Below, piece by piece: positions 1 to 64,000 of a DNA stretch of 64,000 bases. A program made the translations under genes and the position numbers. Below the pieces are notes generated by a model. It searched no databases. It saw only the letters and a program-made list of their open reading frames with translations, and was not told the origin of the DNA. Origin of the DNA: Paracoccaceae bacterium (GTDB lineage: Bacteria; Pseudomonadota; Alphaproteobacteria; Rhodobacterales; Rhodobacteraceae); contig JAFIEO010000039.1 of NCBI GenBank assembly GCA_020832445.1, positions 186,001 to 250,000 of the forward strand, in the 5' to 3' direction. Within the stretch, counting starts at the first letter, position 1, and each line of letters opens with the position of its first letter.

Positions 1-43
1 AATTGTGCTTTGTGCAACAGCCGGGCGCTGTATGATGGGCGAC

Positions 44-727
44 ATGACAGATTCTGGTCCGAAAACACTGCTGCGCAAGACCGCAGGCTATACCCGTGCG
101 GAACAACGCGCGGATGCGGCTGTGCATGTCATCGGCGTGCTTGGGGCCATTGTTGCTGTTCCGCTTATTATTGGCGCGGCGTTGCTGTTTGGCCATGACA
201 GCGACCAGCCTTGGGCGTTTGTGGCCGTTTCGGTGTATGGGCTGGCCTTTCTGGCCATGATCAGCGCATCCGCGCTGTATAACCTGACACCGGATGCGGG
301 GTTGAACTGGCTGTACCGGCGGCTGGACCATTCGGCGATTTATATCAAGATCGCGGGCACATATACACCATTCACACTGATACCGGGGCAGGGCCTTTGG
401 CTGATGACAGGGCTGTGGGGGGCCGCGCTATGCGGGGTGGTCCTGAAATGCCTGTCGCCTGAACGGTTTCGTTGGGCGGCGCTTGCACTGTATCTGGGTA
501 TGGGCTGGGTCGGTGTGCTGATATTGCCGCAAATGCTGGCAAGCCTGCCGCTGGCAACCGTTATTCTGATTATCGCAGGTGGGGTGGTCTACACATTGGG
601 GGTGGTGTTCTACCTGTCAACACGGTTGCTGTTTCACTACGCCATCTGGCATGTTTTCGTGCTTGCCGCGTCATTCCTGTTTTATGCAGCCGTGATGGTT
701 CTGGTTGTGAACGGGACCGTGCACTGA
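44..727 (+). CDS. Hemolysin III / PAQR-family membrane protein
   Basis: Integral inner-membrane protein of about 227 residues with seven hydrophobic segments, matching the HlyIII/YqfA branch of the PAQR superfamily (putative metal-dependent membrane hydrolases or receptors). The family's conserved polar residues are visible: the segment around LDHSAIYIKIAGTYTPF and the late FHYAIWHVFVLAASF, which carries the paired histidines. In-frame starts also exist at 5, 32 and 35. The ATG at 44 is chosen because MTDSGPKT leads directly into the cytoplasmic N-terminus and has a weak GATGGG ribosome site. The exact start is uncertain. It converges with the glycerophosphodiesterase gene two bases downstream. 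The physiological role of bacterial members is not settled. Confidence 0.85.
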   Translation: MTDSGPKTLLRKTAGYTRAEQRADAAVHVIGVLGAIVAVPLIIGAALLFGHDSDQPWAFVAVSVYGLAFLAMISASALYNLTPDAGLNWLYRRLDHSAIYIKIAGTYTPFTLIPGQGLWLMTGLWGAALCGVVLKCLSPERFRWAALALYLGMGWVGVLILPQMLASLPLATVILIIAGGVVYTLGVVFYLSTRLLFHYAIWHVFVLAASFLFYAAVMVLVVNGTVH

Positions 728-729
728 CA

Positions 730-1500
730 TCAAGCGGCCTGTCTGCGGGCCATCACATCATTCAGCACGCTTGGTCTGTCCGTCATCAGCCCGTCAACGC
801 CCCAGTCCAGCAAGGTCTGCATCTGTGCGCTGTCATTCACGGTCCAGACCTGAACATGAACCCCGCGACGATGGGCCGCTTTCAAAAAGCGCGGCGTGAC
901 CAGCGGAATGCCGCGCCAGTTCAGCGGCACCTGCACAACGGCAAAATCGTCCAGCGCAAGCGGCAGCCCCCAACCGGCAGCCCATAGCCGTGCAACCTGC
1001 ATATGCGCAGGCGACCATAACAGGTCCGGTCCCAGCAATTGGCGCGCGTGATCTGTGCGCGCAGGGTCAAACGCCCCGATGCATACCCGTTCCAGCGCGT
1101 TCATGCGGGTGATCACGCGGGCCAATGGGGCCACCACGTCCAGCGACTTGGCCTCGATCGCGACAAAAAGGTCTGGAAATTCTTCCAGAACATCCTCAAG
1201 GCGCGGGATGGTTGCACCGTTTCGGGTGCGAATGGTCTGCAATTCTGCCCAGCGTGTCGCGGCAATCTGGCGCATGTCACCACAAATGCGGTGCAGGCTG
1301 TCGTCATGATGGACCACAACAACCCCGTCGCTGGTGGCATGCACGTCCAGCTCGACATGGGTATAGCCTAGTGCAACCGCATGCCGGAACGCAGGCAGGG
1401 TGTTTTCCTCGGCTTCCAGCGCGCCGCCGCGATGGGCAAAACAACGCGCGCCGGGGCTGGTCAGAAAGGGGTGGGTGCTTAATCGTGCCATGGACGGCAT
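730..1500 (-). CDS. Glycerophosphodiester phosphodiesterase
   Basis: Hydrolyses glycerophosphodiesters to glycerol-3-phosphate and an alcohol. The protein is about 256 residues with a full GDPD TIM barrel. Visible catalytic motifs are FAHRGG near the N-terminus, EENTLPAF (metal-binding Glu), HVELDVHATSDG and VVHHDDSL (second catalytic His). Late barrel elements VWTVND and GVDGLMTDRP are also present. The start at 1500 is preceded by AAAGG at a normal distance. The open frame extends 34 codons further upstream but without family similarity. No signal peptide is evident, so it is probably cytoplasmic. Confidence 0.9.
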   Translation of the reverse strand: MPSMARLSTHPFLTSPGARCFAHRGGALEAEENTLPAFRHAVALGYTHVELDVHATSDGVVVVHHDDSLHRICGDMRQIAATRWAELQTIRTRNGATIPRLEDVLEEFPDLFVAIEAKSLDVVAPLARVITRMNALERVCIGAFDPARTDHARQLLGPDLLWSPAHMQVARLWAAGWGLPLALDDFAVVQVPLNWRGIPLVTPRFLKAAHRRGVHVQVWTVNDSAQMQTLLDWGVDGLMTDRPSVLNDVMARRQAA

Positions 1501-1655
1501 TTTGCGCCTTTTGCGCGCGGTGTCGAGTGGTGCAGGCAGCGCAGGCGCAGAAAATCCTGTCCGCACTGCGTGCCATCTCATCCTAAAGGACAGATTTGCC
1601 AAGGGGCATCGTCAATGCGATGGTGTGTCCTGTCGCAGCAAACAGGGCCAGAATC

Positions 1656-2645
1656 ATGCGCTATCGCCACGATCAGATTCCCGAAATCGCCCTAGGCTGG
1701 CATCACGACGGGCGCGGGGCAGCGCTTGCAACCGTGATCCAGACATGGGGGTCCGCGCCGCGTCAGGCGGGCAGCCAGCTTGCAATTTCAGGTGATGGCG
1801 AAATCATGGGGTCGGTGTCAGGCGGCTGTGTCGAAGGCGCGGTCGTGATGGAAGCATTGGACGCGTTGCGTACAGGCACGCCGCGCATTGTGGAATTCGG
1901 TGTCAGCGATGACACGGCGTTTGAAGTGGGGCTTGCCTGCGGGGGCACCATCCGCATTCTGGTAGAACCCGTTGGCGACACAGCGCCCGCACTGCCACCC
2001 GCCCTGCTGTCCGATATTGTCGCGGCCCGTGCCACGCGCCGCGCGGTCGCATGTGTGACAGATCTGGTGACATGGGCGCGCTGGCTTGCGGGGCCAAACG
2101 ACAGCAAGCTTGCAGCGCAGTTCCGCGCTGACCAGTCCGGCCTGAATGATGCAGGCCAACTGGTCACGCTGCACAACCCGCCCTTGCGGCTGGTGGTCGT
2201 GGGTGCTGTGCATATCGCGCAGGCGCTGCTGCCCATGGCGCGGCTGGCAGGCTATGATCCGGTGCTGGTGGACCCGCGCGAAGCGTTCGGCGCGCAGGCC
2301 CGCTTTCCGGGTGAGAGTATATTCCATGACTGGCCTGATGAAGCGCTGGCTGCCATCGGGCTGGATGCGCGCAGTGCGGTTGTCACGCTGACGCATGATT
2401 CCAAGCTGGATGATCCGGCCATCATTGCGGCGCTGCAATCGGATGTGTTTTATCTGGGCTGTCTGGGGTCCACGCGCACCCATGCCAAACGGTTGGAGCG
2501 GCTGCGCGCCGCCGGTCTGGATGATGCGCAACTGTCGCGCATTCATGCGCCTGTGGGGCTGAATATCGGGGCCAGAACACCGGCTGAAATTGCGGTGGCA
2601 ACGCTTGCGCAGATCACACAGGCGCTGCGGGGGGCGCGGGCATGA
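1656..2645 (+). CDS. XdhC/CoxI-family molybdoenzyme maturation protein
   Basis: XdhC/CoxI proteins bind the molybdenum cofactor and help insert the sulfurated form into xanthine-dehydrogenase-type enzymes. The 329-residue protein has the N-terminal XdhC_CoxI domain (TWGSAPRQAGSQL, then GSVSGGCVEG) and a C-terminal Rossmann-like domain (LRLVVVGAVHIAQ, VVTLTHDSKLDDPAI, YLGCLGSTRTHAKR). The ATG at 1656 begins MRYRHDQIPEIALGW, where family similarity starts. An upstream in-frame ATG at 1596 is less likely. It overlaps the next gene by ATGA, and the coxSLM genes follow, so its client is probably the CoxL-like enzyme encoded downstream. Confidence 0.9.
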   Translation: MRYRHDQIPEIALGWHHDGRGAALATVIQTWGSAPRQAGSQLAISGDGEIMGSVSGGCVEGAVVMEALDALRTGTPRIVEFGVSDDTAFEVGLACGGTIRILVEPVGDTAPALPPALLSDIVAARATRRAVACVTDLVTWARWLAGPNDSKLAAQFRADQSGLNDAGQLVTLHNPPLRLVVVGAVHIAQALLPMARLAGYDPVLVDPREAFGAQARFPGESIFHDWPDEALAAIGLDARSAVVTLTHDSKLDDPAIIAALQSDVFYLGCLGSTRTHAKRLERLRAAGLDDAQLSRIHAPVGLNIGARTPAEIAVATLAQITQALRGARA

Positions 2646-3655
2646 AGTTTGGCCCCGTTCCGCTGTCACTGGCCGAAGGGGCCATTTTAGCGCATTCCGT
2701 AACGCTTGATACAGGCCGCTTGCGCAAGGGAACGCAGCTGACGGACAAGGACGTGACCACGCTGCGCGCGGCGGGGCTGGACCATGTGACGGTCGCGCGG
2801 CTGGACCCTGATGACATCAGCGAAGATGCCGCAGCCCTTGCTGTGGCGCAGGCATTGGTGCCCGATCCGGTCGCGTGCGGCCTGGCGCTGAAACCGGTTG
2901 GCACAGGGCGGGTCAATATCGTGACGTTGGGCGCGGGCGTGCTGCGTGTTGCGGGGCCGCAGGTAAATGCGCTGAATGCGGTTGACCCTGCCATCACCTG
3001 CGCGACGCTGCCGGATTTCATGCGCCTTGACCCCGGCGGCATGGTCGCCACGGTCAAGATCATTCCTTATGGCGTGGCGCGTGCCGCGGTGGCGCAGGCA
3101 TGTGCTGCGGGGCAGGGCGCGCTGCGGGTGTTGCCGCCGGTGCTGAGCGCGGCCAGCCTGATCCAGACATGGGTGGACCCGTCCGCAGATGGCCGCAAGG
3201 GGCATGCCGCGACCAAAGCGCGGCTGGACCGGCTGGGTGTCGCGCTGGATGCGGGCGCGTTGGTGGCCCACGATATTGACGCGCTTGCGCAGGCATTGGC
3301 GCAGGCAAGCGGGGATCTGCTGCTGGTGCTGACAGGGTCCGCGACATCAGACCTGTATGACACCGCCCCCGAAGCGCTGCGCCGTGCGGGCGGTCAGGTG
3401 GTGCATTTCGGCATGCCGGTTGATCCGGGCAATCTGCTGTTTGTGGGACAGCTTGGGGGGCGTCCCGTCATCGGCCTGCCCGGTTGCGCGAAAAGCCCTG
3501 CGCTGAATGGCGCCGACTGGGTTCTGGAACGCATAATCTGCGGGCTGGACGTCACTGCCGCCGACATCATGGGCATGGGGGTGGGGGGCTTGCTGAAGGA
3601 AATTCCAACCCGCCCGCGCCCGCGCCGCCATGGCGAAACGCCCGCGCGCGACTAA
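2642..3655 (+). CDS. Molybdopterin-binding protein (MoCF/MoeA-like domain)
   Basis: A 337-residue protein of the MoCF-biosynthesis-like type often found beside coxSLM and xdhC genes. The N-terminal half resembles the MoeA-like entry region (VPLSLAEGAILAHSVTL). The C-terminal half carries the molybdopterin-binding fold, including LLLVLTGSATSDLYD and GRPVIGLPGCAKSPALNGADWVLERI. Related proteins often have an added MobA-like nucleotidyltransferase domain, but this one ends after the MoCF domain with a basic tail. It starts inside the stop of the XdhC gene (ATGA), which indicates translational coupling. Role in cofactor handling is inferred from family and context. Confidence 0.8.
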   Translation: MKFGPVPLSLAEGAILAHSVTLDTGRLRKGTQLTDKDVTTLRAAGLDHVTVARLDPDDISEDAAALAVAQALVPDPVACGLALKPVGTGRVNIVTLGAGVLRVAGPQVNALNAVDPAITCATLPDFMRLDPGGMVATVKIIPYGVARAAVAQACAAGQGALRVLPPVLSAASLIQTWVDPSADGRKGHAATKARLDRLGVALDAGALVAHDIDALAQALAQASGDLLLVLTGSATSDLYDTAPEALRRAGGQVVHFGMPVDPGNLLFVGQLGGRPVIGLPGCAKSPALNGADWVLERIICGLDVTAADIMGMGVGGLLKEIPTRPRPRRHGETPARD

Positions 3656-3727
3656 GCCTAAGGTGGCATATGCGGACTGGAAATTTTCGTGTTTAACTAC
3701 ATCAAAGCGACATATGGGAGGAGCCAG

Positions 3728-4213
3728 ATGACCAAGGTAACAATGACAGTGAACGGCCGGCAGATGTCCGCAGATACGGAAGGGCGCACATTGCTGTCCA
3801 GCTATCTGCGCGATCTGCTGGGACTGACGGGCACGCATGTGGGCTGCGATACCAGCCAGTGCGGGGCCTGTGTGGTGCTGGTGGACGGCAAGGCGGTAAA
3901 ATCATGCACCGCTTTTGCCGGTGATCTGGACGGGGCCGAGGTGACGACCGTGGAAGGTATGGCAAACCCCGACGGCAGCTTGGGCAAGATCCAGCAGGCG
4001 TTTCAGGATTATCACGGCCTGCAATGCGGCTTCTGCACGCCCGGCATGGTCATGTCCACCGCAGCCCTGCTGGCCGACAACCCCACCCCCACGGAAGAGG
4101 AAGTTCGCCATTATCTGGAAGGCAATATTTGCCGCTGCACCGGATACCAGAACATCGTGCGCGCGGTCATGGCCGCATCAGGGCAGGATGCGGCCACGCT
4201 TGCCGCCGAATAA
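3728..4213 (+). CDS. coxS: CO-dehydrogenase-type small subunit, 2x[2Fe-2S]
   Basis: Iron-sulfur subunit of a molybdo-flavoprotein hydroxylase, passing electrons from the Mo site in CoxL to FAD in CoxM. The 161 residues contain the plant-type ferredoxin site Cys40, Cys45, Cys48, Cys60 ([12 protein letters not shown] ... KSC) and the second cluster Cys100, Cys103, Cys135, Cys137 (QCGFCTPGM ... CRCTGY). All eight ligands are present. The start at 3728 has the ribosome site GGAGGAGCC. It is first in the S-L-M order, which is typical of form II (putative) CO dehydrogenases and differs from the M-S-L order of form I. Confidence 0.95.
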
Positions 4214-4269
4214 ATTTATTTGGTGCATGTGCTCCATGCGCCGCCACCAGATTTCTTGAGGAGGAAGAA

Positions 4270-6642
4270 ATGCCCAAAGATGACGGCATTGGCGCCAGCA
4301 CAAAACGGCGCGAGGATGTGCGGTTTCTGACAGGGAACGGCAAATACACAGATGACATCAACCTGCGCGGGCAAACATATGTCCATTTCCTGCGCTCGGA
4401 TGTGGCGCATGGGCGCATCAACGGGATCGACACATCTGCCGCTGAAGTGATGGATGGTGTGCTGAAGGTGTTTACCGCCGCTGATTTCGAATCTGCGGGC
4501 GGCATTCCCTGCGGCTGGCAGGTGACGGACCGTTTCGGGCAGGTGATGCAGGAACCCAAACACCCCATCCTGGCTGAAGGCAAAGTGCGCCATGTGGGTG
4601 ACCCGATCTGCGCCGTGGTGGCCGAAACCTATGAACAAGCCCGCGATGCCGCCGAGGCGATCGAGGTTGACATTGAAGCGCTGGAGCCGGTGATCGACAT
4701 GAAAGCCGCGCTGACCGAGGGCGCGACCAAAGTGCATGACGAATTGACCAGTAACCTTTGCTATGACTGGGGCTTTGTCGAAGAAAACAAGGATGCGGTG
4801 AATGCGGCGTTTGAAAGTGCCGCGCATGTCGTGTCATTGGAGTTGACCAACAACCGCCTTGTCGCCAACCCGATGGAGCCGCGCGTGGCCGTGGGCGATT
4901 ATGACCCTTGGGGCGACAGTCACACGCTTTATACCACCAGCCAGAACCCGCATGTGATCCGGCTGCTGATGGGGGCGTTTGTGCTGAATATCCCCGAACA
5001 CAAGCTGCGCGTGGTGGCCCCTGATGTGGGCGGGGGCTTCGGGTCGAAAATCTATCACTATGCGGAAGAAGCCTTTTGCACCTATGCGGCAAAGGTGCTG
5101 AAGCGACCCGTCAAATGGACATCATCGCGCGCGGAAGCATTCATTTCCGATGCGCATGGCCGCGACCACAAAACCAAGATCGAGCTGGCGCTGGATGCAG
5201 ACCATAATTTCACTGCGCTGCGCACCGAAACCTATGCGAATATGGGCGCGTATCTGTCCACCTTCGCGCCGTCCATTCCCACATGGCTGCACGGCACCTT
5301 GATGGCGGGCAATTACCGCACGCCGCTGATTTACGTCAACGTCAAGGCAGTGTTCACCAACACAGTGCCGGTGGATGCCTATCGCGGGGCAGGGCGGCCG
5401 GAAGCCACGTTCCAGATTGAACGACTGGTGGACAAGGCCGCGCGCGAATTGGGCGTTGACCCGATTGAGTTGCGCCGCAAGAACTTCATCAAACCCGACC
5501 AGTTCCCGTATCAGACACCGGTTGCGGTGGTCTATGACACGGGCAATTACGACGCCACGATGGACAAGATGCTGGAATTGTCGGACTACGCCAATTTCGA
5601 AAAGCGCATGGAAGAAAGCAAAGCGCGCGGCAAGTTGCGTGGTTTTGGAATTGCCCATTACATCGAAGCCTGCGGTATTGCGCCGTCAAACCTTGTGGGC
5701 CAGTTGGGCGCGCGGGCGGGCCTTTATGAATCAGCCTCCGTTCGGGTGAATGCAACAGGGTCCATCAGCGTCTATACCGGCAGCCACAGCCACGGTCAGG
5801 GGCATGAAACCAGCTTTGCCCAAGTGGTCGCTGAAATGATCGGGATTGATGCCAACAGCATTGAAATCCACCATGGCGACACGTCGAACACACCGATGGG
5901 CATGGGCACCTACGGGTCGCGGTCCCTGGCCGTGGGCGGATCGGCCATTGTGAAAGCCACAAACAAGATCATCGACAAGGCCAAGAAGATCGCAGCCCAC
6001 CTGCTGGAAGCGGCCCCCGAAGATATCGAGTTGAAGGACGGCAAATTCAGCGTGGCGGGCACGGACAAATCGGTGGATTGGTCGGGTGTGACACTGGCGG
6101 CCTATGTGCCCCATAACTACCCGCTGGAAGATCTGGAACCGGGGCTGGAGGAGACGGCGTTTTACGACCCGTCGAACTTCACCTACCCGTCCGGCGCGTA
6201 CGGGTGCGAGATTGAGCTGGACCCCGAAACTGGCAAGATCGACATTCTGCGCTTCATCGCGGCAGATGATTTCGGCAATATCGTCAACCCGATGATTGTC
6301 GAGGGGCAGGTTCATGGCGGTCTGGCCCAGGGGATCGGGCAGGCCTTGATGGAAAACTGCGTCTATGATGATCAGGGCCAGCTTCTGTCCGGCAGTTTCA
6401 TGGACTACAGCATGCCCCGCGCCGATGATGTGCGAGGCTTCACGGTGGACCATAGCTGCATCACGCCCTGCACGCATAACCCGCTGGGTGTTAAAGGCTG
6501 CGGCGAGGCGGGTGCGATCGGATCTCCGCCAGCCGTGGTCAATGCGGCAATCGACGCGCTGCACCGCGCGGGTCACACCCATGTCACCCATATCGACATG
6601 CCCCTGACGCCTGCGCGCGTCTGGGCGGCGATCAACGGCTAA
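4270..6642 (+). CDS. coxL: CO-dehydrogenase-type large (Mo) subunit, form II
   Basis: Molybdopterin-cytosine-dinucleotide subunit of the xanthine-oxidase family, 790 residues. The active-site loop reads AYRGAGR at residues 370-376. That is the form II signature; form I enzymes, proven to oxidise CO, carry AYRCSFR with the Cu-binding cysteine. The catalytic glutamate is visible as E746 in [13 protein letters not shown]. Mo-cofactor contacts such as [13 protein letters not shown] are also present. The start is fixed by GAGGAGGAAGAA directly upstream of MPKDDGIG. Substrate is therefore uncertain: it may be CO at low rate or another small compound. It forms a heterotrimer with the flanking CoxS and CoxM. 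Confidence 0.93.
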
Positions 6643-6656
6643 GGGAGCAGAAAGTC

Positions 6657-7445
6657 ATGTATAATTTCGAACTGGTCAAACCGTCGAGTGTGGCCGAAGC
6701 GGTTTCCGCACTGGCCAATGACGAAGCGCAGCCCCTCTCGGGTGGTCAAACGCTGATTCCGTCGATGAAGGCACGGCTGAATGCGCCAGAGGTGCTGGTC
6801 AGCCTGACGGGGATTGCCGAACTTACGGGCGTGTCGCGCGATGGTGACACCCTGACCATCGGCGCGGCCACCACTCATGCGACTGTCGCCGAACAGGCGT
6901 CAGCGGATTTTCCGGGTTTGGCGGCACTTGCAGGCCAGATTGGCGATCCGGCGGTGCGCAACCGTGGCACCATCGGCGGCAGTCTGGCCAATAACGACCC
7001 GTCTGCCTGTTATCCGGCAGCGGCTTTGGGAACGGGTGCAACCATCATCACCAACAGTCGCGAAATTGCGGCGGATGATTATTTTCAGGGCATGTTCACC
7101 ACTGCCCTTGAAGAAGGCGAAATCATCACCGCTGTGCGCTTTCCCATCCCGCAAGCGTCTGCCTATGCGAAGTTTCTGCAACCGGCATCGCGTTTCGCGC
7201 TGACGGGTGTGTTTGTAGCGAAATACGCATCCGGCGTGCGGGTTGCGGTGACGGGTGCATCTGAAAACGGCGTGTTCCGCTGGGCCGAGGCGGAAGCGGC
7301 ACTGTCGTCCAGCTTCACACCTGATGCGGTCGCAAGCCTGTCCTGTCCGGCAGATGAAATGATTGGCGATCTGCATGGCAGCCCTGAATACCGTGCGCAT
7401 CTGGTGGGCGTGATGACGCGGCGCGCGGTTATGGCCGCTGGCTAA
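6657..7445 (+). CDS. coxM: CO-dehydrogenase-type medium (FAD) subunit
   Basis: FAD-binding subunit that accepts electrons from the CoxS clusters. The 262 residues contain both family FAD motifs: LSGGQTLIP at about residues 27-35 and GTIGGSLANNDPSACYP at about 104-120. The C-terminal CO_deh_flav_C region follows. It is slightly shorter than typical CoxM (about 280-290). It lies 14 bases after coxL with the ribosome site AAGGGAGC. A hairpin just downstream probably ends the operon. Confidence 0.93.
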   Translation: MYNFELVKPSSVAEAVSALANDEAQPLSGGQTLIPSMKARLNAPEVLVSLTGIAELTGVSRDGDTLTIGAATTHATVAEQASADFPGLAALAGQIGDPAVRNRGTIGGSLANNDPSACYPAAALGTGATIITNSREIAADDYFQGMFTTALEEGEIITAVRFPIPQASAYAKFLQPASRFALTGVFVAKYASGVRVAVTGASENGVFRWAEAEAALSSSFTPDAVASLSCPADEMIGDLHGSPEYRAHLVGVMTRRAVMAAG

Positions 7446-7469
7446 GCATCACGCTGTATGTGCAAATAT

Positions 7470-7495
7470 GAAGGGGGGGCAGTGCGCCCCCCTTC
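7470..7495 (+). terminator. Hairpin after coxM
   Basis: GAAGGGGGG pairs with CCCCCCTTC across a short GC-rich loop, 24 bases after the coxM stop. The following TTGCATTTG is only weakly T-rich, so intrinsic termination is likely but not certain. Confidence 0.55.
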
Positions 7496-7566
7496 TTGCA
7501 TTTGTGGCTTGGAATTTCGGGCTGGATGCTTAGCTTGTGCAGCAACCACTTATGACAGGAGCATTC

Positions 7567-8268
7567 ATGAGCATCGCGCTACATTACTGGCCCACGCCCA
7601 ACGGCTGGAAAATCTCTATCGCACTGGAAGAAATGGGCCTGCCCTATGATGTCCATTTCGTCAATATCGGTGCGGGGGACCAGTTCAAACCCGATTTCCT
7701 GAAAATCGCCCCCAATAACCGCATGCCCGCGATTGTGGACCCTGACGGACCTGATGGCAAAGAAATCTCAATCTTTGAATCGGGGGCGATTTTGCAATAT
7801 CTGGCGCGCAAGACCGGCCAGTTCTATGGTGATAGCGAACGCGACCGTGTTGCCGTGGACCAGTGGCTGATGTGGCAGATGGGCGGTGTTGGGCCAATGG
7901 CGGGGCAGGCGCATCATTTCCTGAAATATGCACCCGCACTAGAACCGGCGCAGGATCTGCCCTATGCCAAGGACCGTTACCGCAATGAAGTGACGCGCCT
8001 CTATGGTGTGCTGGACCGGCAGTTGGCAGATAACAAATATGTGGCGGGCAATTTCTATTCCATCGCGGATATGGCGATCTGGCCATGGGCCACACTGTGG
8101 GAAGGTCAGGACCAAAGCATTGATGACAAACCCCATCTTGCACGCTGGCTGGATGAACTTGGCGCGCGCCCCGCAGTGCAAAAGGGCCGCACCCTGGGCG
8201 AAGAGCATCGCGCAAATCTGCAAAAAGACCGCGACGCGCAGAAAATCCTGTTTGGCAAACGTGACTGA
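7567..8268 (+). CDS. Glutathione S-transferase family protein (YfcG/YghU-like)
   Basis: A 233-residue thioredoxin-fold plus helical C-terminal protein. The N-terminus (IALHYWPTPNGWKISIALEE) and the motif APNNRMPAIVDPDGPDGK followed by IFESGAILQYLARK match the nu-class YfcG/YghU disulfide-bond oxidoreductases that use glutathione. The active-site region has TPNGWK. The ATG at 7567 follows ACAGGAGC; an ATG at 7552 is a less likely alternative. A clear intrinsic terminator follows, so it is probably a single-gene transcript, separate from the cox operon. Confidence 0.88.
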   Translation: MSIALHYWPTPNGWKISIALEEMGLPYDVHFVNIGAGDQFKPDFLKIAPNNRMPAIVDPDGPDGKEISIFESGAILQYLARKTGQFYGDSERDRVAVDQWLMWQMGGVGPMAGQAHHFLKYAPALEPAQDLPYAKDRYRNEVTRLYGVLDRQLADNKYVAGNFYSIADMAIWPWATLWEGQDQSIDDKPHLARWLDELGARPAVQKGRTLGEEHRANLQKDRDAQKILFGKRD

Positions 8269-8280
8269 AGCACCATCCCA

Positions 8281-8314
8281 AAGGTCCGGCACAGCAAAAG
8301 TGCCGGGCCTTTTT
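8281..8314 (+). terminator. Intrinsic terminator after GST gene
   Basis: A 12-bp stem, AAGGTCCGGCAC with GTGCCGGGCCTT (one G·U pair), has a loop of AGCAAAA and is followed by TTTTC. It begins 13 bases after the stop codon and sits between convergent genes. Confidence 0.85.
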
Positions 8315-8325
8315 CGGGCGCGCTT

Positions 8326-8925
8326 CTATTTTTCGGATGCAGGCTTGTAGCGCTCGAACACCTTGGCCTGCGCCATGAAGAACACAAACAGCGCGAATGG
8401 CAGAACGAAGGTGCGGAAATTGACCCACGCATCCGTCGACATGCTGCGCCAGACCAGTTCATTGGCAATGGCCATCGCCGCAAACATGATGGCCAGCCGT
8501 TTCGTCAGCACGATCCAGCCGTCATGTGTCAGCGGCAGCGCCCCTTCCATGACCAGTTCCAGCCAGCTTTGGCCGCGCGCCAGACCAATCCCCAGCAGGA
8601 TGGCGAAGATTGAATACACGGCGGTGGGCTTCATCTTGAAGAAACGTTCATCATTCAGCCAGACAGTCAGCCCGCCAAACACCACAACCATGATCAGCGT
8701 CACAAGCTGCAACCGGCTAAGGCGGCCGGACAGTTTCCACAAGGCGAATGTGGCAATTCCCATGACCGGAATAAACGCGGCCGTCATCAGGATGAAGGCA
8801 TCATATTCGGTGCCGCCAATCATATAACTTTGGCCGCGAGTGGTGATATACCCCACGAAGAACGCAAAGACCGGACCGAATTCCAATGCGATCTTGACTG
8901 CGGGTGAAACCTGCTTTTCGGACAT
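8326..8925 (-). CDS. yciB: Inner-membrane-spanning protein YciB (septation protein A family)
   Basis: A 199-residue polytopic inner-membrane protein with about five or six hydrophobic segments. It begins MSEKQVSPAVKIALEFGPVFAFF, with the family's FxGP-like N-terminal segment, and contains FKMKPTAVYSIFAILLGIGL and LAIMFAAMAIANELVWR, which are hallmarks of YciB/IspZ. The family affects cell-envelope maintenance and septation, though its molecular activity is unclear. Length is normal. Confidence 0.9.
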   Translation of the reverse strand: MSEKQVSPAVKIALEFGPVFAFFVGYITTRGQSYMIGGTEYDAFILMTAAFIPVMGIATFALWKLSGRLSRLQLVTLIMVVVFGGLTVWLNDERFFKMKPTAVYSIFAILLGIGLARGQSWLELVMEGALPLTHDGWIVLTKRLAIMFAAMAIANELVWRSMSTDAWVNFRTFVLPFALFVFFMAQAKVFERYKPASEK

Positions 8926-8995
8926 GTGTATTTCCTGTGTTCAGGCGCAGGGCACCATATGGCCCCGTTCGGGTGCTGTTATCGCGGACACAGGG

Positions 8996-11950
8996 TCAGG
9001 ATGCAATGCGCAAGACGACATCACGTCCACGGCGGTTATAACGCAACTCTGTCTCGCCAATGGCGGTGACCTGCCCGCCATCCAGCGATTCGCCCACGCG
9101 CACGGTCAGGACCCGGCCGTTTGACAAGCGCACCAAAGCCCGCCGGTTCGAGGACGTGCCCATCACACCGATCAGATTGACCTGCCGCAGATTGATCGCC
9201 CGTGCCTGCGTCGCTTCGCGCGACACCGACGCAGAGCTGGGAATATTCGGTTGGGCCGCAGCCGCGCTTGCCGTCTGAACGGGTGCCTGCGGGGTGCTTT
9301 GTGCGGCGGGGGCAGGGGCGGCTGCCGTGCTTGTCGCGTTCAGGGCGCGCTGCACGGTCGATGCAAACGCGCTTGGCCGGTCTGTAGGGCGCAAGGATGC
9401 CGCAACCGCTTGCGGGGTTGCATTCTCGATCTGCGGTGTTTCGCGTTCGATGATGGCTTCTGCGCGGGCCGCCAGATCGCTGGGGCGGCTGGCCGGGCGC
9501 AATGCACTTAGCGCCAATCCGCCTGCGGTTGCATCGGCACTGGCCTGCTGGGTTTCATCAGACTGTGATGGTGGCTGCCCTTGCGACTGGTCGGTTTCGG
9601 GTTGCAGCGCGTCAGGGCGTGCGGGTGGCACAACGGGCGGCGTGCCGGGTGTGATCAGAATTTCCAGATCGATTTCATCCAGCGCCGCCGAAGCGGTATC
9701 AACGTCGGCTGCATCATCCGGCGTGCCAGTGGTGTCAGCCGGTTGGGTGGCTGCATCTTCTTGCGGCAGATCGGGTGCGTCAGCCTCTGATGGCTCTGGT
9801 TCCGCCGCGTCCGGCCCCGCCTCTGGTTCGGGCGCTTCGGGCAGGGTAAAGCGGACGGGTTTTTCCGGCGGGGCTGTGGTCGGGCGGCCCTGTGTCACGC
9901 CAATTTCCAACGCCTCTTCGCCCGCTGGCAAACCTTGTTCGTCGGCAAGTGTGCCGGTGTCCGGCTCGCTGCTGTCCAGGGCCGCAATATCTTGCGTATC
10001 TTGCGCTTCAAGTTCGCTTCGCAGTGGTGGCAGCGGGTCTGTGCCAAAAGGTTGGGGGGCCTCCGGGCTTGCTGGCAGCGCCGCAAGTTCCTGTGGCATG
10101 ATCAGTGTCGAGGACCGCAGGCCCGCAATGCGGCCCTGCTCCATCTCGGCGCTGGGGGCGGTGCCGCTTTCGATCGGGGTTGCGTCTTCATCGGCCAGTG
10201 CGGATGTCGATGCACCATCTGGCGTGGTTGCGTCTGTTTCCGGGCCGCGTTCTGCGACATCTTCTACACCAAGTGCCGCCTCGATCGCGTCGGCTTCGGC
10301 GGTTGCGGGGTCATCCTCCAGCGGGGCGGGGGTGTCTACGGCGGCTTCCGGCGCGGGCGCAAGGGTCACGGGAATTTCCGGCGGCGCAGGCCGCGCAAAA
10401 TAGAACGCCCACACCGCCGCTGCGGCAAGGATCATCACAATGCCGCCGCCGATAAGCAGGCGCGATTTCAGCTTTGGCGTCGATGCGCCGCCTGAACCGG
10501 CAGCCCCGCGCGCGCCGAAAACTGTCAGCCTTTCGGCTTCGGGGTCGGTCGCGCTGGTTGCACCGGCGGCAGATGTCTGGCCAATGCTGCGCAGCGTTTC
10601 AAGCGGGCTTTTGCGTGTTGTGGCGGATTGGGCAGCGTCGGTGGGTCTTGAAGCTGGCGTCCAGTCAGTGGCTTTCGGTGCTGCGGTGCTTTTTGCCGGT
10701 GCTTTCTGGGCGGGCGGTTGCCACGCTTCTGATTTTGCCGCAGGTATCTCATCTTGTCGGCGCTTGGGCAGGTCCAGCATGGGGGCGGCGGCCGGTTTGG
10801 GGGCATCCTGTTCCACCGTCTTCTTCGCACTCATGAAGCGTGCGCGAAGCTGGCCCATGCTTTCGGCAATACGCGCATTCGCACTGGCATATGTTCCGCG
10901 CAACCCCTGCGCGGTTTTGCGGGCTTCTGCTGCGTTTTCCTGCTGGTCATCTGCATCGCGAATGCCGGCAAGTTTTTGGGTCAGACCTGTCAGGCTGGTG
11001 TCTGGTTTTGCACCCGATGCGGCGGGGCTTTTGCGATCAAGCGTCGGTTCGGCTTTCCGGCGGGTCATGAAACCGGGCAATATGTCATCCTGCGCGCCTT
11101 TGGGCGCTGCTGATTCCGACGCCTTTGGTGCGGATTCCGTGCCTGCCGTCTTGGTGCCGGTTTTCGCATCTTTCAGGTCTGCGCCCGCCGCGCTGTCCGT
11201 GCGCTTTTCGCCCGCCAGTTTCTTAGGGGGGACCGTGGCGTTGTCAGGTGTCGTGTCCGTCTTGGCGCTTTCGGTTTCTACGGGTTTCGACTGCGGCGGT
11301 TCTTTGTCCGCCTGCGCCTTGTCTGGGACAGGCGTGGTCTTGTCTGCGGCGGGCGCGGCAGGTGTTTTTGCAGCGGGCGGTGGCGGCGTGACAGGCGGGG
11401 CCGCTGCACCGGTTTCATGCAATATCTCGCGGTCGCGGACCAGTTTTTCGGGATCGCCGACAATATCGCGCACTATCCGGCTGGTTCCGAAAAAAGGTGC
11501 GTGTTTGAACGCGCCATCTGTGGGGGCCGCAACAAAGCAAACGGGGTTCAGCTTGTGCTTCTTGGCGAAATCTTCGGCCTCGATCAGGGTTTCGCGGGCG
11601 ACAACGGCCACATCCACATCCGGCCCCGCGCCGGTCCAGTCGAAATCCAGTTCCTCAACCGGAAAGGGCGTGCGCCCTTCCAGTGCCTTGCGGATCTGGC
11701 TGCGCTGTGCGTCCATGCCCGGCCCGGGCGCCGAAATGCGCGTGTAAAGTATCTGGTCATCAGGAATGACAAGCTGTGTCACAAACCTGTCTGAACCCAG
11801 CTTTCGGGCGGTTCCGACAAGATCAGCAACCGCTGCATCCAGATTTTCATGGTCAAGTGCGACGGCACCCACACGCAACCAACCACGTTCACCGCGTTGC
11901 CACAATGTGACACCGGACTCGGTAATGCCAAGAGCGAAATTCGTTTTCAT
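8996..11950 (-). CDS. Pilus/secretion-type bitopic protein: GspL/PilM-like head, Pro/Ala linker, PilP/GspC-like tail
   Basis: A 984-residue protein. Residues 1 to about 160 resemble the actin-like cytoplasmic domain of GspL/PilM (MKTNFALGITESGVTLWQR; QIRKALEGRTPFPVEELDFDW). Residues about 165-495 are a low-complexity Pro/Ala/Lys/Thr linker. One transmembrane helix lies near residues 499-521 (IVMILAAAAVWAFYFA). A second acidic Pro/Ala-rich stretch, about 520-905, would be periplasmic. The last 65 or so residues (NLIGVMGTSSNRRALVRLSN ... GESLDGGQVTAIGE) resemble the small beta domain of PilP/GspC. This topology could connect an inner-membrane assembly platform to the periplasm in one chain. Domain assignment is by eye; no other pilus genes are nearby. 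Confidence 0.7.
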   Translation of the reverse strand: MKTNFALGITESGVTLWQRGERGWLRVGAVALDHENLDAAVADLVGTARKLGSDRFVTQLVIPDDQILYTRISAPGPGMDAQRSQIRKALEGRTPFPVEELDFDWTGAGPDVDVAVVARETLIEAEDFAKKHKLNPVCFVAAPTDGAFKHAPFFGTSRIVRDIVGDPEKLVRDREILHETGAAAPPVTPPPPAAKTPAAPAADKTTPVPDKAQADKEPPQSKPVETESAKTDTTPDNATVPPKKLAGEKRTDSAAGADLKDAKTGTKTAGTESAPKASESAAPKGAQDDILPGFMTRRKAEPTLDRKSPAASGAKPDTSLTGLTQKLAGIRDADDQQENAAEARKTAQGLRGTYASANARIAESMGQLRARFMSAKKTVEQDAPKPAAAPMLDLPKRRQDEIPAAKSEAWQPPAQKAPAKSTAAPKATDWTPASRPTDAAQSATTRKSPLETLRSIGQTSAAGATSATDPEAERLTVFGARGAAGSGGASTPKLKSRLLIGGGIVMILAAAAVWAFYFARPAPPEIPVTLAPAPEAAVDTPAPLEDDPATAEADAIEAALGVEDVAERGPETDATTPDGASTSALADEDATPIESGTAPSAEMEQGRIAGLRSSTLIMPQELAALPASPEAPQPFGTDPLPPLRSELEAQDTQDIAALDSSEPDTGTLADEQGLPAGEEALEIGVTQGRPTTAPPEKPVRFTLPEAPEPEAGPDAAEPEPSEADAPDLPQEDAATQPADTTGTPDDAADVDTASAALDEIDLEILITPGTPPVVPPARPDALQPETDQSQGQPPSQSDETQQASADATAGGLALSALRPASRPSDLAARAEAIIERETPQIENATPQAVAASLRPTDRPSAFASTVQRALNATSTAAAPAPAAQSTPQAPVQTASAAAAQPNIPSSASVSREATQARAINLRQVNLIGVMGTSSNRRALVRLSNGRVLTVRVGESLDGGQVTAIGETELRYNRRGRDVVLRIAS

Positions 11951-12128
11951 ATTGCGCCTTTAGCACATGATTCAGGTATGAAGGGAGTCTCATTTCCGCG
12001 ATCTGCTGCGGCGATAGCAAAAAATCGCCAAGATTCCCAATAACAAACTACACGATCAGCGGTGGCCAGAGTTTGATATAAAATATGCGTTATGACCTTT
12101 GCTGCCGTATTCAGGTGGCCGGATGCGT

Positions 12129-12183
12129 GCGACCTTTCGGACAGGGGCGCTTTGGGATGCCGCATATATGTCCGAAAGGTCGC
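12129..12183. repeat. 15-bp perfect inverted repeat downstream of metY
   Basis: GCGACCTTTCGGACA (12129-12143) and TGTCCGAAAGGTCGC (12169-12183) are exact inverse copies separated by 25 bases. The element sits 28 bases after the metY stop and about 180 bases upstream of the pilus-like gene. There is no T-run on either strand, so a simple intrinsic terminator is not shown. A Rho-dependent end, mRNA-stabilising hairpin or protein site are possibilities. Confidence 0.6.
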
Positions 12184-12210
12184 GTGGCTGTGTCGCATGG
12201 GCGGCGTGCG

Positions 12211-13503
12211 TTATTTTCCGCAGGCTTTGGTCATTGCCTGATCCAGATCGGCAATCAGGTCTGCGGGGTCTTCCAGCCCGATGGACAGGCGCACCACATC
12301 AGGTGCGGCCCCTGCGGCGATCTGTTGCGCTTGCGACAACTGTCTGTGTGTGGTGGACGCCGAATGGATGATCAACGACCGCGTGTCGCCCAGATTGGCA
12401 ACATGGCTGAACAAATCAACGCTGTTGATCAGCTTGACGCAGGCGTCATATCCGTCCTTCAGCGCGAAGGTAAACAGTGATGACGCACCCTTGGGGCAAA
12501 TTGTTGCCATCCGCCCGTGATAGGGCGATGATGGCAGGCCCGCATAGGTGACAGTGGCCACGCGGGGGTCTGCTTCCAGCCATTTTGCGACCTTGAGCGC
12601 GTTTTCGCAGTGCCGGTCCATGCGCAGCGACAGGGTTTCAATGCCCATCAGCGTATAATGTGCCGCCTGCGGGTTCAGCGTCATGCCAAGATCGCGCAGC
12701 CCGACCGCGATGGAATGAAAAGTAAAGGACAGCGGCCCGAATGTTTCGTGGAACTTCAACCCGTGATAGGCAGGTTCCGGCTGCGACAGTGACGGGAACT
12801 TGTCATTGGCCGACCAGTCGAATTTGCCCGAATCAATGATGCACCCGCCTGTGACCGTGCCATTGCCTGTCAGGTATTTTGTCATTGAATGCACGACCAG
12901 CGTGGCGCCGTGTTCGATAGGGCGGCACAGATAGGGGGTGGCTGTAGTGTTGTCGACAATCAGCGGAATGCCATGCCGGTCGGTGACGGCGGAGACCGCA
13001 TCAAGATCGGTAATGTACCCGCCCGGATTGGCGATGGATTCGCAAAATACCGCGCGCGTGTTTTCGTCAATGGCGGCATCCAGCGCGTCCAGATCATCGA
13101 AATCCACGAATGTGGCTGACCAGCCGAACCGCCGTATGGTCTGGCTGAACTGCGTGACAGTGCCGCCATACAGACGATTGGACGCAACAATATTCAGCCC
13201 CGGTCCCATCAACGGGAACAGCGCAAGGATCTGCGCGGAATGCCCCGACGCCACACAGACCGCGCCTGCGCCACCTTCCAGCGTGGCCATGCGTTCTTGC
13301 AATGCGGACACGGTCGGGTTGGTCAGGCGGGAATAAATATATCCCACTTCCTGAAGGTTAAACAGCGCGGCGGCGTGGTCCGTATCGCGGAACACAAATG
13401 CGGTTGATTGATAAATCGGAACCTGCCGTGCTCCCGTTGCGGGATCGGGCCGTGCCCCCGCGTGGATTTGCAATGTATCGAAACCTGGGGGTGTGTCGGC
13501 CAT
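12211..13503 (-). CDS. metY: O-acetylhomoserine sulfhydrylase
   Basis: PLP enzyme of the Cys/Met-metabolism family that makes homocysteine from O-acetylhomoserine and sulfide. The 430-residue length fits MetY rather than the roughly 390 of MetB/MetC. The N-terminus reads TLQIHAGARPDPATGARQVPIYQSTAF; the PLP-binding lysine lies in VHSMTKYLTGNGTV; the tyrosine-containing YSRLTNPTV and the aspartate in PLIVDNTTATPYL are also present. The start ATG is preceded by AAAGGACGGAAG. No SAM-responsive riboswitch could be recognised upstream. The cytoplasmic enzyme would provide direct sulfide assimilation into methionine. Confidence 0.93.
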   Translation of the reverse strand: MADTPPGFDTLQIHAGARPDPATGARQVPIYQSTAFVFRDTDHAAALFNLQEVGYIYSRLTNPTVSALQERMATLEGGAGAVCVASGHSAQILALFPLMGPGLNIVASNRLYGGTVTQFSQTIRRFGWSATFVDFDDLDALDAAIDENTRAVFCESIANPGGYITDLDAVSAVTDRHGIPLIVDNTTATPYLCRPIEHGATLVVHSMTKYLTGNGTVTGGCIIDSGKFDWSANDKFPSLSQPEPAYHGLKFHETFGPLSFTFHSIAVGLRDLGMTLNPQAAHYTLMGIETLSLRMDRHCENALKVAKWLEADPRVATVTYAGLPSSPYHGRMATICPKGASSLFTFALKDGYDACVKLINSVDLFSHVANLGDTRSLIIHSASTTHRQLSQAQQIAAGAAPDVVRLSIGLEDPADLIADLDQAMTKACGK

Positions 13504-13654
13504 AACTTCCGTCCTTTGCGCTTATTGAACCTTGCGGACGCTACGACAGTGCGGGTCGCCGCGCAAGTATTGCGCCATGTGATTATGGACATACCAACAA
13601 GCCCCCACCGCTTCGGGCAGGGTCAGGCCGGATGGCACGCCAACCGCGCATTGC

Positions 13655-13963
13655 TCAGGGCTTATCGGCCTGGGCGGGGGTGTCGGGCTTGGTTGCGGTA
13701 TCAGCGGCATCCAGCGCGTCGGGCGTTTCAGGTTCAGGTTTCGGTTCCGGGGCGGGCAGGGCCTTGGCTTCATCAGGCATCTGTTCGGGCAACGCGATGG
13801 ACAGGGTGCCATTTTGCAGATCAACACCAATGCTGGCCCTTGGGCTTAGGCCCGGCAAAATCTCGTTCAATTCGCGCACAGTGCGCATTACCGTTTCGCG
13901 TTGCGTTTCACGAACAATGACTTCCGGCTTTTTCGAGGCCCTGCCAAACAGAAATTTAAACAT
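13655..13963 (-). CDS. Small Pro/Asp-rich hypothetical protein
   Basis: Unrecognised protein of about 102 residues. It begins MFKFLFGRASKKPEVIV, then has a short ordered segment (RTVRELNEILPGLSPRASIGVDLQNGTLSIALPE) that could form a helix and a beta hairpin, and ends with an acidic proline-rich tail. The ATG at 13963 is favoured over one at 13993 because of the AAGGGCGGAAG just upstream. It is encoded upstream of metY on the same strand, with about 150 bases between. No function can be assigned. Confidence 0.6.
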   Translation of the reverse strand: MFKFLFGRASKKPEVIVRETQRETVMRTVRELNEILPGLSPRASIGVDLQNGTLSIALPEQMPDEAKALPAPEPKPEPETPDALDAADTATKPDTPAQADKP

Positions 13964-14083
13964 ATCTTCCGCCCTTAATCTGGTGTTTTCCAATATCCAG
14001 CCTTACCCCATAGCCACAGGGTAGCAAAGCTTTCGCGCCGCGATGCAGCACATTTCATGTGCCAGCACAAAGATCGGGCAGGG

Positions 14084-15094
14084 TTATTGTACAAACCCGC
14101 TGGCACAACGGGTGTGCCCCACAACCAGATCGCGCCGGTTGCGCATTGGTCCCAGATAGCGCGCGACCACCGGATGATCATGCGCAAGTGCGCCGTGGCG
14201 GACCAATAGCGCGGTTATCGCGGCTTCTGCGGCGCGCACGCCGCCATCGATGATTTTCAGCGCGATCCCCAGACCGGCCTGCGGCAATATCGCGACAAAC
14301 ACAGCCTCTGCCCCGGTTTTGACGGCGGCCTTGCCGCCCATGGCGCGCATCAGTTCGGTGCAGGCGCGGGTTTCGCCCGCAACCAGTTCAGGGTGGCGCA
14401 TCATCGCCTCGCGCAGGGCGACCATTGCGCGGGCGCGGGCATCGCCCATATCTGACGCGACTGCAAATCTGGCCATGGCCAGCGCAAGCCCTTGCAGGCT
14501 GGTGGCGAAATTGGGGGCGGAACAGCCGTCAATGCCAAAATGCGGCGATGTCATGCCGGTGACTTCTTCAAACGCCAGACGCACGGCGCGCTGCACAGGG
14601 TGGTCCACCTCAACATATTCGCGCCCCCCGCCCAGATGGCGGTTCAGTGTCAGAAAGCCCGCATGTTTGCCCGAACAGTTATTGTGTAACTGACAGGGGG
14701 AGTCGTGCGCTACAATCAGGCGGTTGCGTTCATCAATATCTTCCGCTGATTGCGTGCCGCAGCGTAAATCGCTGTCGCTCAGGCCCAATTCCGCCAACCA
14801 GCGCGCAACACCTTGCACATGAATGCCCGCGCCCTGATGGGACGCGCAGGCCAGCGCCAGCTGCGCGCTGCCCAGATCACGCGCCGCACCGCTTTCGATC
14901 AGCGGCAGTGCCTGAATCATCTTGCAGCTTGATCGCGGGTAAATCACAACATCGGGCTGTCCCCAGCTTTCGACGATTTCACCGTTTGCCCGCATCACAA
15001 CAGCGTGCCCCAGATGGACACTTTCAAGCAAATCACTGCGCCAAAGCTCGATCAGGGGCACTGCATGGTCGTGTATTTGTGAAGGTTTCGGCAT
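14084..15094 (-). CDS. Asparaginase II family protein (Rhizobium type)
   Basis: A 336-residue protein of the thermolabile asparaginase family first known from rhizobia, unrelated to the E. coli enzymes. Visible family blocks are VPLIELWRSDLLESVHLGHAVV at the N-terminus, YPRSSCKMIQALPLIESGAA, CASHQGAGIHVQGV, LHNNCSGKHAGFLTL and DGCSAPNFATSLQGLALAMA. The serine/lysine motif SSCK fits the proposed nucleophile region. It would release aspartate and ammonia from asparagine. A GTG at 15136 is an alternative start; the ATG at 15094 matches the family N-terminus better. Confidence 0.88.
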   Translation of the reverse strand: MPKPSQIHDHAVPLIELWRSDLLESVHLGHAVVMRANGEIVESWGQPDVVIYPRSSCKMIQALPLIESGAARDLGSAQLALACASHQGAGIHVQGVARWLAELGLSDSDLRCGTQSAEDIDERNRLIVAHDSPCQLHNNCSGKHAGFLTLNRHLGGGREYVEVDHPVQRAVRLAFEEVTGMTSPHFGIDGCSAPNFATSLQGLALAMARFAVASDMGDARARAMVALREAMMRHPELVAGETRACTELMRAMGGKAAVKTGAEAVFVAILPQAGLGIALKIIDGGVRAAEAAITALLVRHGALAHDHPVVARYLGPMRNRRDLVVGHTRCASGFVQ

Positions 15095-15266
15095 TTTGTT
15101 GCTCAATTCCGTGATCTGGACGCAGGCAGAATTCACGCCTGCGCGATTTTTTGCGATGAGGGCTTTGAAATCCTGGACCCTTGGCGATAAAAGGCGCTAG
15201 GGCCTTGCGCAGGTTATTGCGCAAATACCAGTCTAAAGCCCGGACCAAGTGGAGGCAAGAAAGCAG

Positions 15267-15806
15267 ATGGCGTCGAAACGGATGAACGGAACGACACTCG
15301 CATATGCGGCGATGATATGTGCGGGCGGGTTCGCAAATACCGCACTCGCGCAGGAATCCACAAACCGCGTTGCCGCTGACACGGCCTGGAGCGTGTTCGT
15401 GGAAGACGAACCCAAGGAATGCTGGGCAGTCTCGGCCCCGCGTGAAACCCTGAATACCCGCGGCGGCGAACCCGTCGAAGTGCGGCGCGGTGATATCTTG
15501 CTGTTTGCAACCTATCGCGGCGACAGCGGCACACCACAGGTTTCCTTTACGGGCGGCTATCCTTTTGCACCCGATTCCACTGTGAACGTGACAATCGGCA
15601 GCGATGAATACCAGCTGTTCGTCGAAGGGGAATGGGCATGGGCCGGTTCGCCGGAAGAAGACCAGCGTATCTTTGCGGCCATGCGCGCGGGGTCTGACGC
15701 GGTTCTGAACGCGCGTTCATCGCGTGGCACGAATACGCGCGACACGTTTTCACTGTTCGGCTTCACCGCAGCAACCGAAGAAGCACAACGTCAATGCGCT
15801 GAATAA
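15267..15806 (+). CDS. Invasion-associated locus B (IalB) family protein, exported
   Basis: A 179-residue protein with a signal peptide (MASKRMNGTTLAYAAMICAGG, cleavage near ANTALAQ). The mature part has the IalB pattern: WSVFVEDEPKECWAVSAP, a hydrophobic/charged beta region, and PDSTVNVTIGSDEYQLF with late GFTAA. The start at 15267 follows GGAGG at 15251. IalB was named for Bartonella erythrocyte invasion, but in free-living alphaproteobacteria the role is unknown, probably periplasmic. An intrinsic terminator follows. A second IalB-family gene lies at 44364-44969. Confidence 0.75.
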   Translation: MASKRMNGTTLAYAAMICAGGFANTALAQESTNRVAADTAWSVFVEDEPKECWAVSAPRETLNTRGGEPVEVRRGDILLFATYRGDSGTPQVSFTGGYPFAPDSTVNVTIGSDEYQLFVEGEWAWAGSPEEDQRIFAAMRAGSDAVLNARSSRGTNTRDTFSLFGFTAATEEAQRQCAE

Positions 15807-15829
15807 TCGCGTTTGATTTTGCGAATGTG

Positions 15830-15860
15830 ACCGCCCGGGCTGTAAATTCCGGGCGGTTTT
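15830..15860 (+). terminator. Intrinsic terminator after IalB-family gene
   Basis: ACCGCCCGG pairs with CCGGGCGGT over a 10-base loop and runs into TTTTGTTATAT. It separates the IalB-family gene from rlmN, whose start lies about 40 bases on. Confidence 0.8.
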
Positions 15861-15899
15861 GTTATATCTGAACAAAGCCCACCGCCAAGGATAACCAAA

Positions 15900-17090
15900 A
15901 TGTCCATCACAGCCCCGATCACGCAGGATGTCATGACCATTCCGCGCCGCCTGCCACAGGGGGGGCTGCCCAATCTTGTGGGTATGACACGCGCCCAGAT
16001 GGCCGATGCATTGGTGCAAATTGGCACGCCCGAGCGGCAGGCAAAAATGCGCGTGGGTCAGATTTGGCAATGGATATACCATTGGGGTGTTCAGGATTTC
16101 GCACAGATGACCAATCTGGCGAAAGCCTATCGCGTGGAACTGGCGAAACATTTTGAAATTGTGCGGCCGGAAATCGTGACGCGCCAGATATCTGACGATG
16201 GCACGCGGAAATACCTGCTGCGCATCGCAGGCGGGCATGAGGTGGAGGCGGTTTACATACCTGAAGAAAGCCGTGGAACCCTTTGTATTTCTTCGCAAGT
16301 TGGCTGCACGCTGACCTGTTCCTTCTGCCATACCGGCACCCAGAAACTGGTGCGCAACCTGACCGCTGCGGAAATCGTGGGGCAGGTTCTGGTGGCGCGC
16401 GATGATCTGGGTGAATGGCCCGAACCCGGCGCGCCCAAGGATGAAACCCGCCTTGTCAGCAATGTTGTGCTGATGGGTATGGGAGAGCCGCTTTATAATT
16501 TCGACAACGTCCGCGACGCGATGAAAATCACCATGGATGGCGAAGGTTTGTCCATCTCGCGCCGTAGGATCACCTTGTCCACATCGGGCGTTGTGCCGGA
16601 AATTGCACGCACAGCGCAGGAAATCGGCTGTCTGCTGGCGGTCAGTTTCCACGCCACCACGGATGACGTGCGCGACAAGCTGGTGCCCATCAACAAGCGC
16701 TGGAATATCAAGACCTTGCTGGACGCGCTGCGTGAATACCCGCGCCTGTCGAATTCCGAACGCATTACGTTTGAATATGTCATGCTGAAGGATGTGAATG
16801 ATTCGGATGATGATGCGCGCCGTCTGGTCAAACTGATTGCAGGCATTCCGGCCAAGATAAATCTTATCCCCTTCAATGAATGGCCGGGCGCGCCGTTCCA
16901 GCGCAGTGACTGGGCGCGGATCGAGGCGTTTTCCGATATCGTCCACAAGGCGGGCTATGCAAGCCCCATCCGCACCCCGCGCGGCGAAGATATCATGGCG
17001 GCCTGTGGCCAGTTGAAATCCGCGACGGAACGCGGGCGGAAGTCGCGTGCGGAAATTGCCGCACAGCTTGCGACAGGTCAGGACGCCTGA
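15900..17090 (+). CDS. rlmN: 23S rRNA (adenine-2503-C2)/tRNA methyltransferase
   Basis: Radical-SAM methyltransferase that makes 2-methyladenosine at A2503 of 23S rRNA and A37 of some tRNAs. The 396 residues include the iron-sulfur triad Cys136, Cys140, Cys143 in [12 protein letters not shown], the GMGEPLYNF motif, [11 protein letters not shown], and the C-terminal cysteine in IMAACGQL that forms the methyl-transfer intermediate. The start ATG follows the terminator of the previous gene. The small membrane protein gene begins one base after its stop. Confidence 0.95.
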
Positions 17091-17091
17091 C

Positions 17092-17331
17092 ATGCCGGTT
17101 GTCGCACTTGTCGTTCTGGGCGCGCTGGCGGGGGTTCTTGCCACCCGTCTGATGCGTATGAACACGGATTTGCCCACCGCCATGGTCATTGGCATTCTGG
17201 GGGCGGTTATCGGCGGGCTTGGATTTCGCTTTTTGATGACATCTGCTGGTTGGGTTGGCGGGTTTGTGCTGGCGCTTCTGGGATCTCTTGCGCTGCTGTG
17301 GTTGTATCAGGTCTGGCAAGGGCGGCGCTAG
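17092..17331 (+). CDS. Small GlsB/YeaQ-like membrane protein
   Basis: A 79-residue hydrophobic protein with three likely membrane spans (VVALVVLGALAGVLATRL; TAMVIGILGAVIGGLGF; GGFVLALLGSLALLWLYQ). The glycine-rich helices resemble the transglycosylase-associated GlsB/YeaQ/YmgE family, but the match is loose. Its ATG is one base past the rlmN stop, so it is cotranscribed with rlmN. No enzymatic residues are seen. Confidence 0.7.
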   Translation: MPVVALVVLGALAGVLATRLMRMNTDLPTAMVIGILGAVIGGLGFRFLMTSAGWVGGFVLALLGSLALLWLYQVWQGRR

Positions 17332-17391
17332 TTTAGTGTAATATCAAGTTGTTGCGCGGCGATGCTTATGTGATGCTACAGGTGCGGATTC

Positions 17392-17847
17392 TTATCTTTC
17401 TTCCTGAAGCGCCTGCATCCACCGCTCTGTCCGGGCACGATTGGCACCCATGTCGGAATGCCCGAACCGCGCGCGGGCAAAGGCAAGCACCATCGCACCA
17501 TCGCCCGCAGGTTCAATCACGATAGACGTGTAATCAGGAAACCCCATAACCAGAGAGCGTGTCAGATAGGTCATATGCCCTGACGCCACCGACCCGCCGA
17601 TCAGCTTTGCGCCATCGGCTGTCGCAACGCGGTCCATGCGCGCGGCCAGATCCTGCGCGCTGATTTGCAGCACAGGTGGCATGGCATCGCCACCCACCAT
17701 GCGTTGCAGATAGAAATTCGGGCTGCTTGGGCGTGCGACAAGGCGGGGGTCTTCATGCCAGCGCGCGGGATCGCTGGGCGCAAGCCAGACATAGCCCATC
17801 AGACCGGCGGCCAGTAACAGCAATATCAGAAGTATAACTTTGATCAT
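17392..17847 (-). CDS. DUF1499-family protein
   Basis: A 151-residue protein with one N-terminal membrane anchor (MIKVILLILLLLAAGLMGYVW) and a soluble, probably periplasmic domain. The segment FPDYTSIVIEPAGDGAMVLAFARARFGHSDMGANRARTERWMQAL matches the end of DUF1499 proteins, where a conserved FxD and SR..GxSDxGxNRxR pattern is typical. Function of the family is unknown. Confidence 0.75.
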   Translation of the reverse strand: MIKVILLILLLLAAGLMGYVWLAPSDPARWHEDPRLVARPSSPNFYLQRMVGGDAMPPVLQISAQDLAARMDRVATADGAKLIGGSVASGHMTYLTRSLVMGFPDYTSIVIEPAGDGAMVLAFARARFGHSDMGANRARTERWMQALQEER

Positions 17848-17916
17848 GTAACCCCCGCAGCGTTGCCTGTGTCAAAGGAGTAGCACGCCCGCGCCTGAAT
17901 GCCATATACCGCGCGG

Positions 17917-18540
17917 CTATTGTTTGGGCGGGTGGCTTTTATAGACGGGCAGGCACCAGCCAAACAACAACGATCCCGTGCGCAGTGCAAATGTGGTGAC
18001 ACCGCAGACCAGCAAAATAACCACACTGTCATTGGTAAACATCGCCGCACCCAGCGCCGACATTGCGCCCACAAGTGCGGCGGTGGCATACAACTCGCCC
18101 TTTTTCAGGATCAGCGGCAGTTCATTGCAGACCACATCGCGCATAAGCCCGCCGAAGGTTCCGGTGGCGACCCCCATGATCAGCACAATCGGCCAGGACT
18201 GCGCCATCCCCAACGCGACACCCACACCCGCAGGAACCGCAACGCCCAGCGCCAACGCATCCAGCCATTCCAATGTGCGCAGCCGCGATTCCAGAAAATG
18301 CGCTGTGAAGAACACCAGAATTGCCGCCACACTTGCCGACAGGATCATGCCGGGGTCTGCAATCCAGAACACCTGATCACGGTTCAGCAACACATCGCGC
18401 AAGGTGCCCCCGCCGACGGCGGTCAGGCAGGCAAGAAACAGGAAACCGACAATATCCAGTTGTGCGCGGCTGGCGGCCAGCGCGCCCGTCAGGCCAAAGA
18501 TGAACACCGCCGCGTAATCCAGCCCCTGCACAAGTGTCAT
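17917..18540 (-). CDS. TRIC-type cation channel family protein (UPF0126)
   Basis: A 207-residue, seven-segment inner-membrane protein of the YadS/YicG type, the prokaryotic relatives of trimeric intracellular cation channels. Two internal repeats are visible: [20 protein letters not shown] and [20 protein letters not shown], each with the characteristic GGG/GG followed by RD. It starts inside the rnhA stop (ATGA) and is the last gene of the ispH operon. Substrate, perhaps K+ or small metabolites, is not known. Confidence 0.88.
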
Positions 18541-19004
18541 GTGGCGGCCTTGCCGGGCTTGAAGGGGGCCATGCCCGCGCGGGCCAGTTCATCCGCACGT
18601 TCGTTTTCGGGGTGGCCCGCATGGCCCTTGACCCATTTCCATGTGACGCTGTGGCGCGCTTGTGCGTCATCCAGCCGTTGCCACAGTTCCGCGTTCTTGA
18701 CGGGCTTGCGGTCTGCGGTGCGCCAGCCGTTGCGTTTCCAGCCGTGAATCCAGCTGGTGACGCCGTTTTTGACATAGGCGCTGTCGGTGACAATCGTGAC
18801 GGTGCTGGGGCGACCCAGTACCTCTAGTGCGGAAATGGCGGCCATCAGTTCCATGCGGTTGTTGGTTGTGTCGCCTTCGCCGCCGGATAGTTCGCGTTCC
18901 TTGATGATGGTTTCACCCTGATAGGCGCGCAGTAACACCCCCCAGCCACCGGGGCCGGGATTGCCCGAACACGCGCCATCGGTATAGGCTACAAGTTCCG
19001 TCAT
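18537..19004 (-). CDS. rnhA: Ribonuclease HI
   Basis: Degrades the RNA strand of RNA:DNA hybrids. The 155-residue protein carries the catalytic carboxylates Asp9 ([17 protein letters not shown]), Glu52 (NNRMELMAA), Asp74 (IVTDSAYV) and a late Asp in [10 protein letters not shown], as well as the basic handle W[15 protein letters not shown]. It starts inside the stop of the upstream glutathione transferase gene (ATGA) and its stop overlaps the TRIC gene start, so it is tightly coupled in the ispH operon. Confidence 0.96.
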
Positions 19005-19606
19005 GCCAGCCCCTCGAACCCGTCAAGCTGCGTCATGCGTTCGATCCATGCGTTGACGGCCCCGAACCGCGCCATATCGAACCCGCCACGGCTGCCGGCT
19101 GTGTGCGTATAGGCAAACAGACAAATATCCGCGAGGGTGACAGTATCGCCCACCAGCCAGTCGCGCTTGGCCAGATGGGTATCCATGATCTGCAACAGAT
19201 CATGGCCGCGTTCCAGCAAGTCTGCCATGCGGTCCGGCGTGGCCAGTGCGCGCCGGTGCGGGTAGCAGCGCAAGGACGCGCGCACGGTAATCACGCCCTC
19301 ATGCTGGTTTTGTTCCCAAAACATCCAGCCCAGCATCTGCGCGCGTGTCACCGCATCTTGTGGAATGAAACGGCTGCCTTCGCCCAGAAAGCACAGGATC
19401 GCGTTTGATTCCGGCAAAAGCGTGCCATCCTTCAGCATCAGCACAGGGGCCTTGCCGAAGGGCAGGCGGTGTTCGAGTTTGGCCTGCGCCAGCGCATCGG
19501 ACTGGTCTTCTACATCGATGAGTGTGACATCATCGCGCCCCAGAAGCGCCAGCAGCAGGCGCACCTTATAGCTGTTGCCGGATGAGGGCATGGAATAAAG
19601 GATCAT
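19001..19606 (-). CDS. Glutathione S-transferase family protein
   Basis: A 201-residue protein with a thioredoxin-like N-terminal domain ([48 protein letters not shown]) and an all-helical C-terminal domain ([21 protein letters not shown]). The N-terminal Ser pair is the likely glutathione-activating site. The true start is at 19606. The frame stays open further upstream, but that part overlaps the DUF3429 gene and has no similarity. Substrate unknown. Confidence 0.88.
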
Positions 19607-19644
19607 AGGTGCGGTATCCTGAAAAGCGGCGTTTCGCGGACGTC

Positions 19645-20097
19645 TTAGCCCAACCAAAGGCCCAAGGCCAGACAGGCCACGACGCCCGATGTCAAAATCA
19701 GGCGCAGGCGCATCCACCAGCGCGGGGTCAGCCCCCAAAGTGCGAAGCGAAAGTCAATGACCAGCAGCACGACAAAGCCGGTGATCAATGCGTTCAGCGA
19801 CTGCGCGACCGGGCCGCCCACAAAAAAGAACGCCCACAAGGCAGGCGCAACCGAGAGCACATAGCCTTGCCAACTGCTGCCGCGTCCGCGCGCGGCAAAC
19901 CCCCACAGCACGCCGGACATGAAGCATAATATCACCACGCCATAACCGGTCAGAACCGCATGGCCGGAAAATCGCGGGCCAATCAGGGCGCGTGTCGCAT
20001 CCGCCAATGCGGGCGACAGCAAGGTTATCACCCCCCAAAGGAACGGGATCAGCCCCGCAAGGCCAAGATACAGGGCAGGGCGGGGGATTGTGCTCAT
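19645..20097 (-). CDS. DUF3429-family membrane protein
   Basis: A 150-residue protein with about five hydrophobic segments beginning [21 protein letters not shown]. It looks like the DUF3429 family, common in alphaproteobacteria, based on the [15 protein letters not shown] opening and [18 protein letters not shown]. Its ATG overlaps the ispH stop (ATGA), and 38 bases separate its stop from the following GST start. No function is established. Confidence 0.75.
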
Positions 20098-21047
20098 GCA
20101 GTTTCCCGCAACGCGCGGGGCACTTTGAATTCAACGCGCTCTTTTGCGGTTTCGACCAGTTCGACACTTAGATCAAACCGCGCGGCGAAGGCGTCAATCA
20201 CCTCATTCACCAGATCTTCCGGCGCCGATGCACCTGCCGTTATGCCCACGGCCTTTATGCCCGCCAGCGCGCGCCAGTCAATATCTGCGGCACGTTGCAC
20301 AAGCTGCGCATAGGCGCAGCCCTTGGCGCGGCCCACTTCGACCAGACGTTGCGAATTTGACGAATTGGGCGCACCAATTACCAAAAGCGCATCAATCTTG
20401 TTTGCAATTGCCTTGACCGCTTCCTGCCGGTTGGTGGTCGCATAGCAGATATCTTCCTTATGTGGCCCGATGATGGCGGGAAAACGGGCCTGTAGGGCGG
20501 CCACAATTCCGGCAGTATCATCAACCGACAAGGTGGTTTGCGTGATGAAAGCCAGCTTGTCGGGGTCGCGCACCTCCAGCTTCCCGACATCATCGACAGT
20601 CTCGACAAGCAACACTTCGCCTTCGGGCAACTGCCCCATTGTGCCAATGGTTTCGGGGTGGCCCTGATGGCCGATCATCACCATTTGCAGCCCGTTCGCG
20701 TGGTGGCGTTCCGCTTCGATATGCACTTTGCTGACCAGCGGGCAGGTCGCATCCAGATACAGCATCTGGCGGGCCTGCGCTTCTTCGGGGACGGATTTGG
20801 GCACACCATGCGCGGAAAAGATCACGGGCCGGTCGGTGGGGCAGTCGGCCAGTTCCTCGACAAAAACCGCACCTTTGGCGCGCAGCCCGTCCACCACATA
20901 TTTGTTGTGCACGATTTCATGACGCACATAGACGGGCGCGCCATATTTTTCCAGCGCCAGTTCCACGATTTTGATGGCGCGGTCCACACCTGCGCAAAAT
21001 CCGCGCGGTGCGGCCAGATAAAGGGTCAGGGCAGTTTTTTCAGTCAT
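20094..21047 (-). CDS. ispH: 4-hydroxy-3-methylbut-2-enyl diphosphate reductase
   Basis: Last enzyme of the MEP isoprenoid pathway, making IPP and DMAPP with a [4Fe-4S] cluster. The 317-residue protein holds the three cluster cysteines in [25 protein letters not shown] and [14 protein letters not shown], and the conserved E in [11 protein letters not shown]. The start at 21047 has AGGACCGCC just upstream. A much longer open frame upstream has no family similarity. It is the first gene of an operon with DUF3429, GST, rnhA and TRIC genes, all with short or overlapping junctions. Confidence 0.96.
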
Positions 21048-21138
21048 GTCTGGCGGTCCTGTTGCTAGGTCCAGACCTAAACATTCATCCGCGCGGCGTC
21101 CAGTCAAATGGGCACCGCGCGGGCAGGGCAGGGTTGGT

Positions 21139-22380
21139 TCAGTTGCCCGATACGCAATCTGCAATGGATTGCGCGATGCCACGCATCACCGCCGGGTAAA
21201 GGTCCGCACCGGGTTCTTGCAGCACGCCCGCCGGGTCCAGTTCGGCGCCGACGCGCACGCTGGTTCCCTCGACCACAGTGTCGATATAGCGCGATGAATG
21301 GTTCACTTCCGGGAAGATGCACACGGCACCATCGTCGTGCAGTTGCGCGCGCAATTCGCTAAGGCGCTGCGCACCGGGGGCGGCTGCATCGCCCAGCGCG
21401 ATTGTGCCCGCGATGTTCAGCCCGAACTGGTTGGCCATATAGCCATAGGCATCATGGAACATGACCAGCGGGGCCGTGCCGACAGGTTCCAGAATTCCGG
21501 CCAGTTCATCCGCAAGCGCCGCAATCTCGGACTTAGCCGCATCGGCATTGGCAAGATAGATGTCCGCATGGTCGGGATCATGCTGTGCCAGTTCGGCGGC
21601 GATGACATCCAGCCAGATTTTGACATTTCCGGTGTTCATCCAAGCATGCGGATCACGGCCATCATGGCTGTGGCCGTGGTCGTCATGCCCATGTGCGTCA
21701 TCATCATGGCCGTGGCCGTGATCGTCATGCCCATGTGCGTCATCATCGTGGCTGTGGCCATGGTCGTCATGGCCATGCGCATCGTCATCATGGCCGTGCC
21801 CGTGGTCGTCGTGGCCATGCGCATCGTCATCATGGCTGTGCCCGTGGTCGTCATGCCCATGCGCGTCATCATCATGGCCGTGCCCGTGATCGTCATGCCC
21901 GTGCGCGTCATCATCGTGGCTGTGGCCGTGGTCTTCATGCCCATGCGCGTCATCATCGTGGCTATGCCCATGGTCGTCATGTCCGTGATCATCGTGGCCG
22001 TGATCATCGTGCCCATGGTCGTCATGATCATGGCCGTGACCATGCGCGAAGTCCTGCACCGCCAGACCATCTGCGTTCAGCAACGATACAATGTCCGCCT
22101 GCGTTTCAGTCCCGGCAAGGGCGCGGGCCAGCCATGGGGTCAGGTCTTCACCCACCCAGAAAATGACATCCGCATCAGCCAGCGCGCGCGCCTGAGAGGG
22201 GCGCAACTGAAAAGAATGCGGGTCACCGCCACGGTCCAGCAACAGATCAGCGCTGCCATGCCCACCCTGCACCATCGAAACAAGCGAATGCGTGATCGGA
22301 AAATCGGTGACAATCTTCAAATCATGGGCGGCAAGCGGTGTGGCCATCATGGCGCAGGCCAATGCGAGAGAGTGGCGCAT
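21139..22380 (-). CDS. znuA: Zinc ABC transporter substrate-binding protein with giant His/Asp loop
   Basis: Periplasmic zinc-binding component of ZnuABC. A signal peptide ([19 protein letters not shown]) precedes the cluster A-I fold. Zn-site candidates are His in [25 protein letters not shown] and the late NHSSRYIDT region. ZnuA normally carries a His-rich loop of 20-40 residues. Here it spans residues 113-240, about 128 residues built from a 14-residue [14 protein letters not shown]-type unit. The protein is 413 residues against a usual 310. It is divergent from zur-znuCB with a Zur-like box between, so zinc repression is expected. Confidence 0.95.
21661..22044 (-). repeat. 42-bp tandem repeats coding the ZnuA His loop
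   Basis: The loop is encoded by imperfect tandem copies of a 42-bp unit (14 codons, HDDHG[HS/HG]HDDDAHG), alternating S and G, preceded by shorter HDDHG repeats. The repeat keeps frame throughout and is within the znuA gene. Copy number probably varies by slippage. Confidence 0.9.
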
Positions 22381-22420
22381 CGTGATCTCCTTGTGTTATG
22401 GTATTTTAGTACATATCTTA

Positions 22421-22435
22421 TGTTATATCATAACA
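22421..22435. promoter_or_regulatory. Zur-like palindromic operator
   Basis: TGTTATATCATAACA is a perfect 6-3-6 palindrome lying between the divergent znuA (start 22380) and zur (start 22451). A related half-site, TGTTATGGTAT, occurs at 22393-22403. AT-rich palindromes of this form are typical Fur/Zur-family operators. Position suggests simultaneous control of both transcripts. Confidence 0.75.
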
Positions 22436-22450
22436 GTCAAGGCGCTTGGA

Positions 22451-22969
22451 ATGGCAGACAGCCCTGAATCACAGTCATTTTGTTGCCCCGACCATAGCGG
22501 GCATGCCCCTGCACAGGCGATTCTGGCGCAGGCGGAATCACGTGTGAAGTCGCACGGATTGCGGCTGACCCCGGTGCGCAGACGCACGCTGGAGATTTTG
22601 TTGCAGGCACATGGTGCGCTGGGGGCCTATGACGTTCTGGAACAACTGGCCGCTGACGGGTTTGGCGCGCAACCGCCCGTGGCCTACAGGGCGCTGAATT
22701 TTCTGGTCGAAAACGGCCTTGCACATCGTATCCGGCGGTTAAACGCCTTCACCGCCTGCGCCCATCCCGGCCATGACCACCGCGCCGCGTTTCTGATATG
22801 CGAGACCTGCGAAAGCGTGACCGAAGCCCCAAGCGATGCGGTTGGGGCCGCCTTGGGTGTGGCGGCGCAGGATATGGGTTTTGCCCTGTCGCGCGCCACC
22901 ATCGAGGCCGTGGGGCAATGCCGCGACTGCATTGCGCGCGAAACTGCTGACCAAAGGACCATTGCGTGA
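22451..22969 (+). CDS. zur: Fur-family zinc uptake regulator
   Basis: A 172-residue Fur/Zur repressor. The winged helix reads HGLRLTPVRRRTLEILLQAHGALGAYDVLEQL and VAYRALNFLVENGLAHRI. The metal sites are in the dimerisation domain: AHPGHDHRAAFLICETC (CxxC) and the late CRDCIA (second CxxC of the structural zinc). Its C-terminus and context with znuABC favour Zur over Fur. The start at 22451 is only 15 bases from the palindromic box, consistent with autoregulation. The znuC GTG overlaps its stop. Confidence 0.93.
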   Translation: MADSPESQSFCCPDHSGHAPAQAILAQAESRVKSHGLRLTPVRRRTLEILLQAHGALGAYDVLEQLAADGFGAQPPVAYRALNFLVENGLAHRIRRLNAFTACAHPGHDHRAAFLICETCESVTEAPSDAVGAALGVAAQDMGFALSRATIEAVGQCRDCIARETADQRTIA

Positions 22970-23712
22970 CATTGATACAGGCAAGCGGCGTTTGCGTGCA
23001 TTATGGCGGGCGGCGGGCGCTGTTCGACATTGATTTCAGCATAGCCAAGGGTGAAATCGTTACAATCGTCGGGCCGAACGGGTCGGGCAAGACAACCATG
23101 CTGCGCGCGCTTCTGGGGGTGGTTGCGCCCAGTCGGGGATCGGTCACGCGCAAAGCTGGCTTGCAGGTTGGCTACGTTCCGCAGCATTTGCACATTGATC
23201 CAGGCCTGCCATTGCCGGTGCGGCGGTTTCTGTCCTTGCCGACACGGCGCAGCGCGGCCCAGATTGCCGCAGTGCTGGATCGTGTGGGCGTGCCGGATGT
23301 GGCAGCGCAGAATATGACGACCCTGTCGGGCGGCCAGTTCCAGCGCGTGCTTCTGGCACGCGCGCTTCTGATGCAGCCCGACATTCTGATGCTGGATGAA
23401 CCGACCGCAGGTCTGGACCAGCCCGGCGTTGCCAGTTTCTATCGCCTGATTGAAGATGTGCGCCGTGACACGGGCTGTGCGGTATTGTCTGTCAGCCATG
23501 ACCTGCATGTTGTCATGAGCGCGTCTGACAGGGTGGTGTGCATCAACGGGCATATCTGCTGCGAAGGGACGCCAAATGTCGTGCGCGCGGCCCCCGAATA
23601 CCGTGCCCTGTTCGGAATGGGCACAGGCGGCGCGCTGGCCTTGTTCCAGCACCAGCATGACCATGATCACGAACACGAACATCACAAGGAAGATGCCCCC
23701 CATGCTGGATGA
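22966..23712 (+). CDS. znuC: Zinc ABC transporter ATP-binding protein
   Basis: ATPase of the zinc importer, 248 residues. Walker A is VGPNGSGKTT, the signature LSGGQFQRVLLARAL, Walker B ILMLDEPTAGLDQ, and the switch His lies in SVSHDLHVV. It starts with GTG overlapping the zur stop (GTGA). The C-terminal tail is His/Glu/Asp-rich (HQHDHDHEHEHHKED), a cytosolic metal-buffering echo of the ZnuA loop. Confidence 0.95.
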   Translation: MTLIQASGVCVHYGGRRALFDIDFSIAKGEIVTIVGPNGSGKTTMLRALLGVVAPSRGSVTRKAGLQVGYVPQHLHIDPGLPLPVRRFLSLPTRRSAAQIAAVLDRVGVPDVAAQNMTTLSGGQFQRVLLARALLMQPDILMLDEPTAGLDQPGVASFYRLIEDVRRDTGCAVLSVSHDLHVVMSASDRVVCINGHICCEGTPNVVRAAPEYRALFGMGTGGALALFQHQHDHDHEHEHHKEDAPHAG

Positions 23713-24505
23713 TTTCATGATGCGGGCGTTGTTGGCGGGTCTGGCGGTGGCGCTGGCAACCGGGCCGTTGGGGTGTTTCGTGGTGTGGCGGCGCATGGCC
23801 TATTTCGGCGATGCCACATCGCATGCCGCCATTCTGGGGGTCGCGCTGGCGCTTGGGTTCCAGATCAGCATATTTGTGGGCACATTGGTGGTGGCCCTTC
23901 TGATGGCGATGATTGTGTCGGTGATGGCGGGTCGCGGCTGGGCCATGGACACCACGCTGGGGGTGCTGGCGCATTCCGCGCTGGCCTTCGGTTTGGTGGC
24001 GGTGTCTTTTTTGCCTGCCGTGCGGGTTGACCTGACCGCTTATCTGTTTGGCGATATTCTGGCCGTGTCGCGCATGGATCTGGCCATTATTGTGGCAGGC
24101 TCGGCGCTGGTTCTGGGGTTGATCCTTTGGCGGTGGTCAGCCCTGCTGACCGCCACGTTGAACGAGGATCTGGCCCATGCATCCGGCCTTAGTCCCGCGC
24201 GCGAACGCATGGTGCTGACGCTGTCGCTGGCTGTGGTGGTGGCGGTGGCGCTGAAAATCGTGGGGGCCTTGCTGATTGCGGCCATGTTGATTGTGCCCGC
24301 CGCCGCGGCGCGCAATCTGGCGCGCACGCCCGAAGTGATGGCGCTATGCGCTGTTGCGATCGGGGGCTTTTCGGTGTGGGGGGGGTTGCAACTGTCGCTG
24401 TGGCAGGACACGCCGTCAGGCCCGTCGATTGTTGTGGTGGCGGCGCTGATATTTTCGCTGTTCACCTTCGCGGCGGCACTGGTTCAGAAACGGCCCGGAC
24501 GGTAG
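23702..24505 (+). CDS. znuB: Zinc ABC transporter permease
   Basis: Inner-membrane permease of the zinc importer, 267 residues with about eight membrane helices (ABC-3 family). It starts MLDDFMMRALLAGLAVALATGPLGCFVVWRRMAYFGDATSH, the family's typical beginning, and has KIVGALLIAAMLIVPAAAARNLA, the conserved late helix. It overlaps znuC by 11 bases. The 3' end overlaps the convergent dadA-like gene by about 22 bases. Confidence 0.95.
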   Translation: MLDDFMMRALLAGLAVALATGPLGCFVVWRRMAYFGDATSHAAILGVALALGFQISIFVGTLVVALLMAMIVSVMAGRGWAMDTTLGVLAHSALAFGLVAVSFLPAVRVDLTAYLFGDILAVSRMDLAIIVAGSALVLGLILWRWSALLTATLNEDLAHASGLSPARERMVLTLSLAVVVAVALKIVGALLIAAMLIVPAAAARNLARTPEVMALCAVAIGGFSVWGGLQLSLWQDTPSGPSIVVVAALIFSLFTFAAALVQKRPGR

Positions 24506-25737
24506 GGCCCAATATCCAGCGCAGGCATGCGCCCTGCCACCAGATCCGCGACAATCTGTGCAGTGACCGGCGCCAGCGTCAGGCCCAGATGCCCGTGCCC
24601 ATAGGCATGGATCACATCCGCGCCCTGCGCTGACGGCCCAATAACTGGGCGCGAATCCGGCAGGGACGGGCGGCACCCCATCCAGCGCCGGTCAGGTTCG
24701 GGCAGGTCGGGAAATATGGCACGCGCGCCGCGTTCCATCACGGCCCATCGGTTTGGCGCGGCAGGCGCGTCCCGCCCGCCCAATTCAACCGTGCCTGCAA
24801 CGCGCAGCCGCCCTGCCATGGGGCAGAAATAGAACCCCCGCGACACAGGCGTCATCTGGCGGGTCAGGGGCTGGTCGGCCATGTCATATTCCAGATGATA
24901 GCCGCGTTCGGTGTCCAGCGGCACCTTGTCGCCCGCCTGCCGCGCCAGATCGCGCGACCATGCGCCCGCCGCCAGAATGACCTTGCTTGTGCGCAGGCGA
25001 ATACCGGCGCCTGTCAGGGTGACATGCCCGTGCCCGTCGCGGGCCAGTCCGGTGATGCGCGCGGGGATATGGCGCACACCTGCACCCGCGACCGCCGCGC
25101 GCAACAGGCGCAGCATGGCGCGCGGGTCATGCAGGGTGACCGTATTGGGAAAAAACGCTGCACCATGCCCGACATGCGCGGGCAGGCCAGGTTCAAGCTG
25201 GCCCAGTTCCGCGCGCGAGATGATGTCGACAGTGACGCCCAAAGCGCGCGGCAGGGTGAAATCGGCACTGCGCTGGTCGCTGGCGGTTTCAAACAGATAC
25301 AGCGAGCCTTGGGGCTTCAGCAACGCCGTCCCCCCGATCTGGCTGGCAAACGCGCGCCATGCGGCAGGGGTAGGGGCCAGCAATGCGGCAATGGCGCGCG
25401 CGTTTTGTTCTGCGCGCGCAGGCAGGCATTCGCGCGTGAACCGCAGCAACCATGGGGCAAGCGTGAAAATGGCGGCTTTACGGATGGAGAGCGGGCTGTC
25501 GCGGTCAAACAGCAGCGAAGGCAGGTTGCGCAGCACATCCGGCGTGCCCACCGGCATGACCGCGTAATCTGCAATCACACCGGCATTGCCATAGGATGCA
25601 CCCGTTTCATCATCCTCGGGGGCCAGTATCGTGACCTCATGGCCCTGATCCGCCAGCCGCAGCGCAATGGACAACCCCACGATGCCTGCACCGATGATGG
25701 CAATTTCGCTACTTTCCGGACGGAGTTGGTCTGGCAT
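24484..25737 (-). CDS. dadA: FAD-dependent D-amino-acid dehydrogenase-like oxidoreductase
   Basis: A 417-residue DAO-family flavoprotein, most like DadA, which oxidises D-amino acids to 2-oxoacids and feeds electrons to the respiratory chain. The N-terminal dinucleotide fold reads IAIIGAGIVGLSIALRLADQGHEV. The C-terminal FAD-contact region is GCRPSLPDSRPVIGPS ... YGHGHLGLTLAPVTAQ, typical of DadA. The start is the ATG at 25737 (MPDQLRPESSEIAIIGAG). The long open frame upstream is an artefact of GC-rich sequence. No partner gene such as a racemase is adjacent, so the substrate is inferred. Confidence 0.85.
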   Translation of the reverse strand: MPDQLRPESSEIAIIGAGIVGLSIALRLADQGHEVTILAPEDDETGASYGNAGVIADYAVMPVGTPDVLRNLPSLLFDRDSPLSIRKAAIFTLAPWLLRFTRECLPARAEQNARAIAALLAPTPAAWRAFASQIGGTALLKPQGSLYLFETASDQRSADFTLPRALGVTVDIISRAELGQLEPGLPAHVGHGAAFFPNTVTLHDPRAMLRLLRAAVAGAGVRHIPARITGLARDGHGHVTLTGAGIRLRTSKVILAAGAWSRDLARQAGDKVPLDTERGYHLEYDMADQPLTRQMTPVSRGFYFCPMAGRLRVAGTVELGGRDAPAAPNRWAVMERGARAIFPDLPEPDRRWMGCRPSLPDSRPVIGPSAQGADVIHAYGHGHLGLTLAPVTAQIVADLVAGRMPALDIGPYRPGRF

Positions 25738-26117
25738 GATTTGGCAGGGCCTGAAAGAAAGGATACACCCGTTTGTGGCGCGCTCGGCAGACGGATGCAA
25801 GATGCTGTAAAGCGGTTTGTGGTGTGGTCGTATCGGGCTGGGGCGTTTCGTGCGGGGGAGTATTGGCCTTTTGCGGTCAGTGGGAATGCCCAAGGCGCGG
25901 AGCAAAGGCCGAAGGCCGCCGCGCCATCGGCGGGCCGTCCCGCGGCCTGCCGATTTTGCTGATGGCGGGCCAAGCCTTTGAAGTAAGGATATGCAGCCCG
26001 CATAAACTGCATTCTTATAATGTCGGATCGGCAGACCCCGGCCCACCGATGGCGCGGGCTTAGTCCCCGCGCGAATGACCGCTTCAGGCCAGAATCCGAC
26101 CACAGGGGCAGCAGCCG
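25738..26117. other. 380-base intergenic stretch with GC-rich palindromic block
   Basis: There is no convincing gene here. Around 25890-25960 lies a very GC-rich block with overlapping inverted repeats (GGCCGAAGGCC; GGCGGGCC with its inverse). At 25850-25862 is GCGGGGGAGTATT, which resembles a shorter copy of the CCCCGAGTATT element at 40150. It probably contains the dadA promoter and repetitive intergenic DNA. Confidence 0.45.
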
Positions 26118-27050
26118 TCAATACCCGCGGCCGCGATCCACCATATGCAGAAATGGCAGCCCCTGTTCCCCCAGCGCTATATTGTCTGCAATCACCTGTG
26201 CTGCGGTGCGCGCGCGTGTTGTGGCTGCAATATGCGGGGTCACGGTGACGCGCGGATGCGCCCAGAACGGATGGTCCGCAGGCAGGGGTTCGGTGCGGAA
26301 CACATCCAGTGTCGCGTGACCGATTTGCCCACTGACCAATGCCGCAATCAGGGCCGCATCATCCACCAGCCCCCCGCGACCGGGATTGATAAGCGCCGCC
26401 CCTTTGGGCAGCAGCGCCAATGTGCGCGCGTTCAGCAGATTTTCGGTGCCTGCGGTCAGCGGCAGCAGGGTTACCAGAATTTCTGCATGGGACAGGCAGG
26501 CATCCAGACCGTCCTGCCCGTGATGGCAGTGCATCCCGGGAACCGATTTTGCGCTGCGCGCCCAGCCATGCAGGTCAAACCCGAAACCCGCCAGCGCTTG
26601 GGCAACTGCTTGCCCCAATGCCCCCAGTCCCAGAATGCCAACTTTGCGTTCCTGCGCCAGCGGGGGTTCCACTGCGTTCCAGTCGCCGGGGCGGGCATGG
26701 ATATGGGTGTCCATTCCCAGATGATAGCGCAGCACATGGCCGCAGACATATTCGACCATACCTTGGGTCAGCGACGGGTCGACCATGCGGCAAAGTGGCT
26801 GTGTCAGGGTGGGGTTGCTCACGATCCTCTCAACCCCCGCCCAAAGGTTCAGAACGGCCTTGCAGCGCGTGTAGGGGGTGAAGTCCTGCACATCACTTGA
26901 GGGGGCATAGATGATGTAATCGACAGATTCAGGTGCGGCGTCGGTCACAAGCCGGGCATCAAGCCCCTGCTTGTCCATCGCCTGCATCAGGGGCGTCCGG
27001 TACTCTTCATACATCTGCGGCCCTGCGGCAAACAAAACAATCGCTGTCAT
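26118..27050 (-). CDS. ghrA: Glyoxylate/hydroxypyruvate reductase A-like D-2-hydroxyacid dehydrogenase
   Basis: A 310-residue NAD(P)H-dependent 2-hydroxyacid dehydrogenase. The Rossmann motif is VGILGLGALGQAVAQALAGFGFDLHGWARS; the catalytic Arg is in INPGRGGLVDD, the Glu in FRTEPLPADHPFW, and the His in VTVTPHIAATT. It matches the GhrA subgroup, which reduces glyoxylate and hydroxypyruvate. Its start overlaps the rodA stop (ATGA), so it ends the mre-rod operon, although its metabolic job seems unrelated to cell shape. Confidence 0.88.
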   Translation of the reverse strand: MTAIVLFAAGPQMYEEYRTPLMQAMDKQGLDARLVTDAAPESVDYIIYAPSSDVQDFTPYTRCKAVLNLWAGVERIVSNPTLTQPLCRMVDPSLTQGMVEYVCGHVLRYHLGMDTHIHARPGDWNAVEPPLAQERKVGILGLGALGQAVAQALAGFGFDLHGWARSAKSVPGMHCHHGQDGLDACLSHAEILVTLLPLTAGTENLLNARTLALLPKGAALINPGRGGLVDDAALIAALVSGQIGHATLDVFRTEPLPADHPFWAHPRVTVTPHIAATTRARTAAQVIADNIALGEQGLPFLHMVDRGRGY

Positions 27051-28195
27051 GATGGCAACCTTGGTCTGTGAATATGCGCGGATTGAACCAACCCGAATGC
27101 GACCATCAGCACGATCATTGCAGACCCCCCGAAGGACACCAATGGCAACGGCACCCCCACCACAGGCGCAAGCCCCATGACCATGGCCATATTCACGGCA
27201 AAATACAAAAAGAACGTGCCCACCACCCCGATCACCAGCAATGCCCCGAACCGGCTGGTCGTGCGAAAGGCCGTCAGCAGGCAAAACCCGATGATCATAA
27301 GATACAGCACCAGAAGCGACGCGGCGCCCACAAATCCGAATTCTTCTGCCAGCGTTGTGAAAATGAAATCGGTGTGTTTTTCAGGCAGGAAATTCAGCCG
27401 CGCCTGCGTGCCTTCCATGAAACCCCGCCCGGACCACCCGCCGGACCCCAGTGCAATCATCGACTGGTTGATGTGATAGCCCGCGCCCAACGGGTCAAGC
27501 GAGGGGTCAAGGAAGGAATCTATGCGCCGGTACTGGTAATCCTTCAGGATTTGCCAATCCGTCCCGCGCGATGACATAACGGCACTAACTCCGGCAACCA
27601 TGCTGCCAATCAGTGCCGCAAAATAGGCCCAATGCACCCCTGCGGCAAAAATCACCACACCGCCGCCCAGTGTCAGCAAAAGCGCCGTGCCCAGATCAGG
27701 CTGGCGCAGCACCAGAAGCGCCGGAACGGCGGCAATCAGAATGCCCAGCACCACCCATAGCGGATGCGAGACTTTCTTGATGTTCAGCCAGTCGTAATAG
27801 GCCGCCAGCGCCAGAATTGTGGTGATCTTGGCCAGTTCGGACGGTTGCAACCGCAAGGGGCCGACAACCAGCCAGCGTTTCGCGCCCATGCCGATTGTCC
27901 CGAAAAATTCGACCCCCAGCAGCAGCAGGAGAGATACGACATATGCAACCCCCGCAATGGAGCGCCAGAACCACAGCGGCACGAACCCGATTGCCAGCAT
28001 CAAAAGAACGCCAATGCCGAAGCGGCGCATCTGCGGGTCCATCCAAAGCTGCGCATTCCCGCCGGCAACCGAATACAGCATGACAAACCCGTAGCATGCG
28101 ACAGCCACAAGCAAGACCACTAGCGGCCAGTTCACATACAGCACTTTCGCCAGCCCCGACGGCATGCGCTTGGTGTTGTATTCAAGATAACTCAT
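27047..28195 (-). CDS. rodA: SEDS peptidoglycan glycosyltransferase
   Basis: Rod-complex glycan polymerase of the SEDS family, 382 residues and about ten membrane helices. Conserved segments include WLVVGPLRLQPSELAKI, PDLGTALLL, SFLDPSLDPLGAGYHINQS, HTDFIFTTLAEEFGFVGA and LPLVSFGGSAMIVLM. The aspartate in LRQPDLGTALL is the proposed catalytic residue region. It works with the class B PBP2 encoded immediately upstream, whose stop overlaps the rodA start. Confidence 0.95.
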   Translation of the reverse strand: MSYLEYNTKRMPSGLAKVLYVNWPLVVLLVAVACYGFVMLYSVAGGNAQLWMDPQMRRFGIGVLLMLAIGFVPLWFWRSIAGVAYVVSLLLLLGVEFFGTIGMGAKRWLVVGPLRLQPSELAKITTILALAAYYDWLNIKKVSHPLWVVLGILIAAVPALLVLRQPDLGTALLLTLGGGVVIFAAGVHWAYFAALIGSMVAGVSAVMSSRGTDWQILKDYQYRRIDSFLDPSLDPLGAGYHINQSMIALGSGGWSGRGFMEGTQARLNFLPEKHTDFIFTTLAEEFGFVGAASLLVLYLMIIGFCLLTAFRTTSRFGALLVIGVVGTFFLYFAVNMAMVMGLAPVVGVPLPLVSFGGSAMIVLMVAFGLVQSAHIHRPRLPS

Positions 28196-30129
28196 GCGCG
28201 GCTTATCCGTAAAAGCTGCGGGTCACGCAGGCGTTCTTCCAGTTCGATCTGTTCGGCGCGGATGCGGTTGCGCTGCGGGGAGGGATAGGCCGATAGCGGC
28301 GGTATGCCGTCATTCAGCGCAGCAAGCGTGATGTCGCGCCCGATGGGGGCCGCCGCGGACGAGCCGCCGCCCCCATGTTCGATGACGATGGCCACGGCAA
28401 TGCGCGGGGCCTCGACCGGGGCATAGTTTACAAACAATGCGTGGTTGCGCCGGTTCCATGGCAGGTCACTTTGCTGGCGTATGCCCGCATCACGTTCCGC
28501 GCGCGTAATCGAGAAAACCTGACTCGTGCCGGTTTTGCCTGCCATTTCCTGACCTTCTGCCACCACACGCGACGAATAGGCCGTGCCGCGCGCATGGTTG
28601 ACAGTATCAAACATGCCACGACGGATCATGCGCAACCATTCAGGGCGCAGGTCCAGCGACGCGGCCTGTGGTTCGGCCTGATCCAGCGGGTCACGCAGCA
28701 ACCGGGGCAGAATGGCCTTGTTGGTGGCAAGCCGCGCGGTCATCACGGCCAGTTGCAGCGGTGTGGACAACACAAACCCCTGCCCGATAGAGGCATTGAC
28801 CGTATCGCCAATGCGCCATTCTTCATTGCGGTTGCGCCGTTTCCAGTCCCGTGTGGGGTTCAGCCCCCCGGCCATTGACGGAATTGGCAGATCATAGCGT
28901 ATGCCAAGGCCCAGACGTTCGGACATGGCGTTGATGCGGTCGATGCCACAGCGCTGTGACATTTCATAGAAATACACATCACAGCTTTCCGACAGCGCGG
29001 ACACAAGGCCCACGCGCCCATGCCCGCCGCGCCGCCAGCAATGGAAACGGTTGCCCGACACATCCATATGGCCGGGGCAGAACACGCGTTCCTCGCCATC
29101 TGTTTCGCCTGCTTCCAGTGCGGCAAGGGCCGTTACCATCTTGAAAGTGGACCCCGGCGGATACATGCCCTGAACGGTTTTGTTCAGCAGCGGGCGATAT
29201 TCATCTTCCAGCAGGCCATTGAAATCGGTGGTGGAAATGCCGCGCACAAACAGGTTGCCGTCAAAGCTGGGGGCGGATGCCAGTGCCAGAATATCGCCGG
29301 TTGCCGTGTCCATGACCACCGCCGCGCCACTTTGGCCTTGCATGCGTTGCAGGGCGTAATTTTGCAGCCGCGCATCAATCGTCATATGCACATTGCCGCC
29401 CGGTTGCCCTTCGGCGCGATCCAGTTCACGCATGACACGGCCAACGGCGTTCACTTCCACACGTTGCGAACCGGCGGTGCCGCGCAGCCGGTCTTCCATG
29501 GCGCGTTCCACGCCGCTTTTGCCGATCTGGAATCGCGGGATCATCAGCACCGGATCAGGCGCTTCCAGCGCTTCCAGATCACGGTCGGACACAGGGCCGA
29601 CATAGCCCACGACATGGGCCATATCCTCGCGCAGCGGATAGGCGCGCGACAGGCCCATTTCGGGCGTCACCCCCGGAAGCGCAGGCGCGTTACTTGCAAT
29701 GCGGCTGATCTCCTCCCAACTCAGGCGTTCGGCAACCGTGACCGGCACAAAGGGGCGGTGGCGCAGCAAATCGCGCCGCGCGCGTTCCAGATCATCCTCG
29801 CTTAGTGGTATCAGCTGTGACAGCCGGTCCAGAACAAGGTCGATATCACCTGCATCATCGCGTTTGATCACCACACGGTAATTCTGTTCATTGCCCGCCA
29901 GCAACACGCCGTTGCGGTCAAAAATCAAACCGCGCGTGGGCGGCAGCAGGCGCAGGTTAATGCGGTTTTCTTCGGCCAGCAGGTGAAACTGTTCGGACTG
30001 CATAAGCTGCATATCACGCAAGCGCCACGCAAGCGCGCCTGCAAATGCCAGCTGCGCACCGCCCAGGATCAGCCCGCGGCGCGTGATTATCCTTTGGCTA
30101 AGTTCCTTGTCGCGATCCGTGCGTTTCAC
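28192..30129 (-). CDS. mrdA: Penicillin-binding protein 2 (peptidoglycan transpeptidase)
   Basis: Class B PBP that cross-links peptidoglycan in the elongasome. The 645-residue protein has one N-terminal membrane anchor (LILGGAQLAFAGALAWRL), the pedestal domain with TRGLIFDRNGVLLA, and a transpeptidase domain. The acylated serine is S327 in YPPGSTFK, with K330; the KTG motif is in MAGKTGTSQV. It starts overlapping the mreD stop (ATGA) and its own stop overlaps rodA. Confidence 0.95.
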   Translation of the reverse strand: MKRTDRDKELSQRIITRRGLILGGAQLAFAGALAWRLRDMQLMQSEQFHLLAEENRINLRLLPPTRGLIFDRNGVLLAGNEQNYRVVIKRDDAGDIDLVLDRLSQLIPLSEDDLERARRDLLRHRPFVPVTVAERLSWEEISRIASNAPALPGVTPEMGLSRAYPLREDMAHVVGYVGPVSDRDLEALEAPDPVLMIPRFQIGKSGVERAMEDRLRGTAGSQRVEVNAVGRVMRELDRAEGQPGGNVHMTIDARLQNYALQRMQGQSGAAVVMDTATGDILALASAPSFDGNLFVRGISTTDFNGLLEDEYRPLLNKTVQGMYPPGSTFKMVTALAALEAGETDGEERVFCPGHMDVSGNRFHCWRRGGHGRVGLVSALSESCDVYFYEMSQRCGIDRINAMSERLGLGIRYDLPIPSMAGGLNPTRDWKRRNRNEEWRIGDTVNASIGQGFVLSTPLQLAVMTARLATNKAILPRLLRDPLDQAEPQAASLDLRPEWLRMIRRGMFDTVNHARGTAYSSRVVAEGQEMAGKTGTSQVFSITRAERDAGIRQQSDLPWNRRNHALFVNYAPVEAPRIAVAIVIEHGGGGSSAAAPIGRDITLAALNDGIPPLSAYPSPQRNRIRAEQIELEERLRDPQLLRISRA

Positions 30130-30710
30130 AATTTCTGTCCCAGAACATCCACCTCGCCTGTCGCCGGTTTGCGCAGCTTCAACACATAATGCAAGACCAC
30201 TACGACAGCAGGATACGCCAGAACTGTGCCCAGAAACTGCGCAAAGCTCAAGTCAAGCGGGGCGTTTGGCATCATCACAATCGCGAGCAGGGCGCGATTT
30301 GCCAGAAACATTGTCAGCATCAACCCGAACACAATGGCATATTCCAGCCAGAACCCGAACCCGCGCAGCAAGCCCGCACGGGTGCGCAGAAATTCCGTCG
30401 CCAACAAAACAACCAGCGCCCACAGGCCGGGGGGGCGCAGCAACAACAGATCCTCGAACAGGAAATATGCCGCGATAACGGGTGCAGGCAGCAAATCAGG
30501 ACGCCGCACGATCCATGCCAATGTCAGACACAGCAAAAAATCCGGCGCGGGCCAGTCGCGGGCCGACAGCCCAAACAGCCCGCCCGTGGAACCGGATGCG
30601 GCGGCGCCATAGTCCTGCATTGGCAAAAGCCGCAAAAACGTGACCAGCGCCGCAAGCCCCAAAAACAGTGCGACATACAGCGCTTTTCTGGCGGGGCGGC
30701 GGTTACTCAT
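30126..30710 (-). CDS. mreD: Rod shape-determining protein MreD
   Basis: A small polytopic membrane protein (194 residues, five or six helices) lying between mreC and mrdA, which is the expected position for MreD. Similarity is low as usual for MreD; the LLCLTLAWIVRRPDLLPAPVIAAYFLFEDLLLLRPPG block matches the family. The start at 30710 (MSNRRPARKALY) overlaps the last bases of mreC. The downstream ATGA junction couples it to mrdA. Confidence 0.88.
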   Translation of the reverse strand: MSNRRPARKALYVALFLGLAALVTFLRLLPMQDYGAAASGSTGGLFGLSARDWPAPDFLLCLTLAWIVRRPDLLPAPVIAAYFLFEDLLLLRPPGLWALVVLLATEFLRTRAGLLRGFGFWLEYAIVFGLMLTMFLANRALLAIVMMPNAPLDLSFAQFLGTVLAYPAVVVVLHYVLKLRKPATGEVDVLGQKL

Positions 30711-31638
30711 CAGGCGGGCTTTCGATATTCGGCCCTTGCGGCAAGACCACATCCCCCGGCAAATCCGGCGCGGGGGGGATGTCGGGAACGATCAGGCTGC
30801 CGGTATCAACGATACTCTCGACCGGGCGGGAACGCATCACGCGCAGGAATTCCAGCCGCCCGTAATCGGCGGCAAGGCGCACCCGCAACCTGCGGTCCCG
30901 TGCCTGGACAACTTCGCCAATCAGTAACCCCGCCGGAAACACGCCACCGTCATCGGAACTTATAACACGGTCGCCAGGGCGCAATTCATCAGGTGTTTCA
31001 ATGAATTCCAGCAGCGGATAGGATGAATTGTCGCCCGACAACATGGCCCGTTGCCCCGATGGCTGAATCAGCACCGGAACCGAACTTGCGGTATCCGTGA
31101 GCAGCACCACCCGCGATGTCCGGTTGCCGACACCCGCGATCCGGCCTGCAAGCCCAAGGCCATCCATCACCGCCCAGCCATCGTGAACGCCGTCGCGCGC
31201 GCCCACATTCAGCAGCACAGACCGCCGGAATGGCGATCCGCCATCCGCCATCACAACCCCTGTCACATGGGTCAGTTGCGGATCAATACGCACCTGATTC
31301 AGATCCAGCAGCTGGGCATTGCGCTGTTCCAGCTGCAAGGCCGCTTCGCGCCATGCGCGCATTTGTTGCAATTCGCGGCGCAATTCCTGATTCTGTTCCA
31401 CGATACGGGCATAGGATTGCAGGTTCTCCAGCATACCCGCAACCCGCGTCACAGGGCGCATGGCCCAGTCGAAAGACGGCACAATACGGTCGATCAGGTC
31501 CGTGCGCACCTGTTCCACCCTTGGGCTGTCAATGCGCCAGACCAGAAAAACAAGTGTCAGGAACAGAACCATAGCCCCGATCAGGATACGCCTGACAGGG
31601 CGGATATAATCTTGGTCTGTCTGACGTTCGGATGCCAA
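30703..31638 (-). CDS. mreC: Rod shape-determining protein MreC
   Basis: Bitopic scaffold of the elongasome. The 311 residues contain an N-terminal membrane helix (ILIGAMVLFLTLVFLVW), a coiled coil around residues 70-105 (VEQNQELRRELQQMRAWREAAL), and two beta-barrel domains with SVLLNVGARDGVHDGWAVMD and VGNRTSRVVLLTDTASSVPV. A Pro-rich C-terminal tail ends the protein. It is 25 bases downstream of mreB. Confidence 0.94.
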   Translation of the reverse strand: MASERQTDQDYIRPVRRILIGAMVLFLTLVFLVWRIDSPRVEQVRTDLIDRIVPSFDWAMRPVTRVAGMLENLQSYARIVEQNQELRRELQQMRAWREAALQLEQRNAQLLDLNQVRIDPQLTHVTGVVMADGGSPFRRSVLLNVGARDGVHDGWAVMDGLGLAGRIAGVGNRTSRVVLLTDTASSVPVLIQPSGQRAMLSGDNSSYPLLEFIETPDELRPGDRVISSDDGGVFPAGLLIGEVVQARDRRLRVRLAADYGRLEFLRVMRSRPVESIVDTGSLIVPDIPPAPDLPGDVVLPQGPNIESPPDE

Positions 31639-31663
31639 AGTTCAAGCCCGGCCTGTTGCGGCG

Positions 31664-32767
<1,104 letters not shown>

Positions 32768-32914
32768 TTATAGGGCGGGGCAGGGCACGCGGTAAAGGGG
32801 GTGAGATCGCAAGATAAGCGGGAATTGGCCGCGATTTCAGCACAAAGCCGCGATTTCAGGGCGGGCCGGGTGCTTTGTGCCCCGATGCCCGCCCTTATGT
32901 TCCGGTGGTGCAGC

Positions 32915-34480
32915 CTAGCTTGCGCTGCTCATCAAGGCGGACAGATTGCCGCGATGGCGGTGCAACACCATGCGATTAAGTGCATTTACATAGGCTTTCG
33001 CGGACGCCACGACCGTATCAGTGTCAGATGACTGTCCCGTAAACACGATACCGTCCTGCGCCAGCCGAACGCTGACCGTGGCCTGTGCATCGGTGCCTTC
33101 GGTGACGGCATGCACCTGATACAATTCCAGACGGGCCTCATGTTCAAACAGCATCTTGACCGCATTGAAGGTCGCGTCCACCGGGCCGTCGCCGGTGGCG
33201 TCGATGAATTTTTCAACCCCGCCGATGGACAGTGTCAGTTCCGCTTCCTGCGGTCCGTCGGTGCCGCAGACCACGCGCAGTTTGCGCACTTGCAGATAGG
33301 CATCTTCGTCATTCAGGCTGGCTTCTGCCATCAGCGCGATCAGGTCGTCGTCATAGACTTCCTTCTTGCGGTCGGCCAGCGCCTTGAAGCGCACAAACAC
33401 GTCCTTCAACTGGTTGTCGCCCAATTCATAACCCAGTTCCGACAGTTTTGCGCGCAGTGCCGCGCGGCCCGAATGCTTGCCCATCACCAGATTGGTGGCC
33501 GCCAATCCGATATCTTCGGGGCGCATGATCTCGAACGTTTCTTTGTTCTTCAGCATGCCATCCTGATGAATGCCCGATTCATGCGCAAACGCGTTCTTGC
33601 CGACCACAGCCTTGTTAAACTGCACCGGAAAGCCAGACACGGCCGCGACCATGCGCGAAATACCCATGATCTTGGTTGTGTCAATGCCGGTGCGGTAGGG
33701 CAGAATGTCGTTGCGCACGCGCAGCGCCATGACAACCTCTTCCAGTGCCGTGTTACCCGCGCGTTCACCAAGCCCGTTGATCGTGCATTCGATCTGGCGC
33801 GCGCCCGCTTCGACGGCGGCCAGCGAATTGGCGGTCGCCATGCCAAGGTCGTTGTGGCAATGCGTGGCAAAGATAATTTCATCCGCGCCGGGCACGCGTT
33901 CCAGCAACATGGCGATCAGTTCGGCACTTTCGCGCGGATAGGTATAGCCCACTGTGTCGGGAATGTTGATGGTCGTGGCCCCTGCCTTGATGGCAGCTTC
34001 AACCACGCGGCACAGATAATCGCGTTCGGTGCGCGTGGCGTCCATGGGCGACCATTGCACATCTTCGCACAGATTGCGCGCATGGCTGACCGTGTCATGA
34101 ATGCGCGCAACCATTGCGTCCTGATCCAGCGCGGTGATGTCACGGTGCAGCGGTGATGTGCCGATGAAGGTGTGAATGCGCGGGCGGGCGGCGTGTTTCA
34201 CGGCCTCCCAGCAGCGGTCGATATCATTCAGATTGGCGCGTGACAGGCCACAGATGACCGAATTGCGCGAATTCTTCGCGATTTCGCTGACGGCCTGAAA
34301 ATCCCCTTCGGATGCGATGGGAAAGCCTGCTTCGATAATATCGACACCCATTTCATCCAGCAGGGCAGCAATTTCCAGCTTTTCGCCATGGCTCATGGTG
34401 GCGCCGGGGGATTGCTCGCCATCGCGCAATGTTGTGTCGAAAATCAGGACATGGTCCTGCTTGGGGGCGGCTTGTGTCAT
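32915..34480 (-). CDS. leuA: 2-isopropylmalate synthase
   Basis: First enzyme of leucine biosynthesis, condensing acetyl-CoA with 2-oxoisovalerate. The 521-residue protein has the TIM barrel start IFDTTLRDGEQSPGATM, the metal His motif in FATHCHNDLGMATANS, and GLGERAGNTALEEVVMAL. The C-terminal LeuA dimer allosteric domain covers about residues 390-510 and confers leucine feedback. The gene is preceded by a leucine-rich leader peptide and attenuator-like hairpins, described separately, so leucine-dependent control is expected. Confidence 0.96.
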   Translation of the reverse strand: MTQAAPKQDHVLIFDTTLRDGEQSPGATMSHGEKLEIAALLDEMGVDIIEAGFPIASEGDFQAVSEIAKNSRNSVICGLSRANLNDIDRCWEAVKHAARPRIHTFIGTSPLHRDITALDQDAMVARIHDTVSHARNLCEDVQWSPMDATRTERDYLCRVVEAAIKAGATTINIPDTVGYTYPRESAELIAMLLERVPGADEIIFATHCHNDLGMATANSLAAVEAGARQIECTINGLGERAGNTALEEVVMALRVRNDILPYRTGIDTTKIMGISRMVAAVSGFPVQFNKAVVGKNAFAHESGIHQDGMLKNKETFEIMRPEDIGLAATNLVMGKHSGRAALRAKLSELGYELGDNQLKDVFVRFKALADRKKEVYDDDLIALMAEASLNDEDAYLQVRKLRVVCGTDGPQEAELTLSIGGVEKFIDATGDGPVDATFNAVKMLFEHEARLELYQVHAVTEGTDAQATVSVRLAQDGIVFTGQSSDTDTVVASAKAYVNALNRMVLHRHRGNLSALMSSAS

Positions 34481-34526
34481 CTGTATAGTCCTGTAACCGG
34501 AGAGATGTTGTATCTGATGCGTTTTC

Positions 34527-34577
34527 CGGGCGCTTGCAACCTCTGAGCGGCGCGCCCGTTCAGGACACGCTCAGAGG
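34527..34577 (-). promoter_or_regulatory. leuA attenuator-like mutually exclusive hairpins
   Basis: On the minus strand, stem A pairs CCTCTGAGC (34577-34569) with GCTCAGAGG (34548-34540). Stem B pairs CGGGCGC (34558-34552) with GCGCCCG (34533-34527). The right arm of A lies within the loop of B, so they cannot both form as simple hairpins. The leader peptide stop codon is inside the left arm of A, where a stalled ribosome would block A. No U-run follows B, so the output could be translational or Rho-dependent. Confidence 0.6.
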
Positions 34578-34648
34578 CCCCTAAGAAGAAGCAGGCCCGT
34601 TTGCAGGGGCAATGTCGGCAATGCCGCGATATGCTCGTTCAATGACAT
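34571..34648 (-). CDS. leuA leader peptide (25 residues, four consecutive Leu codons)
   Basis: A minus-strand frame starting MSLNEHIAALPTLP and ending GLLLLRGL-stop, just upstream of leuA. Nine of 25 residues are leucine, including the run CTG CTT CTT CTT immediately before the attenuator-like stem; CTT is rare in this GC-rich genome. Charged-tRNA-Leu shortage would stall ribosomes there. No good Shine-Dalgarno is seen. A TATAAC box lies 6 bases before the ATG with TTTTCA 17 bases further up, so the transcript may be leaderless. Confidence 0.65.
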   Translation of the reverse strand: MSLNEHIAALPTLPLQTGLLLLRGL

Positions 34649-34801
34649 GGTGGTGTTATACGCAGGATATATGCGGTTGAAAACCCCGAAACTGGCGTCA
34701 CTTTCGTGTAGGGGGCTTGCCCCAACAGCTTGACTTCATGCCCGCGCCCGCCCATGAAGCCTGCAACATATCAGGTAAATGACAATAATCGGATTGGACG
34801 A

Positions 34802-35590
34802 ATGGCAGCAAGTGACGGCAAGAAAGACGGCCTTTGGGAAAACGTGAAAACAATCGTTTACGCGTTGGTGATTGCAGGCCTGTTTCGCACATTGTTTTTC
34901 CAACCGTTCTGGATTCCGTCAGGGTCCATGAAGGAAACATTGCTGATCGGGGATTTTCTGTTCGTCAATAAGATGGCCTATGGCTATTCGCGCTATTCCT
35001 GCCCGTTTGGCGCATGCCCCATCACGGGGCGGCTGTTTGCGAATGATCCCGAACGCGGCGATATCGTTGTCTTTCGCCACCCCGGCACGGGCGCGGATTA
35101 CATCAAACGCCTGATCGGTTTGCCGGGCGACCGCGTGCAGATGCGTGATGGCATTCTGTATCTGAATGATGAAGCAGCGCCCCAGGAACCCGATGGTGAT
35201 TTTGCAGAAACCTATGAACGCCAGGGCAGCGCGGGCCAGTATCCGCGCTGCGCGAATGCGCCAGTGGGGCAGGGTGGCCAATGCCTGAAACCGCGTGCAA
35301 TTGAAACCTTGCCAAACGGTGTCAGCTATCCGGTGCTGAACATCTCGGACGGGGGGGCTGCGGACAATACGCCGGTGTTCACCGTGCCAGAAGGGCATTT
35401 CTTCTTCATGGGCGACAACCGCGACAATTCGCTGGACAGCCGCATGCCGCGCAGCGTGGGTGGTGTTGGCATGGTGCCGTTTGATCACCTGATCGGACGC
35501 GCGCGCCATGTCGTGTTTTCCGCCGAAGGACGTTCGCTGTTTTTCGTGTGGACATGGCGCAGTGATCGTTTCTTTGCGAGGTTGCAGTGA
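34802..35590 (+). CDS. lepB: Signal peptidase I
   Basis: Membrane-bound serine protease that removes signal peptides from exported proteins, 262 residues. One N-terminal membrane helix ([19 protein letters not shown]) precedes the catalytic Ser42 in PSGSM; the general base is Lys102 in [11 protein letters not shown]. The box E motif is [14 protein letters not shown]. An insert with several cysteines ([16 protein letters not shown]) resembles other alphaproteobacterial LepB. The ATG at 34802 (MAASDGKKD) is preferred over one at 34730. It is translationally coupled to rnc. Confidence 0.95.
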
Positions 35591-36273
35591 CACTGTCGAA
35601 AGAACTGCGCGCATTCAGTGCGCGCATCGGTCATGAGTTTTCCCGCCCCGAACTGCTGCGCCGCGCACTGACGCACCCGTCCATTTCATCGCCCTCGCGC
35701 CCTGACAACCAGCGGCTGGAATTTCTGGGCGACCGCGTGCTGGGCCTTGTGATGGCCGAAGCGCTGTTGCACGCAGATAAAGCGGCCAGCGAAGGGCAGC
35801 TTGCGCCGCGCTTCAATGCACTTGTGCGCAAGGAAGCCTGCGCAGACATCGCCCGCGACGTGGATCTGGGCGAGGTGCTGAAGCTGGGGCGGTCTGAAAT
35901 GCTGTCGGGGGGGCGGCGCAAGGAAGCGCTGCTGGCCGATGCCATGGAAGCCGTGATTGCCGCCGTCTATCTGGATGCGGGGTTTGACGCGGCGCGCGAC
36001 ATGGTGCTGCGCTTGTGGGGGGCGCGGATTGCCACTGTCAAGGACGACGCCCGCGATGCAAAGACCGCGTTGCAGGAATGGGCGCAGGCGCGCGGGCAGA
36101 CCCCGCCCGCCTATACCGAACGCGACCGCAGCGGCCCGCCCCATGCGCCGGTTTTCACCATTGAAGTGCAGCTGTCCGATGGCGTGGTTGCGCAAGCCAG
36201 CGCCGGTTCCAAACGACACGCAGAACAAAAAGCCGCGCAACTGCTTCTTGACCGGCTGGAGGGCCAGACATGA
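35587..36273 (+). CDS. rnc: Ribonuclease III
   Basis: Double-strand-specific endoribonuclease for rRNA and mRNA processing. The 228-residue protein has the signature [20 protein letters not shown] with the metal-binding Glu/Asp, a second acidic site in [18 protein letters not shown], and a C-terminal double-strand RNA-binding domain ([17 protein letters not shown] ... [16 protein letters not shown]). It starts with GTG overlapping the lepB stop (GTGA). Its stop overlaps the era start (ATGA). Confidence 0.96.
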
Positions 36274-37223
36274 CCGATACATCTGATACTGCCACCACGC
36301 CGACCGACACACAGCCAACCCGCGCGGGGTTCATTGCCCTGATCGGTGAACCCAATGCAGGCAAATCCACCCTGACAAACCGCATGGTGGGCGCGAAGGT
36401 CAGCATTGTGACCCATAAGGTGCAGACCACCCGCACACGCATTCGCGGTGTGGCCATGGAAGGGGCGGCGCAACTGGTGTTTGTCGACACGCCCGGCCTG
36501 TTTCGTCCGCGCCGCAGGCTGGACCGCGCCATGGTGGCCGCTGCATGGGGCGGGGCCGCCGATGCCGATATCGTGGTGCTGCTGGTCGAGGCGCATCGCG
36601 GCATAACCGACGGCACACAGGCCATTCTTGATGCGCTGAAAGAGCGTATTTCGCCCAATCAGACGGTTGCACTTGCCATCAACAAGATTGACCGCGTCAA
36701 GGCAGAAGCCTTGCTTGCGCTGTCGGAAAAACTGAATGCGGCCTATCCCTTTGTCAAAACCTTCATGATCTCCGCCGAACGCGGGCATGGCGTGGATGAT
36801 CTGCGCCAATGGCTGGCCGAAACCCTGCCCGAAGGTCCGTGGCTTTACCCCGAAGACCAGATCGCGGATTTGCCGCTGCGCATGATCGCCGCCGAAATGA
36901 CGCGCGAGAAGCTGACCCTGCGCCTGCATGAAGAACTGCCCTATCAACTGACGGTCGAGACGGAAATGTGGACAGAGCGCAAGGATGGCTCGGTCCGGAT
37001 TGACCAGATAATCTATGTCATCCGCGACGGACATAAGGGCATTGTGCTGGGCAACAAGGGCGAAACCATCAAATCCATTTCACAAGCCGCCCGTGTCGAG
37101 ATTACGGAATTTCTGGGCCGTCCCGTGCATTTGTTCCTGCAAGTAAAAGTGCGTGAAAACTGGCTGGAAGAGGCCGCGCGCTATTCCGAAATGGGGCTGG
37201 ATTTCCGCGACGGCAATACATGA
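36270..37223 (+). CDS. era: GTPase Era
   Basis: Ribosome-assembly GTPase binding the 3' end of 16S rRNA, 317 residues. G1 is [12 protein letters not shown]2 region [13 protein letters not shown]3 VDTPGLF, G4 NKID. The C-terminal KH domain includes [22 protein letters not shown]. The lepB-rnc-era order is classical. Its last codon overlaps the DUF1491 gene. Confidence 0.97.
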
Positions 37224-37546
37224 GTGCGCGGCTGGCATCCGGCATCTGGGTGTCTGCATATTTACGCCGCCTTCAGATTGACGGAATACCGGCCTATGTG
37301 ATCACCCGTGGCGACGACACCGCAGGCGCGGTGCTTGTCAAACTGGCATTGATGGACGGGACTGCGCGCGCCTATCAGCGCGGCTTCGACCTTAGCAGCG
37401 GGGCGCGTGTCTGGCAGGTGCTGGTTGAAGGACCGGAAGCCAGCGTTGACGAGGCGATATCGCGCCAGCGCAGTTTCGACCCTGACCTGTGGGTGATCGA
37501 GGTTGAGGACGCGCGCGGGCGCATCCTGCTGGAAGAAATGGAGTGA
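37220..37546 (+). CDS. DUF1491-family protein
   Basis: A 108-residue protein characteristic of alphaproteobacteria and commonly next to era. It begins [20 protein letters not shown] and has the acidic-aromatic end FDPDLWVIEVEDARGRILLEE. The predicted fold is mixed alpha/beta without catalytic motifs. It overlaps era by four bases (ATGA). The family has no known function; cotranscription with rnc and era may hint at RNA metabolism. Confidence 0.88.
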   Translation: MSARLASGIWVSAYLRRLQIDGIPAYVITRGDDTAGAVLVKLALMDGTARAYQRGFDLSSGARVWQVLVEGPEASVDEAISRQRSFDPDLWVIEVEDARGRILLEEME

Positions 37547-37552
37547 CGCACC

Positions 37553-37660
37553 TAGAGCATGTTGCTCAAAAGTGGGAACCGGTTTTAAGCTTCTCGAACA
37601 CGCGAAATCAATAAGTTAGAGCATGTCTCGTGAATGCGAATGAACGTGATATGCTCTAAA
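37553..37660. repeat. Alphaproteobacterial 'tagagcatg' palindromic repeats (two copies)
   Basis: TAGAGCATG starts a first degenerate unit at 37553 that contains GGGAACCGGTTTT. A second unit is bounded by the perfect inverted repeat TTAGAGCAT (37616-37624) and ATGCTCTAA (37651-37659). Similar elements are dispersed in many alphaproteobacterial genomes. A third copy follows the permease gene at 41901. Confidence 0.7.
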
Positions 37661-37684
37661 TTTTGCGATCTTTGATTTATAGAA

Positions 37685-37721
37685 TTTAAAGCGCTTGCAA
37701 TTTTATTTAATGCGCTTTAAA
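37685..37721. promoter_or_regulatory. LacI-family operator candidate
   Basis: TTTAAAGCGC (37685-37694) and GCGCTTTAAA (37712-37721) are a perfect 10-bp inverted repeat. The first arm contains the smaller palindrome AAGCGCTT, the classical LacI-family core. It lies just upstream of the regulator start at 37744, suggesting autoregulation. Confidence 0.6.
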
Positions 37722-37743
37722 TCACCTCTCATCGGAGGGAAGC

Positions 37744-38784
37744 GTGACCAAAACCCGCACATTATCAGATCTTGCACGCCATTTGGGGCTGTCACCTGCG
37801 ACCGTGTCGCGGGCCTTGGCGCAGCATGAACAGATCGCGCTGAAAACCCGCGAGCGTGTGGCGAAGGCCGCGCTGGAATTGGGCTATGTCCCCAATCGCA
37901 CAGCGCAGGCACTGGCATCCGGCCGCACCGGGTTTGCGGGTTTTTTGCTGCCCATGCGCGGGCGCGGGCTGGCCGATCCTTTCCTTGGTGAATTTGTCAG
38001 TGCCCTGACCGAAGGGTTTAGTGCAAAAGGGGTTGAATTGCTGCTGTCTGCGGTTCCGCGCGACGGGTCCGAACAGCGCCATCTGGAAAGCCTGATTACA
38101 TCTGGGCGTGTCGATGGCGTGGTTGTCAGCCGGATCGAATGCGCTGACACACGCATTGCGCTGCTGCAAGACCATGGCGTGCCATTCGTGGCGCATGGCC
38201 GGTTGGAGCATGATGAATCAGGCTATAGCTGGCTGGATACCGACGGCGAGTCTGCCTTTATGGAAGCGTTTGATCTGCTGTATCAGGCAGGCCATCGCCG
38301 GTTTGGCCTGTTAAGTCTTGATGACCCGCTGACCTTCCGCCAGAAGCGCGAGGCCGGCTTGCGCAACGCTTATGCGGCCAATGGTGACCCCGCGCTGACA
38401 TTGCGGCATGTGTCATGTTCGCGCTACGATATGGACACGCGCGCGCAGGCCATTGCGGGCATCCTGTCCGGTGCCGACCGACCCACCGCCGTGCTTGCCA
38501 TTGCCGACGGGCTGGCGTTGGAGTTGATGGCCGAAGCCCAGAAACAAGGGTTAAGCGTGCCTGATGACCTGTCGATCATCGGTTTCGACAATATCCCTGC
38601 CGCGGCGCATGTCACGCCCGCGCTGACCACATTTGACGCCTGTATTGCCGACAGCGCCACGCAACTTGCCGAAATGTTGCTGGTGCGGATAGGCGCACCG
38701 AATGCGCCGCATGAGCAACGGCTGCTGCGCCCGCAGCTTATTTTGCGGGGCACACACGGGACTGCACCCGTAATTGCGGGCTGA
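37744..38784 (+). CDS. LacI-family transcriptional regulator of the sugar operon
   Basis: A 346-residue repressor. The N-terminal helix-turn-helix and hinge read TLSDLARHLGLSPATVSRAL ... VPNRTAQALASGRTGF, which is canonical LacI/GalR. The remainder is a periplasmic-binding-like effector domain (DGVVVSRIECADTRI; SIIGFDNIPAAAHVTPALTT). It starts with GTG after CGGAGGGAAGC. Immediately upstream of an ABC transporter and glycosidase operon, it probably responds to the imported glycoside or its product. Confidence 0.92.
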   Translation: MTKTRTLSDLARHLGLSPATVSRALAQHEQIALKTRERVAKAALELGYVPNRTAQALASGRTGFAGFLLPMRGRGLADPFLGEFVSALTEGFSAKGVELLLSAVPRDGSEQRHLESLITSGRVDGVVVSRIECADTRIALLQDHGVPFVAHGRLEHDESGYSWLDTDGESAFMEAFDLLYQAGHRRFGLLSLDDPLTFRQKREAGLRNAYAANGDPALTLRHVSCSRYDMDTRAQAIAGILSGADRPTAVLAIADGLALELMAEAQKQGLSVPDDLSIIGFDNIPAAAHVTPALTTFDACIADSATQLAEMLLVRIGAPNAPHEQRLLRPQLILRGTHGTAPVIAG

Positions 38785-38828
38785 CCGCGAAACCAACTAC
38801 CACAGACCAAAAAATGGGAGGAAAGACC

Positions 38829-40088
38829 ATGAAATCCAGACTGAAACTTACCTTACTTGCCACTGCAAGCGCTTTAATTTCTACAAATGCCATCGCCGAG
38901 ACCTTGTTCTGGTCCAGTCAGGCCACACCGATTGAGGAAACCCAGGCCATGCGCGAGCAGGTTTTGTCAGGGTTCGACGGGGGCGTGTCCTTCCAGCCCG
39001 CCGACCCCGGCCCATGGCTGACGCGCATTCAGGCCGAACTGGGGGCAGGAAGTGGCAGCATCGGGGTTCTGGGCGCATTGCACGGCGATTTCACGCCCCT
39101 TGCGGGCAATCTGGCCGACCTGTCGGGGATTGATGCAAGTGCTGTGTCACCGGGCTTCATGGAACTTGGCCTGCTGGGCACGGATGAGCAGAAATATATT
39201 CCATGGATGCAGGCCACCTATGTCATGGCCGCGCATACCAATGCACTGGAATACCTGCCCGACGGCGCGGATCTGATGGCGCTAAGCTATGACGAGCTGA
39301 TTGCATGGGCCGCCAATATGCACGAAGCGACTGGCGAGCCGCGCTTCGGGTTCCCCGCAGGCCCGCAAGGGCTGAAGCACCGCTTCTTTCAGGGCTATCT
39401 GCTGCCCGCCTATACAGGGTCCATGGTGACAGAATTCCGGTCCGATTCGGCAGAAGAAGCCTGGACCGCCTTTCTGGAATTGTGGGAGCATACAAACCCT
39501 GCATCCACCAATTACAGCTTCATGCAGGAACAACTGATTTCCGGCGATGCATGGCTGGTGTTCGACCACACCGCGCGGCTTGCCGATGCGTTCAACCAGC
39601 AGCCTGATGATTTTGTGGCCTTTCCTGCGCCGGCCGGTCCGGCGGGTCGGGGGTTCATGCCGGTTCTGGCGGGTATGGCTGTGCCGGAAACCGCGCAGGA
39701 CAAGGATGCGGCGATGGATCTGATCAGTTATATGCTGGCCCCCGAAACCCAGATCGCGACCTTGCGCGCCACCAATTTCTTTCCGGTGATCGATGTGGAT
39801 TTCCCCGATGACATGCCGCCATCGGTGCAGGCGGCGGGCGCGGCCATTGCGGCTATGTCTGGCGCGGATGATGCCTTGCCCGCGCTGTTGCCTGTGGGTC
39901 TGGGCGATCTGGGTGGCCAGTTCAATCAGGTCTATAACGACACGTTTGAACGCATTGTTCTGGCCCGCCAGCCGGTGCGTGCGGTTCTGGATGATCAGGC
40001 AGATGCATTGCGCCGCATTCTTGACGAAGCAGGTGCGCCGTGCTGGGCACCTGATGCGGCATCAGATGGTCCTTGCCCTGTGAACTGA
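38829..40088 (+). CDS. Sugar ABC transporter substrate-binding protein
   Basis: A 419-residue extracellular solute-binding protein (family 1). The signal peptide is MKSRLKLTLLATASALISTNAIAE. Mature features include the central DAWLVFDHTARLADAFN and PVLAGMAVPETAQDKDAAMDLISYMLAPETQ typical of the family, with an unusual Cys pair near the C-terminus (APCWAPDAASDGPCPVN) that may form a disulfide. The start at 38829 is preceded by GGGAGGAAAG. Ligand is inferred from the downstream glycosidase to be a small glycoside. Confidence 0.9.
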   Translation: MKSRLKLTLLATASALISTNAIAETLFWSSQATPIEETQAMREQVLSGFDGGVSFQPADPGPWLTRIQAELGAGSGSIGVLGALHGDFTPLAGNLADLSGIDASAVSPGFMELGLLGTDEQKYIPWMQATYVMAAHTNALEYLPDGADLMALSYDELIAWAANMHEATGEPRFGFPAGPQGLKHRFFQGYLLPAYTGSMVTEFRSDSAEEAWTAFLELWEHTNPASTNYSFMQEQLISGDAWLVFDHTARLADAFNQQPDDFVAFPAPAGPAGRGFMPVLAGMAVPETAQDKDAAMDLISYMLAPETQIATLRATNFFPVIDVDFPDDMPPSVQAAGAAIAAMSGADDALPALLPVGLGDLGGQFNQVYNDTFERIVLARQPVRAVLDDQADALRRILDEAGAPCWAPDAASDGPCPVN

Positions 40089-40149
40089 TCGGCAGTCCAT
40101 CCTTAAAAGGGGGCTGTCGCCCCCACCCGGCCCCCGCAGGGCCGGGTTC

Positions 40150-40180
40150 CCCCCCGAGTATTTCTGGCAAGATGAAGATA
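40150..40180 (+). repeat. 'CCCCGAGTATTT' intergenic element
   Basis: CCCCCCCGAGTATTTCTGG followed by CAAGATGAAG lies between the binding-protein gene and the first permease. I recall similar elements as frequent between genes in Rhodobacteraceae. A shorter relative is at 25850. Purpose unknown. Confidence 0.4.
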
Positions 40181-40221
40181 AAGCGGGGGCATAGCTTACC
40201 CGCCGAAACAAGGAGGCGAAA

Positions 40222-41064
40222 ATGCCACGAGCCTTGCCCTATCTGTTGCTGCTTCCGGCATCGCTGTTTCTGCTGGTGTTCTTCTTCTATCCGTTCGGGC
40301 TGGTCGTGGTTGAAAGCCTGACGCGCGGCGGGGAATGGACGACCGAGAATTTTACCCGCATGACAGGGCACTGGAAGTTTGCACCTGCTTTCTGGAACAC
40401 CATCTGGCTGACCGCGATTGTGGTGCCGGTGCAGCTGATCATGGCGCTGACCATGGCATCTGTGGTGCAAAAGCTGAAAACGGGGCGTTCTGGGCTGCTG
40501 TATATCTTTGCGATCCCGCTGGGTATTTCCGATCTGGCAGCGGGGTTGATCTGGCTTGCGATATTCGAGCAATCGGGGTTCCTGAATTCCATATTTCACG
40601 CCTTCGGTATTATCGACCGCCCGACCCTGTATCTGGGCTATCAGAACATGTGGGTCATCTTTCTGGCGGTGGTTCTGGCCGAAATCTGGCGCGCAACGGC
40701 CATCATGATGGTGATTATCGTGGCAGGTATGGGGCTGATCCCCAAAGAATATTCGGAGGCCGCGGAAGTGTTTGGCGCATCGCGCTGGCAGCGGTTCACC
40801 CGTGTTACCCTGCCGCTGTTGCGTCCCAGCCTGCAAACCGCGCTGATCCTGCGCATTCTTATGGCGTTCGAGGTGTTCGCCGTTGTCATGGCGCTGGGGG
40901 GCACAACCCTGCCCGTGCTGATGGGCGAGACCTTCCAGTGGCAGTTCCAGCTACAGGACCGCGGTGTGGCGGCCGCCTATGCGATGGTCATTCTGGGCCT
41001 GTCGGTCGCCTTTTCGCTGGTGGTGCTGCGGCTGTTGCACGTCCCTAAAGGAGCGCGGATATGA
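40222..41064 (+). CDS. Sugar ABC transporter permease (MalF-like)
   Basis: A 280-residue inner-membrane permease with six hydrophobic segments. The cytoplasmic EAA loop that docks the ATPase reads EYSEAAEVFGASRWQRFTRVTLPLL. N-terminus LPYLLLLPASLFLLVFFFYPF is typical of MalF-type sugar permeases. The start ATG follows AAGGAGGCG. It overlaps the second permease gene by ATGA. Confidence 0.93.
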   Translation: MPRALPYLLLLPASLFLLVFFFYPFGLVVVESLTRGGEWTTENFTRMTGHWKFAPAFWNTIWLTAIVVPVQLIMALTMASVVQKLKTGRSGLLYIFAIPLGISDLAAGLIWLAIFEQSGFLNSIFHAFGIIDRPTLYLGYQNMWVIFLAVVLAEIWRATAIMMVIIVAGMGLIPKEYSEAAEVFGASRWQRFTRVTLPLLRPSLQTALILRILMAFEVFAVVMALGGTTLPVLMGETFQWQFQLQDRGVAAAYAMVILGLSVAFSLVVLRLLHVPKGARI

Positions 41065-41903
41065 CCGACACATCCCCACCACCCGCGCCACAGCTAGAGG
41101 CGCGGCGCGCAGGCCGGTTCCTGTTTTATGCAGGTGTTGCGCTGCTGGTCTTATGGGTGCTGGTGCCCATCTGGTTTTTGTTCGTCAATGCACTGTCCGC
41201 GCCCTCTGAGGTGACAGGGTTTCCAAAACGCATATGGCCAAGTTTCGATCTGGCCTCGGTGCAGTTTTTCTTGCAGTTTCAGGGCGTAACGCAGGCGCTG
41301 TGGAATTCGGTCAAGGTGGCGGTGCTGACAATGATCCTGTCCATCGCGATGGGGGCACCGGCGGGCTATGCGTTGTCGCGGTTTGACTTTCCCGGCAAGG
41401 AATTCTTTCGCGTGCTGGTCATCATGACGCGCGCGTTTCCGCTGCCGCTGCTGGCGCTGCCCTTGGCCGTGATGTTCATTCGCACAGGGCTGGATGACAC
41501 TGTGCTGGGGCTGGCGCTGGTGCATGCGATGCTGGCGCTGCCATTCGCGGTGTTGATTACCTTTTCGCTGTTTTCCGGCATTCCGGTAGAGTTGGAAGAG
41601 GCCGCATGGACATTGGGGTGCAACAGGTTGCAGGCCTTCATCAAGGTTGTGCTGCCATTGGCGCTGCCGGGCATCATGGCCAGCGCTGTCTTTGCCTTCG
41701 TTATTTCATGGAACGAGGTGTTTGCCGCAGCCGTCCTGACAATCGAGAACCGCACATTGACGGCGTTTTTGCTGCAATCGCTGAATGTATCGCCATTGCC
41801 GCTGAAATTTGCAGGCGGGGCGGCGCTTGTCATGCCTGCGCTGATCTTCATCTTCGCAGTGCGCAAATATCTGTTCGCGATGTGGGGCATCGCCAATCGC
41901 TAG
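41061..41903 (+). CDS. Sugar ABC transporter permease (MalG-like)
   Basis: A 280-residue partner permease with six hydrophobic segments. The EAA loop is PVELEEAAWTLGCNRLQAFIKVVLPLALPG. The late periplasmic and membrane segment FVISWNEVFAAAVLT is the MalG-type conserved block. Its stop codon TAG forms the first bases of the palindromic repeat that follows. Confidence 0.93.
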   Translation: MTDTSPPPAPQLEARRAGRFLFYAGVALLVLWVLVPIWFLFVNALSAPSEVTGFPKRIWPSFDLASVQFFLQFQGVTQALWNSVKVAVLTMILSIAMGAPAGYALSRFDFPGKEFFRVLVIMTRAFPLPLLALPLAVMFIRTGLDDTVLGLALVHAMLALPFAVLITFSLFSGIPVELEEAAWTLGCNRLQAFIKVVLPLALPGIMASAVFAFVISWNEVFAAAVLTIENRTLTAFLLQSLNVSPLPLKFAGGAALVMPALIFIFAVRKYLFAMWGIANR

Positions 41904-41955
41904 AGCATGTCGCGCGAAACCGGAAACCGGTTTTGCGCAATCAAGGACATGCGAC
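41901..41955. repeat. 'tagagcatg' palindromic repeat, third copy
   Basis: TAGAGCATGTCGCGCG, then AAACCGGAAACCGGTTTT, then GCGCAATCAAGGACATGCGAC. It is an imperfect hairpin of the same family as the pair at 37553-37660. It begins at the stop codon of the second permease gene and occupies most of the gap before the ATPase gene, so it could tune expression inside the operon. Confidence 0.65.
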
Positions 41956-41976
41956 CAAAAACAGGAAGGGGCCAAT

Positions 41977-43014
41977 ATGGCTGAAATTGTCATCAAGGGT
42001 GTCGCCAAGGATTTCGGGGCCTTCACGGCGCTGCATTCGGTGGACCTGACCATTGCCGATCAGGAATTCATGGTGCTGCTGGGCGCGTCCGGCTGCGGCA
42101 AGACCACGCTTTTGCGCATCATCGCAGGGCTGGAAACCCCAAGTCAGGGCGAGGTCTGGATCGGCGGGCGGCGGGTGGACCATCTGCCACCCCGCGCGCG
42201 CGGTATTTCCATGGTGTTCCAGAATTATGCGGTGTTCCCGCATCTGACGGTGTTTGAGAATATCGCGTTTGGTCTGCGCATGGCGAAAGTGACCGGCACG
42301 GAAGTGGACCGCCGCGTTCGCCGCACCGCCGAGTTGATGCATATCGAGCAGTTGCTGAAGCGCTATTCTGGTGAATTGTCGGGCGGGCAGCGCCAGCGTG
42401 TGGCTGTTGCGCGGGCTTTGGCGATGGAGCCTGATGTCATCTTGATGGATGAACCGCTGTCCAATCTGGACGCGCTGCTGCGGCTGGAAATGCGCGCCGA
42501 ATTGAAGGGCGTTCTGGCTGAATCGAAAACCACCACCATCTATGTCACCCATGATCAGGTCGAGGCCATGTCGCTGGCCGACCGGATTAGCGTGATGAAT
42601 GGCGGCTATATCGTTCAGGCCGACCGCCCGACCGAAGTATACCGCAACCCCGCCGCGCGGTTTGTGGGCAGTTTCATCGGCAACCCGCCGATGAATTTCC
42701 TGCCTGCCAAATCCGAAGGGGCAGGGCGCTGGCATGTGGCGGGGCAAAGTTTCGCGGGGCCGCAAGGGTCTGCTGCCGAATTTGCCATCCGCCCCGAAGA
42801 CCTGCACCCGTCCGACACGGGCCTGAGCGCCGAAGTGCGCGTGGTCGAACCGCTTGGCCCGCATACGCTTGTCACCGCGCAGGTGGCTGGCCAGCCCTTT
42901 CGCGCCGTGCTGGACAGCGACCGCCATATCACCCCGGGCGAGGTGATCACCCTTGCGCCCGTCCCCGACCGTATCCGCTGGTTTGATCCTGAAACACAAA
43001 AGGCCATCGCATGA
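41977..43014 (+). CDS. Sugar ABC transporter ATP-binding protein (MalK/UgpC-like)
   Basis: A 345-residue CUT1-type ATPase. Walker A is LGASGCGKTTLL, the signature LSGGQRQRVAVARAL, Walker B VILMDEPLSNLDA, and the switch histidine is in YVTHDQVEAMSL. The C-terminal TOBE/OB region (about residues 240-345, including EFAIRPEDLHP) is the regulatory domain. The start overlaps nothing, but the stop overlaps the glycosidase gene by ATGA. Confidence 0.94.
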   Translation: MAEIVIKGVAKDFGAFTALHSVDLTIADQEFMVLLGASGCGKTTLLRIIAGLETPSQGEVWIGGRRVDHLPPRARGISMVFQNYAVFPHLTVFENIAFGLRMAKVTGTEVDRRVRRTAELMHIEQLLKRYSGELSGGQRQRVAVARALAMEPDVILMDEPLSNLDALLRLEMRAELKGVLAESKTTTIYVTHDQVEAMSLADRISVMNGGYIVQADRPTEVYRNPAARFVGSFIGNPPMNFLPAKSEGAGRWHVAGQSFAGPQGSAAEFAIRPEDLHPSDTGLSAEVRVVEPLGPHTLVTAQVAGQPFRAVLDSDRHITPGEVITLAPVPDRIRWFDPETQKAIA

Positions 43015-44273
43015 CAGACGCGCTGCGCAATGCTGCAATCGACATTCTGAAAATCAACGACAGGGGCCAGTATACGGTGCCCACCAAGGGGCTGTATCCG
43101 TTCCAGTGGAACTGGGACAGCTGCCTGACAGCGCTTGGCCAGTGCCATTTCGACGAAGCCCGCGCATGGACCGAGATTGAAACGCTGTTTGCCCATCAAT
43201 GGCCCTGCGGGATGGTGCCGCATATTATTTTCCATCAAATGGATGACGGCTATTTTCCCGGCCCCGCAATCTGGGGCACGGACCGGCCTGTGCCCACGTC
43301 GGGGATTACGCAGCCCGCAGTTGCGGGGTTCGCGCTGAAGCGGTTGTTTGATCGTTCGCAGGACCGTGCAGCGGCGATGCAGCGTGTGCGCGCATTGTTG
43401 CCCAAAGTGGCCGCATGGCACCGCTGGTTCTATGCAACCCGCGACCCGCATGCAGAAGGGCTGGCCGCGATCCTGCATCCATGGGAAGCAGGGCGCGACA
43501 ATTCCGTGGACTGGGACGATCCGTTCGACCGTGTGCCCACTGACGGGATTGCAGCCTATACGCGGCGCGATACCCTGCATGCCGACCCGTCACACCGGCC
43601 CACCAAGGCGCAATATGACCGCTATCTATGGCTGGTCGAGCATTTTCGCGCGCTGCACTGGGACACATCGAAATTGCATAATGCGTCGCCCTTTCAGGTG
43701 GTTGATCCCGGTTTCAATGCGATTTTGATCCGCGCATGTGCCGACCTGGCCGATCTGGCAGGTCACGTTGGCGAACCCGAACTTGCCGCCGAAAACCGCG
43801 CTTTCGCGGCGCGCGGGCTGGCGGCGATGGAAAGCCTGTGGTCGGATGCGCATGGCCAGTATCTGTGCAAGGACCGCATCACCGGCCAGTTGATCGACAG
43901 CGCGTCGGTGGGCGGGCTTCTGGCTGCGTTCTGTGCAATTCCACCCGACAGGGCCGCACGCATCGCCAACACGATAGAGGGGCACGGAACCCGCTACTGT
44001 GTCGCCAGTCACCCCCCGCAAGACCCGCGATTTGATGCCAAGCGCTATTGGCGCGGCCCTGTGTGGCTGGTGGTGAACTATATGATTGCGGATGGTCTGG
44101 CGCGCGCCGGACAGGGCCGCACCGCCGCACGCATTTCCGCCGACAGTCTGGAGTTGATCCACAAAGGCGGCTTTGCGGAATATTATGACCCCCTGACCGG
44201 CGAGGCATTGGGAGGCGGGCAGTTCACATGGACCGCTGCGATGGTGCTGGAATTTCTGGCGCTGGATGGATGA
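43011..44273 (+). CDS. MGH1/GH63-like glycoside hydrolase (glycosylglycerate-type)
   Basis: A 420-residue (alpha/alpha)6-barrel hydrolase. The N-terminal signature FQWNWDSCLTALGQCHFD, the block HPWEAGRDNSVDWDDPFDR and the late RGPVWLVVNYMIADGL and FAEYYDPLTGEALGGGQFTWTA match bacterial mannosylglycerate and glucosylglycerate hydrolases of the GH63-like group. Probable catalytic acids are Asp163 (EAGRDNS) and Glu390 (FAEYYDP). There is no signal peptide, so it acts on sugars after import. As the last gene of the LacI/ABC operon it defines the likely substrate, a compatible solute such as glucosyl- or mannosylglycerate. Trehalose-like substrates cannot be excluded. Confidence 0.82.
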   Translation: MTDALRNAAIDILKINDRGQYTVPTKGLYPFQWNWDSCLTALGQCHFDEARAWTEIETLFAHQWPCGMVPHIIFHQMDDGYFPGPAIWGTDRPVPTSGITQPAVAGFALKRLFDRSQDRAAAMQRVRALLPKVAAWHRWFYATRDPHAEGLAAILHPWEAGRDNSVDWDDPFDRVPTDGIAAYTRRDTLHADPSHRPTKAQYDRYLWLVEHFRALHWDTSKLHNASPFQVVDPGFNAILIRACADLADLAGHVGEPELAAENRAFAARGLAAMESLWSDAHGQYLCKDRITGQLIDSASVGGLLAAFCAIPPDRAARIANTIEGHGTRYCVASHPPQDPRFDAKRYWRGPVWLVVNYMIADGLARAGQGRTAARISADSLELIHKGGFAEYYDPLTGEALGGGQFTWTAAMVLEFLALDG

Positions 44274-44306
44274 TGCCGCCGCGTCCAAAGCCAAAGCGGT
44301 ATCATG

Positions 44307-44338
44307 AAAAAGACCCGGTCATTTCTGACCGGGTCTTT
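44307..44338. terminator. Bidirectional intrinsic terminator
   Basis: A 13-bp perfect stem, AAAGACCCGGTCA with TGACCGGGTCTTT, has a TTTC loop. A-rich on the left and T-rich on the right, it can stop transcripts from both the sugar operon and the convergent IalB-family gene. Confidence 0.9.
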
Positions 44339-44363
44339 ATGCTGGCTGGAACGTGCCGTCACA

Positions 44364-44969
44364 TCACGGCAGTTGTTCCGAAAGCTCGGTAAAGGCAGCG
44401 GTGAAGCCGATCAATGACATGGTCAGGTCAATGGGCTGGTCGGGGGCGGCAACAGGCACGACCTGCCAGACAGCTTCCGCGCCGCGGCGGAATGCATCAA
44501 TCTCTTCTGCGGTGAAGCCCACGCGTGCGATGCAGCCCACCGCCGTGCAAAAGGTGAACGGGTAGCGCTTGGCGGCACCTTCATCGACCTGCATGATCAA
44601 CTGTGCGGTCAGAAGCGTTTCCAGTGGCGTCAAAATGGTGGCACCCGCCGCGGCCTCCTGACCGGGTGGCAAGGGGAACATGGTGATTTCGGCAGTTGCA
44701 TTGCCTTCGCCGTCACGCAGCAGCTGATACATCTGGCAGGGGTCTTCGCCCTCGGGGTTTTCCACACAGACCAGTTCCCAGTCCCCGTGCGTGTTGCCGA
44801 TATAGCTGCCATCACCCATTTCTTCGCCAAGCACCTCTCCGGTGGACAGGGCAGTGATGGGGGAATCCGTTTCTGTGCTTGTCTGCGCGAAAGCCGCCGA
44901 TGTGCCCATAAGGGCCGCAAATGCGGCAACGGATGCAATGTTGAAAAATGCGGTATGTGTTCGTGACAT
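44364..44969 (-). CDS. Invasion-associated locus B (IalB) family protein, exported
   Basis: A 201-residue exported protein. The signal peptide is MSRTHTAFFNIASVAAFAAL with cleavage near SAAFAQ. The mature part follows the classical IalB pattern: GDWELVCVENPEGEDPCQMYQLL (conserved Cys pair), PPGQEAAAGATILTPLETLL and KRYPFTFCTAVGCIARVGFT (second Cys pair). The four cysteines suggest disulfides in the periplasm. The start at 44969 has AAGGGACAAGG upstream. An earlier in-frame codon at 45101 has no signal sequence. Free-living function is unknown. Confidence 0.88.
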   Translation of the reverse strand: MSRTHTAFFNIASVAAFAALMGTSAAFAQTSTETDSPITALSTGEVLGEEMGDGSYIGNTHGDWELVCVENPEGEDPCQMYQLLRDGEGNATAEITMFPLPPGQEAAAGATILTPLETLLTAQLIMQVDEGAAKRYPFTFCTAVGCIARVGFTAEEIDAFRRGAEAVWQVVPVAAPDQPIDLTMSLIGFTAAFTELSEQLP

Positions 44970-45101
44970 GCCTTGTCCCTTGATATGCTCGTTTTCCTTG
45001 CATGTCGTATCACGGCACGCATCAGGTGTCAGTCGAAAAAAAATGACGCCACGCAGTGTTGAACAGGGTTGATTTTGTCCATCACGCGGGTGGTAAATCA
45101 A

Positions 45102-45480
45102 AAATTAAAATAAGGGCCCGAAGGCCCCTATTCATATTGATTTTTGCTTTGCTCCCTGTCGGACTGGCCGACGATTGAGCACACCGTATGGTGAAAGCAT
45201 CACTGCGTCAACAGGAAATAGTAACCTGATTGTTATGGAAATTGTTGAAAGCCCGCCCCGCGCACGCGGGCATTTTCATCCACCTTGCCGAAACCCGGAT
45301 TGCCGGAAAAAGGCCGCACCCGAAGGCGCGGCCAGTCTGACAGGGAGGACGCGCATCCACAGATCACAAAACCGGATGCGCACCCCTATAAATAGTCTGA
45401 AATGGTTAAGATTTGCTTTTCCCGCCCACCGCTTCCAGCATAACCTGAGGGCAGGATTTATGTCAGGCGGAGTATGAGTG
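45102..45480. other. Structured intergenic region with several hairpins
   Basis: There is no protein gene here. Contents are: a UUCG-loop hairpin at 45109-45132 that pairs best on the minus strand and is followed by TTTAATTTTT; CTCCCTGTCGGACTGGCCG at 45152-45170, an inverted near-copy of 45348-45330; GTCGG-ACTGG-CCGAC at 45158-45172; a GCCCGC/GCGGGC hairpin with ATTTTC at 45251-45276; and the candidate small RNA described next. Confidence 0.6.
45307..45384 (-). ncRNA. Candidate small RNA with CCUCCC motif and intrinsic terminator
   Basis: Read on the minus strand: a TATTTAT box (45394-45388); a first stem GCGCATCC/GGATGCGC with a 15-base loop; a single-stranded GTCCTCCCTGTCAGACT (an anti-Shine-Dalgarno-like CCTCCC); and a terminator GGCCGCGCC-TTCG-GGTGCGGCC followed by TTTTT. 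The terminator stem is fully paired only on this strand (a G·U becomes A·C on the other), which fixes the direction. No clear -35 box was seen, so the promoter is uncertain. Estimated length is about 78 nt. Confidence 0.5.
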
Positions 45481-45720
45481 ATGAATGAAGGTATCGGGCC
45501 GGTTCTGGTTGGTGGCGGTGGGGCGGATCAACGCGCCCCGCAGGTTTTGAAACTGGCCTATGGCAACCGTCACGGGCTGATTGCGGGCGCGACGGGCACC
45601 GGCAAAACCATCACCATGCAAATTCTGGCCGAAGAATTTTCCAATGCAGGTGTTCCCGTCTTTCTGACCGATATCAAGGGCGATGTGGGCGGCATGGCAG
45701 TGCCGGGCACAGAGCGCGGC
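45481..45720 (+). pseudogene. HerA-like (DUF853/YjgR) ATPase, N-terminal fragment cut by junction
   Basis: About 80 residues of a helicase-HerA-like ATPase that is normally near 500 residues. Seen are [19 protein letters not shown] (Walker A) and [12 protein letters not shown], the expected DUF853 continuation with its characteristic DxKGD. After that the reading frame enters sequence antisense to proA and similarity stops. A GTG at 45478 precedes the ATG. I read it as an intact gene truncated by an artificial join, not as a decayed gene. Confidence 0.85.
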
Positions 45721-45731
45721 GGCGTGCCCCG
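45712..45731. other. Chimeric junction between two genomes
   Basis: DUF853 similarity on the plus strand ends around 45712-45720; ProA similarity on the minus strand ends at 45731 (GVELRG). Both genes are cut mid-domain at the same place. Gene content and codon texture change here from alphaproteobacterial to gammaproteobacterial type. No insertion-sequence ends, target duplication, integrase or tRNA is present. Confidence 0.85.
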
Positions 45732-46615
45732 CCGCGCAGTTCCACGCCCTCGGCGCGGTAGCGCTCGGCCAGCGGCGGCAGCAGCTGCTCGGCGATGCCG
45801 GCGGCCACGAGCAGCGTTTCCATGGTATTGCAGGTACCGTAGCGCTGGGTCTTGGCATTGAAGGCCACCTTCATGGCCTTATCCAGATCCGCCCGATCAT
45901 CCACGTAGACGTGGCAGACGCCGTCCAGATGCTTGATCACCGGCACCCGCGCCTCGCGGCTGATGCGCTCGATCAGCCCCTTGCCACCCCGCGGCACAAT
46001 CACGTCGACGAATTCCGCCATCGTGATCAGCTCACCCACGGCGGCACGGTCGGTGGTTTCCACCACCTGCACCGCGTCGCCCGGCAGACCGGCGGACTCC
46101 AGCCCGGCGCGGATGCAGGCGGCGATCGCGCTATTGGAATGGAGCGCCTCGGAACCCCCGCGCAGGATGGCCGCATTACCGGATTTCAGGCACAGACCGG
46201 CAGCATCGGCGGTAACGTTGGGACGGGACTCGTAGATGATGCCCACCACGCCCAGCGGCACGCGCATGCGGCCCACCTGGATCCCGCTGGGCCGATAGTT
46301 CAGGTCGGTGATGCCGCCCACCGGGTCCGGCAGCGCGGCAATCTGGCGCAGCCCCTCGGCCATGCCGGTGATCCGGGCTGGCGTCAGCTCCAGCCGATCG
46401 AGCAGCGCCGGCTCCAGCTCATTGGCGCGGCCGGCGTCCATGTCACGGGCATTGGCCGTGGCCAGTTTGTCGGCCTGCGCCTCCAGCAAGTCGGCGATGG
46501 CGTTCAGAGCCTGGTCCTTGGCACCGCTCTCGGCACGCGCCATCAGGCGTCCGGCGGCTCGGGCCTGACGGCCCAGGGCCTGCATGTAATCGGTAATGTT
46601 TCTGGTGTCGGACAT
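45731..46615 (-). CDS. proA: Gamma-glutamyl phosphate reductase, C-terminally truncated
   Basis: NADPH-dependent second step of proline synthesis. About 295 residues remain of the usual 415-420. Visible are the N-terminal [71 protein letters not shown], and the region just before the catalytic cysteine, [18 protein letters not shown], which includes the Cys. The last third is missing because of the junction. The true start is at 46615 (MSDTRN). It follows holA by 19 bases. Confidence 0.93.
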
Positions 46616-46634
46616 TGCTACCTTCACTCCGGGA

Positions 46635-47660
46635 TTACTCCAATGATACACGCGCGGAGACGGTATCGGCGCCTGCGATGGCAAGGCTCAATTGTAACAG
46701 CTCATCCCAGGGCCTCCCCGGCGCTGCACCCTTGATCGTGCGGTCCACCCTGGCGCCGCGCGCCAGCAGTGACTGCCAGCGGGCGCTGCTGGCCCTCCGC
46801 GCCGCCTGCTGCAATGGTCCACGGCGCGGCCCGAACACGCCGTGCCGGCGCATGACCTCGTCCCCTCGACCACCGGCCTCGCGCAACTGGCAGACCACCC
46901 GCAACTCACGGGACAGCGCCCACAGCACCAGCACGGGTTCGACACCCTCTTCCTCCAGCCCCCGCAATACCCGCACCACCCGGCGGGCATCGCCCTGCAA
47001 CGCAGCCGAAACCAAGTCGAAGACATCGTAGCGGGCGCTGTCGGCGACTGCGCCGCGCACCGTCTCCAGATCCACCTGGCCCTCGCCAACCAGCAGGCGC
47101 AGCTTCTCCACCTCCTGCACCGCGGCCATCAGGTTGCCCTCGTTGCGCTCGGCCAGCAGCCGCACCGCATCCGGCGTCGGTTGCAGACCGGCTGCCTGCA
47201 TGCGTGCCGCCAGCCAGCGTGGCAATTCGCCGGGCTCCACCGGCCAGACTTCGACCACCACCCCGACCTGATCCAGCGCCTTGATCCAGGCGGATTTCCG
47301 GCTACGCGCCTCCAGCTTTCCGCTGGTCACCAGCAACACCGTATCCTCGGCTGGTCTTTCGGCGTAGGCGGCGAACGCCTTGCCGCCATCCTGCCCCGGC
47401 TTGCCGCTGGGCATGCGTAGCTCGACCACACGGCGATCACCGAACAGGGACAGGTTGGCACCCACTTCGGCCAGCCGCCCCCAGTCGAAGCCAGGCACGA
47501 CATCCAGTACCTCTCGCTCGGTATACCCCTGGACCCGCGCCGCGGCCCGCACAGCATCCTGCGCCTCGCGGAGTTGGAATGGCTCGTCGCCGGCAATGAA
47601 ATACACCGGTGCCAGGCCGCGATCGAGCGTTTCGGGCAGTTGCTCCGGTCGTACTTTCAT
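46635..47660 (-). CDS. holA: DNA polymerase III subunit delta
   Basis: Clamp-loader subunit that opens the beta sliding clamp, 341 residues. It begins [33 protein letters not shown], with the HolA start pattern (L-x-P-x-Y-x-x-x-GDEP-x-L). The clamp-binding segment [18 protein letters not shown] and the helical C-terminal collar ([17 protein letters not shown]) are seen. It is downstream of lptE, the standard gammaproteobacterial order. Confidence 0.93.
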
Positions 47661-47692
47661 GATGCCAACCTTCTCATGCCGGGGTCCGGCGG

Positions 47693-48199
47693 CTATTCGC
47701 CCAACAACGCCTGGGCGCGATCGGTGAGCAGGAACGCGATGTCACGTTGGAACTCGCGCACGATGGCGTCCTCCTGCCCCTCGCCCCCGAGCACCTGCTG
47801 CTGATCGCGCCGGTACTCGCGGATCTGCTCCAGCGTCTCCGGCCCCTGCACGGTTTCTCCGGCCTCGTCGCGGATGCGCCAGGTGACGAAGTAGCGCAGC
47901 TCGTACTCGCGCACGTCGTCATCGCGGGTACCGGAGATCTGCCGCCGGTCACGACGCTCGCTCTCCAGCACCAGCGAAGGAATGCCACCGCCGGATTCCA
48001 CCACGTCGGCGCCGGCTGCCTGGAGCGCGGCGTAGACTTCACGGAACAGCTCGCCGCGGCCCACCTGGCTGTCCAGCCTGACCGTGACCCCTTCCAGGGA
48101 CGCAGCGCCGGGCGCCGAGCCGCGGAAGTGCCAGCCGCAGGCGGACAGCGCCAGCGCCAGGACGGCCAGCAGGAGGTAGCTTGCGTAGTGCCTGATCAT
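47693..48199 (-). CDS. lptE: LPS-assembly lipoprotein LptE
   Basis: Outer-membrane lipoprotein that plugs the LptD barrel during LPS export. The 168-residue protein has a lipobox signal (YLLLAVLALALSACGWHFRG, lipidated Cys after LSA), and the GWHFRG motif right after it is characteristic of LptE. The rest is a two-helix, mixed-sheet fold with RRDRRQISGTRDDDVREYEL. The start at 48199 gives a proper signal peptide. It lies between leuS and holA as expected. Confidence 0.92.
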   Translation of the reverse strand: MIRHYASYLLLAVLALALSACGWHFRGSAPGAASLEGVTVRLDSQVGRGELFREVYAALQAAGADVVESGGGIPSLVLESERRDRRQISGTRDDDVREYELRYFVTWRIRDEAGETVQGPETLEQIREYRRDQQQVLGGEGQEDAIVREFQRDIAFLLTDRAQALLGE

Positions 48200-48302
48200 T
48201 GTCCGGACTCCCCGGTGGATACCGCCTTCGACTCCATCCACGCTACGTTCTGAGCACGCCAGGTTCCGCGTGCCCGGCAAAGGGCTCGCGGCACTCGCAG
48301 CA

Positions 48303-51547
<3,245 letters not shown>

Positions 51548-51616
51548 CGGGTGGCTCACTGCAAGCCACACATGAACGGGGACGGTGGCCCCGGGAGAAA
51601 GCCGAAGCCACCCTGT

Positions 51617-53155
51617 CTAGTTCCGCATTCCGGGCAACCAACGGACACCGGCGGTGACCAACAGGCCGGCCAGGACAAGCAGCAACGCCGGCCAGTCCCC
51701 CCAGCGTGCATACGGTGTCAACCCGGCATGCGGCGTCACCTCCACCAGCAGGGCATCCAGGGCGAACTGGGGCACCCGGGCGATGACCTCACCGCGATGG
51801 TCCACCGCGGCCGTGATGCCGGTGTTGGTGGAACGTAGCAACGGCCGCCCCATTTCCAGGGCGCGCATCCGGGCCTTCTGGAAATGCTGGTGCGGCCCGA
51901 CCGAGCCGCCGAACCAGGCATCGTTGGACACATTCACCAACACCTCGGCCCGGGGCAGGTATTCCCGCACCTGGTTGGGGAACGTGATCTCGTAGCAGAT
52001 GAACACGGCCATGTCGTGCCCCCCCAGCCGCAACGTGTTCGCCTCCCATCCCGGTGAGAAATCCGACATCGGGGCACCGAACACATCCAGCATGCCGCCC
52101 AGCGCCGATCGAAACGGCACGTACTCGCCGAACGGCACCAGGTGACGCTTGTGGTAGAAATCCACCTCGCTGCCCACTGACACCACGGAGTTGAACACCC
52201 GGCCGGTCTCCCGGTCCCAGGACGGCACGCCCACCAGCACGTCGGTACCGCGCTCCTCAGCTTCCAGCGCCAGCGGCGCCAGGTAGTCCGTGGTGACCTG
52301 GTGGAAGAAGGCGGGAATGGCGGTCTCGGGCCAGATGATGACGTCCACGCCCCAGAATCGGCTGGTCAGGCGCTGGTAGCGATCCATGATGGGCTTCCGG
52401 TTTTCCGGCACCCACTTCTCGTCCTGCGGGACGTTGCCCTGCAACAGGGCGACCTGGATAGCCTCCCCGGCGGGCTGGGTCCAGTCACGCGCCAGCAACG
52501 CCCCGGTCAGGAGGGAGACAACCACCGCGGCAACCGCAATGCCGCCCGTGCGCCGGGCGGGTGCCAGCGCCGCCCATGCCAGTACCCCGGCAAGCACGGC
52601 AAGCAACACGCTCAGGCCAAAGGCGCCGAGCACCGGCGCCAACCCGGCCAACCAGGTATCAGTCTGGCTGTAGCCCAGTTGTAGCCAGGTGGTGCCGGTG
52701 AACAACCAGCTCCGCACCCATTCCACCACCATCCAGCAGGCAGGCAGGGTCACCATCAGCCCAAGCGCATCGCTACCCGGCCGCAGCCAGTACCAGAGCC
52801 GCCCGACAGCCCAGATCAACAGGCCGAAGGCCAATGCCAGTATCACGCAGAAGACAACTGCCACGACGGGCCCGCCGCCGAACTCCCCGACGCTGACGTA
52901 GATCCAGTGTCCGCCAGCCCCGAAATACGCCACGCCGTACATGTAGGCGGCCCACAACCCCAGCCGACGCGGCGCGCGCGCCAGTACCGCGAACAGGACG
53001 GCGGGCGACGCCACGGCCACCCAGGAATGGCCGATGGGCGCGAAGGCCAGCGGAATCAGTGCGCCGGCGAAAACCGCGGCCAGCAGCACCCAGGCGCTGC
53101 CAAACCACCCTTGCGTCCGCTGGACGCCGAATACACGGGATAAAGAATTGGACAT
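51617..53155 (-). CDS. lnt: Apolipoprotein N-acyltransferase
   Basis: Adds the third acyl chain to lipoproteins at the inner membrane. The 512-residue protein has about six N-terminal membrane helices and a nitrilase-like periplasmic domain. The catalytic triad is visible: Glu in IIWPETAIPAFF, Lys in HKRHLVPFGEYVPF, Cys in MAVFICYEITFPNQV. NVSNDAWFGGSVGPHQHFQKARMRALEMGRP is also typical. The start overlaps the corC stop by one base. Confidence 0.96.
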   Translation of the reverse strand: MSNSLSRVFGVQRTQGWFGSAWVLLAAVFAGALIPLAFAPIGHSWVAVASPAVLFAVLARAPRRLGLWAAYMYGVAYFGAGGHWIYVSVGEFGGGPVVAVVFCVILALAFGLLIWAVGRLWYWLRPGSDALGLMVTLPACWMVVEWVRSWLFTGTTWLQLGYSQTDTWLAGLAPVLGAFGLSVLLAVLAGVLAWAALAPARRTGGIAVAAVVVSLLTGALLARDWTQPAGEAIQVALLQGNVPQDEKWVPENRKPIMDRYQRLTSRFWGVDVIIWPETAIPAFFHQVTTDYLAPLALEAEERGTDVLVGVPSWDRETGRVFNSVVSVGSEVDFYHKRHLVPFGEYVPFRSALGGMLDVFGAPMSDFSPGWEANTLRLGGHDMAVFICYEITFPNQVREYLPRAEVLVNVSNDAWFGGSVGPHQHFQKARMRALEMGRPLLRSTNTGITAAVDHRGEVIARVPQFALDALLVEVTPHAGLTPYARWGDWPALLLVLAGLLVTAGVRWLPGMRN

Positions 53156-54021
53156 CAGGTTCTGCCGGCTTCCTCTGCCTCGACAGGCACATCGCTGACC
53201 AGCAGCAGATGGATGCGGCGATTGTCGGCGCGTATCACCTCGAAACGGTGCTGGCCAATGGTGACATATTCCCCGCGACGGGGCATGTGGCCGAACTGTT
53301 TCGCAACCAGGCCACCGATGGTATCGAACTCCTCGTCGCTGTAGGCGGTCTGGAAATAGGCATTGAAATCCTCGATGGGCGTCAGCGCCTTGACGATGCT
53401 GCTGCCCTCGCGTTGGCTGAGTATGTAGGTGTCATCATCGAAATCGTGCTCGTCGTCGATCTCGCCGACGATCTGCTCCAGTACATCCTCGATGGTCACC
53501 ATGCCGGCAACACCGCCATACTCGTCCACCACCACGGCGAGATGATTCCGGCTGGAGCGGAATTCCTTCAGCATCACGTCCAGCCGCTTGCTCTCGGGCA
53601 CGAACAGCGCCGGCCTCATGAGTTCCCGCATGTTGAAGCGGCTTTGCTCGTTCTCGCCGAAATAACGCAGCAGATCCTTGGCAATGAGTATGCCGATGAC
53701 ATCGTCACGATTATCGCCGATGACGGGAAAACGCGAATGGCCGGACTCATTGACAGGGGCCAGCAGTTCCTTCAGGTCGGAATCCCGGCGCAACACCACC
53801 ATCTGCGAGCGCGGGATCATGATATCCCGCACCTGCATCTCGGAGACATGCAGCGCGCCCTCGATCATTGCCAACTGGTCGGCATCCAGCAACGCGCGAC
53901 GCTGGGCGTCCCGAAGCACCTCCACCAGGTCGTCCTTGTCCCGGGGCTCTCCGGCCAGTGCCTGGCTGATACGTTCCAGCCAGGTGCGTTGCTGCGTGTT
54001 ACTAGATCGGTCCTCGCTCAT
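53155..54021 (-). CDS. corC: CorC/YbeX-type CBS-domain protein
   Basis: Magnesium/cobalt efflux accessory or membrane-quality protein, 288 residues, without membrane helices. It has two CBS domains (VRDIMIPRSQMVVLRRDSDL; LMRPALFVPESKRLDVMLKEF) and a C-terminal transporter-associated (CorC_HlyC) domain (DDTYILSQREGSS ... GGLVAKQFGHMPRRGEYV). The N-terminus WLERISQALAGEPRDKDDLVEVLRDA matches YbeX. It belongs to the miaB-ybeZ-ybeY-corC-lnt set. Confidence 0.94.
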   Translation of the reverse strand: MSEDRSSNTQQRTWLERISQALAGEPRDKDDLVEVLRDAQRRALLDADQLAMIEGALHVSEMQVRDIMIPRSQMVVLRRDSDLKELLAPVNESGHSRFPVIGDNRDDVIGILIAKDLLRYFGENEQSRFNMRELMRPALFVPESKRLDVMLKEFRSSRNHLAVVVDEYGGVAGMVTIEDVLEQIVGEIDDEHDFDDDTYILSQREGSSIVKALTPIEDFNAYFQTAYSDEEFDTIGGLVAKQFGHMPRRGEYVTIGQHRFEVIRADNRRIHLLLVSDVPVEAEEAGRT

Positions 54022-54139
54022 CAGTCGTAATTACCATGGCACCAAGAAATCAGGGGTGAAGCGTCGAATCCACCGGAGCCCTGGACTCCCGCCAAACGAC
54101 CGCCCCACGCTTCACGCTTGATCTCTCGTGACCACCGTC

Positions 54140-54595
54140 TCACGCCGTCAGGTACGGATCAGGGAAACCCAGGCCGGACAATATGTCCCACTCCAGCGAC
54201 TCCATGATTTCTGCGTCGGCGTCATCTTCATGATCATAGCCCAGCAAATGCAAAGTACCGTGAACGATCATGTGCGCGAAATGCGCGTCCGCCGACTTGC
54301 CCTGTTCGCCAGCCTCACGGACGACGACGGGCGCACAGACTACCAGATCACCGAGAATCGGCAATTCCAGGCCAGGTGGAGCCTCGAACGGAAAGGACAA
54401 CACATTGGTGGCGTAATCGCGGCCGCGGTAATCGCGGTTCAAGGCAAGCCCTTCCTCCTGATCCACGAGGCGCACCACCAGTTCCGCCTCGTCCCGCCGG
54501 CCTGCGAGTGCGGCCCGCACCCAGCCACCAATACGCTCCTCGTCCGGGAGACCCGGCGCCTGGCTGGCGTACTGGACGTCAATGTCGATTGTCAT
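54140..54595 (-). CDS. ybeY: Endoribonuclease YbeY (16S rRNA maturation)
   Basis: Single-strand-specific zinc endoribonuclease involved in 16S rRNA 3' maturation and quality control. The 151 residues include [19 protein letters not shown] and the metal site H-x3-H-x5-H in [22 protein letters not shown]. Length is normal. It lies 59 bases downstream of the phoH-like gene. Confidence 0.96.
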
Positions 54596-54654
54596 GGCTG
54601 TTTCGGCGCTTTTCTGATGGTGGGGCTCGCTGCACCCCCACCCGGAAGACCACG

Positions 54655-55632
54655 TTACTGGCCGTCCGGAGAGAACTTCTCGTAGGCCTGAACGATCCGC
54701 TGGACCAGTGGATGGCGCACGACATCGCCGGCGGTGAAGAACGTGAAGCTCACACCCTCCACGTCCTTGAGAATCTCGATGGCCTGGCGCAGGCCGGAGG
54801 GCGTGCCCTTGGGCAAATCCACCTGGGTGACGTCGCCTGTGACCACGGCCGTGGAACCGAAGCCGATACGAGTCAGGAACATCTTCATCTGCTCCACGGT
54901 GGTGTTCTGCGCTTCATCCAGGATGATGAACGAGCTGTTCAGCGTGCGTCCCCGCATGTAGGCCAGCGGCGCCACTTCGATCACGTTGCGCTCTATCAGC
55001 TTGCCCACGCGCTCGAAGCCCAGCATTTCGAACAGCGCGTCGTACAGCGGCCGCAGGTACGGGTCCACTTTCTGCGCCAGGTCACCGGGCAGGAAACCAA
55101 GCCGCTCGCCGGCCTCCACGGCCGGGCGCACCAGCACTAGCCGGCGCACGTCCTCCCGCTCCAACGCGTTCACCGCTGCCGCCACGGCCAGGTAGGTCTT
55201 GCCGGTGCCGGCCGGGCCGATGCCGAAGTTGAGATCATTGGAGATCACGTTCTGCAGGTAGCGTTGCTGGTTCGGGCCGCGCCCGCGTATCTCCATCTTC
55301 CGGGTGCGAATCACCACATCCTGCGGTTCCGCCTGCTGTTCCTGCACCCGTGCCTCCACGCGCGACTGCTGCAGGAACAGATGCACCGCTTCGGGAGACA
55401 GTTGCTGGGAGGCGGAGGCGCGGTAGAGATCCTTCAGAACCTGTTCCGCGGCATTGGCCGCGGCGCTCTCGCCGATTACGCGGAAACGATGGGCCCGGTT
55501 GGAGATCTCCACCCCCAGGCGGCGCTCCACCTGGCGGAGATTCTCGTCGAACTGGCCGCAGAGATTGGCCAGCCTGTGGTTGTCGGTGGGTTCCAGGACA
55601 AAGTCCAGAGCATCGGGGTGTACTGTGTTCAA
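54655..55632 (-). CDS. ybeZ: PhoH-like ATPase YbeZ
   Basis: PhoH-family ATPase that partners YbeY. Walker A is [18 protein letters not shown], Walker B region [19 protein letters not shown], and [14 protein letters not shown] is conserved. A KH-like N-terminal segment lies around [17 protein letters not shown]. The likely start is a TTG at 55632 ([15 protein letters not shown]), preceded by CGGGAG and clear of the miaB stop at 55649. An ATG at 55701 would overlap miaB by 53 bases and add a non-conserved leader. The 325 residues are close to the usual 330-350. Confidence 0.92.
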
Positions 55633-55648
55633 ATCGACTCCCGAGACC

Positions 55649-57004
55649 TCAGGCACTGGCTGCGGAGACGGGATGATTGTCGACGGCGACAATTTCCCCA
55701 CGAAGCGAATGCGACAGGGCCTCTGTTATACGCACCTGAACGAACTGCCCGATCAGACGACGATGACCCGGGAAGTTCACTACCCGATTATTGCCTGTCC
55801 GGCCGGCAATTTCATGTTCGCTCTTGCGCGACACCCCATCCACCAGCACCGACTGCACAGTACCGACCATGGATTCGCTGATGCGCCGGGCATTTGCCTC
55901 CAGCGCGGATTGCAGTCGCTGCAACCGGGCCTTTTTGACCTCGGGTGGGGTACTGTCCGTCAGCGAAGCCGCCGGCGTTCCGGGCCGTGGGCTGTAGACG
56001 AAGCTGAAGGAGTGGTCGAAACCGATCTCCTCCACCAGTTGCATGGTTTCCTCGAAACTGTCCTCGTCCTCACCGGGAAAACCGACGATGAAGTCCGAAC
56101 CCACGCTGATCTCCGGACGGATCTCGCGTAGACGGCGGATCTTGTCCTTGAATTCGGCGATGGTGTGACCGCGCTTCATCAGCTTGAGCACGAAGTCCGA
56201 TCCGCTCTGCACCGGCAGGTGCAGGTGGTCGACCAACTCGGGCACTTCGCGGTAGGCCTCGATCAGGCTGTCGGAGAACTCCACAGGATGCGACGTGGTA
56301 TAGCGGATGCGGTCGATGCCGTCGATGGCGGCGATGAAGTTCACCAGCAGCGCCAGGTCGGCCACGGTGCCGTCGGCCATCTCGCCCTGGTAGGCGTTGA
56401 CATTCTGTCCCAGTAGCGTGACCTCGCGCACGCCCTGCCCTGCCAGTCCGGCCACTTCGGCGATCACGTCGTCGAACGGGCGACTGATCTCTTCGCCGCG
56501 GGTATACGGCACCACACAGAAACTGCAGTACTTGCTGCAGCCCTCCATGATGGAAACGAAGGCCGTGGGGCCATCGGCACGAGGCTCCGGCAGGCGGTCG
56601 AATTTCTCGATCTCCGGAAAGGAGACGTCCACCACAGGCTTGCGGTCGCGCACCGCCGAATCGTAGAGCTCCGGCAGGCGGTGCAGCGTCTGCGGACCGA
56701 ACACCAGATCCACGTACGGCGCGCGCTGCTGCAGTGCCGCACCTTCCTGGCTGGCGACACAGCCGCCGACGCCGATGACCAGATCCGGGTTGCGATCCTT
56801 CAACGGCTTCCAGTGGCCAAGCTGGGAAAACACCTTCTCCTGAGCCTTCTCGCGTATGGAGCAGGTATTCAGCAGAATCAGATCGGCCTCTTCCGGCGTC
56901 TCCACGCGCACGAAACCGCGCTCGGCGGAGAGTACGTCCGCCATCTTGGCGGAGTCGTACTCATTCATCTGGCAGCCGTGTGTCTTGACGTAAACCCTGC
57001 GCAA
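55649..57004 (-). CDS. miaB: tRNA-2-methylthio-N6-dimethylallyladenosine synthase
   Basis: Radical-SAM methylthiotransferase acting on i6A37 of tRNAs. The 451-residue protein has three N-terminal cluster cysteines ([34 protein letters not shown]), the SAM cluster [15 protein letters not shown], and a C-terminal TRAM domain ([26 protein letters not shown]). It begins the miaB-ybeZ-ybeY-corC-lnt cluster. Its roughly 260-base upstream region separates it from the divergent tpsB-like gene. Confidence 0.97.
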
Positions 57005-57266
57005 TGTAGCGTCCCCGCAAACCGCGTAATTGAACCAGCACTCGCCCCGTTTCCGCGGCCCCCCCGAACCGGGCGCCCTGGATGCCGGGAACCGAGCCGG
57101 CGAAGGGTAACGCCAGCCGCCACGATCTGCAACCGTGGCAAGCAGTTACGCCTTGGCTCGGGATTTGGAACAGTTTACTCTTCGGAAGACGGAATCAACA
57201 AAGCCCGGGGTGGGGATCCGCGGTGCCCGGGCATAACGAAAAGAACACTAGGGCAGTCACAATCAG

Positions 57267-58931
57267 ATGGCGACGCATCGTTTTCGGGCCATCCTGGCGC
57301 TCGGGCTCTGGCTCGTGCTGCCGGGCCTCTTCCAGCCAGTGCTGGCACAGACACCACCTCCACCAGGCAGTTTCACCGATCCGGGTGCCAGACAGCAGGA
57401 AGAACGCCGCCAGTTGGAGCGCGAGCAGGAGCGTCGCGAGGCGGAACGGCCCGAGACGGAAGTGCTTATCGACGGCCTCCGCCGCGAGGACGACTTCAGG
57501 CTGCCGGACGAGGGGCCGAGCTTCCACCTGCAGGGTGTCCGTTTCTCCCGAACGGAGTTGCTGGAGGAACAGGATCTGCGCGAGGTCACCAGCCGCTACG
57601 TGGGCCGCGAGGTGGATTTCGGGGAACTGAACGCGCTGGTGGACGAGATCAACGTGCTCTACGACACCAAGGGTGCGGTCACCGCCCGCGCCCTGATCCC
57701 GCCACAGGAAATCCAGGCGGGCGTCGTGCACATCCTGCTGGTGGAAGGTCGGCTCGGCGAGTTGATCATCGGCGAACTGCGGTATACCCGCCCGGAATTC
57801 ATTCTTGATCGCGTCACCCTGCCGGAACCCGGCGAGATCATGGACCTTCTGGCGCTGCAGGAAACGCTGTCGCGTTTCAACACCATCTACGAGCTTGACC
57901 TGGTCGCCGGCCTGGAACCGGGCGAGGAATTCGGCCACAGCAACATCCTGCTGCTGCCCCAGGAGCGGCCCCGATGGCAAGTGACCGGATTTGCCGACAA
58001 CGCCGGCACCGAGACCACCGGCCGCGAACGCGCCGGCCTCACCGGCACCTACCGCGGCCTGCTGGGCCGGGACGACCGGCTGTTCGCCTACGCCGCCGGA
58101 GCACGCAGTTCCCTCAGCGGCTTCACCAGCTACAGTGTGCCGGTGAACCGGCAGGGCGGGCGCATTGAAGCCAGCCTGTCGGCGAACGATATCGAGGTGA
58201 CCCGGGGTCCGTTCCGGGATCTGGATATCGAGGGCCGCTCATACACCGGAGAACTGAGCTACCGCCATCCGCTCCTGCGGCGCGACCGCTGGATGATCGA
58301 CGGCACTACCCGCGGCTCCTACACCGAATCCCGCACCGATTACCTGGGCGGGCTGGCGCTCAGCCGCTATGCGCTGAGCAAGGGCGGCGTTGGCGCCCGC
58401 GTCACCCATACCGGCAGGCTGCACCAGGCGAGCCTGGGCCAGAACGTGACCTACGTGGAAGCCGAGGAACGGCGCTCCGACGTGCGCGAACGCTATGTGC
58501 TCTGGAACGGTTCGGCCACCTGGGTGCAGTACTATCCGATACCGATCTACACGGTACTCTCCGGCAACTGGCAGATCACTTCCGAGCGGGAGCTGCCCTC
58601 GGCCGACCTGTACCAGGCCGGCGGCCTCTACAGCGTGCGCGGCTACGAACAGAACGTGATCACCGGCGCCCGGGGGTACAGCACCTCGCTGGAACTGCAC
58701 TGGCCGGTCCACCACCGCCTGGCCCCTTACCTGTTCGTCGACCACGGCGCAATTCAGGCGATCAGCCCGCGCAACGAGGAGATAACCGGCGCCGGGGTCG
58801 GCGTGAACTGGCGATTGAACCGTTACTTGAGCGGGCAACTGGACTACGCGCGCGGCCTGACCCGTATCGAGCCCGACCAGGACCGCATGCAACTGCACTT
58901 CCGTGTCACGCTCGCCTTCGACGGCGGCTGA
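57267..58931 (+). CDS. Two-partner secretion outer-membrane transporter (TpsB, ShlB/FhaC type)
   Basis: A 554-residue Omp85-superfamily protein. The signal peptide is MATHRFRAILALGLWLVLPG with cleavage near VLAQ. A Gln/Arg/Glu-rich N-terminal helix region (residues 45-75) precedes two POTRA domains (FHLQGVRFSRTELLEEQDL; GELIIGELRYTRPEF). The 16-strand barrel carries the VRGY motif at residues 457-460, and the chain ends in a C-terminal aromatic-poor strand (LHFRVTLAFDGG). It would export a TpsA exoprotein. The nearby convergent giant protein gene is the plausible partner but is not in the same operon. Confidence 0.9.
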   Translation: MATHRFRAILALGLWLVLPGLFQPVLAQTPPPPGSFTDPGARQQEERRQLEREQERREAERPETEVLIDGLRREDDFRLPDEGPSFHLQGVRFSRTELLEEQDLREVTSRYVGREVDFGELNALVDEINVLYDTKGAVTARALIPPQEIQAGVVHILLVEGRLGELIIGELRYTRPEFILDRVTLPEPGEIMDLLALQETLSRFNTIYELDLVAGLEPGEEFGHSNILLLPQERPRWQVTGFADNAGTETTGRERAGLTGTYRGLLGRDDRLFAYAAGARSSLSGFTSYSVPVNRQGGRIEASLSANDIEVTRGPFRDLDIEGRSYTGELSYRHPLLRRDRWMIDGTTRGSYTESRTDYLGGLALSRYALSKGGVGARVTHTGRLHQASLGQNVTYVEAEERRSDVRERYVLWNGSATWVQYYPIPIYTVLSGNWQITSERELPSADLYQAGGLYSVRGYEQNVITGARGYSTSLELHWPVHHRLAPYLFVDHGAIQAISPRNEEITGAGVGVNWRLNRYLSGQLDYARGLTRIEPDQDRMQLHFRVTLAFDGG

Positions 58932-58959
58932 CCGAGCCACATCAAACGGAGCAACACCC

Positions 58960-59700
58960 ATGTCGACCCTGCTGTTCTACGAAAACGTCGTTCCCCTCAA
59001 CCGTGACCAGCACCGCAGCCTGCGGCTGAAACCCGCGCCGGGCGATTTCACCTTTGCCCGCGACACGCCGTTCGTGCCGATGGCCGGCAGCGAGTTCTTC
59101 CCGGCCGCCAAGCACTACCCGGTCCTGTTTTCCGGTCCGGACGACGACACCGGGGCGGTCGCCCTGCTTGGCCTCACCCAGGGCAGCAACCTGTTCGTCG
59201 GCAAGGACGGCAACTGGACCGAGGACACCTATGTCCCGGCTTTTGTACGCCGTTACCCGTTCGTGCTGGCCGGCTCGAAGGAGTCGGACGAGTACACCGT
59301 CTGCGTGGATGACCGCTGGAAAGGCTTCGGCGAGGACGAAGGCGAGGCGCTGTTCAGCGAGGACGGCGAACAGACCGATTACCTGAAGCGCGTGCTGGAT
59401 TTCATCCAGCGCTACCACGCCGAGATGCAGCGCACGCAAGCCTTCATCGCGCGGCTGCGCGAGCTGGAACTGCTGGTACGTCGCGATCTGCAGATCACCG
59501 ACCCGCAGGGCGGCTCGCTGTTGCTGAAGGATTTCCGCGTGGTGGACGAGCAGCGCTTCGCAGGGCTGGACGATGCGGTGATTGTGGAGTTCCACAAGGC
59601 CGGCTGGCTGCCGTGGGTGTACGCCCACCTGCTGTCACTCAGCAATCTGCAGGGGCTGCAGAAACGCTTGCAGGTGGCCAGAAAAGCGGCGGCACATTGA
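58960..59700 (+). CDS. SapC family protein
   Basis: A 246-residue soluble protein starting MSTLLFYENVVPLNRDQHRSL. The LKPAPGDFTFARDTPFVPMAGSEFFPAAKHYPVLFS and VPAFVRRYPFVLAG blocks are the SapC signature, first seen in Campylobacter S-layer loci and often next to large exoproteins or TonB systems. Its biochemical role is unknown. It is 28 bases after the TpsB gene and probably cotranscribed. There is no signal peptide, so cytoplasmic. Confidence 0.88.
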   Translation: MSTLLFYENVVPLNRDQHRSLRLKPAPGDFTFARDTPFVPMAGSEFFPAAKHYPVLFSGPDDDTGAVALLGLTQGSNLFVGKDGNWTEDTYVPAFVRRYPFVLAGSKESDEYTVCVDDRWKGFGEDEGEALFSEDGEQTDYLKRVLDFIQRYHAEMQRTQAFIARLRELELLVRRDLQITDPQGGSLLLKDFRVVDEQRFAGLDDAVIVEFHKAGWLPWVYAHLLSLSNLQGLQKRLQVARKAAAH

Positions 59701-59714
59701 TCGACCTGGGGAAT

Positions 59715-60064
59715 TCGGGCTCGCGCCCGACGGTAGCAACCGCTGCGCGGTTACTCCCCTACGGCGAGACGGCTTCCCGGAGAGACGCTATGGCGTTGCG
59801 GGGGTAATCGCCGCCAGGCGATTGCCACCAATCCGGCCAACGGCCGGAAACACCCCGCCCTGACGGATGATTCCCTCGGGCTCACGCCCGACGGTAGCAA
59901 CCGCTGCGCGGTTACTCCCCTGCGGCGGGATGGCTTCCCGGAGGGGGGCTGGGACGTAGGGGGGTAATCGCCGCAAGGCGATTGCCACCGATCCGGCCGC
60001 AGGCCGGAAACACCCTGCCCTGACGGTTGCTACCCTGCGGCGGGATGGCTGCCCGGAGGGGCGA
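59715..60064. repeat. 161-bp tandem repeat array with REP-like hairpins (2.2 copies)
   Basis: A unit starting TCGGGCTC(G/A)CGCCCGACGG begins at 59715 and again at 59876, giving a period of 161 bases; a third partial copy begins near 60025. Each unit holds three inverted repeats: GGTAGCAACCGCTGCGCGG with its arm, GGTAATCGCCGC-AAGGCGATTGCC, and CCGGCCGCAGGCCGG. It fills the gap between the SapC gene and the convergent giant gene. It may also terminate both transcripts. Confidence 0.88.
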
Positions 60065-60072
60065 TGACCCGC

Positions 60073-63000
60073 CTACGGCAGCAGCGAGATCTCCACCCGC
60101 CGGTTAAGCTGGCGCCCTTCCTCGGTGTCATTGCTGGCCACTGCATTCTCCGGGCCGACACCGATGATCTCCATCTGCTTCGCTGCAACCCCGCGCGTTT
60201 CCAGGTAGGCACGCACCGCCGCGGCCCGCGCCTGCGAGAGCTGACGGTTGTACGTCATCTCGCCCAGCGCGTCCGTGTAGCCCTCGATACGCACCCGGCG
60301 ATCCGGTTGATCCGCCAGCACCTCGGCCACGTAGTCCAGGAAAGCCTCGTCGTCTTCGTTCAGCGCCGCGGAATCAAAGCCGAACAGGACATTGTGACTC
60401 TCCAGCATCTCCGCCAACTGACGGATGGCCTGGGCACGACGCTCACGCAGCTCAATGGCCTGCCGGTCACGCAACGGCTCGCCGAAGGCCGCGCGCACGA
60501 TACCGCTGTCCTCCAGCTCTGCCAGGTCCTGCGGCGCCTGGAACGACCAGCCGTCGGGCGCGTCCAGCAGCGCGGCGAAGTCGACCAGCGTCCCACCGCT
60601 CTCCGCCCGCCAACGTTCGCCGTCGGAGTGGTCAGTTGACCAGGCGCTGGACTGTCGCTCGCCGGACCGGCCGTCCACATCGCGCTGCGTATCCCGATGG
60701 TTAGGCACGTAATTGGGGACACGTACCTCGTAGCCCGGCCCGTAGTACACCACGTAGCTGTTGGTGTAGGTGAAGCGGCCGTCCTGAATCAGGAAGAAAT
60801 CGAAGTCAGGCTGATACAGGTGCACATTGGCGCTGGGGTGGCGGGCGGCGCCGACGTTGTTCATGTACACATGCGCCCGCGGGGTTCGATACTCGAACCA
60901 GTCCAGCACCCGCCCGTCAGGCACTTCCATCCGCCGCGCAGTGGTTTCCAGCAGGATCTCGCGGCCGTGAAGACGACCGATGGCCAGGCCATTGGGCGCA
61001 TCCACCCACAGCTCCGCCGTGTTCAACGCACCGCCATCGATGCGCTGCAGGTCCATGGGCAGCATGGCCGGATTCGCCGTGTGATGCACATTGGCCCGCA
61101 CGTCGTTGGCACGCAGATCCAGCCGGTCGCGCACGTACAGTTCCATACGCTCGCCCATGCCCAGGCCGTCGCGACCGTACAGGGCCATGCGGCCGTTGCT
61201 CGCATCCACCGTGCCGGCCAGCACTGTCTCCAGCGCCGTGATCCAGATGCTGCCGTTGCCACTGAAAGCATCCAGCACCGGCGCCACCAGGGTCAGGTGC
61301 TGTGCCTGGCTGCCAATGTCCCCACCGGCCAGCAGGCGCACCTCCGCCATTTCACCCCGCGCGGCCAGGTGATAATGCAGCTCGTCCAGATTCATCAGCG
61401 AGAGGTCCGCAGGCCCGATCACGCCCGTGGGGTTCAAGCCCTGGATCTCGTCGGCCGCGATCACGGTGACCGCGTTCCCGCCGCCGGCCCGTGCCTGCAC
61501 CAGGTCCAGCAGCACGCTATCCGTCAGGCTCTCCAGGCGCAGGCTGCCGCCAGCATCCACGGAATCGGCGGTGAGCAGGTCACGGGCCAGCACGCTGACC
61601 TCGCCACCGGTTTCCACGTCCCGCAGCAGCACGTCGCCATCCAGGTTGGCTACCCGGAACACGCCACCTGCGGCGCCCCCCACCTGGCCGTTGTCGCCGT
61701 GCTGGATGTTGATGCCGTTGAAGCCGCTGTCGCCCGCCCCACCTGTCACATCACCGCTGGCTTCCAGCCGGATGTCGTCGGCCAGGAGGTCCAGCAGGTC
61801 ATCGTCGCGGGCGATGATGGAGCCATCTTCCGCAGCCAGGTACAGCGTCCCGGCCAGCGTGTTCATGCGATCGATGCGCAGGTCGCCGGACTGCTCCACC
61901 AGGTGGATGCCCTCGGCGGCCCGCGCCGTGATCAGCGGGGCGTCCAGGTTCATGTAGATGGCGCGGTCGGCGGAGCCGATGCTGCCGCCCTCGGCCTCCA
62001 GCAGCAGTCCACCGGCCGCCCCGGTGATCACCGGCTGGCCGTGGTCGGCAGACAGGATGTCGCCGCGGACCTGGATGCGCACATCGCCCGGCGCGTTGAT
62101 GCCGTCCAGCCGCAGTTGCTGGAACGGCGACACGATGAAGGCATTATCGCCGGCGTCCACGGTGATTCCGCCGCCATCCTCGTCGCCGATGTTCACACCT
62201 ATGACCAGGGTGCGGTTGATGATGATGGCGGTGATGTTGCCTTCGAACTCGCCCGTCTCGGCGTTGAACGTGCCGCCCTCGAAGGTGATGTCGCCCGGCT
62301 GCGCGGCCAGCAGGGCCGCGATCTCCCGCTCGGTCAGCGCCGGGTAGGCGTCCGGATCGGTATCGTCGGCCGGCAGCTCGATACGGATCGGCTCGTCGAA
62401 GCTGCCCGCGCTATCGGCCACATCAATGGTGACATTGTTGCCGATGATGTTGGGCTGCACCCGCTCGTACAGCGTGCTGTCGATATCGATCAGTGCCTCG
62501 GCGTTGATGCTGTTCAGCAGTTCCTGCTCGGTCCAGGTCGCCCCCTCGACGATGGCGGCGTAGCGGGCGTCGTTTTCGTCCAGCACGAAGGTCCAGTTGT
62601 CGTCGCGCTGATCGAAACCGGCCGCGTCGGCAAGATCGTCCACGCCCAGTTCGTTGGCGAGCACACCCTCCAGCCGATCCAACTCGTGGGCGGCGCGCAG
62701 CATCACTGTTTCCAGCGTGGTGTCGCCGGTCAGGCTGTCCAGCAGCGCCGCGGCCTCGGCGGCATCACCGACACGGATTGCCAGCACGTCGGCGTAGCCG
62801 GCATCCAGGTAACGGCCGCTGAACACGTTCCCACGGTCAGCCTGGGCCTCCGGATCAGCTTCCAGGAAGTCCCGTAGCTGCCAGTATTCGTAGTACTGCG
62901 TGATGATCGCTTTCTGATAGCCCTCCACGGACTCCAGCGCCGCCGCCTCGGCATCGTCGCCCAGCAGCCGCATATCTTCCCAGATGTCCACCAGTCGCTC

Positions 63001-64000
63001 GAGGCGGTCCAGATCCAGGTCGCCGCGGCCCAGCGCGTTGATCAAGCTGCCTTCGCGGACCTTCACCACCACGTCGCCGTCGCGGACGTTGATGACATTG
63101 ACGTGCAGATCGCCGGCGACTTCCTCGATGTAGGCGCCGGTTTCGGCGGCCGCTGTCAGCGTGGCCTCCAGCGGTGCGGGTTCCACCACCTCGGGAAGGG
63201 TTATCACCGGCAGCTTGATGCCCAGGAAGGAATAGCCGCCCAGGAACCAGCTCAGGTCGAACCACTGCGTCAGGTTCTGCAGTGGCTCCTCGGCAACATG
63301 GCCAGTCTGGATGCGCAACAGCTGATCGGCGCTGCCGATGCTGCCGTCCAGCGACTCCAGCGTGATGCTGCGACCCTTCACCGCCGCATCCGCATGCAGC
63401 CCCGAGTCCAGGATGTCGTAGCGCGAGTAGATGTACAGATCACCGCGATTGCTGCGCACGTGATCCAGCAACAGGTCGGACCCCCTGCCGCGCAAGTGGA
63501 CATCGCCGCGCTCGGTGACCACGTGGGCTGCACCCTCCCCCACATGGAGCTGCAGCGGCGCCACGTCGGAGCCGATGCCAGTGCGGGCGGAAACCTCTAT
63601 GCGCTCGGCCACGATGCCGCCCAGCAGACCGGGGTTGCGAACTGCGCCCTGGGTGATCACGGTGACCAGCCCGTCCAGGTTGCGCAACTCGCCCACCAGC
63701 CGCACGTCCCCGGTGGATGTCACAGACAGCCGGCCCTCGCTGCCGCCGAGGAAGTTGATATCGATGGCGTGATCCGCCGCCATGGAACGGGCGGCGCCGG
63801 TCGGGTCGCTGGTGAGGATTTCCGCGCCTTCGACCACCGGAATGGGCACCGAGATGCCCCAGAAGCGGAACAACTCGGCCAAGGGCGCCAGCTGATTCTC
63901 CACCACCCAGTACCGACCTTCCACCGGCTGGTAGCTGGTGCTGCGACCGTTCAGGTAGTCCGGGTCGCCGATGACGCGTTCCACCACATCCAGCGGGCGA
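60073..64000 (-). CDS. Giant exoprotein-like beta-helix protein with C-terminal OmpA domain (partial)
   Basis: About 1,308 C-terminal residues are visible; the frame is still open at the window edge, so the N-terminus is missing. Most of it is repetitive Asp/Gly/Ala/Leu sequence in short strands (GDVRLVGELRNLDGLVTVI; GDILSADHGQPVITGAAGGLLLEAEGGSIGSADRA), typical of haemagglutinin-type beta-helices. The last 109 residues form an OmpA-type peptidoglycan-binding domain (NVLFGFDSAALNEDDEAFL, IEGYTDALGE, NRQLSQARAAAVRAYL, LNRRVEISLLP). It faces the TpsB/SapC genes. Export through TpsB and anchoring to the wall are inferences. Confidence 0.85.
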   Translation of the reverse strand, partial: RPLDVVERVIGDPDYLNGRSTSYQPVEGRYWVVENQLAPLAELFRFWGISVPIPVVEGAEILTSDPTGAARSMAADHAIDINFLGGSEGRLSVTSTGDVRLVGELRNLDGLVTVITQGAVRNPGLLGGIVAERIEVSARTGIGSDVAPLQLHVGEGAAHVVTERGDVHLRGRGSDLLLDHVRSNRGDLYIYSRYDILDSGLHADAAVKGRSITLESLDGSIGSADQLLRIQTGHVAEEPLQNLTQWFDLSWFLGGYSFLGIKLPVITLPEVVEPAPLEATLTAAAETGAYIEEVAGDLHVNVINVRDGDVVVKVREGSLINALGRGDLDLDRLERLVDIWEDMRLLGDDAEAAALESVEGYQKAIITQYYEYWQLRDFLEADPEAQADRGNVFSGRYLDAGYADVLAIRVGDAAEAAALLDSLTGDTTLETVMLRAAHELDRLEGVLANELGVDDLADAAGFDQRDDNWTFVLDENDARYAAIVEGATWTEQELLNSINAEALIDIDSTLYERVQPNIIGNNVTIDVADSAGSFDEPIRIELPADDTDPDAYPALTEREIAALLAAQPGDITFEGGTFNAETGEFEGNITAIIINRTLVIGVNIGDEDGGGITVDAGDNAFIVSPFQQLRLDGINAPGDVRIQVRGDILSADHGQPVITGAAGGLLLEAEGGSIGSADRAIYMNLDAPLITARAAEGIHLVEQSGDLRIDRMNTLAGTLYLAAEDGSIIARDDDLLDLLADDIRLEASGDVTGGAGDSGFNGINIQHGDNGQVGGAAGGVFRVANLDGDVLLRDVETGGEVSVLARDLLTADSVDAGGSLRLESLTDSVLLDLVQARAGGGNAVTVIAADEIQGLNPTGVIGPADLSLMNLDELHYHLAARGEMAEVRLLAGGDIGSQAQHLTLVAPVLDAFSGNGSIWITALETVLAGTVDASNGRMALYGRDGLGMGERMELYVRDRLDLRANDVRANVHHTANPAMLPMDLQRIDGGALNTAELWVDAPNGLAIGRLHGREILLETTARRMEVPDGRVLDWFEYRTPRAHVYMNNVGAARHPSANVHLYQPDFDFFLIQDGRFTYTNSYVVYYGPGYEVRVPNYVPNHRDTQRDVDGRSGERQSSAWSTDHSDGERWRAESGGTLVDFAALLDAPDGWSFQAPQDLAELEDSGIVRAAFGEPLRDRQAIELRERRAQAIRQLAEMLESHNVLFGFDSAALNEDDEAFLDYVAEVLADQPDRRVRIEGYTDALGEMTYNRQLSQARAAAVRAYLETRGVAAKQMEIIGVGPENAVASNDTEEGRQLNRRVEISLLP

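Follow-up and report, generated by a model that had tools for sequence, protein, structure and literature searches.

A contig of an alphaproteobacterial genome assembly that very probably joins, by misassembly, alphaproteobacterial and gammaproteobacterial DNA inside two genes

The window, the whole stretch of 64,000 nucleotides that was analysed, is C33:186,001-250,000 of the assembly G000, which comprises 4,079,334 bases in 99 contigs, is rated 99.99% complete and 2.01% contaminated, and is probably a metagenome bin. Within the window a HerA-like gene on the plus strand and a proA gene on the minus strand both end at the same point, at about 45,704-45,721. The features discussed below are:

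1-45,703, no strand: alphaproteobacterial flank, one genome, collinear with contig C1 of G020 in five blocks
45,478-45,720, plus: HerA-like (PF05872) ATPase gene, 5' fragment cut by the join (Pfam E=2.8e-25), with its remainder on C42:1-1,415
45,629-45,721, plus: stretch overlapping the start of C42 (C42:1-93), 84/93 bases identical
45,701-45,721, no strand: break zone, a short GC-rich stretch fitting both genes, with HerA identity from the left and ProA residues from the right
45,704-46,615, minus: proA (glutamate-5-semialdehyde dehydrogenase), gammaproteobacterial, C-terminal ~30% missing (NF001221 profile 3-288 of 418)
45,722-64,000, no strand: gammaproteobacterial flank, running on until C33 ends (about 47.7 kb in total), with holA, lptE, leuS and others and with Alkalilimnicola-family matches

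To the left of the break, window 1-45,737 is collinear with the first contig of a genome of the same genus (G020; six contigs), in five consecutive blocks of 93.9-96.8% identity interrupted by a single unaligned gap (37,548-37,682). The HerA-like gene has 80 codons (45,478-45,717), and its residues 17-78 match the Pfam family HerA_C (PF05872) at profile positions 8-69 of 502, which bears out the statement of a first-pass annotation of this DNA that the gene leaves its family at about codon 80. The missing part of the protein, about 440 amino acids, is encoded right at the beginning of a different contig of G000, C42, where it is followed by obgE, proB and a complete, alphaproteobacterial proA; the first frame of C42 has 470 codons, about 30 of them within the overlap with the window, and matches PF05872 at profile positions 43-497 (E=1.9e-188). 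The overlap contains nine differences, all of them transversions, and G020 has the base of the window at nine of nine; the differences are probably errors at a poorly covered contig end. In G020, window 42,970-45,717 and C42:1-7,321 lie in one stretch, each at about 95% identity and with an 89-base overlap at the break. Of the 23 same-genus genomes other than G000, eleven were examined; the HerA-like gene is likewise uninterrupted in ten of these, and the piece from the eleventh contains neither half. Because C42 overlaps the window and carries the rest of the PF05872 gene, because G020 has both parts as one stretch and because the gene is intact in these ten genomes, the left side truly continues on C42.

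To the right of the break, proA, read as starting at about 46,615, has lost roughly the C-terminal third that the first-pass annotation had reported missing at this same point: window 45,740-46,684 matches the NCBIfam profile NF001221 (E=2.9e-118) and the match stops at position 288 of 418. Up to the break the protein is 76.5-79.5% identical to ProA of the Alkalilimnicola family, 69-71.5% identical to that of four other gammaproteobacteria and 55-58% identical to that of the genus found on the left side. A search with HolA returned nine named loci at 42-55% identity, whose titles are without exception gammaproteobacterial (Alkalilimnicola, Nitrococcus, Natronospirales, an Ectothiorhodospiraceae MAG, a Thiotrichales MAG and two unplaced MAGs). 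LeuS of the right flank shares 75% identity with its counterpart in Alkalilimnicola ehrlichii AK92 (G046); a second leuS of the assembly, on C68, gives 53% and 41% identity to it over two pieces. At the DNA level, window 45,745-51,005 is matched by all four Alkalilimnicola-family genomes (69-77% in the ten best pieces), and the gene order proA-holA-lptE-leuS is common to the right flank and its gammaproteobacterial relatives. Thirteen gammaproteobacterial loci were tested, four of them without proA; in all nine that hold the gene (eight genomes) it runs uninterrupted across the position of the break. A search of the assembly for the missing end of the gammaproteobacterial proA found no second copy. 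By its open reading frames, the foreign DNA continues to the end of C33, with no return to host DNA there. The two sides thus belong to different lineages, with same-genus genomes on the left (94% identity) and Ectothiorhodospiraceae-like relatives on the right, in agreement with the first-pass prediction that the best relatives would differ by flank and that the content on the right is gammaproteobacterial.

Composition changes at the same place, as the first-pass annotation had led us to expect for k-mers. G+C is 0.602 on the left (1-45,717) and 0.654 on the right (45,722-64,000); the opening 20 kb of C42 have a value of 0.607. A tetranucleotide log-ratio, trained on the same flanks that it then scores and so partly circular, changes sign from -0.099 in the 2 kb from 44,001 to +0.157 in the 2 kb from 46,001. 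Twelve pieces of four gammaproteobacterial relatives score 0.010 to 0.085, below the right flank (0.078 to 0.160) and above the left pieces (-0.178 to -0.095).

Where exactly the left sequence gives way to the right was examined from both genes. Up to 45,717 the HerA-like gene agrees with G020 at 85 of 89 bases, over the next 23 bases at 15, and the match of the window to C42 ends at 45,721. From the other direction, the protein match to a gammaproteobacterial ProA extends to window 45,698. Eleven sub-stretches were scored in a test against ProA profiles, and only those reaching RALCP were strong: for the minus-strand residues ARRRALCP (45,727-45,704), which lie beyond GVELRG, only 2 of 76,785 controls fitted eight gammaproteobacterial ProA loci equally well, and for RALCP (45,718-45,704) only 3 of 81,851 were equally good; GGARR, which adjoins the safe ProA reading, was weak (2,719 of 81,851). 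The mid-gene join that had been placed near 45,720 is therefore confirmed and best located at 45,704-45,721. About 15-20 bases at the join fit both genes, as judged from relatives, since the contaminant's own sequence there was not found in G000. The first-pass annotation had noted a GC-rich stretch leading to the break; the stretch, TGCCGGGCACAGAGCGCGG at 45,701-45,719, is indeed present at the join, but it straddles the break and does not merely lead to it. The accompanying suggestion, that shared sequence misled the assembler, is the reading that we favour in view of the bases that fit both genes, and it is unproved because the contaminant's intact proA end was not found in the assembly. 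Within the 64-kb window, no run of G or C is longer than 8, a length that does occur.

No hallmark of a mobile element was seen around the join, as had been stated before. The list of open reading frames around it contains no integrase or other integration gene, and a search of 44,700-46,700 for flanking repeats gave only short, partial ones, with no bracketing pair that looked like more than chance. A phage collection had no match to window 43,000-48,000. With window 44,000-47,500 as the query, 65 records of a plasmid collection matched, none of them with one place covering 80% of the query; among the best 8 of the 65, four fell under annotated glutamate-5-semialdehyde dehydrogenase genes, with matches starting at window 45,706 or later. 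A search of G000 for a gammaproteobacterial 16S rRNA copy returned no 16S match at all and is hence uninformative.

A similar switch was found on another contig, C18 (324,900 bases), which is gamma-like to about 135.6 kb and, in every sample taken from 136 kb onwards, alpha-like; the exceptions in the gamma part, with no gamma-like score, are the sample C18:30,001-34,000 and a 1-kb piece at C18:130,001. The switch lies at a 24-base poly-G run (C18:135,601-135,624; L187), which cuts a gene that we take to be GMC oxidoreductase-like. The corresponding C-terminal domain (PF05199) occurs at three places in G000, one of which is a 375-amino acid frame running off the end of C1 (L220), a contig that ends in 14 C. 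This piece, chosen because its length fits and because it runs into a homopolymer, is probably the other half of the cut gene. The start of C71, which carries a 181-amino acid end of the same family, was considered and passed over for the better-fitting piece on C1. On the gamma side, C18:124,001-135,500 matches all four Alkalilimnicola-family genomes, with 68-74% identity in the four longest pieces, which measure 1.5-1.8 kb and come from three genomes. A TRAP-transporter-like gene on that side, matched at 71% over about 1.8 kb by G048, also matches alphaproteobacterial DNA at 77-78% over about 470 bases, in G017, in G020 and in contig C47 of G000 itself, which does not suit a simple picture. 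The initial 4 kb of C18 had no match in G020 or G017, which alone shows little. We conclude that C18/C1 is a second misjoin, of the same two kinds of genome and with the same signature as that on C33.

Samples were taken from the first 4 kb of 98 contigs, three of which read as N, and from the last 4 kb of 19, and scored by tetranucleotides. Among the 95 readable starts C18 alone was clearly gamma-like (0.093, the next being 0.014). In the sampled pieces, clearly foreign DNA was confined to contigs whose other part is alphaproteobacterial; with most contig interiors outside the sample, this suggests that the foreign DNA entered by riding on alphaproteobacterial contigs. In these sampled pieces, the 12 longest runs of G or C measure 14-44 bases and are distributed over 10 contigs (C37, C99, C27, C20, C36, C23, C61, C43, C98 and C69), none of them further than about 105 bases from a contig end. 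Two-colour Illumina chemistry is known to produce such runs, and poly-G artefacts seem to break this assembly widely.

Taken together, we regard it as nearly certain that C33 is a chimeric contig, in which DNA of an alphaproteobacterium and of an Ectothiorhodospiraceae-like gammaproteobacterium was joined inside two genes through misassembly of co-sequenced bacteria. The join is an assembly artefact, to be cut, with no biology behind it. Misassembly is the best explanation because there are two joins in one assembly, and at each of them an alphaproteobacterial gene is cut, with its other half standing at the start or end of a different contig. The proposal of the first-pass annotation that two unrelated genomes had been joined in assembly is upheld by the continuation on C42, by the unbroken stretch in G020 and by the named gammaproteobacterial relatives on the right. 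In the proposed sequence of events, two bacteria would have been sequenced together, the alphaproteobacterium making up most of the assembly; the assembler would have passed from one genome to the other through the GC-rich stretch of some 15-20 bases common to both, and the foreign 47.7 kb may have been kept since they were attached to a mostly alphaproteobacterial contig. One observation that counts against misassembly is that the overlap of C42 with the window is 90% identical, not 100%; another is that the search of G000 did not turn up the end of the gammaproteobacterial proA that would be expected to follow.

The same sequence would also result if the chimera were a physical molecule, formed during library preparation or amplification by priming at the short shared stretch and then followed by the assembler. 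The stretch at the join suits such an origin, which we consider unlikely but worth keeping in mind; the second misjoin, through poly-G, and the long G or C runs near contig ends point instead to graph or base-calling trouble, an argument that bears directly on C18 and not on C33. Real horizontal transfer, in which a gammaproteobacterial chromosome block of 47.7 kb or longer was inserted into the HerA-like gene, could account for the fact that the contig reads through the join and, in a mixed population, both states could in principle coexist. However, C42 starts directly in HerA sequence, shares a 93-base overlap with the window and has no foreign DNA ahead of that sequence, and the block consists of housekeeping genes in the order of gammaproteobacterial relatives, duplicates leuS and ends inside proA. 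Moreover, neither an integrase nor a clear flanking repeat is found near the join, and host DNA does not resume beyond the insert, the foreign DNA reaching the end of C33; transfer is accordingly highly improbable. We give an equally slender chance to a variant in which a subpopulation of the alphaproteobacterium truly carries large gammaproteobacterial blocks joined via short shared stretches, C42 then representing the cells without them. That the window is a single genome, free of foreign DNA, in which two genes have evolved rapidly or degraded, is scarcely credible: we found no point in its support, both genes agree well with their relatives as far as the break and end there together, the switch in composition and in nearest relatives falls at the same place, and C42 and G020 already refute it.

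Misassembly of this kind has precedents. In the GUNC paper, chimeric contigs are described as fragments of different sources wrongly joined in one contig, and mis-binning as commoner than misassembly (PMC8201837); the latter statement counts against our preferred explanation. The present case resembles those chimeric contigs in having fragments of different sources in one contig and a marker-gene score (2.01%) below the estimated foreign share, and differs from them in that the true partner contigs can be named for both joins (C42 and C1). According to a second source, k-mer graphs can contain paths matching no real genome (PMC8172020). C33 and that account have in common a path of this kind in GC-rich sequence, whereas the mechanism on C33 is a deduction.

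These findings amount to quality control for this genome. We estimate the foreign DNA at about 183 kb (4.5%), to which C33 contributes 47.7 kb and C18 about 135.6 kb, a figure that takes the stretches of C18 between the samples, as far as 135.6 kb, to be gammaproteobacterial as well; by this estimate, the marker-gene score of 2.01% understates the contamination. Gene lists of the species consequently include foreign genes, such as those for two-partner secretion in the right flank. The first-pass caution against neighbourhood inference across the join is shared by us: inference of gene neighbourhood or gene transfer is unsafe across window 45,704-45,721 and equally across C18:135,601-135,624.

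Several further features were recorded. The gammaproteobacterial flank of the window encodes a ShlB/POTRA-type secretion protein (57,267-58,931), a SapC-family protein (58,903-59,700) and a giant adhesin-like protein, read from the minus strand and ending in a C-terminal OmpA domain (60,073-63,999, with about 13.6 kb more beyond the window, into L005); this region resembles a two-partner secretion system whose OmpA tail is unusual. The same flank has several copies of a repeat of about 140 bases (window 59,714-60,011; L005:13,834-14,227 and 16,846-17,138), with 81-88% identity in the longer matches, and the right end of C33 cuts what is presumably an IS110-like transposase gene (L006:8,449-9,411). 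On C18, the sample at 30,001-34,000 (L168) is low in G+C (0.53 and 0.435 in two 2-kb pieces) and is perhaps an island. The right end of C10 scored gamma-like (0.076) and was rejected as a chimera since its genes look like prophage tail genes. The start of C2 (C2:1-1,600; L067) is gamma-like for its first 1.6-2 kb and then alpha-like, and could be another chimera or a mobile element. Finally, an interspersed repeat of about 180-205 bases, 85-88% identical between copies, occurs in the left flank (window 25,889-26,093), on C42 (L004:5,004-5,209) and further left on C33 (L007:10,338-10,515), one more sign that these three belong together.
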